From Hysterangium stoloniferum (lineage: Eukaryota > Basidiomycota > Agaricomycetes > Hysterangiales > Hysterangiaceae): a DNA stretch of 64,000 nt. The notes beneath the pieces are model-generated. The model saw only the letters and a list, made by a program, of their open reading frames with translations, was not told the DNA's origin and made no database searches. Below are positions 1-64,000 of this stretch, one piece after another (the first letter of the stretch is position 1; each line of letters opens with the position of its first letter). The stretch lies in contig WHVD01000191.1 of NCBI GenBank assembly GCA_015178975.1, positions 1-64,000 on the forward strand, read 5' to 3'. The position numbers and the translations under genes are program-made.

Positions 1-756
1 GTATATTGCAACTATCAACAGGACAATTGGAAAACCTTGTTACCACTTGCAGAATTTGCTTACAACAATGCACCCTCGGCCACTACTGGCGTTTCCCCGT
101 TCTTTGCAAATAAAGGATATAATCCAAATATTACAGTACATCCAGAACGAAATCTCGCCTCTGTTCGTGCTCAAGAGTTCACCACGGACCTCCACGAGCT
201 CCACGAGGAACTCCGGACTGCAATATTGTCCGCCCAAGAGCAATACCAACATTCAGCGGACAAACACCGGATCCCGCCACCAAACTTCAAGATTGGCGAC
301 CGTGTTTATGTCAAAGCTCAATTCTTCCGGACTACCCGTCCATCAAAGAAGCTTGCTGAAAAATATTTAGGTCCTTTTGAAATTATCGCACAAGTAGGTT
401 CAGTTTCTTGGACTCTACGGCTTCCGGATAGCATGCGCGCGGTACACCCGGTATTTCATGTCTCTATGCTAGAACCTTGTACTGCTAACACTATCCCGGA
501 TCGCGTGCAATCTCCGCCTCCTCCTGTCGTCATTGACGGAGAACCCGAGTTTGAAATCTCTCAGATTTTAGATTCAAAAATTGACAAGCGTCGACGCACT
601 TGTAAACTGCTTTACTTGGTCAAGTGGGCGGGTTACGAGGGCACCGATGAAGAAACCTCATGGATTTTGGCCACGGAACTTGGTAATGCCACGGAAATTG
701 TTACTGACTTTCATACAGCTTACCCACTCAAACCTGGACCATTATCGTCTCTCTGA
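1..756 (+). CDS. pol: Chromovirus pol, 3' end: integrase C-terminus with chromodomain (partial, cut by window edge)
   Basis: The reading frame is open from base 1 to the stop at 756 (251 residues), so the 5' part lies outside the window. The start of the frame matches the end of the integrase catalytic core. It is followed by a GPF/GPY-like module (KYLGPFEI) and then a chromodomain near the C-terminus, recognised by YLVKWAGYEGTDEETSW and its aromatic residues. In chromoviruses this domain guides integration to marked chromatin. The same region exists in the minus-strand copy at 5846-6309. This copy has no stop or frameshift here, so it is the better preserved of the two. It is the 3' end of a plus-strand element whose 3' LTR is at 2161-2981. 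Confidence 0.93.
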   Translation, partial: VYCNYQQDNWKTLLPLAEFAYNNAPSATTGVSPFFANKGYNPNITVHPERNLASVRAQEFTTDLHELHEELRTAILSAQEQYQHSADKHRIPPPNFKIGDRVYVKAQFFRTTRPSKKLAEKYLGPFEIIAQVGSVSWTLRLPDSMRAVHPVFHVSMLEPCTANTIPDRVQSPPPPVVIDGEPEFEISQILDSKIDKRRRTCKLLYLVKWAGYEGTDEETSWILATELGNATEIVTDFHTAYPLKPGPLSSL

Positions 757-967
757 CCGCACTCCGCGGACCCCGTGTTACGTTTGGACTCATTTTCACT
801 ATTCCCTGTCGCCCTATGTCTCTCTTTGCTTTTACAGGTTCTGACATGTCTTGTCAAGTCTTTAAGCGGAATCCCCGCGGACTTTGGCTTTGACTTTTAA
901 TTCTTATGTTTTTTCTTTCACGCTTTGCTTTTATAATTCAAATTATTTTTTATTCTACACTACTTTT

Positions 968-1950
968 TCAGTCTACATTTATGGGACTGTTCTTTTTCCC
1001 TGCTTCCTCAGCTATCTCCTCTGGGAGCTCCGCGACTTCCGCGGCAACCCCGTCCTCATCCGATCCGGCATCCTCGGAACTCCCGACTTGCGGCTCTTCA
1101 AAGACATAGCCGCCATACTCCGCCAGGAACTTCCAAAACTCCTCGCGGAGTCCGGACAGCTCCTTTGCCACCACAATTTGGACCTTGTTGCTCTTCCGGA
1201 GCAACTCGTTTTGGGCCTCGATGCCCTCGGCGATCCGTCCAAGGACCTCGTCCAACCCGGACAACCCGTCCGTCCCGCTTATGTCTCGCGCCCCGGATCC
1301 CGTGGCCTGCTCGTGCACAAGCGAGCACCTCGCCTTGAGGTGCGCGCATTGATAACATCCCGGCCCCCGGCCGGCCTTTCGGTTGCATTCCGTGTTCCGG
1401 TCGTTGCAACCGGAACACCGCGGCTCGTTCCGCGTCGGAAGACGGACTGGCGCCGCCTTCCTTGCCTTCTGTTGAGTTGGTCAGTCTCCGCGGGTATTCC
1501 ATGGACGTGAGGCCTACCTTTTGGGGGCTCTCTGGCTCCCCCTCGGACTCGGACTCCACCTCTGTCGCTTTGCGCTGAAGATCACAAGTCAGTAAACAAT
1601 CGACAAGTGAATTTGGGACTTACTTTTCCCGCAACAATGGCGGCCCTCTCCGCGGCCAACCGGGCTTTCTCCGCAGCCACCCGGGCGTTCTCCGCGGCCA
1701 CTCGCGCAGCCTCCTCCGCCTCACGTTCCCTCTCCTTTGCGGCCTCTTCCTCCGCGGCCAATGCTTCCTGGTACTCCTTGTCCAGGGCCTCCTCAGCCTC
1801 CCTCGCCTCTCTCTCTGCTGCTTCACGAAGCTGGCGCTGCTCTTCTCGCCGCGCCAACAATTGGGCCGCCGTCCACGGCGCCCGATACGGAGTGCCCGTG
1901 GAGGGCCCTGCTGTCGGCATTGGTTTGCGTGGTGTTGGTTTTGGTCCCAT
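968..1950 (-). CDS. Antisense, spliced retrotransposon gene: coiled-coil protein with Zn2Cys6-spaced cysteine cluster (intact copy)
   Basis: Three exons on the strand opposite pol: 1950-1624, 1574-1518 and 1468-968. Both introns are 49 bp, GT-AG and phase 0. The 294-residue product is open throughout. Residues 28-105 are Ala/Glu/Arg-rich heptads, a long coiled coil. Exon 2 is acidic (about 110-128). Exon 3 has cysteines at 146, 149, 156, 166, 169 and 176, i.e. C-x2-C-x6-C-x9-C-x2-C-x6-C, the spacing of fungal Zn2Cys6 DNA-binding clusters. The C-terminal 100 residues are helical, ending acidic. A TATA box precedes the ATG by about 55 nt. The gene lies between pol and the 3' LTR and reads away from the LTR. 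A homologous copy is at 4655-5642 and diverged ones at 12235 and about 34190. A DNA-binding role is inferred only from cysteine spacing; in true Zn2Cys6 factors the cluster is usually near the N-terminus. I do not know a named family for it. Confidence 0.85.
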
Positions 1951-2002
1951 AGTGACGAAGATGGGGGTAATAAAGAAGAAGAAATTTCTATTTTTTCAAT
2001 TT

Positions 2003-2010
2003 TTTATATA
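2003..2010 (-). promoter_or_regulatory. TATA box of the antisense retrotransposon gene
   Basis: TATATAAA on the minus strand, about 55 nt upstream of the ATG at 1950 and followed by a pyrimidine-rich stretch, as in fungal promoters. The second copy has TATATATAAA at 4595-4604 and the relic copy a TATAAAA at about 12179. The conservation argues for a dedicated promoter distinct from the LTR promoter. Confidence 0.65.
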
Positions 2011-2147
2011 GGCTCGTCGCGTTTGAACCTTACCTTCCAGATCACATGACTCTTTGACACATACGTGTAACCGACATGACTTTTGACACATGCGCGTAGC
2101 CGACAAGAACCTTATTTAGGTCTAGAGCCTCTTTGGGACTTCGGCAT

Positions 2148-2160
2148 AAAGGGAGGATAC
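2148..2160 (+). other. Polypurine tract of the plus-strand chromovirus
   Basis: AAAGGGAGGATAC directly abuts the LTR start TGTTACGACC at 2161, the position expected for the plus-strand DNA primer. The reverse-strand equivalent is at 4445-4460 in the second element. Confidence 0.8.
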
Positions 2161-2981
2161 TGTTACGACCCGGACAAATCCCGCCGGACTCCGGGCACTA
2201 ACTCGTACGCCTCCACGCGCTACAAGCACCAATCGTCTGTTTATAGGATTTCCCGCCCGGACTCCGTTACGTCAAGACTCGTTACGTTCGACCTCATTAA
2301 GACACATATCAGTCACCGGACTTCCCCCGGACCCCGTCTCTGTCTATGTCCGTCTTCGTCCCACGCATCAGTCACCGGACCCGCTTAGAATCCCGTCACC
2401 GCTCTAATCGAGCCCCGTTCCCGTTTTAGTCAAATGACCTGTCACGATTTAGGACTCCGCTCCCACTCCGTTTCCCGTTATGGGTTATGCTTTGTCACGA
2501 TTCGGACTCCGCTCCGTTCCGTCCCGTTCCTAACACCAATTTGGTGTTTACTATTCCCGTTTTATGTTTTGCTCGTCTCGTCTCATTATTACTGGATTCG
2601 GTATGTCATGCATTCCACGGTCTATATAAACTGGCAGATGTTGTACATACAATCCAGTCAGAAAATTAGCTTAGATTCCCCCCAGTAATCTAATACATTT
2701 TCCTCTCTAAAAACCCTACTCTCATCAGACCGCTCGCACTAGTCGGAGCCCACGGGCTCCGGCGCATCTATCTCTCTCGACTATCTCGATTCACGACTCT
2801 CGACTCACGACCTACGACTCACGACCCACGAACCCCCGCCCGGACTCCCCGGGATTCCCGTCCGCCTGTCTGAAATTGGACAACACGATCTAGCGAGGGC
2901 GCAGCCTATAAGCTGAAGCCAAGTCCTACCGGATATCCCGCGGGTTTCTCCGGAAACCCGGCCTGAGTGTGTATCCTAACA
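2161..2981 (+). repeat. 3' LTR of plus-strand chromovirus (821 bp)
   Basis: Begins TGTTACGACC and ends CCTAACA (TG...CA). It matches the two LTRs of the minus-strand element and the solo LTR at 16301-17116. A TATA box (TATATAAA) lies at 2623-2630. The 11-mer AGTCAGAAAAT at 2656-2666 starts 33 nt downstream, at the expected transcription start, and is exactly complementary to the primer-binding site of the sister element. The flanking 2982-2986 cannot be tested for target duplication because the 5' end is outside the window. Confidence 0.95.
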
Positions 2982-3610
2982 CTGGCTATCCTTTGTTACT
3001 TTTCCACCTCTAGTTGAGTTGTTGGCTATCAATTAAAGTAATAAACAATTTTGGTTATCATTGTTAAGATTAGGAATACATTTCTAATTTCTCCCAGTTT
3101 TTGGCATAAATAAATACTGAGAATATTCTTGCAAGATCCTTAAGACTACATTAAGATCCTGATAAGTTAGTATCACAGTAGACCCTGTAGGTTAGTGTAA
3201 ATAAAGCATATATTAGCCAAATAGTGTTTTATTCTATATCTAATCTTTTGACCTGTTTATAAATATTTTTACTGTTTGATAAATAGTATAAAATATATAT
3301 AAACTAGCTAGAATCAAAGTCAAATCTAGTTTCGGAATCAGTGAATTGTTATTCATATTTTAGTAGTTGTTTTCACAGAAAAAGAACAGCTTGCAAAAGC
3401 AGCTCTCAAAATCTTCTTTGTGAAGTAGGGTGCATACTGTATATTCAAGTAAACTCTTGACTTCAGGGGTTCCAAGTCTATTCAGGCTGCCACTGATTAA
3501 TATCAAATACTTAAATTATTTTACCTTGCAGTGAATTGAGTATTTTCACATTTTGATAGAGCACTGGACTCCTTTTTCAGAAAATAGTATTAAAATAAGG
3601 CTAATACATC
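2982..3610. other. AT-rich spacer between the two chromoviruses
   Basis: No coding potential or family resemblance was found. It is AT-rich and low in CpG, and probably an older repeat into which the minus-strand element inserted: its target duplicate ACACC is at 3611-3615. Confidence 0.5.
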
Positions 3611-3615
3611 ACACC

Positions 3616-4444
3616 TGTTAGGATACACACACAGGCCGGGTTTCTGGAGAAACCCGCGGGATATCCGGTAGGACTTGGCTTCAGCTTATAGGCTAGATCG
3701 TGTTGTCCAATTTCAAACAGACGGACGGGGTTCCCAGGGAGTCCGGGCAGGGTTCGTGGGTTGTAGGTCGTAAGTCGGGGGTCATGGGTCATAAGTTGGA
3801 GGTCGTGGGTCGTGAGTCGAGTTGGTTGAGAGAGATAGATGCGCCGGAGCCTGTGGGCTCCGACTAGTGCGAGCGATGTGATTTAAGTAAGATTTTAGAG
3901 CGGAAAATGTTATTAGATTACTGGGGGGAATCTAAGCTAATTTTCTGACTGGATTGTATGTACAACATCTGCCAGTTTATATAGACCATGGAGTGAATGA
4001 CATACCAAATCCAGTAATGGCAAAATGAAACTAACAAAACATGAAACAGGAATAGTAAACACCAAATTGGTGTTAGGAACGGAACGGAACGGAGCGGAGT
4101 CCGAATCGTGACAAAGCATAACCCATAACAGGAAACAGAGTGGGAGCGGAGTCCTAAATTGTGACAGGTCATTTGACTAAAACGGGAATGGGGCTCGATT
4201 AGAGCGGTGACGGGATTCTAAGTGGGGACCGGTGACTGATGCGTGGGACAAAGACAGACATAGACAGAGACGGAATCCGGGGGAAGTCCGGTGACTGATA
4301 TGTGTCATAATGAGGTCGAACGTAACGAGTCTTGATGTAACGGAGTCTGGGCGGGAAATCCTATAAACAGACGATTGGTGCTTGTAGCGCGTGGGGGTGT
4401 ACGGATTAGTGCCCGGAGTCCGGCGGGATTGTCCGGTCGTAACA
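3616..4444 (-). repeat. 3' LTR of minus-strand chromovirus (829 bp)
   Basis: Runs from TGTTAGGATAC to GTCGTAACA on the plus strand. It lacks a 9-nt block found in the other LTR. The reverse polypurine tract (GTATCCTCCCTTTATG) follows at 4445-4460. The self-primer complement ATTTTCTGACT is intact at 3940-3950. Confidence 0.95.
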
Positions 4445-4654
4445 GTATCCTCCCTTTATGCCGAAGTCCCAAAGAAACTCTAGACCTAAATAAGGTTCTT
4501 GTTGGCTACGCGCATGTGTCAAAAGTCATGTCGGTTACACGTATGTGTCAAAGAGTCATGTGATCTGGAAGGTAAGGTTCAAACGTGATGAGCCTATATA
4601 TAAATTTGAAAAAATAGAAATTTCTTCTTCTTTATTACCCCCATCTTCGAAAAA

Positions 4655-5642
4655 ATGGGACCAAAGCCAACACCTAAAAGTGTGATGCCAACCGTGGGGT
4701 CCTCCATGGGCTCTCCATATCGGGTGCCTTGGAGCGCAGCCCAATTGTTGGCACGGCATGAAGAGCAGCGCTGACTTCATGAAGAAGCAGAGAGGGAGGC
4801 GAGGGAGGCCGAGGAGGCCCTGGACAAAGAGTACCAGGCAGCATTGGCCGCGGAGGAAGAGGCCGCAAAGGAGAGGGAGCGCGAAGCGGAGGAGGCTGTG
4901 TGGGTGGCCGCGGAGAATGCCCGGGTGGCTGCGGAGAAAGCCCGGTTGGCCGCAGACAGGGCCACAATTGTTGTGGGAAAGGTAAGTCCCAATATTCACT
5001 TGTCGAAATTTGCTGACTTGTTTTTTTTTCAGCGCAAGGCGACAGAGGTGGAGTCGGAGTCTGAGGGGGAGCCAGAGAGCCCCCAAAAGGTAAGCCTCAT
5101 GTCCGTGGGATAACCGTGGAAACTGACCGTATCAACAGAAGGCAAGGAAGGCGGCGCCAGTCCGTCTTCCGACACAGAACGAGCCACGGTGTTCCGGTTG
5201 TAACGACCGGAACACTGAATGCAACTGAAAGTCTGGCCGGGGTCCGGGGTGCTATCAATGCACGCACCTCAAGGCGAGGTGCTCGCTTGTTCACAAGCAG
5301 GCCACAGGATCCAGGGCGCGAGATGTAAGTGGGTCAGATGGGTTGTCTGGGTTGGACGAAGTCCTTGGACGGATCGCTGAGGGCATTGAGGCCCAAAACG
5401 AGTTGCTCCGGAAGAGCAACAAGGTCCACATAGTGGTGGCGAAGGAACTGTGCGGACTCCACGAGGAATTTTGGAAGTTCCTGGTGGAGTATGGCGGCTA
5501 TGTATATGAGGAGCTGCAAGTCGGGAGTTCCGAGGATGCCAGATCAGATGAGGACGGGGTTGCCGTGGAGGTCGAGAAGCTTCCTGAGGAGGTAGCTGAG
5601 GTGGCGGGGAAAAAACACAGCCCCATAGAAATAGATGAATAG
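4655..5642 (+). pseudogene. Second copy of the antisense coiled-coil/Zn2Cys6-like gene, broken by two nonsense codons
   Basis: Same structure as the gene at 968-1950: exons 4655-4981, 5033-5089 and 5139-5642, introns 51 and 49 bp, all phase 0, with exon 1 of the same 327 nt and exon 2 of the same 57 nt. One stop falls in the coiled coil at about 4772, where the intact copy has Gln in the motif EEQRQL. The other lies between the third and fourth cysteines, where an Arg CGA codon of the intact copy is TGA. All six cysteines at C-x2-C-x6-C-x9-C-x2-C-x6-C spacing remain. The CGA to TGA change is the kind produced by deamination at a methylated CpG. It lies between pol and the 3' LTR, reading opposite to pol. 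Confidence 0.88.
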
Positions 5643-5845
5643 AATAGAAATAGAACTTGATAATAATTGAACATAAAAGTAAAGTGTGAAAAACATAAAA
5701 AATAAAAGTCAAAGCCAAAGTTCACGGGGAGTCCGCTTAAAGACTTGACAAGACATGTCAGAACCTGTAAAAGCAAAGAGAGACATAGGGTGACAGGGAA
5801 TAATGAAAATGAGTCCAAATGTAACACAGGGTCCATGGAGTGCAG

Positions 5846-8800
5846 TCAAAGAGAAGATAATGGTCCAGGTTTGAGCGGGTAAGCTGTATGAAAGTCAGTA
5901 ATGATTTCCGTGACATTACTGAGTTCTGTGGCCAAAATCCATGAGGTTTCTTCATCGGTGCCCTCGTAACCCGCCCACTTGACCAAGTAAAGCAGTTTAC
6001 AAGTGCATCGACACTTGTCTATTTTTGAATCTAAAATCTGTGAGATTTCAAACTCGGGTTCTCTGTCAATGATGACAGGAGGAGGCGGGGATTGCATGCG
6101 ATCCAGGATAGTGTTAGCAGTACAAGGTTCTAGCATAGAAACATGAAATACCGGGTGTACCACGCACATGCTATCTGGAAGCCATAGAGTCCAGGAGACT
6201 GAACCTACTTGTGCAATAATTTCAAACGGACCTAAATATTTTTCAGCAAGCTTCTTTGATGGACGGGTAGTCCGGAAGAATTGAGCTTTGACATAAACAC
6301 GGTCGCCAATCTTGAAGTGTTAAAAGTGACCTGTGACTTACTGTGACATGTGACACACACAAGTCTGAGGAAAGTTGTTGCTATTCAGGTCACTAACTAC
6401 AAGCTTATATATGTTATACATCAGTAGGCTTGTCAGCTGGTTGACAGCTGTCATAAGTGACAGCTGATTGACAGCTTGAATGGAAACTGATAGCTGATTG
6501 ACAGCTGGAATACAAAGTGACAGCTGATTGACAGCTGTCATGGGAAATGAACTGGGAATACCCTGGAACATGCTGGAAGCTTCTAGAAGGTTCTAGAAGG
6601 TTCCAGAAGGTTTTGGAGACAGTGGAGGCAGTTTTAACATGAAGTTGGGTGGTGGGATCTGGTGTTTGTCCGCTGAATGTTGGTATTGCTCTTGGGCGGA
6701 CAATATTGCAGTCCGGAGTTCCTCGTGGAGCTCATGGAGGTCCGTGGTGAACTCTTGAGCACGAACAGAGGCTAGATTTCGTTCTGGATGTACTGTAATA
6801 TTTGGATTATATCCTTTATTTGCAAAGAATGGGGAAACACCAGTAGTGGCCGAAGGTGCATTGTTGTAAGCAAACTCTGCAAGTGGTAACAAGGTTTTCC
6901 AATTGTCCTGTTGGTAGTTGCAATATACGCGGAGGTATTGTTCCAATGTCTGGTTGACGTGTTCGGTTTGTCCGTCACCTTCCAGATGATGTCCAGATGT
7001 GAAATGTAATGTCATGTCCAAGGATTTTCTGAGGGATCTAAAGAAGTGAGACACAAACTCTGATCCTCGATCAGAAGTCACGTGGGATGGAACTCCGTGC
7101 TTGGAAAATACATGGATAATGAAAAGTTCCGCTAACTGCACGGATGTAATTGTATCATAAGTAGGGATGAATATACCTTGTTTTGAGAATCTGTCAACAA
7201 CGACTAGAATAGCAGAAAAGCCTTCGGAATCCGGTAGGTGTTCAATGAAATCCATAGAGATAGAATTCCACGGGTGTTCCAGTACCGGGAGTTGTTTCAA
7301 AAGGCCGTATGGCTTGTGTCGCTAAGATTTCGAGTGGGGACAAGTAGTGCAAGATTTACAATAGTGCTTAATGAATCCACGGAGTCCGGGCCAAGTATAT
7401 TCTCTTCTTATTAATGATAGAGTTTTGTTGTACCCGAAATGTCCTGAGAGTGGATGATCATGTTTGTATTGAAGGATCCTGAGGCGGAGGCCGTCGGAGT
7501 CCGGTACATAGATACGATCGTCAAGTCTAATGAAACCATGTTGATCAAGAGACCACCGAGGTTGATCGGGGTCCACGGGATTGTCCAGATGAGCTTTAGT
7601 AACTGGGTCTAGTGGAATTGCCGATAGAATATCTTGATGTAACTTCTTGATATCCATAATGATAATTCCACGGACAATGGGATTGACGAGGAAAGTTGCG
7701 CGGACCGATGCAGTAAGTTGTTGATTTGTGAAAATAGGTTTCAGGTTGTGCGGCTTTACCGTTGCATAGTCGTTGCTCCCCTCTTTAGGATAGACGTCCC
7801 ATCGTCTAGTTAAAGCGTCGGGTTTGCCACCGAGACGGCCAGGTCGAAAGCGGATAATCATGTTGAAGGCAGAGAGATATTCAGACCAGCGGGCCTGCCG
7901 GCAGGTCAAAAGTTTTGTGGTAGAAAAGTATTCCAGGTTTTTGTGATCTGTTACAATGTCAATAGGAGCTCCTGATCCTTCCAAATAGTGTCGCCACACT
8001 TTGAAAGCTGAAAAGATTGCCAGAAGTTCTTTATCATGAACGTTGTAGTTGAGCTCTGCTCCGGTAAAAGTCCGGGACAGAAAAGCCACGGGGTGAACTT
8101 CTCCGTCAGAGTCCTGGATAGACAAAATGGCTCCAAGCGCATAGTCGGAGGCGTCCGTTTCAACAATGAGCGGGAAGTCCGGTTTCCAATGCGACAGAAT
8201 AGGAGCTGTAGAAAAAGAATTTTTTAAAAGATTGAAAGCTTTTTGACACTTATCGTTAAAGTTCCACGGAGTACCCTTATGCGTAAGACGGGTAAGGGGT
8301 ACCGTGATGTCAGAATATCCACGGATAAAACATCTGTAAAAATTGGCAAAGCCGAGGAAGGATTGTATATCTTTAACTTTTTGGGGTTCGGGCCAATCTT
8401 TGATGACTTGCACTTTAGTTTCATCCATGTGGAGTCCATCGGGTCCCATAATGAAACCTAGGTATTCCATGGAGTCTGTGTCAAAAGTACATTTTTTACC
8501 ATTTGCGAATAAACCATGTTGTCTGAGCCTCCAGAGAACTTCACGGACTTGTTTGTCATGTTCCACGGGATTCTTGGAGTAGATAAGAATGTCGTCCAAG
8601 TAAACAATGATGCATACATTGAGCATGTCGGAGAAAATGTCATTGATAAAATGCTGAAAAACAGACAGAGCATTGGTGAGTCCAAAAGGGATGACCAACC
8701 ACTCGAAGGCCCCATAACGGGTTCTAAAAGTGGTTTTCCATTCGTCGCCCACGGCAATCCAGACCAAATGATAGGCATGCTTGAGATCTATTTTGGTGTA

Positions 8801-10060
8801 AATCCAGGCATTCCGCGGGGCATCGAGCAGGTCAGATATGAGTGGGAGTGGATATTTGTCCTTTTTGGTGACAGCATTGAGTCCTCTAAAATCAACACAT
8901 AGTCGAAGGGATCCATCCTTTTTTCTGACAAAGAGAACAGGTGCTCCAAAAGGAGACTTTGAGGGTCGAATAAAACCTATGGACAAATGTTCATCCAGGA
9001 AATCATGGATTGCAGATAGTTCTGTGGACAAAAGCGGGTAAATATGTCCTAGGGGTGGCTGGGCGCCATCTTCAAGATTGATTTTTAAGTCATATTCTCT
9101 GTGAGGTGGAAGCCGGTCAGCTTTCTGTTTGCTAAAAACATCCACAAAGTCATGATATTTCTCCGGGACGCCTTCTAGGTCAGCGGCTTGCTCAGATTCA
9201 GATACTGGGGTTGAAAAACGTCCAGTTGCTTCATCAATTTTTAAGTTGATAGTGAACGCCTGGGACCCATCCATTTTTAAAGCCCTAATAAAAGCTGCAG
9301 CATTAATCAGAGAAATGGACGGAGGTGCCGTGGGTTCCGGGGAAGCCATTGGTGCCGTAGGGATCACAGGAGTCCTCGAGACTGCAGGTGCCGGGAAGGC
9401 CATGGGTGCCGTGGAGGCCGAGACAGGCACAGTTTCCTCGGTCACCGTGGGAGTCCAGAATGTTATACTGTTAGCTATCCAGTCAATCAATGGATTGTAG
9501 TGGGTAAGCCAGTTATGTCCTAGGACCACCGAGCAACTTGAGTCTAACTGGGTCACATAGAAAGTGACCAATTGAGATGTTCCACAAGGGAAATTGATGG
9601 GTAAATCACAAGCTTGGGTAACAACCGAATTACTTGTGCCATCGAAGAGGCAGAGAGCGATGGGATTTATCGAATAAGTTGACAAAGAATTTTTTTGCGT
9701 GAATTTTGTATCTAAAAAACAATGAGTCGAGCTGGAATCTATAAGAGCTGAAAAAATGAATTTCGGAATCATATTAGACATAAGTTTAACGAAAAATGAA
9801 TCAGAATGTGAAAGAGTGGATGTGTTGAGGCGAGTGAACTCTTGAATGCACGGAGAGGCAATGCAACCCCTAACCCGCGTGGAGTCCGCGGGGTTGCTTA
9901 CTCTTTTTTCGAATCGGCAGCCGGTTTGTCCTTCGACGGGGTTTCTGTGGAGGCCTTGGCTGTTCGACCCTTTGAAGAGTTTGCTTTTGCCAGTGGACAT
10001 TCCAGGACTCGATGACCGGGTTTCCCGCACAAGAGACAGAGGTTGTTGTCCATACGACAT
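5846..10060 (-). pseudogene. pol: Chromovirus pol (protease, RT, RNase H, integrase, chromodomain), disrupted
   Basis: The long frame 10060-7322 (912 residues) holds an aspartic protease, reverse transcriptase (YLDD near 8600), RNase H (VETDASDYALGAILS) and the integrase zinc region ending CKSCTTCPH. A TAG at about 7322 interrupts it. The same frame continues through the integrase core (TSDRGSEF, and EGDGQTE for the final acid) to about 6645, where a 322-bp solo LTR sits. The remainder, with GPF module and chromodomain, resumes at about 6312 and ends at 5846. The protease motif reads DSS (codons 9731-9739) where the family has DSG or DTG, probably inactivating. The 5' end of the frame overlaps gag by about 160 nt in a different frame, consistent with expression by frameshifting. 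Confidence 0.95.
6318..6639 (-). mobile_element. 322-bp solo LTR inserted in the integrase gene
   Basis: TGTTAAAA...TTTTAACA termini are flanked by TGAAG at 6313-6317 and 6640-6644, a perfect 5-bp target duplication; removal restores the integrase frame seen in the plus-strand copy. On the minus strand it has an ATATATAAG TATA-like box. The middle (about 6428-6545) is an array of near-30-bp units built on GACAGCTG, i.e. repeated CAGCTG palindromes. No internal region is left, so it is a solo LTR of an unrelated small LTR element. Confidence 0.88.
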
Positions 10061-11189
10061 TGTCTTTCTTGTGGAGTCAATTTGCCATCGGGTCCGAGTT
10101 TGCCTGAGAGGTCGGGTTTTCCGGCTTGCTTGCCGGACTGTTGACCCTTGTTATTGTCCTTGTTGTCCTTGTTGTTGTTGTTGTTTGAAGACTTTTTATC
10201 GTTTTTCTTGTCGGATTGCGTGGAGTTCTGGTTGCTGGTTGATGAATTATTGTTATTGTTTTTATTGTCCTTGGACTTGTTTACTTTGTCCGCGGATGTC
10301 TCACGGGCAACTTCCGTGTGACGTTCCCAATAACGTGCATCCGTGTTCTGAGCTTTGAGGCACATACGGAACAGGGTTTTTGGCTTGCCATCTTCTCCTT
10401 TCAAGACTTCATCTTTAAGGCAGGACGGCAGACCGGCGTAGAATTGGTGGCGGAGAGCGGGATCGCCCCACTGACAATGAGCTGCAAGATTATTGAATTG
10501 GACGATGTAGTCCATGATGCACTGCGTGTCCTTCATACGAAGATTTGTGAGACTATTCTCAGCTTCTCCTGTCGGTCATATGGGCCAAAGTTGGTTTCAA
10601 GCTCCTCAACAAACGCCTCCCAATTTTCAAGCCAGAGTGGCTCTTCCTCGGAAATTCCGCTAAAAGCCGGTTCGAACCATTTCAACGCGGATCCCGACAA
10701 ATATGACAGTGCATAGTTGACTTTTCGGGAGTCCGTGGAGAATGCAGCGGCACGATCACGGAAGTTGAAGCGACATTGCATGAGGAAAGTAGAGAGTTTG
10801 TTTGGGTTGGAACCCGTGAAGGGTTCTGGAGCATTAACTTTTGACCATGGAGGTTCTTGTTCCTTTTTCTTTCGTTCTTTGAGCAGGTGCATCATGAATT
10901 TATCTATAGTACCTGCTAAAAATTCAGAAGTAGGATCCCCCAAGTGCGGTCGTTGAACAGGCGGAGGATTTTCAGGAGGGATTTCGACACCTTTGCCCTT
11001 GTCGGGGGCCACAGAATCGTCCTCATGCTCGGATTTGTCCTGGTTTTCCAGGACTTCTTCAATACGGGCTTCTTCCATGGGTTCTGACTGGTTCGCAAGC
11101 GTCTGACTGGTATACAGAGTTAATGGGGAATGAAGAGTCGATGGTCCAGGTATTGATGACTGTGCACGTGTACTTCTTCTTGGTGGCAT
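9898..11189 (-). pseudogene. gag: Chromovirus gag with CCHC zinc knuckle, frameshifted
   Basis: The ATG at 11189 opens a 218-residue frame (Gly/Pro-rich N-terminus, then the capsid-like segment ending in LNFGPYD-like sequence). At about 10575 the meaningful frame shifts by one: the second frame, 10536-9898, carries the rest of the capsid (MDYIVQFNNLAAHCQW, GLPSCLKDEV), a low-complexity Asn/Lys stretch and a nucleocapsid knuckle CLLCGKPGHRVLEC (C-x2-C-x4-H-x4-C). Comparison with the related gag at 38630-40064, which keeps GDAETTLAN across the same point, places the frameshift. Gag starts only 36 nt from the 5' LTR. Confidence 0.9.
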
Positions 11190-11212
11190 AATGAAAACAA
11201 TCTGCGAGTATT

Positions 11213-11223
11213 AGTCAGAAAAT
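11213..11223 (-). other. Primer-binding site, complementary to the element's own RNA 5' end
   Basis: On the minus strand the internal region begins GT and then ATTTTCTGACT. This 11-mer is the exact complement of AGTCAGAAAAT in the LTR, 33 nt after the TATA box (2656-2666 in the plus copy, 3940-3950 reverse in the 3' LTR). I see no TGG-starting match to a host tRNA 3' end. The arrangement equals the self-priming site of Tf1 of fission yeast. The adjacent 5' LTR has one mismatch (ATGTTCTGACT). Confidence 0.7.
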
Positions 11224-11225
11224 AC

Positions 11226-12063
11226 TGTTAGGATACACACACAGGCCGGGTTTCCGGAGAAACCCGCGGGATATCTGGTAGGACTTGACTTCAGCTTATA
11301 GGCTGCACCCTCGCTAGATCGTGTTGTCCAATTTCAAACAGACGGATGGGGTTCCCGGGGAGTCCGGGCGGGGTTCGTGGGTCGTAGGTTGTAAGTCGGG
11401 GGTCGTGGGTCGTAAGTCAGAGGTTGTGGGTCGTGAGTCGAGTTGGTTGAGAGAGATAGATGCGCCAGAGCCTGTGGGCTCCGACTAGTGCGAGTGATGT
11501 GATTTAAGTAAGATTTTAGAGCGGAAAATGTTATTAGATTACTGGGGGGAATCTAAGCTAATGTTCTGACTGGATTGTATGTACAACATCTGCCAGTTTA
11601 TATAGACTATGGAGTGAATGACATACCAAATCCAGTAATGGCGAAACGAAACTAACAAAACATGAAACGGGAATAGTAAACACCAAATTGGTGTTAGGAA
11701 TGGAACGGAACGGAGTGGAGTCCGAATCGTGACAAAGCATAACCCATAACGGGAAACAGAGCAGGAGTGGAGTCCTAAATCGTGACAGGTCATTTGACTA
11801 AAATGGGAATGGGGCTCGATTAGAGCGGTGACGGTATTCTAAGCGGGGACTGGTGACTGATGCGTGGAACGAAGACGGACATAGACAGAGACGGAGTCCA
11901 GGGGAAGTCTGGTGACTGATGTGTCATAATGAGGTCAAACGTAACGAGTCTTGACGTAACGGAGTCCAGGCGGGAAATCCTATAAACAGACAATTGGTGC
12001 TTGTAGCGCGTGGGGGCGTACGGGTTAGTGCCCGGAGTCTGGCAGGATTGTTCAGTCGTAACA
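11226..12063 (-). repeat. 5' LTR of minus-strand chromovirus (838 bp)
   Basis: TGTTAGGATAC to GTCGTAACA, followed by the target duplicate ACACC at 12064-12068. It is 9 nt longer than the partner LTR because of the block GCACCCTCG near 11305. Confidence 0.95.
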
Positions 12064-12068
12064 ACACC

Positions 12069-12800
12069 CCCCATTTAACTGAAATCCCAAGGAGGCCAAA
12101 AATCTAGATCTTGTATGTAAAAACTTGTCGGGTATGGATGGTGTGTCAAGACATTATGTGACCTGGTAAAAATTTACATATAAAAATTTGAGGGGTGCTG
12201 GCACTTGAAATTTAACTCTTTTCCCTCAACCACAATGACCATGGGCTTGGGATCGAAGCCCTTCCCATCCAGGCCAACTGTCACCCCTGTATTGGGTCTG
12301 AGTGGACCCCCAAACACACAAGAGCATTGACAACTTCTCAAAGAGAAGAAGAAGGTGTACGAGGAAGAAGAGCATAAGGAGAAGGAGGAGCTGGAGGCGA
12401 TAGAGGTGGAGGAGAAGAAGTTGGCAGAGGAAGAGGCTGCACGCAAGCATTGGGAGGCCATGCTTGTGAAGAAAAAGCAGTGGGAGGCTGATCGGGTGCG
12501 AGAAGAGGAGGCAAAGAAGAAACGGGAGGGTAAAGTATGTAAGTCAGCATTTTCTTATCTTTGTGACCTTGCTGACATTTTCCACAGTGCAAGGCAGCGA
12601 CACCTTCAGAATCCAATGATGAAGAGGATGAGGAGGATGAGGAGGATATGCTGGGGCCTTTGAGCCCCAAGGTAAGTTCGGACTCCTAGTATTTTAGTTT
12701 TCTAATTTTTTTTTGTTTTCGATTATAGAAACAAAAACAGACCCCCAAGGCAGGGCCCAAAAATAATCTGAAGTGCATTTGATGGCATAGGTATTGAGAT
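12069..12800 (+). pseudogene. Third, diverged and truncated copy of the antisense coiled-coil gene
   Basis: The ATG at 12235 opens a frame with one early stop (EH-stop-QLL, at about 12328) and then a Lys/Glu-rich coiled coil to 12534. An intron 12535-12587 (53 bp), a very acidic exon 12588-12671, an intron 12672-12728 (57 bp) and a short third exon (KQKQTPKAGPK) ending at 12782 reproduce the three-exon plan of the copies at 968 and 4655. The frame stops at what would be the first cysteine of the cluster. Upstream there is a TATAAAA box and a reverse polypurine-like tract (CCCCCCATTT, about 12067). The chromovirus at 3616-12063 therefore appears to have inserted beside an older relative. Confidence 0.7.
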
Positions 12801-13169
12801 GCAGTGCATCATACTATATTTTGTTTTTATGTATGTACATTCAAAGTCCGTCATTGCTGCCAACTTAATTTCTGATGCTAGATGAAAAAGGAAGTTCATT
12901 GTCTGGGCTTAGTGTTCCCAATATTTATGTATATGATGGTCGATGTGACTGTGATTAGCACAGAGGGCAATGGGAATATTTGTTTGCCTGATTTTGGACT
13001 CAACCAACCCTGATGCATATGTATAAATGTATATGCAGTGAGTGTCTTTCTTCCTCAACAGCACATCCCTGTAAGCCTGGCCACCTTACCACATACACCA
13101 CCATTCCCAACCACTCCCTTTATTTGACTACTCAAGCATTCCACTTAATTACCCTTGACCATTGTTCTT
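12801..13169. other. AT-rich stretch without recognised genes
   Basis: No frame with family resemblance, and no terminal repeats found. Low CpG suggests an old repeat, perhaps the decayed remainder of the element represented at 12069-12800. Confidence 0.4.
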
Positions 13170-13174
13170 CCATT

Positions 13175-13718
13175 TGTTAAGTGCCATGTCGGGAACTTAT
13201 TCCAGAACTATCGGAAAGTCACCGGGAAGTCGGGAACTATCAGATAGGGTCAGGACGTCGGCTTCAGCTTATGTGCTGCACCTCTACGCAAATGCTCAAA
13301 GTCCTTAATTTCAGAGGTGAGACTTACAATGGAAGATACAGATATTCAGAGTTCCGAAGAGTTCCGAATATCAAGCGTACAGAAAGATGGGAGAAGGAAT
13401 AAGAAACTAAGTCGATATCAGATCTAAGGTAAAGTACAAATTCACAGAAACTAATATAAGTCTACTCATTATTGTACTACAAACTAAGACCATAATAAGA
13501 TGGAAACGGAAGTGTTCTTAAAACGGAAATACAATAAGACATATTAGGGAGACAATATTCCGAAACGGGAATACAACAAACAAACGAGTGAATACTTGTC
13601 AATGGACAAATTACCAAATGCGGAACAAGGGAAGAATGTGGATGATACGGTAACTATGATGTTCCGTAGTCGGAGATCAGAAGTCGGATATTGAAACATC
13701 CGGGAATGGGTTGTAACA
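13175..13718. mobile_element. Solo LTR, family A (544 bp)
   Basis: TGTTAAGTGC...GGTTGTAACA flanked by a perfect 5-bp target duplication CCATT (13170-13174 and 13719-13723). A second, more decayed member is at 24344-24923. The internal phrase GGCTTCAGCTTATGTGCTGC resembles one in the chromovirus LTRs (GGCTTCAGCTTATAGGCTGC), so the families are probably related. Confidence 0.9.
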
Positions 13719-13723
13719 CCATT

Positions 13724-14347
13724 GACCTTTGTCCTCCTTTTCCTACCACATCTTCCTTATCTTCAGATTCCTTTTGTTACCACAATCTTATTGTTCCAAA
13801 CAGATATATAAGTATACATTCCACAGCAATAAGAGGGTAATTTTTTTGACATAAAACCCTTTTCCACTCTTCCCTAAGGAGCCTCACATTCATCTTGTAT
13901 CATACTGCTATTAAAATAAAGAAAACTCAGTCCTGTCTGTGTTGACCAAGTGAGGCTGATAATGACAGCCTTTCAATCCCACCAGCATACACACTTCTTC
14001 TTATATATTGTATTTTATTAAGTAAAATATTTCATGCGGTCATTATAAGCTAGCCAATATCTAGGTGCACCATAAAGCACCTCAAGTGAATATCTTTCTC
14101 TCATCATGTGTGACATTGATCACAACAATTGTAATCCCTATATTATAATGAGCAATTACCATCATATCTGGTCTTGAAATGGATTTGGAATCATATAGTT
14201 CTCCTATATCCTCATAAATGTCACAAACATCACCTGTGTATCTTCTATTTGCAACCTAATTAGCTTGCCACATGTGACCCCGAATCTCTAATTGTACACA
14301 GCTGTACACAGCTGACATAATGCATCTCCGCACTTTGCCTGTCCCCC
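13724..14347. other. Repeat-like AT-rich stretch
   Basis: No coding frame or terminal repeat that I can support. A TATATAAGTATA-type box near 13805 suggests an old LTR fragment. Confidence 0.35.
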
Positions 14348-14700
14348 TGTTAGAATGAGTGTATCGAGAAAAGAACGTATGTAAAGTGGTACACAAAAGG
14401 TAAATCTATATCATTTGAAGTGAGCTCGTAGGCTATTCCAGTGTACGATGTAGTAGTGACTGTGGGAGGGTTTATTCCAGTGTGCCTCAGCAGTGACTGT
14501 GAGCTCGCAAGCTATTCCAGTGTGTCCAAGACAGAGGCCATGAGAGGGTACCAATTTGTGTCTGGTGACAGTTGCAGTGATCCAGCAACAGGAGATCCGT
14601 TTGTGTTAGAATAAGTGTATTGAGGAAAGAACGTAAAGTGGTACGCAAAAGGTAAATCTATATCATTTGACCTGGTGAGCTCATAGGCAAACGGATAGTG
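14348..14700. repeat. Tandem duplicate of an LTR-like end (about 254-bp spacing)
   Basis: TGTTAGAATGAGTGTATCGAG at 14348 and TGTTAGAATAAGTGTATTGAG at 14602 start two near-identical segments of about 90 bp. The sequence from 14348 to 14590 has TG...CA ends. Between them a short motif (GAGCTCGTAGGCTATTCCAGTG) also recurs. It may be a decayed LTR pair or a local duplication. Confidence 0.5.
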
Positions 14701-15430
14701 TACATATGTACATGAAATCTAAGCTATTCATATATGCTTTGAGAACAATAACAATATGGGAACAAAAGACAAAAACTTTTAGCATCCCACAAAAGGTGAA
14801 CAAAGGTATCGCAAACTCTGATTACATAAGCAAATGGAATTCAGCTTGTCAAATTCCAATACCCCCACCTGCCACCATTTCATTCCTGGACTTTGCTTTC
14901 CTATCATTTCATGGGCAAGAAGCACGAATTAGGGCTTTCTTCAAAGGTCTCTGTATCTAGTATTAGGCCAAATGGATGTCTTGTAACTTCTAGGATTACT
15001 ACTGTGCACATATGTCAGAATGCCACCAATTTTTTTCAAGAATGTCAGGAAAGGTTGAAATGTAAGTAAATTACACTTTATTACAAATAATAACATAATG
15101 ACTTTATGATGCCAACATCAAATTGTTTAGAGATATTTTGGAGATTTTGAATGCAGAAGATTTGTGTGCTAGTGTACCACACCCCCACAGGTTTCCTGTC
15201 GATGTTGAAATTTGATGCCCATGCCTTTTGACTGTTGCCCCTAAATTGTCACACACCGTTGCCCACGTTTTGGATCATCACTATCACCATTTCCATGCCA
15301 ATTTACTGGCTGTTGTCGCTGCTGCATTTTTCCCACTACATTTTGCACTGCTGCCACATCTTGCCACCAACGCCACCGTGTTTCACCACTATCGCCCATT
15401 CCTCCAACATTTCCATGGCATTTCTTTTCA
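14701..15430. other. Unassigned sequence before the minisatellite
   Basis: Only short ORFs without family resemblance. From 15228 the plus strand is CAC/CAT-rich, preceding the minisatellite. Confidence 0.35.
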
Positions 15431-15436
15431 CTATTG

Positions 15437-16249
15437 CTGTGTTTTCCACTCATCTTTGCATTTTCCACTCATCTTTGCATTTTCCACTCATCTTTGCATT
15501 TTCCACTCATCTTTGCATTTTCCACTCATCTTTGCGTTTTCCACTCATCTTTGCGTTTTCCACTCATCTTTGCATTTTCCACTCATCTTTGCGTTTTCCA
15601 CTCATCTTCATGTTTTCCACTCATCTTCACGTTTTCCACTCATCTTCACGTTTTCCACTCATCTTCACGTTTTCCACTCATCTTCACGTTTTCCACTCAT
15701 CTTCACGTTTTCCACTCATCTTCACGTTTTCCACTCATCTTCACGTTTTCCACTCATCTTCACATTTTCCACTCATCTTCACATTTTCCACTCATCTTCA
15801 CATTTTCCACTCATCTTCACATTTTCCACTCATCTTCACATTTTCCACTCATCTTCACATTTTCCACTCATCTTCACATTTTCCACTCATCTTCACATTT
15901 TCCACTCATCTTCACATTTTCCACTCATCTTCACATTTTCCACTCATCTTCACATTTTCCACTCATCTTCACATTTTCCACTCATCTTCACATTTTCCAC
16001 TCATCTTCACATTTTCCACTCATCTTCACATTTTCCACTCATCTTCACATTTTCCACTCATCTTCACATTTTCCACTCATCTTCACATTTTCCACTCATC
16101 TTCACATTTTCCACTCATCTTCACATTTTCCACTCATCTTCACATTTTCCACTCATCTTCACATTTTCCACTCATCTTCACATTTTCCACTCATCTTCAC
16201 ATTTTCCACTCATCTTCACATTTTCCACTCATCTTCACATTTTCCACTC
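15437..16249. repeat. 19-bp minisatellite, about 43 tandem units
   Basis: Unit TTTTCCACTCATCTTCACA (19 bp). Variants are ordered in blocks: first CATCTTTGCA/G units, then CATCTTCATG/ACG, then a long homogeneous CATCTTCACA block. Since 19 is not a multiple of 3 and the unit has no stop in any plus frame, all three plus-strand frames are open, giving spurious 280-350-residue ORFs. Shorter arrays of the same unit are at 18340-18490 (plus) and 19645-19800 (minus). Confidence 0.97.
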
Positions 16250-16300
16250 ATTGTAATGTATTCAGGGGATTCTCTTAGATAGCTCAATATATGCTATAGT

Positions 16301-17116
16301 TGTTACGACCGGACAATCCCGCCAGACTCTGGGCACTAACCTGTACGCCATCACACCCTACACGCACCAATTGTCTGTTTATAGGATTTCCTGCCCAGAC
16401 TCCGTTACATCAAGACTTGTTACGTTCGACCTCATTATGACACATATCAGTCACCAGACTTCTCCTGGACTCCATCTCTGTCTATGTCCGTCTTCGTCCC
16501 ACGCATCAGTCACCGGACCCCGCTCAGAATCCTGTCACCGCTCTAATTGAGCCCCATTCCCATTTTAGTCAAATGACCTGTCACAATTTGTACTCCGCTC
16601 CCGCTCCATTTCCCATTATGGGTTATGCTTTGTCACGATTCGGACTCTGCTCCGTTCCATCCCATTCCTAACACCAATTTGGTGTTTACTATTCCCATTT
16701 TATGTTTTGCTCGCTTCATTTCATTATTACTGGATTTGGTATGACATTTACTCCACGGTCTATTTAAACTGGCAGATGTTGTACATACAAACCAGTCAGA
16801 AAATCAGCTTAGATTCCCCCCAGTAATCTAATACATTTTCCACTCTAAAACCCTACTTGATTTTACACCGCTCACACTAGTCGGAGCCCACGGGCTCCGG
16901 CATATCTATCTCTCTCATCAGTCTCGACTCACAACCCACGACCTCCGACTTACGACTCACGACCCACAACCCCCACCCGGACTCCCCAGGATTCCCGTCC
17001 GCCTGTCTGAAATTGGACAACACGATCTAGCGAGGGCGCAGCCTATAAGCTGAAGCCAAGTCCTACTGGATATTCCATGGGTTTCTCCGGAGACCCGCCC
17101 TGTACGTATCCTAACA
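16301..17116 (+). mobile_element. Solo LTR of the chromovirus family (816 bp)
   Basis: TGTTACGACC...TATCCTAACA with perfect target duplication ATAGT at 16296-16300 and 17117-17121. It is close to the LTR at 2161-2981 but with many C-to-T and G-to-A differences. Solo LTRs arise by recombination between the two LTRs of an inserted element. Confidence 0.95.
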
Positions 17117-17120
17117 ATAG

Positions 17121-18040
17121 TGTCACAGAGCTTCAACAATAAAACAAGCAAAGGTCCAGTAATTTAAATACTGATAGATTAATAAGCTGCGCTATGAAGC
17201 TTAAACAACTCAAATCAATGCTTATTTTGATTATTGAAAGGTTCAATAGAACTGTGTATGACTCTTTTAGCAAATAAAAGAACTATTCCTTGAGAATAGA
17301 GGCTAGAAGCTGAATATATGTGCAGTAACTTAGCAGAGACTTGATATAAAGCTTCAGATTCTTGTATGCTTATTTGTAACTATTAATAGTTATTTAACAA
17401 GGTGTTAAATAATTTATTAATAGAGAAAATAATTTGTATTGGATTATCTGAGTGCTTGTACTTGACTAATTCAATAAACTTAGGGCTGGGCCTTGAGTAA
17501 TCTAGTATTGGCAGGGAATTTCAGTAAGGATACTTAGATACTTATTAGGTTTATTATGTAATTAATAAGCCTAAAGGGTAGCTGTGAGGCTGGGGGAACT
17601 TAGATGATTAGCTAAGTTCAAGAGTTGCTGACAAAGATTCAAGATGCTGCAAGTGTAGGTGCTTGCAGTGAGTGTATCAGACTAAGGCTATTATTGTCCT
17701 TAGGATGATTAGATAAGCTTCTGAGCTGTACAGTAAAATGTGAGAGAGATAAGATGATTTTATTGGAAATTTGGCCCTCCTTATATACATTTTGATAACT
17801 AAATGATTAGCTAATTATTTAGTTTATGAGGTCACTAGTTAGATCATAATGACCTCATATTCTACTCATTATTTACCCTTTATTTATCACATGATTCCCC
17901 TCTCTGAGACAAGGGTTCTATCCTTTGACTTGAACATGAAGGTTCAAGGCCGCGGTCCCGGGACAGAAGCAAACAATGAGTCGGCGGAATCAATTAATGA
18001 CTCGGGTAGTCACATCCGTGACTTGTGTGACATCCCGACA
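17121..18040 (-). repeat. Probable LTR of a further family (about 920 bp)
   Basis: Read on the minus strand it begins TGTCGGGATGTCAC, has a TATATAAGG box around 17790 and ends GCTCTGTGACA, i.e. TG...CA with a promoter-like middle. No target duplication was found: the left edge was split by the insertion of the neighbouring solo LTR. The call rests on architecture only. Confidence 0.45.
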
Positions 18041-18339
18041 CCAGAGGCTTATCTAATAAGTCACATGACTTCAAAAATGCACAAACAAGCTGCAGCAAGG
18101 TGCCGAAAAGCTATAACTAAGTAGATAAAATATAAATAATTAGTTAAAAATTATAATAAATTAATTAAGTAATAATAGCATAATATGAGTCCATATATGC
18201 TATTATTTATGCGAAGTTAAAAGGAATAAGGCCTATTTTTCACAATAAACATAGTAAAAAATACAATAAAAATTCGAGAAAATATTAAGTAATTCAAAGA
18301 AAATTAAGAGAACATTATGAGATAATGCTGATACCTCAC
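18041..18339. other. AT-rich spacer
   Basis: Very AT-rich, with no genes seen. It adjoins the left minisatellite end of the inverted repeat. Confidence 0.4.
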
Positions 18340-19800
18340 ACTCATCTTCACATTGTCCACTCATCTTCACATTGTCCACTCATCTTCACATTGTCCACTC
18401 ATCTTCACATTGTCCACTCATCTTCATGTTATCCACTCATCTTCATGTTGTCCACTCATCTTCACGTTGTCCACTCATCTTCACATTTTTCACTCAGCAT
18501 TATATTCTGGTTGCCATGCTGGAGCTATAAAATCAAAGACTTCAAGACTTATTTGGTTGAGGAAGTAAATTTTTCTTTTCAATTGCTTTTAATTGAAAGA
18601 CTTCTATATTTCAGGGAGTGCTTTGGGCACCTAGTTTTCCTCGAGGGAGTGTGCTAGAATATAGGGCTGTGTGAGCATACACAAGGTGTTACACGCCCCA
18701 TTGTTCTTTTGATTTTCACTGTGTTGCCACATGCTATTGTTCTTGTATATACATAAGTAGTATAGTTTTTTTATAATTACACTATCCATTTTCCCCCTAT
18801 GAGACATGGAGGTCAAATGGAAATTATATTCATCTTTGCTTATGATTCTTATGAACTTTGAGAACTGATTTCAACAGTTTTAATACACTTCTCATTATCA
18901 GAGTGTGGTACAAAAATCATAACATTGAATTAACTAACTATTCCGATATCTCTTCTTCAAACAACCACAATTGATCTTTAATAAACACATCCTTATGTGT
19001 TGTCTGTGCACCATATATGGCTTCCATTTGTGATCTTATATACATGTAATGTCATACCATAGCCTGACTGGGAAATCAACTAAATAATTAGGTATCAAAT
19101 ATATTTTACTTGTCTATCAAGATAGTTAATTCAATGTTATGATTTTTGTACCACATTCTGATAATGAGAAGTGCATTAAAACTGTTGGAATATTGGTTTA
19201 ATGTTATGATTTTTGTACCACACTCTGATAATGAGAAATGCATTAAAACTGTTGAAATCAGTTCTCAAAGTTCATAAGAATCATAAGCAAAGATGAATAT
19301 AATTTCCATTTGACCTCCATGTCTCATAGGGGGAAAATGGATAGTGTAATTATAAAAAAACTATACTACTTATGTATATACACATGATGAGAACAATAGT
19401 GTGTGACAATACAGTGAAAATCAAAAGAACAATGGGGCCAGTGTAGCACCTTGTGCATGCTCACACAGCCCTATATTTTAACACACTCCCTCGAGGAAAA
19501 CTAGGTGCCCAAAGCACTCCCTGAAATATAGAAGTCTTTCAATTAAAAGCAATTGAAAGAAAAATTTACTCCCTCAACCAAATAAGTCTTGAAGTCTGCG
19601 ATTTTCTAGCTCCAGCATGGCAACCAGAATATAATGCTGAGTGAAAAATGTGAAGATGAGTGGACAACGTGAAGATGAGTGGAAAACGTGAAGATGAGTG
19701 GAAAACATGAAGATGAGTGGAAAACGTGAAGATGAGTGGAAAACGCGAAGATGAGTGGAAAACGCGAAGATGAGCAGAAAACGCAAAGATGAGTGGAAAA
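18340..19800. repeat. Long inverted repeat with minisatellite outer ends (foldback-like)
   Basis: The left arm, about 18340-18935, is repeated in reverse complement at about 19124-19800, around a 188-bp spacer. Each arm starts at the outer edge with about eight 19-bp minisatellite units (CACTCATCTTCACA...), continues through a shared unique stretch (for example GGAGTGCTTTGGGCACCTAG) and ends with TGTGGTACAAAAATCATAAC. The right arm carries an extra tandem copy of its inner 65 bp (19131 and 19198). Foldback transposons are known for long inverted repeats made partly of tandem units; that identity is an inference, as I found no convincing target duplication or transposase. Confidence 0.8.
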
Positions 19801-19814
19801 ACATGGTTTTAAGC

Positions 19815-19917
19815 GCCCGTGCGGCTCCCGGACGAGATCCCCCATTCTAAGATACTCCATACGCTCCACAAACGGCCAGGAACATTCTGGGGGATCTCGT
19901 CCGAAAGCCGTACGGAT
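19815..19917. repeat. Imperfect 33-36 bp inverted repeat (hairpin)
   Basis: CGGACGAGATCCCCCA at 19829-19844 is exactly complementary to 19888-19903. Pairing extends outward with a few mismatches (CCGTGCGGCT against the complement of AGCCGTACGG). The loop is about 43 nt. It starts immediately after the minisatellite edge of the foldback-like repeat. Confidence 0.8.
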
Positions 19918-20249
19918 CAAAAACCAATTTACTGATGTACGCAAAATCATCGCAAACGGAGATGTTGGAATGTTGTTGGCTCCAGAGGTATCAGGCCCTA
20001 CAAACTCAATATTCCCAGCGCTCCATAGATTTCTTTCGGACACCAGAAAAGTTTTCAAGATGAGTATCAGTTATGCTAATATCAATAAAGAAATGTCCTA
20101 CACCGGGTAACAGATTTACTCTTACATACATAATGCGCGGAATACTAACAAACAAACCAATAATATAATCACCAATTATTAACCTAACTCTCCAGAAATT
20201 TCAGTATTGCTCTTGTAATCTCCTAAGGTTTCAGTAGTAGTGTTGACCT

Positions 20250-22284
20250 TTATATTGAGGGTGGGTTGCGGGATCTGGCAGGATGTATGAGAAGGCGTAA
20301 GGATGGTACGTGAGCTTTTCTTACCGCTGGGGGTCTGTACCTGCCGTCTGTTACATCTTCAAGTGAAATAGAATTGTTTCTCCAGGCCTGTCGACGGGTA
20401 AATACTGGGTTGAGCTGCTCTCCTGGAAACGATGAAGGGTGACTTGAGTAAGTGTATCCAAACTTTCCTCTGAACGCCTTGCGACTATTCAACCTAAAGA
20501 AGCTTTGTTAGAAACGTGGTCCCTTCCATAATGTGTGACCCTGATAACGAACATTGCCAAGCAGCTGTTGCAGTACACTATGAAGTCTTCCGCATTAGTA
20601 TATATGGGCAACCGCATGGCGAGATTCACTCACATTTCCCGAGGATCCAAAATATTGCTACGTAGACCAGCTTATCGGGGAGAATAGCGAACTAAAAAAA
20701 TGGTTTCGTAAGCAATCAGTAACGAGTATTCACTAATACTTACCGTGATGAGAACAAAAGCGCAGCAGACGCTAAAACCAGTCATTAATTTGCGTTAGGG
20801 ATCATTATAGGGAGAGAATACCCTGTTAACAGACCACAATTGATGGTGTAAACCATCATGGTAACAAGAATGGAGTCGGTCCTATGCTCCCGTGAAGATT
20901 TAATGTAGGAGTGCTTGATTCACAACATATACTCACTTGCGATACCCTGTTTTGGAGTTGTAGAGGAACCAACAGCTAATCATTCCCAATACATCGTCAG
21001 TAAGCTAACGGAGCGTAATCTCGATGGACAGACTTGCATTCCGATGGCTACCATCAAATCACACACAGCGGCACACCCAAGGCCGAGTTTAGCGACCCAC
21101 TAAGATCAAGTAGTTATGGTTTTGCATTAATTAAATACGTCTGTTTAAACTCACCTCAAGGCTTTTGAATTTTACAAAGTATTTAAGTTCCGATCTGGAG
21201 CCATTGTTAATAAGACAAACGTGGAGTATGGCGTCAGTCCTTACGTTTGGATGCAGAAATCTGGATACGTTTAAAGATCTTAGCGAAGTATCAGGGAGCC
21301 TAAAGATCTATTTTTACTTACAGACTCCAAATGCTGTAGGGAGTCGTTTGTTCACGATCAATTCGGGCGACTAGGAACAGAGATCTCACCGAAATGGATG
21401 CAGGCCAATATGCACTGTTTAGCAAACAATGAGTTACGTTACAAATGTTATTACTTTCTTCTCACAATCACAATTGTCAAGGCCCAGCCGATCCGAGTTC
21501 TTTGGCTCACTAAAACGAAAATGTCAAAATCACATTCTGCTCTGCGTTCAAACAGAAAACATACAGTGTAAAAATCGATGGGCGAAGAAACTGCGGATGA
21601 CGGATATGATAGTTTAGTGGAACCGAGTCCGAGTTTAGTAGAAAATATAACTAACATCTCGACGATCATACCGATAGCTCCCTGTTTGGAACTTTCAATC
21701 CGAGACTCTCTTGAGATGAAATGGATGCATACATTAATAGGAGCTTCAATCTGGAGAGGTGGATAGTTAGCTATCGGTCATTGAGACAGAGTGTGCGCGC
21801 ACATCGAAACTCCTGCAATATCAACTGAGTCAAATAGTATGTATGTTGTAGATCGGGAGATTTTACCACACAGATTTTGTTAAGGCAATTGGATTGTCGA
21901 AATTCTCAATCTTTAGAGCATAGAAGTGAAAGAAGACCAATGCAGTAGTTGAGACATACAAGATAATAATACATGCAGTGTATAATGAACGCCAGATGGA
22001 GTGTATCCAACACCCTACGTTTATTTATTAGATAAAAAGCAATGGTCTGCGGTGGGTTGAGCATACCACAATACAATCACCTTTATAAAGATTATTATTG
22101 TCAGTTCATTTAATTGCTACAGAGGTGTGGGTCACCGTAGTTGTACCATAGTTTTGATGATGTACCCGTCTTTTGGGAATCTTTGGAAATACAAATATGT
22201 CTGGGTAACTGTAGTTCCGTACAGGATGGCGGATGCCAGGGTACCAAGGAGGGCGATGCCCATAGTTAATCCAAGCTCGCTCAT
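20250..22284 (-). CDS. DUF6534-type integral membrane protein, 20 exons
   Basis: No ORF over 80 codons marks this gene; it appears when short GT-AG introns are removed. Exons: 22284-22147, 22080-22067, 22014-21960, 21910-21867, 21812-21803, 21750-21733, 21681-21656, 21590-21565, 21509-21466, 21414-21390, 21333-21322, 21260-21245, 21194-21155, 21099-21052, 21004-20937, 20881-20822, 20771-20744, 20691-20634, 20577-20553, 20493-20250. They sum to 999 nt (332 residues) in one frame, with 19 introns of 47-66 nt. The product has several hydrophobic helices (first at about residues 8-27), FFAHR at 103-107, TGYRKTDS after the fifth helix, and LNSRKAFRGK opening an 80-residue hydrophilic tail. This is the plan of the multi-spanning DUF6534 family, expanded in basidiomycetes, of unknown function. 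Exons of 10, 12, 14, 16 and 18 nt make annotation difficult. The C-terminal end could differ if a further intron exists. Confidence 0.85.
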
Positions 22285-23009
22285 GATCAAGAAGAGTGAG
22301 AGTAACCTCAAAGAGATGGTGCTTTACAATATATTTCAAACAGTCCTAAGTGGCCGATTTACGAGGTATAATAAATGTAAAACAAAATTAGTGCGGGCAA
22401 TATCGCCCGTTGAATCTGTGGTGCATTCAATATACAGAGTAAACCTTGCTCGATTCTCGGCCTGTGCATCACCGCAAAAATAACAGATGACAACGTATCT
22501 TTTCCCCTTAGGCGTCGGGATGCGCGACAGCCTGATAAACAAAATTTTTGGCGTTTCTTTGCCGAGTAGCACCTACATTTGCCCTGGATGAAAAAAAAAA
22601 CCGTTCAGTTGGATAAGAATAATGTTCTAGGTTTACATCATTGAGTATCAACCACAAAGTGTAGTAAGAGAAGCTATCTCACTCGATGCTAGTGTTCCTA
22701 ACAGGTAGGGTTCATCCGAGAATCCGATCGGATCCATTCAAGAATATCTAAATTTTCTCAAATCCCTCACCTGAACAGTTTTCCGATCACTGCGGCTAAC
22801 GCTAAGACATCGGGACCCAAGAGAAATCCGTCGCCTAATGGGGAGATATTTGAAAGTGCCCACAGAGTTCCAATCAATATATGGTTTAACTTTGACCAAG
22901 TGACGGTGATAGTATAGTGGTTTGGAGCCAATATTTAATCTCTTGTTCGCTTGTTGGACCATTGATGATCCTCGTGTTTTTTTTCCCTAAACATTCCTTT
23001 CGACTTGCG
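22285..23009. other. Upstream region of the membrane-protein gene
   Basis: About 0.7 kb with normal CpG content and only short unassignable ORFs. It presumably contains the promoter of the minus-strand gene starting at 22284. No gene recognised. Confidence 0.4.
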
Positions 23010-23170
23010 TACCTATGAGATATCTGGCCTCGTGGCGACTGCCGTCCACATCAGGGAGCCGGCCTCGCGGTAAAGTACGCTTTTCATACCTCCACGTTCT
23101 TTGAGCGTTGACGACCCTTGTTCTTTAGACAACGTCGCATGAGGATGATTGATAACGGCGCAGAATCTTG
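23010..23170 (-). pseudogene. Ty1/Copia pol fragment (RT / RNase H junction)
   Basis: On the minus strand a frame reads LYREAGSLMWTAVATRPDIS after TLSKEQG, the conserved stretch just after the reverse transcriptase in Ty1/Copia pol (usually YREAVGSLM-W-AVATRPDI). One residue of the usual motif is missing and nothing else of the element is visible in frame, so this is a scrap. Confidence 0.75.
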
Positions 23171-23303
23171 AAGGTTGAAGTGCATCAGTGAAATGAGCAT
23201 GTGCTCTGGAGCCTCGAGGCGGCTCCAGCAGCATCGGAATATTCAAAGAATATCCCCCGGTTTCAAATGCTCTCATTGCACTATAGAGACAGCGAATGCT
23301 CAC

Positions 23304-24343
23304 AACATCTCTTGCGAATATTTTTCTCTCTCACTACTCTCATTACTAGTTGCTCTAGCTGTATTTATAATATGTTTAATAAATATTTGTTTAGAAAAAT
23401 AAATTTGAAAAATTCAACTACAGTTGTAATTTGGAAAGTGATTATTTGATATTATCACATACCACTAGTGGTGTACTAATGCTACATTATGAAATATTAT
23501 TATGCTTGCCGATCATCAAAAACCATTGAGTCACCACATCCAATTCCACCCACCACTACCCCCTCAAATTTGAGCCTCTAACCCAAAGCCACATTTGTCT
23601 TAATTTCCCCAGATGTGAAGTTATCCTCAGGATCAAACTCTCCTCCATTGGTGAGTTTAGCCCTGACACCAAACATTAGCAGTAAAAATAGAAATTTGAT
23701 AGTATGCTCACATGCCAGTTCTAGAGAGTTCTTCCTAAAGGCCTACCAGGACATGAGGAACCTTCTTGGATATTCCATCAAGAAAACTGAGAATTTTTTG
23801 GTAAGTTTTCATATAGTCTTGCTTATTCATGTCAATGTTGACACATTGGCCAGATGTCATAAGTTCAAAAAGTGAATTGAATGTCTAGAAAGGGACAGTT
23901 AGTCAGGGCAATAAATTTACAATAAATTAAATAAAAATGTACTGCCAGGCATGCAATCACAATCATCTCAATGGAACAGGGCAAAGTACACCAGTAGAAG
24001 GCCTTGGAGGGCTATCCTTGGCAACAAAGCCCACTTTGTGGATGAGGGTGGTTATATGGGGATGACCAAAAGCTTTCAGACATTTGACCTGTAAGTAGTA
24101 GATAGCACAATTACAAAAACAATAGAAATATAAGAATAAATGACATAACTCCCCTGTGTATCCATCAACTTGAAGCTTTTCATATATATGTGTGTATAGT
24201 AATGGTCTTGCAATAAGAAATTTATGCCTGTGATTACATCTTGTGCCAACCCTATGATCTTGTAGTTTTTAAGAATATGAGCATTTGGGAAATTATTTCA
24301 AACCTAAAAACATATTATACACATTGAGACTTACCTACCAACA
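23304..24343. other. AT-rich repeat-like stretch
   Basis: A short plus-strand ORF at 23615-23875 has no family resemblance. The rest is AT-rich with few CpG. Nothing else can be supported. Confidence 0.35.
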
Positions 24344-24923
24344 TGTTAAGTGCTGTGTCGGAACCTATTCCAGAACTATCAGAAAGTCACCAGAAAGTCA
24401 GAAATTATCAGATAGGGTTAGGACTTCAGCTTCAGCTTATGTGCTGCACCTCTACACAAACATTTGGGAGTCCTTAATTTCAGAGACGAAAACTTATGCT
24501 GGAGGATATGAATATTCAGAGTTCCAAAGAGTTCTGAATATTGAGCATACAGAACGACAGAAAATGAAATAAGAAACTATGTAAGTTGATATCAGATCTA
24601 AAGTAAAGTACAATTCACAGAAACTAATATAGATCATCTTGTTATTGTACTACAAATTTAGGATCATAATAAGATGAAATCAGAAGTATTCCAAAATGGG
24701 AATACAATAAGATGGACTAGGGAAAATATTCCAGAATGGGAATACAATAAGTAAATGAGTGACTTGTCAGTTGACAAATTACTAAATGTGGAACAAATGT
24801 GAGATCTGGAAGTATGGGAACTATGAATGTTCCATAGTCAGAAGTTGGGGTCAGATATTGAGGTGGAGGTTGGATGTCTCAGATGGTATCAGATATTAAA
24901 GTATCCAGGAATGGGTCATAACA
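24344..24923. repeat. LTR, family A, decayed (580 bp)
   Basis: TGTTAAGTGC...GTCATAACA, aligned along its length with 13175-13718 but with many CG-to-TG/CA changes. Its flanks (CAACA and GTGGC) are not a target duplication, so it may be a recombined or truncated copy. Confidence 0.8.
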
Positions 24924-26301
24924 GTGGCTTGTTCTCTTTTGAGAGGGGAAATAGCTTTCATGATAAGAATGATAGTTAAAATGTGACATTTCATGTCAAA
25001 TATTAATTAGAATGTCAAATAGATGTCACATGATTTTTCTTGTAATTTTCCTAGCCTCTAGAATATAATATGATATAATGAAATGTGTGAAAAGAGAGGG
25101 TTGCAAAACTGCCCCAATGATTGGTCATTTTTAAATGTTCACTGTGACACCAATATCCATCTATATTATGTGATATTTGGGTATGTCAAAGCTAGTATGC
25201 TAAGGTATATGTGAGAATATTTTCACTATTTTAGAAAATTTATTTGTTAGGTTATAAAGCATTTATTGAGAATTACCAAAATATTGGGACAGTTTTGGAA
25301 GCCACTGTATATACAATAGGTTCTATTAATTGACTCTGAATTGTTTAGGATATAATATGGAGAATTGTTTCTCATGGTTGGTGGTTAACAATATAATGGT
25401 CTCAGAATAGATACTGCTATTTAAAGATGAAGTTTTGTAGCAATATTGCTTTTATTAGTAAACATTTGATATTATAATGATTACAGACAACCTCCATTGT
25501 AGATACCTAGGGGTAGAGATTTTGTGAAAAGAATTTTCTTTGTAGGAAAGAACAGTCCAGCCTGGATCACCACTGTGAAGAGTTTCAGGAATTCTAACCA
25601 TTCAATATATGAAGAATATCAACCTTCTAGGTACAATATGAGTGTATTGACTGTCAAAGTACAATATGGATAGGTATAAAGTAGTAGTAGTCACCATCAG
25701 CAACTGTACAGTTGTTAGAGATGACTAGAATAAAAAATAGAACAGACCTTACCAGTACTGGCTGGATGACCTGGCAGATTAGGGCAACAAGAGTATTCTG
25801 TAATATGTCACAATCTTGCCTCCACTCATCTTCAAGAGATGTGCCTCTTGTGTTCATGTGGAGAAGTTTCTTGGTTGATGATTGAGCAGGAGATTGCTGT
25901 AAGGATAAAGATTGTTGGGAATCAGGTGAACAATTAGACATGATGGCAGCTGAGAAGTATCACAGATACATCTCTGGTCACAGTCATCATCACAAGCACT
26001 AGTGTTCTGTTAGGATCCTCACCCTTTTGGGCCTCTACAACTTGATCCTACCTTGATAACCTTTCTTGGTTTATGTTGTTATCCCTGTCTTTCAGCCCCT
26101 GCAACTTGTTTGTACCCTTGTAACCCTCTGGCACCCTAACATCAGAGCCCCCAGAACATGGCACCACTGCCTTGGCATCCTGAAACCTGTTTTGTTGCAG
26201 AATACCCCTTTAGGCATTCCATTCCATCTCCATTCCAATGCTCTCCCTTCATCCATTCTACATGTATGTAAATGTTATTTGCCACCTCACACCTTTTAGA
26301 A
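24924..26301. other. CpG-depleted repeat debris
   Basis: About 1.4 kb with almost no CG dinucleotide. Segment 25340-25490 recurs at about 33515-33665, and 25555-25650 resembles 35930-36010, so it is dispersed repeat. A short minus-strand ORF (25654-25941) is not assignable. Confidence 0.5.
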
Positions 26302-27332
26302 TACAGTGAGTGACAAAACCATTCCAATGATTTTTAGTTGTGCAAAGATTCTTGAATAACTCAAGAACAACTGTAGCTACAGACCTAACTTTTGGTGGGT
26401 GGTTAGGTCTATATGTTATCTACTTACCTTCAAAATCATATGATATAAGCATCAGTATTTCCCACACTATAAATACAATACTAATGAAAACACATTGGAA
26501 GGGTTTTGTCCCTGGTATCAAAAAGAACACAAATCAAACAATCTAGTACTTGGTATAGCCTCCCTTGGCCTTCATAACAGCCTCAATCTTTCTAAGCATA
26601 CTCTCTATCAAATTCTGACAAGTAGAGGTAGGAATCTTCTTCCACTCTGTCTGAACCCTCTCCCACAACTCATGAATACTCTTGGGTGTCACTTCATACT
26701 CTTCCAACTTCCTTTTGAAGTAATGCCAAAGGTGTTCAATTGGGTTAAGGTCAGCAGACTGAGGTGGCTATACCATGACCACAAATCCATTGTCTTTTGA
26801 ACCAATTGGTGGCCTTCTTGCTCTTGTGTTTGGGTCATTGTCCTGCTGAAAGACCACATCTTCTGTGTTTTTGCCATAGTACTCCATAGTTGCTTGAAGC
26901 TCATCTTCCAGAATGCTGATGTAAAGGCCAGCATCCATTCTCCCATCAATCTTGGTGGAATATCCTGGGCCTTCCCACAACATAGGGCCCCACAGCATCA
27001 GATTTCTTCCTCCAAACTTGACTGTGCCCTCAACCAGCCTATCACTGAGCCCTCTCCTGCCCCTTTCCACACCCACTCCCATATGACCCCAAACAATTAA
27101 TTTTTGTCTCATATGACCAAACAGCCCTCTTCCAATCATCCATAGTCCAATCCTTGTGTGCCAGAGCAAAGTCCATCCTTGCCTTTCTATGCCTCTTAGT
27201 GAGTAAAGGCCTTTTTCTCTTCACAACAGCCCTCATTGTAGCCTTCTTGAGTGCCCTATGAACATTCCTCACTGAAATGGACTCCCCAGTCATATCTAGA
27301 AAGGTTTTGGTGATCTCAGTAGCATGTTCAGC
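26302..27332 (-). mobile_element. Tc1/mariner transposon relic, cut by a later LTR insertion
   Basis: The left end begins with TA then CAGTGAGTGACAAAACC, plausible as a terminal inverted repeat. The transposase relic fills the rest. The right part is missing: at 27333 an LTR (TGTTAAGATCT) interrupts it, and I did not find the other half in the window. Confidence 0.7.
26543..27300 (-). pseudogene. Tc1/mariner transposase, DD34E type, pseudogene
   Basis: Minus-strand frames carry the C-terminal two thirds of a Tc1-like transposase: the HTH-proximal linker (KRPLLTKRHRKARMDFALAH), a first catalytic block reading WSYETK where the family has W-D-E, the second block QQDNDP with the second Asp, and PPQSADLNPIEHLW with the final Glu, ending MKAKGGYTKY at 26543. 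A Trp codon just before PPQS is TAG and there are frameshifts near 26780 and 27050. It is inactive. Confidence 0.85.
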
Positions 27333-27709
27333 TGTTAAGATCTACATAAGCTGGGAAAAGGGTGTAGTCAAAAGATGATAATATATTATTATTTGAGATG
27401 ATTATCAGACCTTTTTTATACTAAATAAATATTAACTAATTACTAATATTTCTGGATATGGGATATCAAGTTGCCAGCCCCACAACATAGCATTAGTGAG
27501 CCACTGACTCATTACACTGGAATGTGATGGAGTTGTCGGGAACCTTTACTAATATATATTATTATATTACCAATAGAGGGGGAATGCTCTAAGTCAGAGG
27601 GCCAATGATGGGAAATGAGTTAATCAGGAAACTGATGATAGAGATCATACTAGTTGGGAGGTCTGACTCTATAACTGTCTATAACTGTAGTGGGGCTTGG
27701 CTTCAACTT

Positions 27710-29918
27710 ACATAAGATAGTGGCAGCCAGGAACTGGCACCTTTATGTAAGCAGTGATGATGATGACTACTCCTAGCTACCACAATCACTTGAAACTATT
27801 CTGAGTGCAGGGAAAGGTGTCTTAGTTGCTTGGGAAGAGGCCTCTGAAGTCAGAATCTTCATATCTGTTATCTATCTTGTGTAGTAGGTCTTTTTTTTCC
27901 TGAATTTTTTTCAAGCTCCAAATGCATTGTTTGGTCAAACTGATTGTATTCAGAAAAGGATTTCATAGATTTGACTGCTTATTAATACATCACGTGATTC
28001 ATTATGTGAGAAAGAATGTAAAAAAAGTGCTGCATTTTGAGCAGAATGCCCTGGAAGACCCACACAAATAATACTTGAGCTGAAAATCTTTGGAAAAGTC
28101 AGAAGCAAACCACAAATCTAACAGTTGATCAGGATTCCACCAACCTACAACCCTGTCCTGATGTGTCCCCATGCCAACAAAGCAGCATTGTTGATGACCT
28201 GGAACTTCTTCACAGAGGGATAGCAATGGTTGATGACAAAGATGAAGAACCTGAATATGGGTCAGAAGATGATGGTGATGAGGAAAGTTGTGAGATTCAG
28301 GAGATTACTAGATTGGAACATTTTGCATCTACATTGCAGAAGGCACATGATCTTGCCATAGCAGCAGAGAGTGAGTGAGAAAAGGGCAGGAAGTGACCTA
28401 GGACATATGCTGGGAACTCAGATCAGACAAAGCGAAGGTGTCAACAATGAGGTCATGAACTGGCTGCCAAAGGCTTTTGTTCTGTCAAAGATTGGCTTTT
28501 TCAAGTGTTATCTGTCTCATCTGCCACAATCCCAGCTCTAGACACATCTGATCTTCAAGAGGAGTCTGAAGACAAAATCCAGCCAGCTAGAACATATAGA
28601 TGCAAGAACCTGATGTTGGCCCCAGATTGAGATGAACTGAGGACAGAGTCTGGATCTAGACCTGTGATTGGGTCAGACAGATCACCCTCCAGTGGTATTA
28701 ATGACTGTGAGCCTGAGCACAGCATGGATCCAAAGGAGAAGGAAAGGTTGCTCTGCCAGAGAATCGTTGCAGAGATGCTGAAGGACCTGAGAGATGGAAA
28801 AGTACCCCATGATGGCACTGAAGAGACCTCTATGGATCGAGTACTTAACCAGGTGAACTACAGAAATTTCCCAGTGCTCCACAGCATGCTAGCAAAATTG
28901 ATGACAAAAAGCAAAGACAAAAAGATCAATGTCTTACTTCATGCCCACATCACAGCCATGGCTGGTACTCTGAACCTGTATCTCAATCTAGAGTTATCAT
29001 ACTCATGGAGACAGGCATCATTGCTTGTGTCGAAGTCACAGGGACAAGGTGTTAAAATGATAAATGAAGGGGGATCGGGGCACATAATAGTGACCCTAGT
29101 GGACAAATAGACCACCACTCAGACACAGACACAGACTGGTTACCAGAAGTAACCGAACTCAGATGACCACATACTGGACAGAGTCACAGACATGGATAGG
29201 GACTATTATGGATACATGTGGGTACATAATGTTCTGAACCACAAATTCCAACACAAGGGACTCACCATGCATGAACAATTCAAGAGTGGATCTACCAATT
29301 CATCAATCATGGCAACCTCCCCCTTCATTGTTATAAAGGCACACATTCTAGCATTCTTGAAGATGAGGATATTGCAATGGAGATTCAACTGAAACTTGCT
29401 GAGTGAGCAAAGAACAATTTTATCAAGGCATTGGATGCTATTGAAATTGTTGCCAGTCCAGACATACAGGAGTGTCTGAAAGCAGCTGGGATTGAGAAGC
29501 AAAAGATCTCTGAATGGAGTGGGCAAAATTGGCTAAAGAAGTTTCAGTGGCATTACTCCCACAAGAAAAATGGGATGTACATCGATGGACATGGAGGATG
29601 TTGTTGTCTATCATCAGCAGTTTGTGAGTCAATTTTTTATTTGTTATGTGCCCAGGATGCACACATGGGACAATGATGGAATTGAAATGAAACCAAGTGG
29701 ATACAGCCTGCCCAAGAGCTATACCCATTTTTGACTTATTCCTGTCACACATGATGAATCAACATTCTATGCAAATGATGAGAGGAAGACACAATGGATT
29801 CATGAAAGCCAGAAGGCAGCCCCAGAGAGAAAAGGAGAAGGGATGTCAATCATGATCTCTGATTTCTTGACTTTTTAGCCCAGTTGGTATAGTGTTCATT
29901 GCAGGGAATACTTATGTA
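27710..29918 (+). mobile_element. DNA transposon relic inserted in the family B LTR
   Basis: The LTR sequence breaks after GGCTTCAACTTA and resumes at CAGGATGCTCTGG. The insert starts near ACTTACATAAG and ends near TACTTATGTAA, a possible short inverted repeat. It contains a transposase pseudogene. Exact ends are uncertain by a few bases. Confidence 0.6.
28160..29880 (+). pseudogene. DDE-type transposase pseudogene of a basidiomycete family
   Basis: Fragments in three frames follow one order: an acidic N-terminal part, GFCSVKDWLF, SYSWRQASLLVSKSQGQG, LEDEDIAMEIQLKLAE (in the frame near 29350), SPDIQECLKAAGIEKQKISE, NWLKKFQWHYSHKKNGMYIDGH, then VTHDESTFYAND and GEGMSIMISDFLT. I recognise this arrangement (YIDGHE..., HDES-F--ND, G-G--M-SDF) from numerous Agaricomycete genomes as a DDE-like transposase group, but cannot give it a firm superfamily. 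Many stops and frameshifts, and the C-terminus is missing. Confidence 0.6.
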
Positions 29919-30410
29919 ACAGGATGCTCTGGTATTTCAAACAGAGCAGGTAGTATGATATGAGTAAGAGTCAACACTTAGCTTAATTGACTGGAGGGCT
30001 GAACCACTAAGAGTTGAGAGGTAGAGGGTCACAGCTTGCCGAAGACCACTCTTTAAGAATATGGCAATGAGAGGGGAAAGTGAGAAACTAAGAGGGGCTA
30101 ATCTAAGTCAATATTTGAACTGAAGAACTATAGTATACATGGAAGGAGCTTTATACTACAAACATGGAGATGGATCAAAGAAGTGAAGTGTAGGATGGAT
30201 CAAAGGGTGATGATGAGGTGGGGAGCGATAGAAACTAATGTATGGTACTAAACAACAATATTAGGTGGCAATAAGGAGTATATGTAGAGATGGGAATGGA
30301 GCAGTGGATGGAGTAGAGATGTAATGGGATGCTGGTTCATTATAAATGAGTATTAGGAGTACCATGAGGGGTAATGACTGTTAGAATTACATAATAGGGT
30401 GAAAAGTATT

Positions 30411-30489
30411 GACCTGAGCTGGATTTGAACCAGCAACCACTATGTCTGGATTACATGTCTAGTACTCTTAACCCCTGAGCTATCAGACC
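30411..30489 (-). other. tRNA-like sequence (tRNA-Thr-UGU-like), pseudogene or SINE-derived
   Basis: On the minus strand: a 7-bp acceptor stem with two G-U pairs, A-box TAGCTCAGGGG, a 7-base anticodon loop with TGT at 34-36, and a perfect 5-bp T stem with loop TTCAAAT (B-box GGTTCAAATCC). Defects: position 33 is A instead of T, one A-C mismatch in the anticodon stem, and an 11-nt variable loop too long for tRNA-Thr. It could be a decayed tRNA gene or the head of a SINE; it lies in a roughly 270-bp insert inside an LTR. Confidence 0.5.
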
Positions 30490-30598
30490 ATTGAGAGTAG
30501 TTCTATTAAGAACCAGTTACTACTGAGATGATTAGTCATCAGTAAGATATTAATATATCCAGGTTAACCATTGCTCATTCAACAATGACATGGGTGGG

Positions 30599-31994
30599 TG
30601 TTGAGATGAGATGGACTTCAACCTCACCCGAGTATAGCAGGGACCCTCGCAAACGCGCGTGGAGCTCTATTCACACATAGCTACATATATATACAATAGG
30701 AACAATGGAATCCTAATGAGGAAAACAACAAGGATGTGAGACAAGAGGACAATGGGGAAAAGGAACAAAAGAATATGAGCTTGTATGATGCTCGAAATCC
30801 AACACACCCCCATGAGCTCATACACCATGCACCCCCAGAAGCTGAATAATCAGAAACATTCTTCTTCTCCCGAACTTTCGATAGATTCAGCAATGCCTGC
30901 AACTTTGGTCTTCTCTTGTTTGTGTTTTTCCCACTCAATTCACTCCTTGCAATCTATCTTGATATGGCCTTTTTTACTGCAAAAGTAGCAAATTGAATCT
31001 TGACATTGACCACCCAAACTGGCAACCAAGGCCTGATCATCCTGCAACTCCTCTTTCTTGGTCCTGACTGTTCTTGATTGCTGGCGGGTCTCTTCATTTA
31101 ACAAGTGACCAATAACATGACCTAATGTCAACAGGTCTGTAGGTGTTACATCAAAATTGATGATAACCGCATCGTAGGTGACTGGGAGACCCATTGTGAG
31201 TGCTAAAATTTGGTCTTGATTGCTGACATCAATTCCGGCTTCCTCCATTCGAAAGGCCACTGCCTTTATGGTACCAATCCATGCTTGCATTGACTGAGAT
31301 GCCTGCTTCTTCATCGTCAAAAACTGTTGTCTTAAAGCCAGGCTCGTGGCGAATCCTGCTGCTCTATGGACATTCTGCAAGGTAAGCCAAATCTCCCTAG
31401 GGTCCTGTAGACGCATATGTGATAGCTGGCTGTCCTCAACTTGTAAAATCATCTCGGCTCGCACTTCCGCCATCTTCGAGGCATTCCATGCTTTCAACAT
31501 TTTTTGTAGCTCTGCATTGACTTCGTTTTCTTCCTTCGAATCTGCATTTGGTACACCAACATGAACAACGCCCCATAACCCTCTCCTGGTTAGGACCGCC
31601 TCCATTTGAAGAGCCCACTCTGCATAATTTGAATCATTCAGTCGTCCAAACTTCGGGGTCTCATTTTCTGACATCACAAAACTTCTCGGCTTCTGCCGTT
31701 TCTGCGGTTTCTTCAATAAGACTACTCGCCCTCAACGAATAGAATGACATGAAGTGAAATGAATGAAAGAGGGTGTGCTGTGCGTTTGTGTTGAGATGAG
31801 ATGGACTTCGACCTCACCCGAGTATAGCAGGGACCCTCGCAAATGCACGCGGAGCTCTATTCACACATAGCTACATATATATACAATAGGAACAATGGAA
31901 TCCTAATGAGGAAAACAACAAGGATGTGAGACAAGAGGACAATGGGGAAAAGGAACAAAAGAATATGAGCTTGTATGATGCTCGAAATCCAACA
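30599..31994 (-). mobile_element. Gag-only LTR retrotransposon (TR-GAG-like, Ty1/Copia-type gag), 1396 bp
   Basis: Two 206-bp LTRs (30599-30804 and 31789-31994, TGTTGAGATG...AATCCAACA) differ at only four positions. They are flanked by a perfect target duplication GTGGG (30594-30598 and 31995-31999). The 984-bp interior encodes only Gag on the minus strand; a CATGGGGGTG purine-rich tract abuts the 3' LTR. There is no room for protease, integrase or RT. The near-identical LTRs and intact ORF indicate a recent insertion mobilised in trans. Confidence 0.92.
30940..31674 (-). CDS. gag: Copia-type Gag protein with zinc knuckle
   Basis: Start ATG at 31674 (MSENETPKFGRLNDSNYAEW); 244 residues, intact. 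The N-terminal half matches the Ty1/Copia Gag fold (LNDSNYAEWALQMEAVLTRRGLW as the first helices, then REIWLTLQNVH, and a UBN2-type segment with TMGLPVTYDAVI). The C-terminus has the nucleocapsid knuckle CYFCSKKGHIKIDC (C-x2-C-x4-H-x4-C). It ends 136 nt from the 3' LTR with no pol behind it. Gag would assemble particles that package the RNA; enzymes must come from an autonomous Copia relative elsewhere. Confidence 0.9.
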   Translation of the reverse strand: MSENETPKFGRLNDSNYAEWALQMEAVLTRRGLWGVVHVGVPNADSKEENEVNAELQKMLKAWNASKMAEVRAEMILQVEDSQLSHMRLQDPREIWLTLQNVHRAAGFATSLALRQQFLTMKKQASQSMQAWIGTIKAVAFRMEEAGIDVSNQDQILALTMGLPVTYDAVIINFDVTPTDLLTLGHVIGHLLNEETRQQSRTVRTKKEELQDDQALVASLGGQCQDSICYFCSKKGHIKIDCKE

Positions 31995-32075
31995 GTGGGG
32001 GCTCTGATAATGAGACAATGAGGGTTTCTTGGTGAAAAGCAAGGGACAGGGGTCTGAAATGATGGGATACTAACA

Positions 32076-32287
32076 GTATTCCCCTATTAGGTCAAGACCT
32101 TTGAGACCTTTCTAGAAAAATGATGTCAACTTGATTTTTATATACTCACTTACTTGAATATTTTGCCCCTATGAGTGTTTTAGTTGAGACAGGTGCTAGT
32201 AGAATACAAATATTCAAAAAATCACAAAAAAGTAAGAAATCATTCTTATCTTCTTGTTTTATATCTCCTCCTCTCTTTCTACCCCAG
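32076..32287. other. Short segment after the split family B LTR
   Basis: Polypurine-like tract in reverse at 32076-32091, then unassigned sequence; probably the degenerate 3' interior of the family B element. Confidence 0.4.
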
Positions 32288-32729
32288 TGTCACAACTGTC
32301 ACAAGTCACAACATTGTCACAAACATTCAAAGGTAATATTTGACAACTCTTCAACCCATTGAATTCAACTCGATAAACTCAAACATTATTCAACAACATC
32401 AAATCTCTTTTGACATGTCTCATTTCGACATCACAAATGATTTCATTATTAGATCATAATATAGTCATAACAATACAAAGAAAAGCATAAAAGAGCCATA
32501 AAAGAAGCGAGGGAAGTCAGTCAAAATATCTGTAAATTAGTGTCATATTTACATATAATCAAAATCTAACTTGTCGAACTTCTTTGACAACACTTCTGTG
32601 AGTTCTCACGATTGGCAAATAGCCTCTTACTTCATCGACAGGGTGAATATATATTTCGTCGAACGAGGCTTTCAAGTTCGATCAATAGAATAATATTCAA
32701 CTTTATTGAAGAATATTCGATTCGTGACA
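32288..32729. repeat. LTR, family C (about 415-442 bp)
   Basis: TGTCACAA...GATTCGTGACA; aligned with the copy at 36982-37475. Three successive TGTCACAA/GTCACAA motifs make the left edge ambiguous (32288, 32297 or 32315). Shared features include TCGTCGAA(C/T)GAGG and a GAAGGAAGTCAGTCA-like phrase. Confidence 0.65.
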
Positions 32730-32732
32730 CCC

Positions 32733-34151
32733 TGTTAAGAACTGAAAACTGACTGATGTCGGTAGGCCAATGGGAACCAATCGGAAGGACTTGGCTTCAG
32801 CTTATGTGCTGCGCCCTCGCAATACATATCTGTCGGGTGTCCTTAAATTTTGGACGGGCAAAGACTAGTTCTAATGAGTTCCTCTCGGCAAGCTGCCAAT
32901 TGGAAATGAAGGATAAGTCGAGAGTCAGGCCAAGGGGTCAGGGACCGAGAGTGGGTGAGCACACACAAAGGTGGATAGTGAGATACTTAATATAAGACTT
33001 CTAGGGAGAATATCTGAAAACTATTAAGTATACCAAATTCTAATATACTCTAAAGGTCATTTAAACATCTGGGATGTGATTCAAACATAATTTGGTTTTT
33101 AAAACTTTCAAAAAGTTTTAAACTCTCTCATACATTACAAACTAATGAATCTTTCTGGACACAAGTAGACAATAAAAAAAATTAGTAGTTTGAAACACTA
33201 ATACTTTTAAAAAATAGATACCTTTAAATAGTCCATTCCATGCATATGTATATCATTGGCACCTCTAAATACATATGTATTACTTCAGAATGGATCTGTC
33301 AATCTGAACAGATTTCTGCTTGATTCAACATACCCAGAATATATAGGGGGTTTTACTTAATAAAGACAGCTGTGGTATGAAAAATTTCCAATAATATTTT
33401 ACATATTTTACATGGAAATAACTACATTACAACTTTTAAAAAACAAAGTACTAATAAAAGTATTAGTAGACGTCTGTAAAAAGAAGGAAATTATATACAA
33501 TGGAATTTGTTAAATAACTATGGGTTGTATAAGATGTAATATGGAGAACTATTTCTGATGGTTGTTTTTTGATGATATAATTGTTTCAGAATAGATATCA
33601 CTATTTAAAGATGGAGTTTTGTAAAAATAAGACTTTTATTAGTAAATATTTGAGATTATAGTAATTATAAACACCCTCCTAGAGGTGTAAGAGGGTATTC
33701 TGAGTCAAAATCTGATTACCTAGTAACTACAACTACAGCAGGTTCATATACAAATCTTCAGCATCTAGAAAATACTAGGAGAAGAGCAGAAAACGGTATT
33801 GACAAATAAGCTTGACTAGGAACGGGAAGGTTACAATTAGTTCAGAGGCCATGAAATAACCGAGAGTGGGATTATGAGAAAAGGAAATAGTCTGAGGGTT
33901 ACAAGTATATATAGACATATGTGAAACATAGAGTAGAATGGATCATCATAATAAAAAGGGGATGTATCAGAGTTTAACCAGATAGTATGAGTATATTTTG
34001 ATGGGGGCATAAATGGAGTTTGATCACCGTGAATGCATATGTCAGCATCAGGAGTCCGACGGTTACCAATGTGGTGACTTGAATGCTAACTTGAAATGTC
34101 GATAGGCAGCGATAACCTCGGGGACCATCGGGTTGTGACACGGTCGTAACA
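32733..34151 (-). repeat. Decayed LTR-like unit with internal repeat insertion
   Basis: Starts TGTTAAGAACTG, contains GGACTTGGCTTCAGCTTATGTGCTGC as in the family A and chromovirus LTRs, and ends GACACGGTCGTAACA, as chromovirus LTRs do in reverse. At 1.4 kb it is too long for one LTR; 33515-33665 is a dispersed repeat also seen at 25340-25490. It precedes a copy of the antisense gene in the arrangement of the 3616 element, so it is read as that relic's 3' LTR. Confidence 0.5.
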
Positions 34152-34189
34152 CACCCAGTCTCAGTGAAGAGGACAATGTCAAGGCCCTA

Positions 34190-34834
34190 TCCTATGTCAA
34201 CAGCTACAGGCAGCTGAGAAGTGGGAACAACTTTGTAAGGAATGGGAGGCCACCAAGAAGAAGCAAAAGGAGGCAGATGATTGTAAGGTGGTGCTGGCAT
34301 TGAAGAGGAAGGCCCCAATGATGTGAGGAGTAGAGGGAGAGGAGAGGTAGAGGTAGAGGAATTGCAGGGTCATCCAAGGTGAGTATGAACCTTGGCTGAT
34401 CTGTTCTACAGGTGAAGAGGAGGTGTATTATTGTAGAGGACAAGGATGATGAGGATGAGGATGAAGAGGAGGAGGTCAGGGGGTCTAAACAGTGAGTAAT
34501 GTTTCTTTTTATTCTATTTTTGTCTTGATACTTTTTTCCTTATAGGAAGACTCCTGTTTCAGGGAGTCTGTCATGTGTGGGATGTGCAGCAGTGTGCATC
34601 TGTTGCACTCCCATGGGCTTCAACAGGGCCTGTGTGCAGTGCAACAGGAGCAAAAAGGGTTGCAGTCTGGCAACCATGTCATTGGAGTCAGTGATGGAGC
34701 CACTGAAGGAGATTGGGGAAACCCTCAAAGGGATCTTGGACATTCTAGAGGTAATGGCATACTGTCAAGCAGAGGAGTGGTGGGCCAGAAATGACAGTAG
34801 GACAGAAACGGGGGTACTGGTAGGAGCAGTGTGA
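34190..34834 (+). pseudogene. Fourth, diverged copy of the antisense coiled-coil/Zn2Cys6-like gene
   Basis: Coiled-coil remnants (QLQAAEKWEQLCKEWEATKK) with a stop lie before 34380. An intron ends at 34411, the acidic exon is 34412-34491 (DKDDEDEDEEEE), a second intron ends at 34545, and the third exon 34546-34834 is open. That exon has C-x2-C-x6-C-x8-C-x2-C-x6-C (with two additional cysteines inside) followed by a helical C-terminus. The sequence is otherwise very different from the copies at 968 and 4655, so the survival of the six-cysteine spacing and of the three-exon plan points to past selection on the protein. Confidence 0.75.
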
Positions 34835-35874
34835 GGAGTATGCTTTTACCACATTTTTATTGTGGTAAAACACTCCTTTTATTTTATTATATTTTACACA
34901 TTCTATTCATATTTTTCTATCTTTTATATTCTTCGAATATTGCATCATTTCATTAGTTCGAAGCATTGTGTATACTTGTGGGTGCACTCGGCACCAAATG
35001 AAACTCAGACACACTTTTACCCAAGAACCACCACTCATAAGACATAAACTAGGTCTACTACGAGCAGTGATCAGGGTAACGTGTCAGCTACTACATAGGT
35101 AGCAATATCTGAACTATCTAACACTTCTGGCCTCGAACTGTAACAGTTGAGGCCTCCACTCAAATCATCCATCTTCCCATTCTACTCATTTCTTCGTATA
35201 TAGAACAGTCAGAACTTATACCACTCTTCACAAGCAGGGATGCCAATGGAGAGTCAGGATGGTTTTGGACTTATAAATTGGTCTGGGCCAAATCTACTAG
35301 CTCCAAGGAGGAGCAAGTCAGTGGATCATGAGGAGGAACCAGAGGGGCCTCCAATAGAGACTTTACAGTAGGAATATAGTTGTTTTAATAGTGACATGGA
35401 TAGTCAGTCTTAAGACAACAAGAAACAAGGAAAAGTGGGGGTTCTGGGGATGTAACAGAGGTATTGGGTCAGCAAGTATGACTATAGGTTGGAGAGGCCA
35501 AAATACAATTGGGGAAGATAAAAAGAAAAGAAAAAGAGACATAGGGTGACAAGGAGTAATGGTAATGTGTCCAAGGGTATTGGTATTGAGAACCTGGGTA
35601 AGAAGAGTTTCAAATGGTCCCTTAAATACACTAGTCTGATGACTTCCAGAGGTCCAACAGTGTGGATATTAGGTGGCTAGAGTCAGTGTTTTGGAAATGA
35701 TGGAGGCCCAAGGAGCTGATTTGTTGAGTACATGGTTGCTGGTCCCCTTGTAAGGCAGATGTCCCATTGTTTAGCCATAAGTCAGTGTGCTGGAAAGAAA
35801 GAAAGAAAGAAACACACAAGCAAGGTGGAAACTGCAAACATGGCAAGTGTAGGACTGGCCTTAAAATGTAAAGA
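34835..35874. other. Decayed chromovirus interior with LTR fragment
   Basis: Around 35535-35575 sequence matches the 3' flank of pol in the 3616 element (AGAGACATAGGGTGACA), and 35606-35626 resembles the reverse of the integrase GPF region. 34960-35050 resembles, in reverse, part of 36300-36430. No open gene. Confidence 0.5.
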
Positions 35875-37850
35875 TGTTATGACCAGAAAACCTGCCAGAC
35901 TCTGGGCACTAACGTATATGACCTGCACCTGTGAAGAGTGGTGGAAGTTCTAACCGTTCTATATACGAAGAATATTGACCATTTAGGTACGACATGAAGA
36001 TGTATTGACTATCTAAGTCTAATACAGACCGAACATGTATTGACTACTTAGTTCAATATGGTTGAGTGAAATAGCTATCTAAAGTAGAGTAGAGAGCTAA
36101 AACGAATAAGGAGAATTGACTGTTAAGTACAATTCTGAATGACTGCTCGAGTGTAGAAGAGAGTAACAAGAGAGTCAAATAACAGAGTAGCACAGATGTA
36201 GTCCACATGGATTGAGATAAAGGTGGAGTTTCGACTGGTACAGTTCGAAACTCCGATTGCATAGATAGTTAAAGCCCATCTGTGATGGTCAAGACAATAC
36301 CCCAATCACAACTTACAGGACACTAACTGGTGTCTGGGTAAGTCGTGGTTGTGGGGTAAAAAGTGTCTGAGTTCTAACTACCAGCACTAGAATACATAAG
36401 TCTGGCGTGTATGCGCCCACAAGAGTCAATGTACTGAATGCATAGGCTGTCGAACTAAATATATGCGTATGATAAAATAAGGAGAAAATAGAAATAATAA
36501 TGGAAATATAGTGTGGGCTCTTCTGGACTATATTTTGGAGTATATTTCACAGTATCTCTCACAGCACCCTACATGCACCAATTATCAGTTTACTGGAATA
36601 CCCACTGGACTCCAGACATCAGACCTGTCCATGCTCGACCTTCGTTATTTCATGTATCAGTCACTGGAATACCCACCAGAACCCGCTCCTGTCTATCTCC
36701 AACCCTGTCCTATGTACCAGTCACTGGACTCCACTCAGAAAACCCATCAGCTCTCTAACTGACCCCCATTCCCATTATGGTCAAAAGACCTGTCACAATT
36801 CAGACTCCATTTCCACCCCATTCCCATTATGGTTTAACTACCTGTCACAATTCGGACTCCGCTCCACTCCATTCCATTCCTAACACCAAATCTGGTGTTT
36901 ACTTATCTCATTTCATGTTTACTAGTTTAGATTTCATTATTACTGGATTTGGTATGTTATACATTCCACAGTCTATATAGTCTGTGTCACAAATGTACAA
37001 ACTCAAATTTCGATAATATTCAATTTAATATTTCTTCAACATTTCTTTGACATTCCTTCGACTTTCTGACTCAATTTCCAACTCAACTTCCAACTCAACT
37101 ATTCTTCAACAATATCTTCGACAATCTCGAATATCTTCAACTTGTCTCAGTTTGATGTCATTGATGATTTCACTTTGATATCATATTATCATCATAGGTA
37201 AATGATATATAGTATATAAGGGCAATGATAGGAACGAAGGAAGTCAGTCAGAAAACCTGTATTATATTATATTATTACTGTATTATATAATCGTCAAACT
37301 TTTTCCGAGTCCTTCTTCGACTTAATTATTTGTCAGCCTCTGTATTCTATCTTTGCCTCACACTTTATCAACAGGACAAATTAATACTTCGTCGAATGAG
37401 GTATCTTTATTCAATATTGTTGAATATTCTTCAATTGTTTATTTGACTTTATTGAGTAAAATTTGATTTGTGACAGTCTGGCAGATGTTGTACATACAAT
37501 CCAGTCAGAAAATCAGCTTAGATTCTCCCCAGTAATCTCAGTACATTTTCTGCTCTATTCTCCTCTTTGAAACACATTGCTCTTACCTCGTCAGAGCCCA
37601 TGGGCTCTGACCCATCTATCACTCGACCTCCAACTCATCACTGCCCAACCTCTCGACCTCCATGGAATTCCCACAGTCGACCCTCCGACCTCTCAACCCA
37701 CCAACTACTCCCAGACTCCCCAGGATTCCCATCTGCCCGTCTGAAATTGGACAACACGATCTTGCAAGGGTGCAGCATATAAGCTGAAGTCAAGTCCTAC
37801 TGGCTTTCCTGTGGGTTTCTCTGGAAACCCTCTGATAAGCTCTGCATGCC
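35875..37850 (+). repeat. Chromovirus-family LTR interrupted by two insertions
   Basis: TGTTATGACC at 35875 begins an LTR of the 2161/16301 family. It is broken at about 35922-36562 by about 640 bp (partly repeated at 25555-25650 and 34960-35050), resumes with CAGCACCCTACATGCACC, is broken again by the family C solo LTR, and continues to about 37835 with the U5-like end, where the terminal CCTAACA is lost. Confidence 0.7.
36982..37475. mobile_element. Solo LTR, family C, with target duplication
   Basis: TGTCACAAATG...GATTTGTGACA inserted in the TATA region of the chromovirus-family LTR, with GTCTG on both sides as target duplication. Terminal 10 bp are inverted (TGTCACAAAT / ATTTGTGACA). Coordinates may be off by one or two bases. 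Confidence 0.8.
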
Positions 37851-38610
37851 TCTTAACAAAAGACAAAAGGGATCTAAAATGTTTCAACAAGCTGTATATT
37901 GGAAAAGCAGCCAACAAAATTGTGAGATTGCATTGGGAAACCATTTCACAGTTGTTTATAAAAGAGGTAGTCATGGCATGGAGGTACTGGAACAGTGGGT
38001 GTTCAGTGGGAGCTCTATAGGTAGTTCACATATACATGGGACACCAAACTGAGAGAGTACCAGGAGAACCTAAGAATGGGTGGCCAGCAGTGCCTCCATG
38101 CCCTGGCTGAACTAAAGAGAGAAGGTGATTGAGTGTCAGAGGACTGGACTAAGTACCCAATACCTAACAATCAATGGATTGTAAGTGGGTGGGTGTGTCA
38201 CATCCAAGGACTGCCAAAAAACAAGAACCAACTTTGTCAAAAAGACCTAAAAAAATGTTTTCCTTGCAGACATGGATAACCAAAGAATGGAGTTTTCAGG
38301 GTGACAACCTTGGTAACAATGTTGTCCAAGTGTACTGAAGAGAACTGGGTCGACCGGTAGAGCTGAAAAGCAAAGCAGGAGAGCTGAAAAACAATAAAAC
38401 AGGAGGAATGTAAGGAGGATTTAAGTATTAAGGAGTGGATGCATTGCAAGGAGAGGTTGGCCAACTATCGTACAGAAAATGTAGCATGCAATTGTTATGT
38501 GTATGGGGGCCCAGCGCTAGCTTTACACTGTTTTTGACTCAGTTGCCAGTGTTGGCATGTCCAAGGACTTTTCAGCCTTAGCAGCTTGAGCTGTGGTATT
38601 GTTGAGAGGA
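37851..38610. pseudogene. pol: Degenerate pol debris of the family B element
   Basis: Mostly unassignable, but CAATCAATGGATTG at about 38166 matches the reverse of the pol segment encoding PLIDWI in the 3616 element (9484-9500). No frame is open over a useful length. Confidence 0.4.
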
Positions 38611-38611
38611 G

Positions 38612-40064
38612 ACTTGTTTGCCATGTGTCCCAAGGTGCCACACCAGAGGAAGAGATCATTGTCCTTTCATCATTGCCTTTCCTCAGGCATCAGCTTACCA
38701 TCTGTACTAAGTACAGTACTTAAATCATCCTTTGGCTTGGCTATGGAGGTTCTAGTTTTGCTGTTTGAGGCTGCGGCATCATTAGGAGTTGAATCAGTCC
38801 TATTTTTCTTTTTAAACTTCTTCAAGGGGTTGTCACCATTGTTATTGGTTGACAAGGGTTGTTCACTGTCTTGGTTTGTCTTTGTCAGATGGTCTGAGGA
38901 GGTTTCTTGGTTGATTTCAGCATGCTGTTCCCAGTATTGAGTGTCACATTGCTGAGCTTTCATGAACATGTCAATGAGTGTAGTCGGCTTGCCATCACCT
39001 CGACAGATGTTGTCCTTAAGACAGGATGGGAGGCCCAAATAAAACCCATGATGTAGGGTGGACTCACCCCAATTGATGAGTGTAGCAAGGGAGTTAAACT
39101 GAACAATGTATTTGGTGATCCACTGGCTGTCTTTTATTTTAATATTGGCTAAAGTGGTTTCAGCATCACCAACTGCATTGTGGGGTCCAAAATTAAGTTT
39201 GAGCTCTGTGATGAAAAACGTGTGATTGTTGAGCCACCCAGGTTGATAAATATCAAGATTATTGAGTGCCAGTTGAACCAATTCACAGTGCCCTGAAGAA
39301 AGGATAAAGCAAATATAACTTTGCTTCTGTCAGTAGCAAATTTGTCAGGGTGGTCATTGAAATTCAAGTTGCATTGCATAAGGAATGGCTGCAACTTTGA
39401 GGTATTGGTTCCATGGAAAATATGGGGTTCCTTAACCTTGACATACCAGGCAGCCTTCCCTTGATTGTTTTCAAGGAAAGCAGTAAGCCCTTCAAGTGCT
39501 ATTCTGAGACTGGGTTCAGGAATTACTACAGAACTGTGAGATGTGCCTGCCAAATTATTGCCAGAATGATGAGAACCAGAATGTAAGCTGTAGTGTGAAC
39601 TCGAAGCTCTGCCACCTGGAATACCATGATAAGAGCTGGGGTAAGAGTTGTGATAAGAACTATGATGGGAACTTGGGGGTCCATAACCAATACTGGGATG
39701 GGGACTATGATGGGAGCTCATGGGCCTGCCACCAAAACTGTGATGAGAACTGGGAGGTCCACTACTGTGAGAGCTAGGTGGGCCACCACTGGGAATAATA
39801 CCATGATGCAAACAGTTGTGGATTGGATGAGAAGGGGGTGAGAAATACTGGAAAATACTTCCACCAGGTGCTTGGGGGAACTGGAAGAGGCCTTGACAGG
39901 CTTGCCAGGATCCAAGCATTGGAGGTATAGATCTGAAGTGTTGTCAGTGGGCATCCAACATACTGTTGATCAGTGGTATAAATTGTAACCCTCCTGATAG
40001 CTTCTTGTCTAGCATCAAAGGGGTTCATTATTCGAGGAATAACAGTTTGTGAGATTGAGTTCAA
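38612..40064 (-). pseudogene. gag: Family B gag, frameshifted, zinc knuckle lost
   Basis: Adjacent to the 5' LTR at 40071. Frames: 40064-39774, then 39919-39149 (Ser/His/Pro-rich N-terminal region followed by EPHIFHGTNTSKLQPFLMQC), then 39281-38670 (NFGPHNAVGDAETTLAN, KYIVQFNSLATLINWGE, GLPSCLKDNI). It is homologous to the gag at 9898-11189, so the two families belong to one clade. After 38670 two stops occur, and the knuckle reads FLWCGTLGHMANKS, with the first and last cysteines replaced by Phe and Ser. Confidence 0.85.
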
Positions 40065-40068
40065 ATAT
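40058..40068 (-). other. Primer-binding site of family B, complementary to its own LTR
   Basis: Minus strand: after the LTR end the interior reads GT then ATATTTGAACT. The same 11-mer on the plus strand at 30111-30121, in the other family B LTR, shows AGTTCAAATAT on the minus strand, 34 nt downstream of TATAAAG. The geometry is identical to the chromovirus at 11213-11223. The adjacent LTR (40071) carries two mismatches. Confidence 0.65.
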
Positions 40069-40070
40069 AC

Positions 40071-40733
40071 TGTTAAGATCTAAGCTGGGAAGAGAGGGAA
40101 TGCTCTAAGTTGGAGGGCCAATGATGGGAAATGAGTTAATTGGGGCTGATGATAGAGATTGTACTAGTTGGGAGGTCTGACTCAATAACTATAGTGGAGC
40201 TTGGCTTAAACTTATGTGTTATGCCCTTGCATGAACTGTCAGGATGCTCTGGTATTTCAAACAGAGCAGGTAGTACAATATGAGTAAGAGTCAACACTTA
40301 GCTTAATTGACCAGAGGGCCAAACCACTAAGAGTTGAGGGGTAGATTGCAGCTTGCTGAAGACCACTCTTTAAGAATATGGCAATGAGAGAGGAAGGTGA
40401 GAAAGTAAGAGGGGCTAATCTAAGTTGATATTCAAACTGAAGAACTGTAGTATACATGGAAAGAGCTTTATACATATGTACTACATCGAGATGGGTGATC
40501 AGAAGGCTGATCAGAGAAGTGAAGTGTAGGACAGGTCAAAGGGAAGTGATGATGAGGTAAGGAACAATAAAAACTAATGTATGGTACTAAACAACAATAT
40601 TAGGTGGCAATAAGGAGTATACATGGAGACAGGAATGGAGGAGCAGATGGAGCAGAGACAGAATGGGATGAGACAATGAGGGTTTCTTGGTGAAAAGCAA
40701 GGTGCAGGGGTCTGAAACAATGGAATCCTAACA
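40071..40733 (-). repeat. 5' LTR of family B (663 bp)
   Basis: TGTTAAGATC...GAATCCTAACA. Aligns with the split LTR at 27333-32075. Flanks TATAC and TGTTC are not duplicates because the left flank is element interior. Confidence 0.85.
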
Positions 40734-41876
40734 TGTTCCCACAGATTGTCCTTGGCTCTTGATCAAAGCCTAAGAATTCCATGTCAATGCTGAGGTTGTT
40801 AAAATATGTTATTGTGTTGCAAGCCATTGAGAGCACTCAGTCTTGCAATGCACTCTTTTTTTTAATGTAGTATATTTGAAAATGCTCAGCTACATAGTAC
40901 ATTACAGTAGCTTAGTAATATGAACTTAACCTCATACATTTTCTTTATACTGTCAACATCATAAAGAGGTGGATGTTAAGTGTTCAGTGAGGACCTCAAG
41001 TGATAACAATATTGCGCGTTTGTCTGAGATGTCAGATCATGTTTAGTTGCGTCGACCGTTACGTTTACGTCGTCGAAGTCTCCCTACTAGTACGCACCAG
41101 CGGCACAAGGAAGTCTGTGTCAAAAACGCTCCTACTGCACCTGAACATCGATGAGTATGATCGTTTAGTGCATTTCTCTCTCCATTTTTGCTGTCAATTT
41201 CTTGATCAGTGCCTACTGCTAGTCAGCCTGACAGATCCGGGGACCGTAAACAGGAGTGAGGAATTAAGTAAGGCAAGGCGCCGTTACTCACCGAAAAACC
41301 GCAGGCCGCTTCGATATCATTGTGACGGATGTGCCGACCTCGTAAATGTTCCCGACACAACAACATCTAAAGTCACTTTTGGTGTATGGACGTTTCCATC
41401 AACAGGCAGTAGTTGTTAGTGAAGTGGTTTGCCAACACACACTTCACTTATTAAATTTTTCAACATGTATATAATCGGGCGTCCGCTTCATTCGGGGTTT
41501 TTAAGCTCGTCGTTTTAACTTTTAACACTTGTATTGTTATAAAACAAAGCTGTATAAACATAGAACGGACCGAACTTTATTAAATGAGGCTACCTCTTCC
41601 AATCCCGGAGGCGCTCTGCCACCAGATCATTTTTGCTCCATGAAGACGATTTTAAAATGTTGCAACACAAAAACGAGGAGCGGGACGAATATTCCGACCG
41701 CCCCAGTGTCCAACAAAATAGTCTGCATCCAAAATATAGAAGCTGGAATGTTGTTTCTGAGACGCTAAATTGAGGTGACAGATATTTGTGTCATATTGAT
41801 GGGTTAAATGTACATGCTTCAATACAAAGTACAAAATCATCGAATCCATTTACTGAGTAAAATGATGGTAAATCTT
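40734..41876. other. Boundary between repeat region and gene-rich region
   Basis: To about 40990 the sequence is CpG-poor repeat. From there CG dinucleotides become common. A plus ORF 41000-41419 (139 codons) has no recognisable family and is interrupted by plausible intron signals; I cannot tell whether it is a gene. The rest is the 3' flank of the aldolase-type gene. Confidence 0.4.
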
Positions 41877-43265
41877 CTACTTGAGGAATGCGCCATTAGT
41901 CTCTTCAACGAGGGCGCTATACTCGGGCATGAATCCTGCGTAACTAGAAAAGAAAGAAAAAGATAATCAATCAGCCTATGTCATTATTTGCTGAAACAAA
42001 AAAATCGGTAATACTAACGAAACGGCTGCATCTGCGAGAGTTGCATTGGAATACGCCGCGTCCGCATCGTCGATGATCTGCTTAGGAATTCCATTGGCGG
42101 CTGCTGCTTCGACCATGAGTTGCACCTGGCAAGCATTCTCGAGTCCCCTGAAGAGATGCATAGCCTCATCGACGGTGTTTCCAAGCGTGAGTGCACCGTG
42201 ATTCTATGAAGTTTCAATAGCCGCAATATTCAGTATCCAGTAACGATCGAGAATATGCGGGTGACAAACCTGGAGAAGGACTGCTTTGTTTTTAGGCCCA
42301 ATGGCTTTGGCGATGCGTGCGCCTTCCTCATGGGCGAGTACGACCCCTCCAAAGTTCCTATACATATATAGGTAAGTATTGTCTCACCCACTTGTAAATT
42401 GGAAACTCACGCATAAACAGACAGATTATTATAGAAAATGGTTGAATCCTGTGTCAGCATATCAATCGGTTTGCCAAACACCGACCAAGCACGTGCATGA
42501 ATTGAGTGGCAGTGTGCTGCAGCCTGAACATCGGGTCGAGCTTCATGGATGGCACTGTGAATGTAAAAGCCTGCGGCATTAATAGGAAGTTGTGCCCCGT
42601 CTTCAGTGACGTAGCCTTCTGGGTCTACGAGAACTAAATGCGAAGCCTATGCCGAAGAGATTAGGCAAGAAAGTTGAATTTATAATGTGGAAAAGATGGA
42701 CCTTCATGGATGAGTAATGCTGCAGAAAGATTCATGAGAAGGAACACAACCGTGACTAATTGATGGATTTCCATACCACACAGATTGGGTTCATCCAGTA
42801 ATGTCTGTAATGGAAAAGTATCAAAGTTATCCGCTCGAGGTGTGTATCGTTTCTACCTACCCTGGTTTAACAGGGTCACGGACCTGAAAGTATACGTTTT
42901 ATCAAATCAGCCGTTCTTTTATTGCTTAGGGGGCTACTTACAGTAATGTGTCCAGCAGCCCCTTCAGCATAACCCATCTTTCCCCAGAATCTGAATGCAG
43001 CAGCCTAATTACCCACAGTGAGTCCTCGACAAGTCCTAATGCAATACAAAATCGAGGAAGGACAGACCATGTGCTCCTTTATCCATTGCCGCTCCGCATA
43101 CTTGTCGCCTTTGAAGTCGGGAATATCATCCAAACGTACAGTCCCTGACTTGTTGCCTCTCCACACACGCTCCAGCGGGTTCTGAGGGAGGTTTTCAAGA
43201 GCTTGATGGGGTTTCTTAAGACTCTCAACAGTCTGTACGACTTGGGTAGTTGCGACGGGGGCCAT
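41877..43265 (-). CDS. Class II aldolase/adducin N-terminal domain protein
   Basis: Nine exons: 43265-43068, 43004-42942, 42883-42861, 42804-42777, 42719-42702, 42646-42411, 42357-42270, 42203-42019, 41943-41877, totalling 906 nt (301 residues) in one frame, introns about 50-75 nt. The whole protein is one class II aldolase/adducin head domain: AEGAAGHITVRDP near residue 82, NAAGFYIHSAIHEARPD, the zinc-binding AHCHSIH (His155 and His157) and NHGALTLG (His220). Family members are zinc-dependent sugar-phosphate aldolases or epimerases, or non-enzymatic adducin-like proteins; fungal single-domain members are mostly uncharacterised, so the substrate is unknown. It is transcribed away from the ADAM gene at 44349 over a shared 1.1-kb upstream region. 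Confidence 0.92.
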
Positions 43266-44348
43266 AATGAGAGCGGGATATAGTCAGAGTTAAGCAGGAA
43301 GGTTAGGCCTCATGTTCCCATTATAAAGCTTTGCGCCTCGTGACATCAAGCGTGTGAAGAAATGTATGACCCGTTTTTGGAATCTAATCTACGCGAGAGA
43401 GGGAAAAAGGGATTAATCCCAAATTAATCGGTGCATATAGATAGGTTAAGTATTCGGTAGTGTAAGCTATGACTTGAGAATCAACCATCATCTTTAAAAT
43501 TCCGTGCCAGGATATGCTTTATACATGCTTATTTTTCCGGTCCGGGGAGCCAACCGATGTATAACTAGTAATCCGCCAATCGCATGTAGAACATTACGTT
43601 AAACGGACTTCCACTTGAATTCCTAGCTGACTGACTATTGTAGTTCCTTGTACATATTTAATCGCACTGGACAACAAGCAAAAATGTGAGACCAATAATC
43701 GTCAGCACATACTTGTTATGAATTTAACCGCGCTTCCAAGCTACACGATGGCGGCGACGCCCCTATGAGTGCGCGTAAACCACGACAAAATCCAATATTA
43801 ATTACGACAGGTTACATGACTGCATCTAGATTGCCATGACACACGTGGGAAGTTTGACAACAATTAGTGGCCAAAATATCCTACTTGGCATCGACTTGTC
43901 CGCAGTACAAGCTTTCACCCGATCGTCTATGTGCACGTGCCGCACAACCGCTCAAGCGTGGAGCTGTAGACTATAGTAGAGGTGTATAATCATGGAGAGC
44001 ATCCCCAGTAAAGAATACAACTTCATGATGAAGACGGAATAATAAAATAGAAAAGAACAAGCAGCTGAGGCTCGTTCCCATGGGATAATAGACGCCCACA
44101 ATACCAATAATGGATCACACTGGACGGCGTTGTCGTCTCTTATTCAACCACCGGCTGCTACAACTATACAGTTAGGTACGCATATTCCAAGCCTTAATTT
44201 CTCTTGTTTTTACTAACGCGATGCCCTGTAATACAGCCATCCGCAGGCGGCTTTTCTTCCCTAAATAACTTCTCTTGGCTCCTCGGTTACATAAAGTGCT
44301 GTGCACTTATCGGGTGAACCTCTAATGGACCTCTCATGCTCGCAACTA
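43266..44348. promoter_or_regulatory. Divergent intergenic region (aldolase-type gene / ADAM gene)
   Basis: About 1.1 kb between two start codons facing away from each other. No coding sequence or RNA gene seen. I could not assign specific regulatory sites. Confidence 0.4.
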
Positions 44349-47300
44349 ATGCGAGTGTATACTTGGACACTGTTAGTTTTCTTGTGTATAAATTCCGTTG
44401 GTGGTGAGTAGCAAGGATTGCCATCTGCCGAGGAAAAGTATGGTCCATCTTACTATAATATGTAGCTTCAAGTCCTCCCCCTAGACCTTTGAAACGACTA
44501 GCGCAGCCCTCGATACACGCTCTAGAGATTTTACCTAGACATCCTCACCTTCATCGACGATCATCTGAATCATCGATACCCCCTAAATCCCCAATCCTAC
44601 ATCACACTGATTCCTTCCGTCTGACGCTTTCTGCATTTGACCAGACTTACCACTTACATCTGAAACCAAACGATGATCTACTCCATCCCGCCGCCCGCAT
44701 AAATTACTACAAGAACGGCCCAGATGGTCAGGCAGTCCTAGATCGCACAGAACCCATCTTGCCAAACGATGTGAAGGCGTACGTCGGAGATGTTATACAT
44801 GCTGATGCCACTCTCGATCGTATACGAGAAGACTCTGCCGGTGGTCGTGTAAATTCCCGAATTAAACCATTAGGATGGGCCAGGATCATGGTACATCATC
44901 AGGGCGACGCCGACCTTGGCATCTCACCGATCTTTGAAGGAGCCTTCTCTGTAAACGGCGTAGTTCACCATGTTCTCACACAGGAGAAATTCCTACGTAC
45001 CAAACACCCTCTTGATCCTCGTCCGACGTCCTATGATGCCAATTCGGATCTCGTTATTTTCCGTGATTCAGACATCGCGAGTGAAGCTGAAGACACGATA
45101 CTCCGCCATGTTCATGGTCTCTTTTCTCCATCGGACGAGACGCTTCCTCCTGCACCACCAAAAGGCGCCACCACTTGCTCCCATGATCATCTTAGCTGGA
45201 ATACCGACCCTGACGTGAATCCCATGCTACAACAGCCCGAGCAGTCAACTTGGATTGAAAAAACTTTTTATGGCGGTATTGGATTCGACATTGATGCTCG
45301 CAATAAGAGCGCGCGGAAGCGAGATGATGTCGCCGGTGGTCAAATGAGCTCTACGTAAGCTTAATTAACATGTTTGTTCAGCGCCAAGGGCCACTTTTTC
45401 GATGTCGGAATCCTGCTGGAAATACCCACCCTTTTAAATTTTACCTGACCACCTTGAGAACATTTAAGACTTTGTGTTTTCCAGGGCTGGTCAGACAAAT
45501 TTAATGTTGTTGGCGTGCGTTTCAGAGGTATTCCGAGATCGAAAATTGGACTTTTTGTGCCGTATCGCTTATGTCGCAGTACTGACATATAATATGTTAT
45601 ATAGTTTCAGTGACAAGATTGGTCAATCTGCAGGCTGTCCTATCCAACAGATGATTGTGAGTCGCTAGGAACTATGGCCGTTTCTAACGCTAAGGCTTCA
45701 TTAGGTCTACATGGGGGTCGCAGCGGATTGCAGCTATGTCAAAAAATACGGATCAAGCCAAAACGCCTCCTCCGCCATCCTAAACGACTGGAATCTCGCC
45801 AGTGCCTTGTACAAGGTAAACCGCGCCGCACCCTCCCAGATAGACCTCCTCTAACCCCCCCTCAGAACACGTTCAATATCAGTCTTGGAATCCTTCACAT
45901 GGATATCCACGATGCAACCTGCCCCACCACCACCGATCCCGCCTTCCCCTGGAACGTCGACTGCACAACCAACATCACGCTCAACGACCGCCTTTCCATC
46001 TTCTCCCAATGGCGCGGGACGAAAGGTGTGGACGGTGCGGGCTTGTGGCATCTGATGAGTGGCTGTCCGACGGGCACAGAGGTGGGTGTTGCGTGGCTTG
46101 GCACTTTGTGTCAGTCGACGGCGAATGGGTCGCCTGGCAATGTTGTTTCGGGGACGGCGGTTTCGACGTCGGGGAGAACGGAGTGGCAGGTTGTGGCACA
46201 TGAAACGGGACACAATTTTGGAGCCATTGTGAGTGGAGTATTTTGCTTGCGTCAAACCGCTGATCCTAATGGTGGGTTGTAGCATGATGTGTGTTTGAGG
46301 ATTGGTTTTGATTGATTCTTCGGTGTGATTGACTGTATTCTGACAGTGTGTTTCGGGCTGCGATTCCAGCACTCCCTGTTGTCCGCTCTCAACTTCTTCG
46401 TGCGATACCAATTCAAAGTTCGTTATGAGTCCCACCTCAGACTCCGACGAAGTAACGTTCTCCCAATGTTCCCTCGGAAACATCTGTCAGTTCATGTACC
46501 TTCTAGTCCATATCTTACTTTTAACCATCCACCCCACAGGCTCTCTAATGGCCGGCAAACAAACAAACTCGTCCTGCATTCAAGTCCCGGATCCCAACGT
46601 AAAAACCTTCGCGCTCCAACAATGCGGAAACGGGATCCTTGAGACCGGTGAAGACTGCGACCCCGGCTCAGGGAGCAACTCGACCTGCTGCGACGCCGCG
46701 ACTTGCAAGTTCAAGTCGGGCGCAGTGTGCGATTTCGCGAGCAGCGCGTGCTGTACGGGACAGTGTCAATTTGCGCCAAGCACGCAAGTGTGCAGGCCTG
46801 CGCAGGATGCGGGATGTGATATTGCTGAGACGTGCACGGGGACGTCGGCGACTTGTCCGTGGGATGTGACACAGCCTAATGGTAGGCTATTTTGACCGAG
46901 TTTGGGTGCCGTTGCTGAGTAATTTCGTCTGGTCGTAGGTCAATCGTGCGGGAGCGGACTTGCATGTGCGAGTGGGCAGTGTACTTCCCTGTCAAGTGAC
47001 TTATTCTTGCTTTCATATGTCTGTCACTTCGCACTCTGACGGACGTGTTCTGCAGAACAATGCCAAACTGTCGGTAGTTCCATGGGTCTAACAGCGGCTT
47101 GTCCAAATAAGGGCGATACTAGCTGTCGAGTGTCTTGCGCGGATCCACAAAGCAACTCCCAATGTGTCGTGCTACAGGCGCAGCTGATTGATGGGTCACC
47201 ATGCGGTAGGATTTACTTCGGCGATGTCTTTGCTTTGTAACTTAGTGCTTTGTGGCAGGCTTTGGTGGAAAGTGCTCCGGTGGAAGATGTCAAAGGGGTA

Positions 47301-48012
47301 GTCTTCTAGATACAATCAAGGTAACTGATACACCAAATGCCGCATATTAGAAGCTAAGGGCCCTCCTTTCAGTCCTGGTATACATCTAACCTCCAAATCG
47401 CCATCCCCGTAACCGTCGCTGCAGCCATCATCCTGCTATTCATCCTCTACGGACTTATTCGCTGTACGTATACCTACTACCAATGCCCTTACTTTCTACC
47501 TCCTACCACAACAATCTGGTCTAATCTGACTTAACCCAGGCATGCGCCATTGCTGCCGCCGCCAACGCAGTCCCATCGCCGAGCCAGCCCTCCGCGCTGT
47601 TCCAGCACAGCGTCTCGCCAGCTGGACCGGCCCGCCATCCAATATGAACAACACCAACCCATACCAGGCTCTTCCTGCTGAACAGGTCTGGGTTCCACCC
47701 GCGGGCGTTATGAACAACGGCGCGACAGGGAACACTGGCAGCCGTAGAGTGAGATTTTCCGGGATTCCCGCGGCGTTGCGGGCGGGCTCAGAGTAAGAGA
47801 ATTGCTGCATTGCTATGGGTTGATAATTGAATACGTGGTTGTGATTTAGTGATTCGAGACGGACTGCTTCTGGTCGCTCGACGAACGAGCACGCTGGGTA
47901 CGGCGCGCAAGGTCCCCCCGGCCAATACCCACACGGAACTACCGGATATGGAAGCCAGACTAACCCTTCCCGAGCAAATTGGGTAGATCCTGCTGCATGG
48001 AACGGCACGTAA
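44349..48012 (+). CDS. ADAM-family transmembrane zinc metalloprotease (metzincin with disintegrin-like region)
   Basis: Fourteen exons: 44349-44403, 44466-45354, 45611-45656, 45705-45815, 45866-46228, 46283-46288, 46347-46485, 46540-46881, 46939-46995, 47056-47205, 47259-47320, 47373-47463, 47540-47792, 47850-48012; 2727 nt, 908 residues. Signal peptide at residues 1-20 (an in-frame ATG at 44325 would add eight residues), prodomain, then the reprolysin-like domain with HETGHNFGAI (His479, Glu480, His483) and His489-Asp490, completing HExxHxxGxxHD. A cysteine-rich disintegrin-like part follows (CGNGILETGEDCD), then a single membrane helix (about 747-770) and a Pro/Gly-rich cytoplasmic tail. 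The final His-Asp is encoded by a 6-nt exon. The 256-bp gap 45355-45610 may hide a further small exon, as its second half is open. Likely role: ectodomain shedding at the cell surface. Confidence 0.93.
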
Positions 48013-48255
48013 CTTACGACAGATATCTCATATGACATTATTGTACAACATCTATGACTTCCGTTACGCAATCTGATTTCCCAAGGATGTCGTAGTATTT
48101 GGTATTTGATAAATTTATGGCTATCTGCTTGGTTGTCACCTCATATACAACTAGTACAGGTTAATGTATTTAAGAAATTTTACTAGTTTAAACAATGTTA
48201 TGTAGGATATATCGACCATTAAACAAGTTTGGGTAAAAACGGGGCTTCATACAAG
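48013..48255. other. Convergent 3' intergenic spacer
   Basis: AT-rich spacer of about 0.25 kb between the stop of the ADAM gene and the end of the SNF2 gene on the other strand; presumably holds both polyadenylation regions. Confidence 0.5.
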
Positions 48256-51200
48256 TTACCAAGAGCTACTTGCTACAAGCGTTGATGCTACCTTGCTACA
48301 AGCACCGATACTACATTCCGAAAAGCTTTTGATGAAGACGTCAGTGCGATTAGTGACAGACTGTAGTTTTATGTGACTCACCACTTTAAGCTCACCAACC
48401 GTCATTTTCTTAATCTTCTGAGCCTTTCCTTCTCCCAATGCTGAGTCGGCCAGCGACTGTTTTGTCGCTTGGAGATTGAGAATTCTAGTAATACGTTGAG
48501 AGACGTCGTTCGAAATATACATTCTCTTAGTAAAGTACCTTTCTTCTACTGTGTTGCGTATAATGAGACGCTTGACATGGACATCCTTCTGCTGACCTGA
48601 GCCGAACACAATACGATAAGCCAACAGCCGAGTCAAATATGGGTTGACCTTACCCATACGATACACGCGGTCAAAGGCCTGGTTCTCTGTAGCAGCGTTC
48701 CAGGCAAGGTCGAGAGATATCACCCGGTTTGCTTCCACAAGATTTAAGCCTACACCACCACATTTCAAACTATCGTCAAAAAGTCAGATTATTCGTGGTT
48801 GTCAATGTCTCAAGGGGCACACCTTATGAGCATGACAGGAGGTCCTTTACGTTTCTTAAACATTGCAACAGCCTCATGGCGAGCAGACCTCGACATCTTG
48901 CCATCATAGCGGACAGTTTGAATATTATCCCTCACCAACAATTTCTCGACAACTGCAATAATGATGGTCAGATGAATGAGAATGTAACTGATGAGAGATA
49001 CTGAACTCACGAGTGATCATGGAAGTCCCTGTAGAGGCAAGGATACCAATGAGAAGCTGGTCCTGAACGAATGGATCGATACGCACATTGTGAATAACAG
49101 ATTATCTTATCTTCAGGACTCTCCTCACGCCCTAGTAGATTATAAATGAGTTGTACTGACCACAATTGCGAGAAAGCCCGTACATTGTTTGATCAGAACC
49201 ATCATTTGCCTCATTTTTGCACTCGGCTCAAAGTTATCGCCTCGGTCTAGCTCGCCAAGAATATCTTCGAGACTAGCTTCGGACTTGACTTCGGCCTTGA
49301 CGACGATTTCTTTGCCTTTGCCTTTGATATCGTCCGGTGCGGGTGCGGCAACTACGTACTCATCATCGGAATCGGCAGTCAAGTCGATTACTTCGGGGTC
49401 GCCCTTAGAATCTCCTCGAAGGACGCTCAGTTCTTCCTCAGAAGGCTCAAATGCCGCCGTCTTGAAGACAGTGTTGGGATGTATGTTTCCTCGGCACACT
49501 GGACAGGATCGTATACCGCTCTGGATCGCATTTTGATAGGCTGCATCCCCCGCGTCCAGACTGTTTCATGTGCTATCAGTTTCAACGTACTGGTGGGCAC
49601 GCAGTGCACAAAAGAGAACTCACCCAGTCGGTGCATTTTTAAATAGATCGTTTAGACAATCTAAAGAAAAGAATGAGCAATCACCGTCAAGCGTGTTCAG
49701 AATACTCACCGGCACAGAACAGATGTTTGCATTTCTAAAGAAAACGTTTAACTGCTGAGGAAAGAAGACAGTAGAAAGGGAATACCGTAATACGACAGTT
49801 ATTGACGTAGGCTAACAAAACTATCAGTAGAGTTAAGTAAATGTAACGACATATTAACATACTATCAAAGCAAATAGGACAATCCTCTTCCTCAGCACCG
49901 GCACCCTGCTGTTCCGCCAGAATACGAGACTTCTCCTGAAGTAAAAGCCTACCCACGCAATCAGATAGGCCAATGCATCGAGTTAAACTAGACCCACTTC
50001 GCTTTAACCTAGCACGAAATTAGCGTAAATTCGAGTATACTCTCGATTATCTCAAGACCTGACTTACTTCTTGTACAAATTGGGCACTAAGAAGTCTCTC
50101 AGCTCGCTCTAACTCTGACTCAAGCGGCGCATTTGCCAGGGTGCCTTCTTCAATGATGAGTTCTCCCTCCATGTCATCGGACTGCGTGGGCCTTTAGCAA
50201 GTTTACAACGTAACGATAGACGATTACTTACAGCAAGAAGTATTGGGTGGCTTAAGAGACGGAACGAGAGGTCAGCAAGGCACGACCACCCATGGGAAGT
50301 AAAGACGTACTTGCACGCTTGACGCAAACGAAGTAACATGACCTGTAAAGAATCAACTTGTGTGTATCAGTTGAGGCCATCGTCAACTCACCAAAACAGC
50401 CGCGTAGCTGAAAGTACACTTCTATCAGAAAATGTCACCAGAGCAACCACCTATCCATACGTACTTCTTCATGACAGTACCGGCCTTAAGGAACTTCGTC
50501 ATCTTCATCTGCTGTCTCTTCTCAATCTTGAGGTATATCTGTAGGGTGCTATTAGCCCCAAACACAACCAATAATATCGTTATTACACACCTCTCGTTCC
50601 TCGGTCGAGAAATCAATCTCAACGACTTCTATATGCTTAGGAGGTAGCTGAAGGATAAACTTGTCTTCTAACTTAGTGTCTTTATTGCGGCGGAGAAGGC
50701 ACTGCTTCAACAATGCTTGGGCACGTTTGCCTATGGAGGCAGAAAGAGGGTCAAAGAAGCTTATGGACAGAAAATCGTAGCGCTTACCAGCCAAGGTCGG
50801 ATTTTTACTTTGAATTTTCGCCTGGATTTAAGACAAGGAGAATCAGGGCAAACAGAGCAATCGATAAAGACCATCCTTACAATTGTTAGATTGAACTCCT
50901 TCCAGTCGTTGAATGGTGGGAATTGCAAGAACCTTATGAGTCCGTAGAGATCCGAGCTTTATGTAAAATATGTCAGTCAGAGGGATAAATAGATTAAATA
51001 GAGCTGAAACGGACAGAGAATTTGTTACAGGCGTTCCTATAAATCATTTAGTTTCATCGCGGACAGCCACTAAGGAAGAACACACCTGTGAGTGCCCAGC
51101 GATACGTGGCTGTCAAACGAGCAACGCATTTGCTAGAACGTGTAGCTCTATAAACCCGTTAGCAATCACTATCTCGTCTGTGAACAGTGCCCCACTTACC

Positions 51201-53575
51201 TATTTCTAATGCATTGCGCTTCATCAAGGACAACCCTATGCCAGGCCGTCTTCGCTAAAGGGCCCCACCTACAAGAACTTGATGTCAATAACAAGTCCTG
51301 GACATTGAGGATGCTGCACTAACGATTCTATGTCTTCGTCCGATGAGTCATCATCGGGCTCTCCTTCCACTTTCTTCTTCTTTGGGAAGTCAGCATACAG
51401 AGTCTGATACGTCGTGATCACGATATCATATTGTCTAACTTCATCGACACGGCGGAATTTCTCCTTTCCGTGATGGATGTGTACCTTAAACATCCCCTCT
51501 GTCGTGCGTTGTGTGATCTCCGCCTTCCACTGGGCCAAAATCAGACGGGTGTATTCTTGAAGTGATCGCGAACGCACCTGCTCTAATAGTGCGGCTGGTG
51601 CTACAATCAATGTGGACTTCCGCTCTGCACCTTCTTCGGGACGGTTCTTCACACAAGTCGCGATGCATTGGAGAGTTTTTCTGCGAAAGTTTGAATATTC
51701 ATCGAATACAAATCCCCACTTCTTACTCACCCAAGTCCCATATCATCGCTGTCAAAACGCATCAGCGTGAAATCAACAGAAAAACCCCGCTAACTCACGC
51801 AAGAATGCCGCCTCTAATAGCTGGCTTTGCCTCTTGCTCTAGCATCCAGCTTACACCGATCAATTGATGCGGCATGAGCTTCACTTCTAATCCCGGCAGC
51901 ATTGTATTCGTGTTCTCGAGTCCGAGTTGGTTCGCGGCATCTACAACTTTAGGCATCTCTTGCAGATCTTCCATAGCAGAGGTAAAGAAGTCTTTAAGCC
52001 TGGAAAATAGGAGTCAGTATCGGGATTAATGCTGTCCTTTTTTCTCTTACTTCTGAAGTTGACCCGGCCCGCCCATGTCAAGAGGACCGGCGTGGGGATC
52101 GTCATCATAATTTAAATTGAAATCGCCTGAGAGGGCGTCGTCAACGAAATTCACACAAGCTGAGAATAAGAATACACACCTGCATGCGGACGAACCTCAT
52201 AGCCCGCCCTGGTAGGCAAAGCGTCTCCGTTGGGCCCTTGATATGGCGCTGGGGGTGCATGGTACCCCATCCCATAACCGCCTGGCATGCCCTGCATATC
52301 TGCATCATATCCCCAACCAAATTGAAGAGGTTCTGGCTCTGGTGAAGCCTCGTAGTACTCTGTCTGATCATTATAACCACCAGGGGGTTGAGGATATGAT
52401 TCAGGAGCGGGCTCGGCCTCGGGCTCGAGCTCGGGCTGGAAAAACGGCTGCTGCAGCTCGGACAGATGAGTGTCCCAATTGTAATACTGCAAAGCTTCCG
52501 ACTCGACAGAGGTGGTATTCACATTCGAGGAAGATCCGGTGTTCCAGTCTGGATTGTCGAAGAATTGCCCACTGTCTTCTACCTTGACATGGGAGGATGA
52601 AGGCCACTCATTCTGCGGTCGAGTGATGGTTATTTTCCCGCCCGACTTCGTTATCGCACCTCCGAGTCTAGGTTTTTTGTCGGCTGGGTATTCATCGGCT
52701 GTCTCATCGTCTGTGGAGAAGTAGACGATATCACCCTCAGGGAATTCCACGCGCCGAACCCCTCGACGAGAGCGCTTGGAGCTGCTCGATGACGAGCCTG
52801 AAGGAAGGGAGACGATGCTTGAACTGCTAAGATATCCAGAGGTTTGTGACTGGTATCCTGAATCGAAGGCATGAGGTTGCACGTTGACGTCTGAACCCCA
52901 AGAGTTCGCGCGTGAATCATTCCAATTCCAAGTGTCCTCATACTTTACTGAGTTCATCTGGGTGCTTGAGTTCTGCGTAGACTGCTGATAAGTATTTAAA
53001 GAAGAGGCAGCTGGCGGGTTCCAACTGTGTTCTGCCTTGGTAGAAGGAGGATAGGAGGTTACTCCAGATCGTGGCTGTGACATGTCATCTTCTTCGGATT
53101 CGTACGCAACAGCCTCTCCATCTGGGAAACGAGCCTGCTTGATTACCTTCTTTTTGGACACGCTAACGTTGGGTGGCTGAGCATTCCACTCCGCGTCGAT
53201 ATCCATAGCTTCGTATTTAATAGAAGGTGTGTTACGGCTTTTGTCTTTATGCTCCAGCGTCGCGATATGTTCCTTATGAGAAGGCTATGCATGAATATTG
53301 ACATGCTTGCACGTGGTGAGATCTGGGCTCACCCAAAAAGCACTAAAGTCTGTAAGTTCTCCGTTGATAGCAACCAGTACTTCAGTCCAACAGTATAAAC
53401 AAGTCAATGTGCCACCCCCGTCGCGCAAGTCCATTAAAAAGTTGTCCTCATTGGGATGCAGTTCAAGATGCTGTCGGAGAACTTCAAGATAACGATGGGG
53501 GATCAGTTCAGTGTCCGAAAGGTCCCTACTTAGAGTACGCTTCGCAAAAATAGTAAGAGCCTGTCCTGAAAGCAT
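48256..53575 (-). CDS. SNF2-family ATPase with RING finger (RAD5/RAD16/ULS1 type), about 30 exons
   Basis: Exons include 53575-53333, 53284-52180, 52126-52051, 51999-51799, 51748-51731, 51680-51578 and 51529-about 51270, then about two dozen short ones down to about 48296. Order of parts: N-terminal 80 residues with CLYCW and, after intron 1, HKEHIATLEH, a possible zinc site; a disordered Ser/acidic region; helicase motif I (DDMGLGKTLQC), motif II DEAQCIRN, ALTGTPVTNSLSDLYG; a C3HC4 RING (CPICFD ... KCKHLFCADC ... SCPVCRG) between the lobes; then KIICYSQWTSM, GGVGLNL and QAFDRVYRMGQ. Proteins with this layout are DNA translocases, often ubiquitin or SUMO-targeted ligases acting in DNA repair. 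The junction at about 51270, between LVIDIKFL and GPLAKTAWHR, has no clean donor, and the C-terminal end is uncertain. Confidence 0.9.
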
Positions 53576-55724
53576 AGCTTCAAGATGGAAGATTGAAAGA
53601 TGGAGCAGCCTATGGTGGCGCTGGAGACGCCGTGGGACGCGAAACGCGCTCGTTAGACGCGGTCGTGGGAAATAATCCTAATTAGTCTCATCTGAGTCCA
53701 TTTTATTTTTTAGTCTAATTATAGTCTTCTGATCCACTGCATGACTCTGGCACCCATTGGACGGGAAGGCTGTTCGTGGGGCGAACGTGTCACCAGGGTC
53801 TCCAAGCAGAAAGCCAGAAGCTATGCAGAATCTGGGCAACTGTCGATGCTAAAGTGCCAATCAGGGACATCCCTGATCTCGCTAAACATCGTGACTTCTT
53901 TAAAGAAACTCGCCGCCAACGGCACTTTCATGCATGGCTAGCCAACATCTCCTTTCAGTCAAGGACTAGATGATAATAGCTTTGCTCTCATTGTTTTATC
54001 CATCAATATCATCAAGATGGCTTTGATTGCAAGCTATCATACTTCGATGATGGCTTTGATGGGGTTTCACACATATCCAGTAATATCGTACCAAGAGCCT
54101 ACAATCTCAAGATACAAATGCTGTCTCCTACACAAGAGAACGCTCGGCCGCAGTCAAATATCATAAAAGGCTTCACCCCCAGACATACCAGCGGACTTTT
54201 AGTTATTTACATAACCATCCGCTGCCCACCCATGTAGCCATCAAGCAATACACCGTGGTCCTATCAACCTATGCAACCCGGACCCGGTGAGTCCATTTGA
54301 CGACAGGCTTTCATCATCAGTTCACTGGCATCCTCACGAAGTTAGATTGGCTAGTCCCGAAGAATCTTAAAGTATGATTAAACAGTAACCCCGCATTGGA
54401 TATTCCACATTGTCTTAGAATGCCAAAAATTGTTGTGCTCCCGAGCGTTGTTTTCATTAATTCATGCTGTTGCCACGCGCGGTCGGCACTCCGTCTCCGA
54501 GCTCTGGTTAAAATTGTCATATGGTGTCGAACCCAACGCTCCGAGGATGTTAAAGGAGTTAAGCGTTAGAACATGTTTACCCGTAATCAAGGGAAGAAAC
54601 GAACCCTTTTCACCTATATTCTACCATCTCACTAATTGAGGTCCAGTGTCTGTATTCTTATTCCATAGGATATTGTTCTTAAGTCTCTACAATAGCCAAC
54701 ACAATAAGCTATTAATTGAAACGACAGTTGATCTCTTAGCCACTGATCCCAACCTTCTCTAGAGCGCCATGCCAAACTACGCATGTAATACTAACACCAT
54801 TGTGCACATATATGTGAAATCATGTCGAGTATCGCATTTTCATAAAACACTAAGCTCGTAAGTATATACAAATACACAGTGGTTGCACACGCATTACTAT
54901 GGAACTTTTGAAGGAAAGGGGAGTGCGCAGCGAAAATCATTCAAATGCACAGATATAGACATATCAAAAAGGGGAAGAAATGAACTCCAAAAATGCCACA
55001 GAGTAGATCCACCATATACATCCGGACGGTTCACCTACGAAGAGGTCCTCAGACATGAGTGCAAAATCCAGTATTTGTTTTTTCTGCGTCCTGGTTCCCC
55101 ATTATGTGGAATCTGTGATGGCGAGCCACATGTCCGTGTGGGATAAGCTCGCGGAAACTGCTATTTGTTTGAGACCAGATGCTCGGTCTGAGGTCGAAGT
55201 ACTGAATGGAGCCAGAGAACCGGATTCACGGTCCTCAGAACACCTAACTTATAACAACAGCATTATGTTTGCATTAGCGTCCGTGAAGACACGATGTCTC
55301 CCAAGGGGCATAAATGAAGGCTTTGGGGGCGTTTTCCCCAGGTATTCTGATCGAAAGTTCAATAGTAAGCGCTGTGTTATGAAATATTACAGGGCACTGG
55401 TTTGATTATCAAAATCTGAATGGTTAATTAACGAGCGCCGAGGACATCAAATTTTCCTCAACGCCCAGAAAACATTTGTATTCATCGACTTTTCCCCAAG
55501 GCTCTTGAAAATTTAAATATTCCAATGCCAATCTTTTTAAGTATATACTAACTCTACGATGGGTTTTCTGTACCCCAGTAGGCAGAACAACAGCTCATGC
55601 AAGCGGAATATTAGGATAGCCAGAGTGATAAAAGAATGAAGGGGTTTCAGGATTCGACGGTGAGGGTTTGGAACTCCTACAGGCGTCTCTTCAAGCACAG
55701 CAAGACTCCCTTATATGAAATGTC
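53576..55724. other. Region without recognised genes
   Basis: CpG-normal sequence upstream of the SNF2 gene. Several ORFs of 60-120 codons (for example 53776-53973 and 55055-55405, both plus) have no family resemblance. A multi-exon gene cannot be excluded given the exon sizes seen elsewhere in the window. Confidence 0.35.
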
Positions 55725-55921
55725 TTAGGCTATCATGGTATGTGTGCCAAGTGCGACGAGCTGTCGCCGAGCAATTTGGAGCTGTTTGCGATGCATATCC
55801 TGAATCTCAACTTCTTGGGTGATCTGGCGGTACAGAGGAAATTGGGGCGTATCCCCCCGCGTGTGGCGGCGCTCCCACTCCAGACGTAGCTCAATGACCG
55901 TGCGAGCAACTGGATAAGAGG
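55725..55921 (-). CDS. Probable terminal coding exon of an unidentified gene
   Basis: On the minus strand an open frame runs through ARTVIELRLEWERRHTRG and QITQEVEIQDMHRKQLQIAR to a stop at 55725. It is charged, helix-forming and strongly coding-like. A plausible acceptor (CTCTCCGTGAG) precedes it at 55922 and a GTAAGT donor lies at 56042. A possible upstream coding stretch (GKRDPAHLAHDANSL, about 55945-56000) is in a frame I cannot connect with a normal-length intron. A TATATAA lies at about 56198. Family unknown; start not found. Confidence 0.4.
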
Positions 55922-56043
55922 CTCACGGAGAGGGCGGTTGTTAGGCTATTGGCGTCGTGCGCAAGATGGGCAGGATCGCGTTTACCACGAGGGTTACGGC
56001 GGATTATATGTGGGAACCTCTGCACGCGTGATGTATACTTACC

Positions 56044-57140
56044 GTGATACGTCTGCGTGCTTTCTCTCCTATATTAGTGGCCAGTTTATACATATATCAT
56101 AAAATTTTGGGAGGATGCTGTGTGTAATTCTTGGCGCGATTTCTTTCGCCGTTAGTATGGGGGTAGGGCAGGGGTATGGTTGAGGGGTGAGGTTTATATA
56201 AGTATTATTGAAATAGAGAGCGAACGTTGGTCCATTCGTATTTCGTAGGCTGAAGGGCCCATGAGCGGTCGCATCAACCCGAAGACGACATCTTATATGC
56301 ACCAATTGACTAAGGCCTGACGCAAATAACGGCGCGCCACTTCCATGAAGTTCTATCTATGCGATTGGAAGTTTTATTTTTTTTGCGCGTATAACGTGTA
56401 GTGATAGCATAGCTGTATTAATTTTTTTATGTCATTACTTTTAACTTGTAAATACAAGTATTCCAAAGCCACATGTATTCTGAAACCCCCGCACCTCCTT
56501 GCCCTGTCCCAATAAATCAACTTCCATTTTATTGATACAAACTGACATTGCCTGGGCCATTTACACTAGCTCACAATACTAGCTAGCCTGGAAATTTATT
56601 TCCAACAAATCGGGTCGTAGGTGAAGAAAAATTTGTTTTTAAGATATTCAACGCTGTCCCAATATCGAGAAAAAAGCACCAAGTGTGTCAAAAATGGCTT
56701 ATATGGTACCTAATTACTATTTGACAATGTTTATCGACCTACCTAAGTACTGCCTGCTCAAAAATTCAGATTTTCACTCGAAATTGGTTGTGGACGATCT
56801 AATCTCCGGCAAGCTGAAATTTACTGTTCTCATAAAAAATACGTTCATCTTTTGTTATTAGTAAAATAAGAATTTCAAGTCTGGATTCGTAAGGTTGCAG
56901 TGGGCATGAATTTCTGCAACCATGTTCGGAGCAATATACTACAAATGTAACCATAGCACAACTTTAGTTGAGCCCAACTGGATAAAGTGAAGGGGTAGGG
57001 AGATGACGTGGTCGGGAGATGCTGTGGGCATGGTGGGTAGAGGGGACCGCAAGACGAAGGAAAAAAAGACCTACCATTAGGGTACTTTTTCTCCCAACCG
57101 CTGTGTATCTTAGTTATGCGATGCTGTATATAAATGTATT
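56044..57140. other. Upstream/intergenic region
   Basis: AT-rich, no recognised gene. Contains the minus-strand TATATAA at about 56198 that may serve the gene ending at 55725. Confidence 0.4.
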
Positions 57141-57162
57141 AAAAAAAAAAAAAAAAAAAAAA
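57141..57162. repeat. Run of 22 A
   Basis: A homopolymer of 22 adenines after TGTATATAAATGTATT. It could be a slippage-prone tract or the poly(A) end of a retroposed sequence; no flanking duplication was found. Confidence 0.8.
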
Positions 57163-57830
57163 GATGGAGGCACGTGACAGGACACACCTATTAGACAAAG
57201 CCACTTTGTGTTCCCCTCTGTCATTTCCCATTGTTCTCACATGTTATGTGTCACTTCTCACTCTATCTTTTCCCTGCATCTTGTCTCGTCTCAGTTTGCC
57301 CTCAATAGTCTTCAAACCCTTCGAGTTGGCTCATTTTTCGCATTGCTATCGTCCGTCACGTAGTTGTCCTCACACACCGACTCTTCATAGTCGCGCACCC
57401 GCATCCCATCGCCAATCTTCTCGCATCCTGCCTCCCGACGCTGAATGCTGTCCCATTATGGCAGGCTCGAACTCCCTGAGAACGCATACAGACATCACAC
57501 AGGAAATGTCAAACGCCAACTGGGCAGACTCTCATGTCTGGCGCACGATGCCCTTCCGCGCCAACTTCGCCTGAAGAGACCGTCTATTCCAGTCCAGATC
57601 CCAACATACCATGCGTGCATGCTGTCCTATCCCCATACCCGTTTCATTCTTTGGCCATGCCATCGATTGTATCTTGATGTCCACATTGTATAATACAAAT
57701 TCTATCAGGTCATCGCTATCCCAGTCACCAACAGTCTCATCTAACTGGCACATTGTATCACTCTATCTTGGGCTAGGCCCCTCCATCCAATTTTGTATCT
57801 GAGTACTCGTCCGCTGACATTCAATACTCT
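57163..57830. other. C/T-rich region with unassigned ORF
   Basis: A plus ORF 57164-57574 (136 codons) begins just after the A run and is Ser/Pro/His-rich without family resemblance. Base bias alone could explain it. Confidence 0.3.
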
Positions 57831-58140
57831 GAGCTGCTGCTCCTCAAACCCGATCCTGGACACACTACTTTGTTCCCAGACAGTCTTCGACTGTCCGCTT
57901 AAATTCATTACTGCTACGATTAGCACTGAGCCGCTGCTCCTCAAACCCGACGCTGGACATACTGACTTGTCCCTTGACAGCCTTCGACTGTCCACTGCAA
58001 TTTATTTCTACTACACTTAGCATCAAGCCACTGCTGCTCCAACCTGACACTGGACTCACTGATTCATCCCTTGACAGGCTCCGACTGTCCCCTGAAATTC
58101 ATCCCTACTATGCTTAGCATCAAGCCCCTGCTCCTCGAAC
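57831..58140. repeat. 97-bp tandem repeat, 3.2 copies
   Basis: Units start at 57831, 57928, 58025 and 58122 (partial). Shared core: GCTGCTCCTCAAACC, CTGGACA, CCTTGACAG, TCGACTGTCC, AAATTCAT and TAGCA. Neighbouring units differ by about 15-25 percent. Confidence 0.88.
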
Positions 58141-60915
58141 TCAAGTCCCTTGTGCCCCTTTCTGGTTTACATTTACAGCCAACATTCCGACTTCAAAGTC
58201 ACCCTCCATGGCCACATCCCACTCCCGCATTCCCTCCAACCGGCAATTGGCCTCATGGGGTGCCGGTACTGCTTACCTATTCTACATTGACTCCTCCCAT
58301 TCACGTGTCCTCAACGTTGCTGCACTTCTTTGGGCCGTTCCTGGCACTCAGCCTCTCAGTCCGCTGGACCTCCGGCTCGGTCATTCTTTGGCTTGAGCAT
58401 GGCCCGATCCTCTCTCAGGTTGTATGAAAGAGCGGTGGCGACACAATAGATTCCTTTGCTTGCCCAATGTCACGCACGAACTGTAGAGAATGAATACACT
58501 GGATAATTAAACTATATACATATAAACTGTCTTGAAACTCATCGAAGGAGGACAACAAGTCAAGCTGCATGCCGGCTGCTTCCCTACATTAATAAAATTT
58601 ATATTTTGTAGCATTTGTTACAAACGAAAATTACATTATTACGACTACCCTCAGAAGCATGTATGGAGACTCCTGGAGCTTGGGGGCCTTGGCGGTGTGT
58701 CTGACTTGCTTCCTTGGATAGGGTTACAAGATAATACAGTGCTTTCGGCACAATATATTTGTTTGACACGGTAGCCGTGATCAGTTCTGGATATCCATAG
58801 AAGCAGGAGCACCTGAGCATGGCATTCCAATGTCTTTGTGTCAGTCGTTGTCCGTGCATTCTGTGGTATATTCATACTGCCTTCTTTTTAGAATACCGTG
58901 ACTCTCCCCTCACCATCTCCACAATACTAACTAACCCCATCTATCCTCCAGCACCTACTACTATTACCCCTCCCCCGCTGCCCACCCTGTACTTGTTCCA
59001 CTCTCAATCTCATCCAGATGAAGAGGGCAGGTTGTCCTGCACTCAAATTTTGGACACGAGGTTAGAAGGCAGCAAATGAACGACTCACCACTATATCTGC
59101 CAGGCTCTTTGAAGCAAAGCCAGGAGAATACTGAAGATAGTGCATGGGTGGGCAGAAAGGGAATGCACGGTCATAAGGTAATTATATATTTTCACCTACC
59201 AAAAGCTATTTATACAATGCAATCATATCAGTAGATCACGAGCAAGTCCCTATCCACAGAAATCCCCCGCAATGTTGCCGAGTGTACGACTACGACACCA
59301 TAAATATGTCACAACGGCGCATGCACGGAGATACTTCATGCAGGATTAACATCGGACCCACAGTCATGTGGAGCCCCCCTGCCAGTGGCAAAGACCAAGG
59401 TGTAGTGGACTCGGAGCTGCCCAAGGAACCACTGTCAGTGTCAGATGATTGTGCTCAAGGAGAATTTAGTGACTCACCCTAATTACAATTTGGTCTTCTA
59501 TACTTATAAGGAGGGACAATTAAGTGGCAAATAAATTGGGCATGTGTCGTAATTTCAAAGAAGAAAGGTTTTTTTGTGCCACACTGAGGTTATGAGATCA
59601 GTCGGATTTTTGTGTCATAGTTATTTTTGTAATAATGAGTGTTAAACAATAAACGAATAAATTTTATGAGTAATTGTTCAGAAGTGAACTTACAAATTAA
59701 AGCACTGGCTGCTATAGACTGAGTTAATAGAGCTAGCGGTACTTTGAACTATAATATTACTTTCGGACTTAAGTTACCAGAGAATTGCGATTATTTTAAA
59801 TAAGGAACATCATATCGAGACAACCCCCACTAACTTGGCATATGATAAACTGAGGGGGGGAATATGGCCTGGAAATAATGCCACTTTTTAGTACCTTTCG
59901 AAATAATTTGCTATTAACTATTAAAATAATGCACACAAGCTACTGCGGACAATTTTCTTGAACTCTAATGAACTGTAGAAAGAGAATGCACCCTGGATCA
60001 CCAAAACGGATCTGTGGTTGCGTGAAAAGTAAAAGTGATGCTTTCTGCAGAGGAGCAAATTGTTATGACGGCATCTCAGGGACCGAATGGAGACATTATT
60101 CATTTTACCTTTTTAAACCCCGATCGTAACCGAAAACACATCGACTCGTCGCACCTACTTCTGATTGGTTGCTGCTATAATTGACACAGGCACCGAGACT
60201 TTTGTGACAGATGTGGGGTTTATTACGTATATTATGATAATCATCAGGTGCATTTTGTTAAATCTAGATCTTATCTTACTAGACGTTGTGAATTATGCAA
60301 GTACGATTCAATCTTTCAGACTAGAAGCGCAAGCTATGTCCTGGGGAGTGTCCTAAAACAACAGGCTTAATTGTTGCTAAGCGTTTAGCATTATCGCAAA
60401 ATAGGTTCCATCTTGCTATATAGTTTGCTTAGTATTGTCGTACACTCCACTATTGACACTTTAGTGAAATAGAAATGAAACAACTGTCAATCGTGGGCTT
60501 GTCCTTTCCAAATTATGAAAAATTAGTGGACTTCCCAGATGAGATGGAAACTCCAGGAAGCTGCGGGGGTAATGTATATATGGTGTACTTGATAAAATAT
60601 CCCGGACTGGACTCAGAGGGAACCGAATTCTTTACAAGACTCAGTCGCGCCTGCCGAGTGATAATCGATGTCTTTGCTGTCCATTTACTAATGGAGAAGT
60701 CATATTAAATATTTTTAACCTCCTGTACTTCCCCAGGATTTTATTGATGAAAAAAGTAATCGGTGGATGCAAACACTACGACGAGGGAAACAGGAAGAGA
60801 ATGCAAAGAGACCCGGGGGGTCGGCGGGTCGGCGTCTTCACCTGACTTGCTCCAGCCACTCGAAACTGTTTCACTTCCGGGTTGGCTATTCAAACGTTGC
60901 CTCTTCTCAAAGACA
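58141..60915. other. Long stretch without recognised genes
   Basis: Short ORFs only (for example 58071-58427, 59282-59482, 60478-60708, all plus), none with family resemblance. The last part is the upstream region of the F-box gene. Confidence 0.35.
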
Positions 60916-63314
60916 ATGGATGTCCAAAATGTTGTCAACAGACCTGATGGCGACGACAAGGAGCCTGATGAGGACTCAGAAGAACTTGCCCGATCTCTAA
61001 AACGACGCCGCACCTCAAAGAGGAAGGAAGCTAGACAAAGTAGCAATCCGAATGGCTACCGTGGTAGGAATGTTGGAAAACTGTCAAAGTTGCTTGAAAT
61101 GCCTGTCGATATTTTCTGCGAGGTGTGTGGTCTCTGCCTTTTTTAGATGCTGCGCCACTTAGTGAGTTGACAGATAAGTAACCATCTGGAACCAATTGAT
61201 CTGTTACACCTGGCGAGATCTACGAAGGGCCTCAATGCGATCTTAATGTCCCGAGAATCGAAGCCCATTTGGCGTTCAGCTCGACAGTCTTATCCTACCC
61301 TTCCTGACTGCCCACCAGATCTTAGCGAGCCAGAATATGCCAGACTCATTTTTGAGAAGGATTGTCACGTCAGTAAAATAATGTGTCTAAGGCGATATAC
61401 CAACAAGTCTTTATAGGTCTGCCTTGCACCTCGAGTAATGAAGGTGGAATGGGCTATGAGGACCAGAATATGCCATCGTTGTCGTCCAGACGAGTTCGCT
61501 ACCCTTATCACTGCGTATCTAATTCAGCTCTGATTTTACGGTTTAGGATTGTTAAAGGGTCTCAACTTCTGGATGAAATTCCTGGTCTTACCAACCAGTT
61601 GTTAGAATGCATTCCTTGCCGATTTTGTTCGTATCTTTCTTTTTACTGAAAAAGATATTGTTCACACTAGAATCGCCATAGCTCATGCTCGATTAGGGGG
61701 AAATCGCCGGCGTAAACTTGAATTTTTCTGCCGCAGCCGTGTTGAACGCATGGTTGCCAAATTCAGTGCCCTCGTGCCAGCTGACATGCCACCTGTTCTC
61801 GCAAAGGTCGCAAGGGACGAATTCTACGAATATCACAAGGGATTGCTCCCGGACATTCACAAGGTACGATCTGACAACAGTGCCTTGTCTTTCATTTGGT
61901 TTTTATTTTATTGTAGAATGCAAATGAGCTTGGGTACTGGATTCGTTTGGAGGCTTCATCCAAACATGATATAGATACGACGGTGTCCATCACACGTAAA
62001 AAGGCGTTCGTGTCACTTATCTACGTAGTTTCTCATACTCACTTTCATCCTAGGATATATACCAGATTAATTGAACTGGGACATGAGGAAGTAGACTTCC
62101 CTTACGAATGGGATGCAGCGTGGAGTAGTCTAGTTTTTCAACCTCGAGCTCTCACCCCGCGCAGTTAGTCTTGATATATTTTTATTCTACCAATTTAACT
62201 GATTTCGTAAACGAAGTTTGGGCTACTATTCGCCCCAAACTAGAAGCCTCTATTGCGACACTAAAAGCCCAGCGAGAAAGCTTGGCACGTCGACACCGTA
62301 AAACGAAGCGGACGGATGAGCTTCGTTCATACCTAAAGGATTTCCTGAAAACCCGGGAAGATTACGGGGTCCCGCTTTCCTTCTCGGAAGACAAGCTATT
62401 GACATTCCCTGCTGCCGAAAGTCTCCTCGGAGTAGATGACTACCGGAAAGAAATAACCGGAGAAGTATGGGTCGCTGCTAAAGATCAATTCGAGAAGGAA
62501 ACAAGAGATTGTTACGATCGTGTCTGTATTCAAGCGAAGCAACTTGTTGCGTCCGCTCGCGACCCAGATGCCTCTAAAGCTGGCGAAGACGATGCCCAAA
62601 AGTCAACAAAAAATTCACCTCTTGATATCGAAGATGACTACCTTTCCCTCCCTACGACACTATTTCACTGCACCCCGTGTGACCGAGTCATGCCATTTAA
62701 GTGGATACTTCGTCACAGTCATATTGGGTTCGACCAACCAACTTGGCCTTTGGACTTTACCTTTAGCCCACAGAGGACTGCAATTGCCGAAGCCATCTTC
62801 ATCTCGAATCCTTCTCTGAAAGAGGATTTGCCGGATGAGTGTGCAGATGAAACTATCTATATGTGTATATGTTGTGACCAATCGGGGGGCCCCTGCCCTA
62901 TGACCTTCTCAGAACTTGTGAGCATAATATATTCAATGTCTTGTTAAGGCATAACTGATGCGTTAGATCGCCTAGATCAGCCACTTCATATCACAACATG
63001 AATGGTACATTGACCCGCTAGTCAGACGGTACTGGCCAAAGAAGGCCAGTAATAGTACAGGGATTGATGGGGATATGGAGCACACGTGAGTGGGCGTGGG
63101 GAATGGCCATCTTGACATTGATTCGAGGAAACTGACGGTGTTTTAAAAATTTCCTAGTCATGATATGCAGGGATCGCCCCGTTGGAACGTGCATTATCAA
63201 AGCGAGCCTGAGGACGACGATGGATGGGGGCTCGGATATGGAGGGGTGAGCGATATGAGTTCCGACGACGGCGGCGACAACTTTTATATGATGGAGATGT
63301 TGGGGTTGCATTAA
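60916..63314 (+). CDS. F-box protein with CxxC zinc-like pair, basidiomycete type
   Basis: Ten exons: 60916-61122, 61174-61368, 61417-61493, 61547-61626, 61682-61863, 61917-61984, 62054-62163, 62217-62917, 62976-63085, 63158-63314; 1887 nt, 628 residues, introns 48-72 nt. Start chosen at MDVQNVVNRPDG; upstream codons lack an ATG. A basic Lys/Arg segment is followed by an F-box at about 55-100 (KLLEMPVDIFCE, then ISNHLEPIDLLHLARSTKGL), then C133-x2-C136-x16-C153-x2-C156, a possible zinc site found after the F-box in many mushroom F-box proteins. The rest is charged helices and an acidic Gly/Asp-rich tail. The F-box would bind Skp1 in an SCF ubiquitin ligase; the substrate is unknown. Exons 5-7 are the least certain. 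Confidence 0.88.
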
Positions 63315-64000
63315 GTACCGGGCGTGATATCATATTTTACGGGCGAATAATCGATGATCGTGTGGTTGTTTACAACTTGGAGCATATATCTCGTCACGAA
63401 GCTTCCTCAATTTTGGGCGTTTGTAGGTACAGTTTACCCCTTGTTTTTCGTTCCATCACGCTTCTTGATAATTTCTAATACGCCTTGCTTTGGAAGCGCC
63501 ATTTTGGCAATATTGTATTATTCAGTTTGTAGTATTGTAAACTTGATAACTCATTACGTTCATTTGAATAATCATTGCTGTCTTTCAAGCCAGGAGCGAG
63601 AATATACGGCGTCTTCTTCATATTGCGAGTGCCTGTATTTAAGTGGGCAATTTGCATGCCCACTTCCACAATTCCCATCCTCAGCACTGTTGTAGAATTT
63701 CATTGACCATTCTTTTGTTGAGATAGTGATTCTAAGGGTTAAGCTGTCATGGCCAACGTTCATGATAAGCTCAACCAACTCTTTGGTCGTTCGTGACGAC
63801 GGTTTATCTCACCGTGTTTCCCGTTCCATCACACACACCCCTTAACACACCCCTCATTTGGAATGAGAGAAGACACCTGACGATATGATTGTTGTCTGCA
63901 TTGGTTCAGTTTGTAGTGTTATACACTTTATATGGCTCTTTGTGTTACTTGAGTAGCCATTATCATACTTCAAGATGCCACTGCACGTCAGGAGAGAGAA
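63315..64000. other. 3' region with a degenerate duplicated segment
   Basis: No gene recognised. TTCAGTTTGTAGT(A/G)TT begins two related stretches at about 63521-63601 and 63907-64000, each ending in CAGGAG(C/A)GAGA, about 385 bp apart and diverged. Confidence 0.4.

Follow-up and report, generated by a model that had tools for sequence, protein, structure and literature searches.

In the ectomycorrhizal, truffle-like fungus Hysterangium stoloniferum (Hysterangiales, Agaricomycetes, Phallomycetidae), a Ty3/Gypsy chromovirus carries, between the chromodomain end of its integrase on the other strand and its 3' LTR, an antisense frame of three exons, which, judging from its sequence, is almost certainly a protein-coding gene of the element. 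Both introns of this gene are retained in copies that are separate insertions, and versions of it encoding a cluster of six cysteines are found in three divergent families of elements, one of which has gag but no pol.

A spliced gene opposite to pol

The window, by which we mean the whole stretch of 64,000 nucleotides that was analysed, had earlier been given a sequence-only reading. The intact three-exon antisense frame that it described, with a TATA box of its own, two phase-0 introns of 49 bp and a particular spacing of cysteines, was reproduced in every respect on the window sequence. The features of this gene and of element A, which carries it, are as follows.

968..1950, minus strand: antisense gene of element A (family 1), three exons, intact frame, 294 amino acids
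1624..1950, minus strand: exon 1, charged and rich in E, A, K and R, coiled-coil-like as judged by eye from the sequence
1575..1623, minus strand: intron 1, 49 bp, phase 0, GT..AG, with a CTGAC branch-like motif
1518..1574, minus strand: exon 2, acidic, with basic residues resembling a nuclear localization signal on both flanks (judged by eye)
1469..1517, minus strand: intron 2, 49 bp, phase 0, GT..AG, with a CTGAC branch-like motif
968..1468, minus strand: exon 3, six-cysteine cluster and C-terminal part with a second helical stretch (read from the sequence)
1325..1417, minus strand: cluster C-x2-C-x6-C-x9-C-x2-C-x6-C, its spacing kept in 59/60 family-1 copies
949..954, minus strand: AATAAA poly(A)-like signal past the antisense stop (AATAAA is present within the last 90 nt in 50/60 copies)
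2003..2010, minus strand: TATA box TATATAAA of the antisense gene, in 58/60 family-1 copies
2042..2049, minus strand: TCATGTGA box upstream of the TATA box, in 60/60 family-1 copies and common to family 4 (locus L098)
2044..2105, no strand assigned: 29-bp direct repeat, 2.1 units, in the UTR
784..833, no strand assigned: noncoding block of about 50 nt, common to families 1 and 2
1..756, plus strand: integrase C-terminus of element A with SH3_Tf2-1 and chromodomain, from domain matches
2161..2981, plus strand: 3' LTR of element A, 821 bp, with the polypurine tract (2148-2160) directly before it

The contig start falls inside element A, and due to this the 5' part of the element is off the contig. 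A second, older member of family 1 is also present in the window.

3616..12063, minus strand: element B (family 1, older), with 3' LTR at 3616-4444, pol and gag at 6593-11210 and 5' LTR at 11226-12063
4655..5636, plus strand: antisense gene of element B, with two stops and introns of 51 and 49 bp

The antisense copy of element B is 87.5% identical in DNA to the gene at 968-1950 (gene and flanks compared). The RVT_1, RNase H, H2C2 and rve domains were found in element B and the chromodomain in element A, with a DNA counterpart in element B, and the family-1 carrier, with its reverse transcriptase, RNase H, integrase, C-terminal chromodomain and LTRs, is a Ty3/Gypsy chromovirus. The two LTRs of element B are 94.2% identical, and 46 of the 48 mismatches between them are transitions, 40 of these in CpG context. 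Since cytosine methylation leaves changes of this kind, these elements were probably methylated by the host.

At least 150 exon-3 matches of family 1 were scored among 1,376 candidates in a search of the genome, and four loci (L001-L004) gave the full self-score across 983 bases, both introns included. The 40 bases just beyond the LTR differ in all 13 of the 13 copies checked, which indicates that the copies are separate insertions. As the introns in these insertions are intact, they have outlived recent rounds of retrotransposition, and their survival can be explained if it is only in the antisense RNA that the splice sites are recognised. That a gene in antisense position can keep its introns through retrotransposition, as the sequence-only reading had argued, is thus borne out by the separate insertions, and also by the aligned copies, in which the GT..AG borders are found at both introns in 60/60 cases. 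This alignment of 60 distinct family-1 copies consists of 20 full-gene matches, 39 exon-3 matches and the second window copy; the 39 were chosen from exon-3 matches free of stops, which biases the counts of stops in exon 3, but not those in exons 1 and 2 or in the introns. The CTGAC motif is seen in 60/60 copies for intron 1 and in 59/60 for intron 2. Intron 1 is 49 bp long in 34/60 copies and within 48-56 bp in the rest, exon 1 measures 327 nt in 56/60 (two of the four changes in length being multiples of 3), and exon 2 measures 57 nt in 58/60. The full spliced frame is open, at 285-310 residues, in 51/60 copies, a count in which the exon-3 stops are subject to the bias in the selection of copies. 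The gene lies opposite the chromodomain and beside an LTR in 59/60 copies, the exception being L062, for which no LTR match was found.

Divergent families and selection on the frame

Family 4 was found around a different group of gag sequences. In its locus L098 (contig C260), where one stop is present, the integrase C-terminus with its chromodomain shares 81% identity with that of family 1. The antisense gene has the same exon plan as in family 1, viz. a basic-acidic exon 2 between two introns and then an exon 3 with the cluster, here C-x2-C-x6-C-x10-C-x2-C-x6-C, and its exon 3 shows about 35% identity to that of family 1 by tblastn and 38% over 64 aligned profile columns. A genome search listed at least 151 matches of this family, 150 of 661 candidates being scored. 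The locus L103 was left out, as the cysteine pattern was not found there, and no antisense gene was found in L097, which spans a gag end. In comparisons of family 1 with family 4, dS has reached saturation in all 18 exon-3 pairs and also in the integrase end, whereas dN is 0.73-0.91 in exon 3 and 0.113 in the integrase C-terminus and chromodomain. Based on these values, the antisense protein evolves several-fold faster than that part of pol while its architecture is kept. The window holds one remnant of this family.

12064..12770, plus strand: family-4 UTR (to about 12186) and relic of the antisense gene (from 12247), cut off after the first cysteine; the 3' limit is approximate

At 12063/12064 the 5' LTR of element B, which is of the family-1 type, adjoins this UTR and relic at the place where their 3' LTR would lie. 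No match to the family-1 LTR was seen in the LTR piece of L098 itself, and the arrangement at 11226-12186 looks like an LTR shared by, or recombinant between, the two families. Further, pieces of the window at 33894-34062, directly before the family-2 gene, are 76-80% identical to the LTR piece of L098.

Family 2 is represented in the window by an old element with the following parts.

about 34153..34829, plus strand: family-2 copy of the antisense gene, of a divergent family
34574..34663, plus strand: six-cysteine cluster C-x2-C-x6-C-x8-C-x2-C-x6-C, with a spacer of 8
38670..39943, minus strand: gag of the same element, as two overlapping open frames
40240..40740, minus strand: 5' LTR of the element, with 3' LTR pieces at 29920-30331 and 32010-32083

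Nothing but noncoding sequence and insertions of later date lies between gag and the antisense gene of this element, and no similarity to pol was found there. At least 50 matches of the family-2 gene were listed in the genome search, and at one of the loci, L030, the order of the flanks is LTR, gene, about 1 kb and gag. When 42 of the 50 listed gene matches (second pieces of one place being omitted) were compared with the 18 gag matches closest to family 2 among 150 listed, five gag-gene pairs within 12 kb were found, i.e. for 5 of the 42 listed genes, and in all of them the two genes are on opposite strands with the antisense gene downstream of gag. Four of the gaps between them measure 379, 773, 1,052 and 2,348 bp, and the fifth, that of the window element with its insertions, measures 3,875 bp; for comparison, those in nine hand-picked family-1 pairs are 4,091-4,822 bp. 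A tBLASTn comparison of four of the family-2 gaps with family-1 pol, at E up to 1, matched only the tail of gag. Based on the five gag-gene pairs, family 2 is an LTR element with gag and without pol, both LTRs being located in the window copy only. LTR elements that have gag and lack pol are known as TR-GAG; family 2 resembles these, but differs from them in also keeping the antisense gene.

The family-2 copies are decayed: the CpG observed/expected ratio is 0.03 in the window copy and several copies have lost a cysteine. The spliced model of L030 is shifted in exon 3, and a phase can therefore be assigned to intron 2 of family 2 only tentatively. Near a related older copy, L054, and on the opposite strand, lies a piece of chromodomain with 52% identity to the family-1 one, so that the association of chromovirus and antisense gene is an old one. 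Within and around these elements some other features were also observed. LTR-like pieces at 36565-37830, inside the family-2 element of the window, are 75-78% identical to the family-1 LTR and are probably an old solo LTR. A small nested element of Copia type, which has a gag match and repeats of 207 bp (98%) but is not long enough to hold pol, lies at 30598-31994 and was apparently inserted in the family-2 3' LTR. Arrays of tandem repeats, the unit being about 9-25 bp long, are located in or beside the antisense gene in five old family-2 copies (L034, L036, L048, L049 and L050).

The sequence-only reading had counted four copies in the window with a common exon plan, three of them keeping the cysteine spacing. 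The four copies exist and three have the six-cysteine cluster; however, the middle spacer varies among these three (9, 9 and 8), and in another copy, the family-4 relic, the gene is cut off after the first cysteine.

Selection on the frame was examined in family 1 using variants whose minor allele is present in at least three copies, with CpG changes excluded and the expectation taken from the noncoding spectrum. These shared variants comprise 24 nonsynonymous, 49 synonymous and 1 stop change versus an expectation of 204:74:17, corresponding to an omega-like ratio of 0.18; for singleton variants, which are mostly changes after insertion, the ratio is 0.45. The other frames of exon 3 gave ratios of 1.5-3.3, save one pol-strand frame at 0.27, which shares its third positions with the antisense frame and has 3 stops in the window copy. 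The possibility of a chance open frame in GC-rich DNA was rejected, as the pol-strand frame of exon 3 that is free of stops has a ratio of 1.51 and the one sharing third positions has stops.

In pairwise comparisons of exon 3 (NG86), dN/dS is 0.075-0.134 over three family-1 pairs. In family 4, eight comparisons of 4a with 4b gave 0.145-0.286, the one pair within 4a gave 0.131 and six pairs within 4b gave 0.085-0.345, the value of 0.345 coming from a pair with a dS of only 0.063. For family 2, in which 33 of the 78 pairs among 13 copies were listed, the pairs with a dS of 0.6 or more gave 0.04-0.30 and the closer ones 0.28-0.57, with dS undefined in one pair. These values, about 0.04-0.3 in well-diverged pairs, indicate that all three versions are under selection at the protein level. 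The ratio among copies is thus far below 1, and not near it as the sequence-only reading had thought would tell against the gene.

The six-cysteine cluster and the noncoding DNA

Profile comparisons over the cluster link families 1 and 4 with E 3.4e-8 and families 4 and 2 with E 3.6e-5, and between families 1 and 2, whose exon-3 identity is below 30%, E is 0.0013 with a probability of 18%. The spacing of GAL4-type Zn2Cys6 domains (PF00172) is C-x2-C-x6-C-x(5-12)-C-x2-C-x(6-8)-C, and the middle spacers of 9, 10 and 8 in families 1, 4 and 2 fit this. However, the window cluster scored 13.6 bits against Pfam Zn_clus, below the cut-off of 21. Zn_clus is the commonest sub-threshold match, seen for 8 of 9 members tested (best E 0.047); it is not listed among the matches of the full family-4 protein, and peptides of the half-motifs alone gave no Pfam match. 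A PDB search with the single sequence gave no informative match. When a profile of the cluster was compared with 177,635 distinct PDB sequences, four matches were obtained at E up to 10, all of them fungal Zn2Cys6 proteins (GAL4 twice, LEU3 and AlcR; E 1.9-8.7), and the two printed alignments pair the half-motifs in swapped order.

If the cluster were a rearranged Zn2Cys6 domain with its halves swapped, as it may be, then its halves would sort in reverse against those of host proteins, in which a basic, DNA-contacting first half differs from the second. Profiles were made from 13 host first halves and 19 host second halves, 7 of which were assigned by hand, and the host control halves sorted correctly in 32/32 cases with two trailing residues and in 31/32 without them. 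The transposon halves sorted inconsistently against these profiles, those of family 1 tending to the swapped order (at inner positions), those of family 4 to the normal one and those of family 2 to neither in a clear way, and they give no confirmation of such a rearrangement. Due to this, and due to the Zn_clus scores below the cut-off, we speak of a six-cysteine cluster and not of a GAL4-type domain; of the Zn2Cys6 label in the sequence-only reading, the part concerning the spacing stands, and the part concerning the identity of the domain is not shown by these results. Among the Pfam matches at E up to 10 (HMMER filters drop most of those above 0.1), neither TRP28 (PF04195) nor a bZIP domain was found. 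A search of annotated proteins of other species, which relies on shared exact words, gave no homologues, only H. stoloniferum proteins or nothing. Host frames resembling Zn_clus were seen in contigs C56 and C115, some with two matches per frame about 100 bp apart.

The UTR upstream of the TATA box is related between families 1 and 4, with a local score of 44 versus a maximum of 26 in 300 shuffles. The 29-bp unit is duplicated in the family-1 UTR, and a single related unit is present in family 4. The TCATGTGA box was found in 0/17 family-2 and older loci (16 distinct places, searched in one orientation). The hexamer CCGGAC occurs 7 times in the LTR versus 0.9 expected, but this enrichment was dropped as evidence of a binding site, as pol is enriched too. 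The block of about 50 nt lies in the window at 784-833, 5769-5818 and 35526-35574 and is also present in 5 of 13 other old loci tested (L030, L032, L045, L047 and L049); none was found in L098 of family 4. The block at 784-833 is 74-82% identical to those of the window family-2 copy and of these five loci, and over all the places compared the identity between families 1 and 2 is 74-86%. Read in the sense direction, the block is followed by a run of pyrimidines that ends in AG, as a 3' splice site does, and it may act on the sense strand as a signal for splicing or in the RNA.

Possible roles of the product and comparable systems

The order of the exons, the separate promoter, the fast and family-specific divergence and the retention by pol-less elements point to a factor matched to its own family. 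The sequence-only reading had proposed a DNA-binding regulator, a silencing antagonist or a packaging factor, and each of these is conjectural. The interpretation that we tentatively prefer, and which may well be correct though we would stop short of calling it probable, is that the product is an element-encoded nuclear DNA-binding regulator that serves its own family and keeps the element expressed. The faster divergence of the antisense protein than of pol, as seen in host- or target-matched factors, is counted in its favour, as are the UTR similarity between families 1 and 4, the CpG mismatches of the element-B LTRs and the PDB matches of the cluster profile, which are all fungal Zn2Cys6 proteins, though at E above 1. 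Against it stand the Zn_clus scores below the cut-off, the absence of the TCATGTGA box from the family-2 loci searched and the lack of homologues in the search of annotated proteins of other species. The gene would have an accessory function in chromodomain Ty3/Gypsy elements, and likewise in a pol-less lineage derived from them, and would be transcribed towards pol from a TATA promoter of its own, which lies between the gene and the polypurine tract. Its introns would be spliced out of the antisense mRNA only and would in this way be carried through when the sense RNA is reverse-transcribed. The product, in which a coiled-coil-like stretch, basic patches resembling nuclear signals, an acidic stretch, the cluster and a second helical stretch are read, would dimerise, enter the nucleus and bind the DNA of its own family, perhaps at the conserved duplicated box upstream of the TATA box or in the LTR, and such binding would sustain expression of the element although the host seems to methylate it. 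Its expression, metal binding, nuclear location, DNA target and anti-silencing action are what we infer from these features. A broader proposal is that an ancient spliced antisense gene of this chromovirus clade encodes a new metal-cluster DNA-binding protein, which matches the noncoding DNA of its own family and holds off methylation, and that the need for it is so family-specific that pol-less parasites borrowing all enzymes still bring gag and their own version; in this full form it is doubtful.

As gag is the other gene that family 2 kept, the main rival to DNA binding is a Gag-linked factor for particle assembly or packaging of own-family RNA, whose cluster would bind RNA and whose coiled-coil-like part would bind Gag. 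We consider this unlikely. It would fit the loss of pol and retention of gag and the antisense gene in family 2 (with gaps of 379-2,348 bp in 4/5 pairs, and no pol similarity in four gaps), as pol products can act in trans whereas gag and the antisense protein were apparently not replaced, and also the 50-nt block common to families 1 and 2. However, a zinc-knuckle match is already present in the family-1 gag (at 20.4 bits, short of the cut-off of 27), the acidic and nuclear-signal-like stretches and the separate antisense promoter would be odd for a virion part, and the pairing with gag is visible for only 5 of 42 listed family-2 genes. A self-limiting repressor, which would lower sense transcription and guard the host from excess copies, is suggested by the layout of HBZ, a spliced antisense gene at the 3' end (PMC10186651), and by the look of the product as a dimeric nuclear factor, but selection for copy control should be weak with hundreds of copies, pol-less parasites would gain little from keeping a repressor, and the bZIP domain of HBZ was not found; this appears less likely again.

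For the capture of a host Zn2Cys6 gene by one element, the six-cysteine spacing and the top PDB matches, which are Zn2Cys6 proteins, could be cited. Such a one-off capture, which the sequence-only reading had also entertained against itself, is very improbable in view of the presence of the gene in at least three old, divergent families with a common exon plan; further, no Zn_clus score is above the cut-off, and no single-copy host relative stood out among the genome matches listed (best matches, taken without gene context). It is also hardly credible that the antisense RNA alone matters, as dsRNA or through interference, with the frame being incidental. Antisense transcripts have been suggested as regulators of retrotransposons (PMC7264820, from the text available), but dN/dS is well below 1 in three families, the lengths of introns drift while those of exons 1 and 2 hardly do, and the selection in family 1 is specific to the frame, which rules out noncoding antisense RNA as the whole explanation or at least largely contradicts it.

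Antisense accessory genes as such are already known. The plant Gypsy elements Retand, Grande and RIRE2 have antisense ORFs (PMC11963269, PMC7264820) that, according to the available parts of these sources, likewise lie between pol and the 3' LTR, are kept in most copies and are suggested to be DNA-binding or nuclear; the Grande ORF also has its own upstream promoter. The Retand ORFs differ in being of plants, in a non-chromovirus lineage and mostly with a TRP28 domain, which is not among the matches of the fungal gene, and introns are not mentioned in the available texts of the two papers on the plant ORFs. In fungi, brtn is an extra antisense gene of Boty-like Gypsy elements with a chromodomain in Botrytis cinerea, described in 2011 (Zhao et al., as reported in the accessible parts of PMC8365987, PMC4227169 and PMC7264820); its host, however, is an ascomycete, and the likeness is one of description. 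The HBZ gene of HTLV-1, which encodes a nuclear regulator, is also antisense and spliced and is likewise located at the 3' end of its LTR element (PMC10186651, as far as its available text goes), but HTLV-1 is a retrovirus, the promoter is in the 3' LTR and a bZIP takes the place of the six-cysteine cluster. The GAL4-type domain (PF00172) compares with the cluster in its six cysteines and compatible spacing, and differs as set out above. VANDAL elements are DNA transposons. Their VANC anti-silencing proteins in Arabidopsis offer a likeness to the proposed working, as an evolving element-encoded protein targets noncoding repeats of its own family against methylation (PMC5735166, from the part available), the fungal side of this comparison being conjectural; the element is of a plant, and its protein is unrelated to the one described here.

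The novelty claimed in the sequence-only reading has thus to be narrowed: an antisense gene in a fungal chromodomain Gypsy element (brtn of Boty) has been on record since 2011, and it is the spliced version with a cysteine cluster that is new, none having been described for a fungal retrotransposon in the literature searched, which excluded most subscription papers. Gypsy antisense ORFs have been catalogued for years without a function, and the case of H. stoloniferum makes their role directly testable. The introns mark the antisense gene in such a way that its splicing can be read directly in RNA, selection at the protein level acts in three families with many natural variants, and the loss of pol with retention of gag and the antisense gene is a natural deletion experiment. 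The gene also provides a natural example of introns retained in a retroelement through antisense position.

Two other features of the window may be recorded. A minisatellite unit of 19 bp forms three arrays (15442-16251, 18339-18496 and 19638-19800), the first of which holds 42.6 copies of the unit and is open over long frames in three phases, and a frame at 44459-45358, with a match to the reprolysin propeptide, belongs to a probable host metalloprotease gene.
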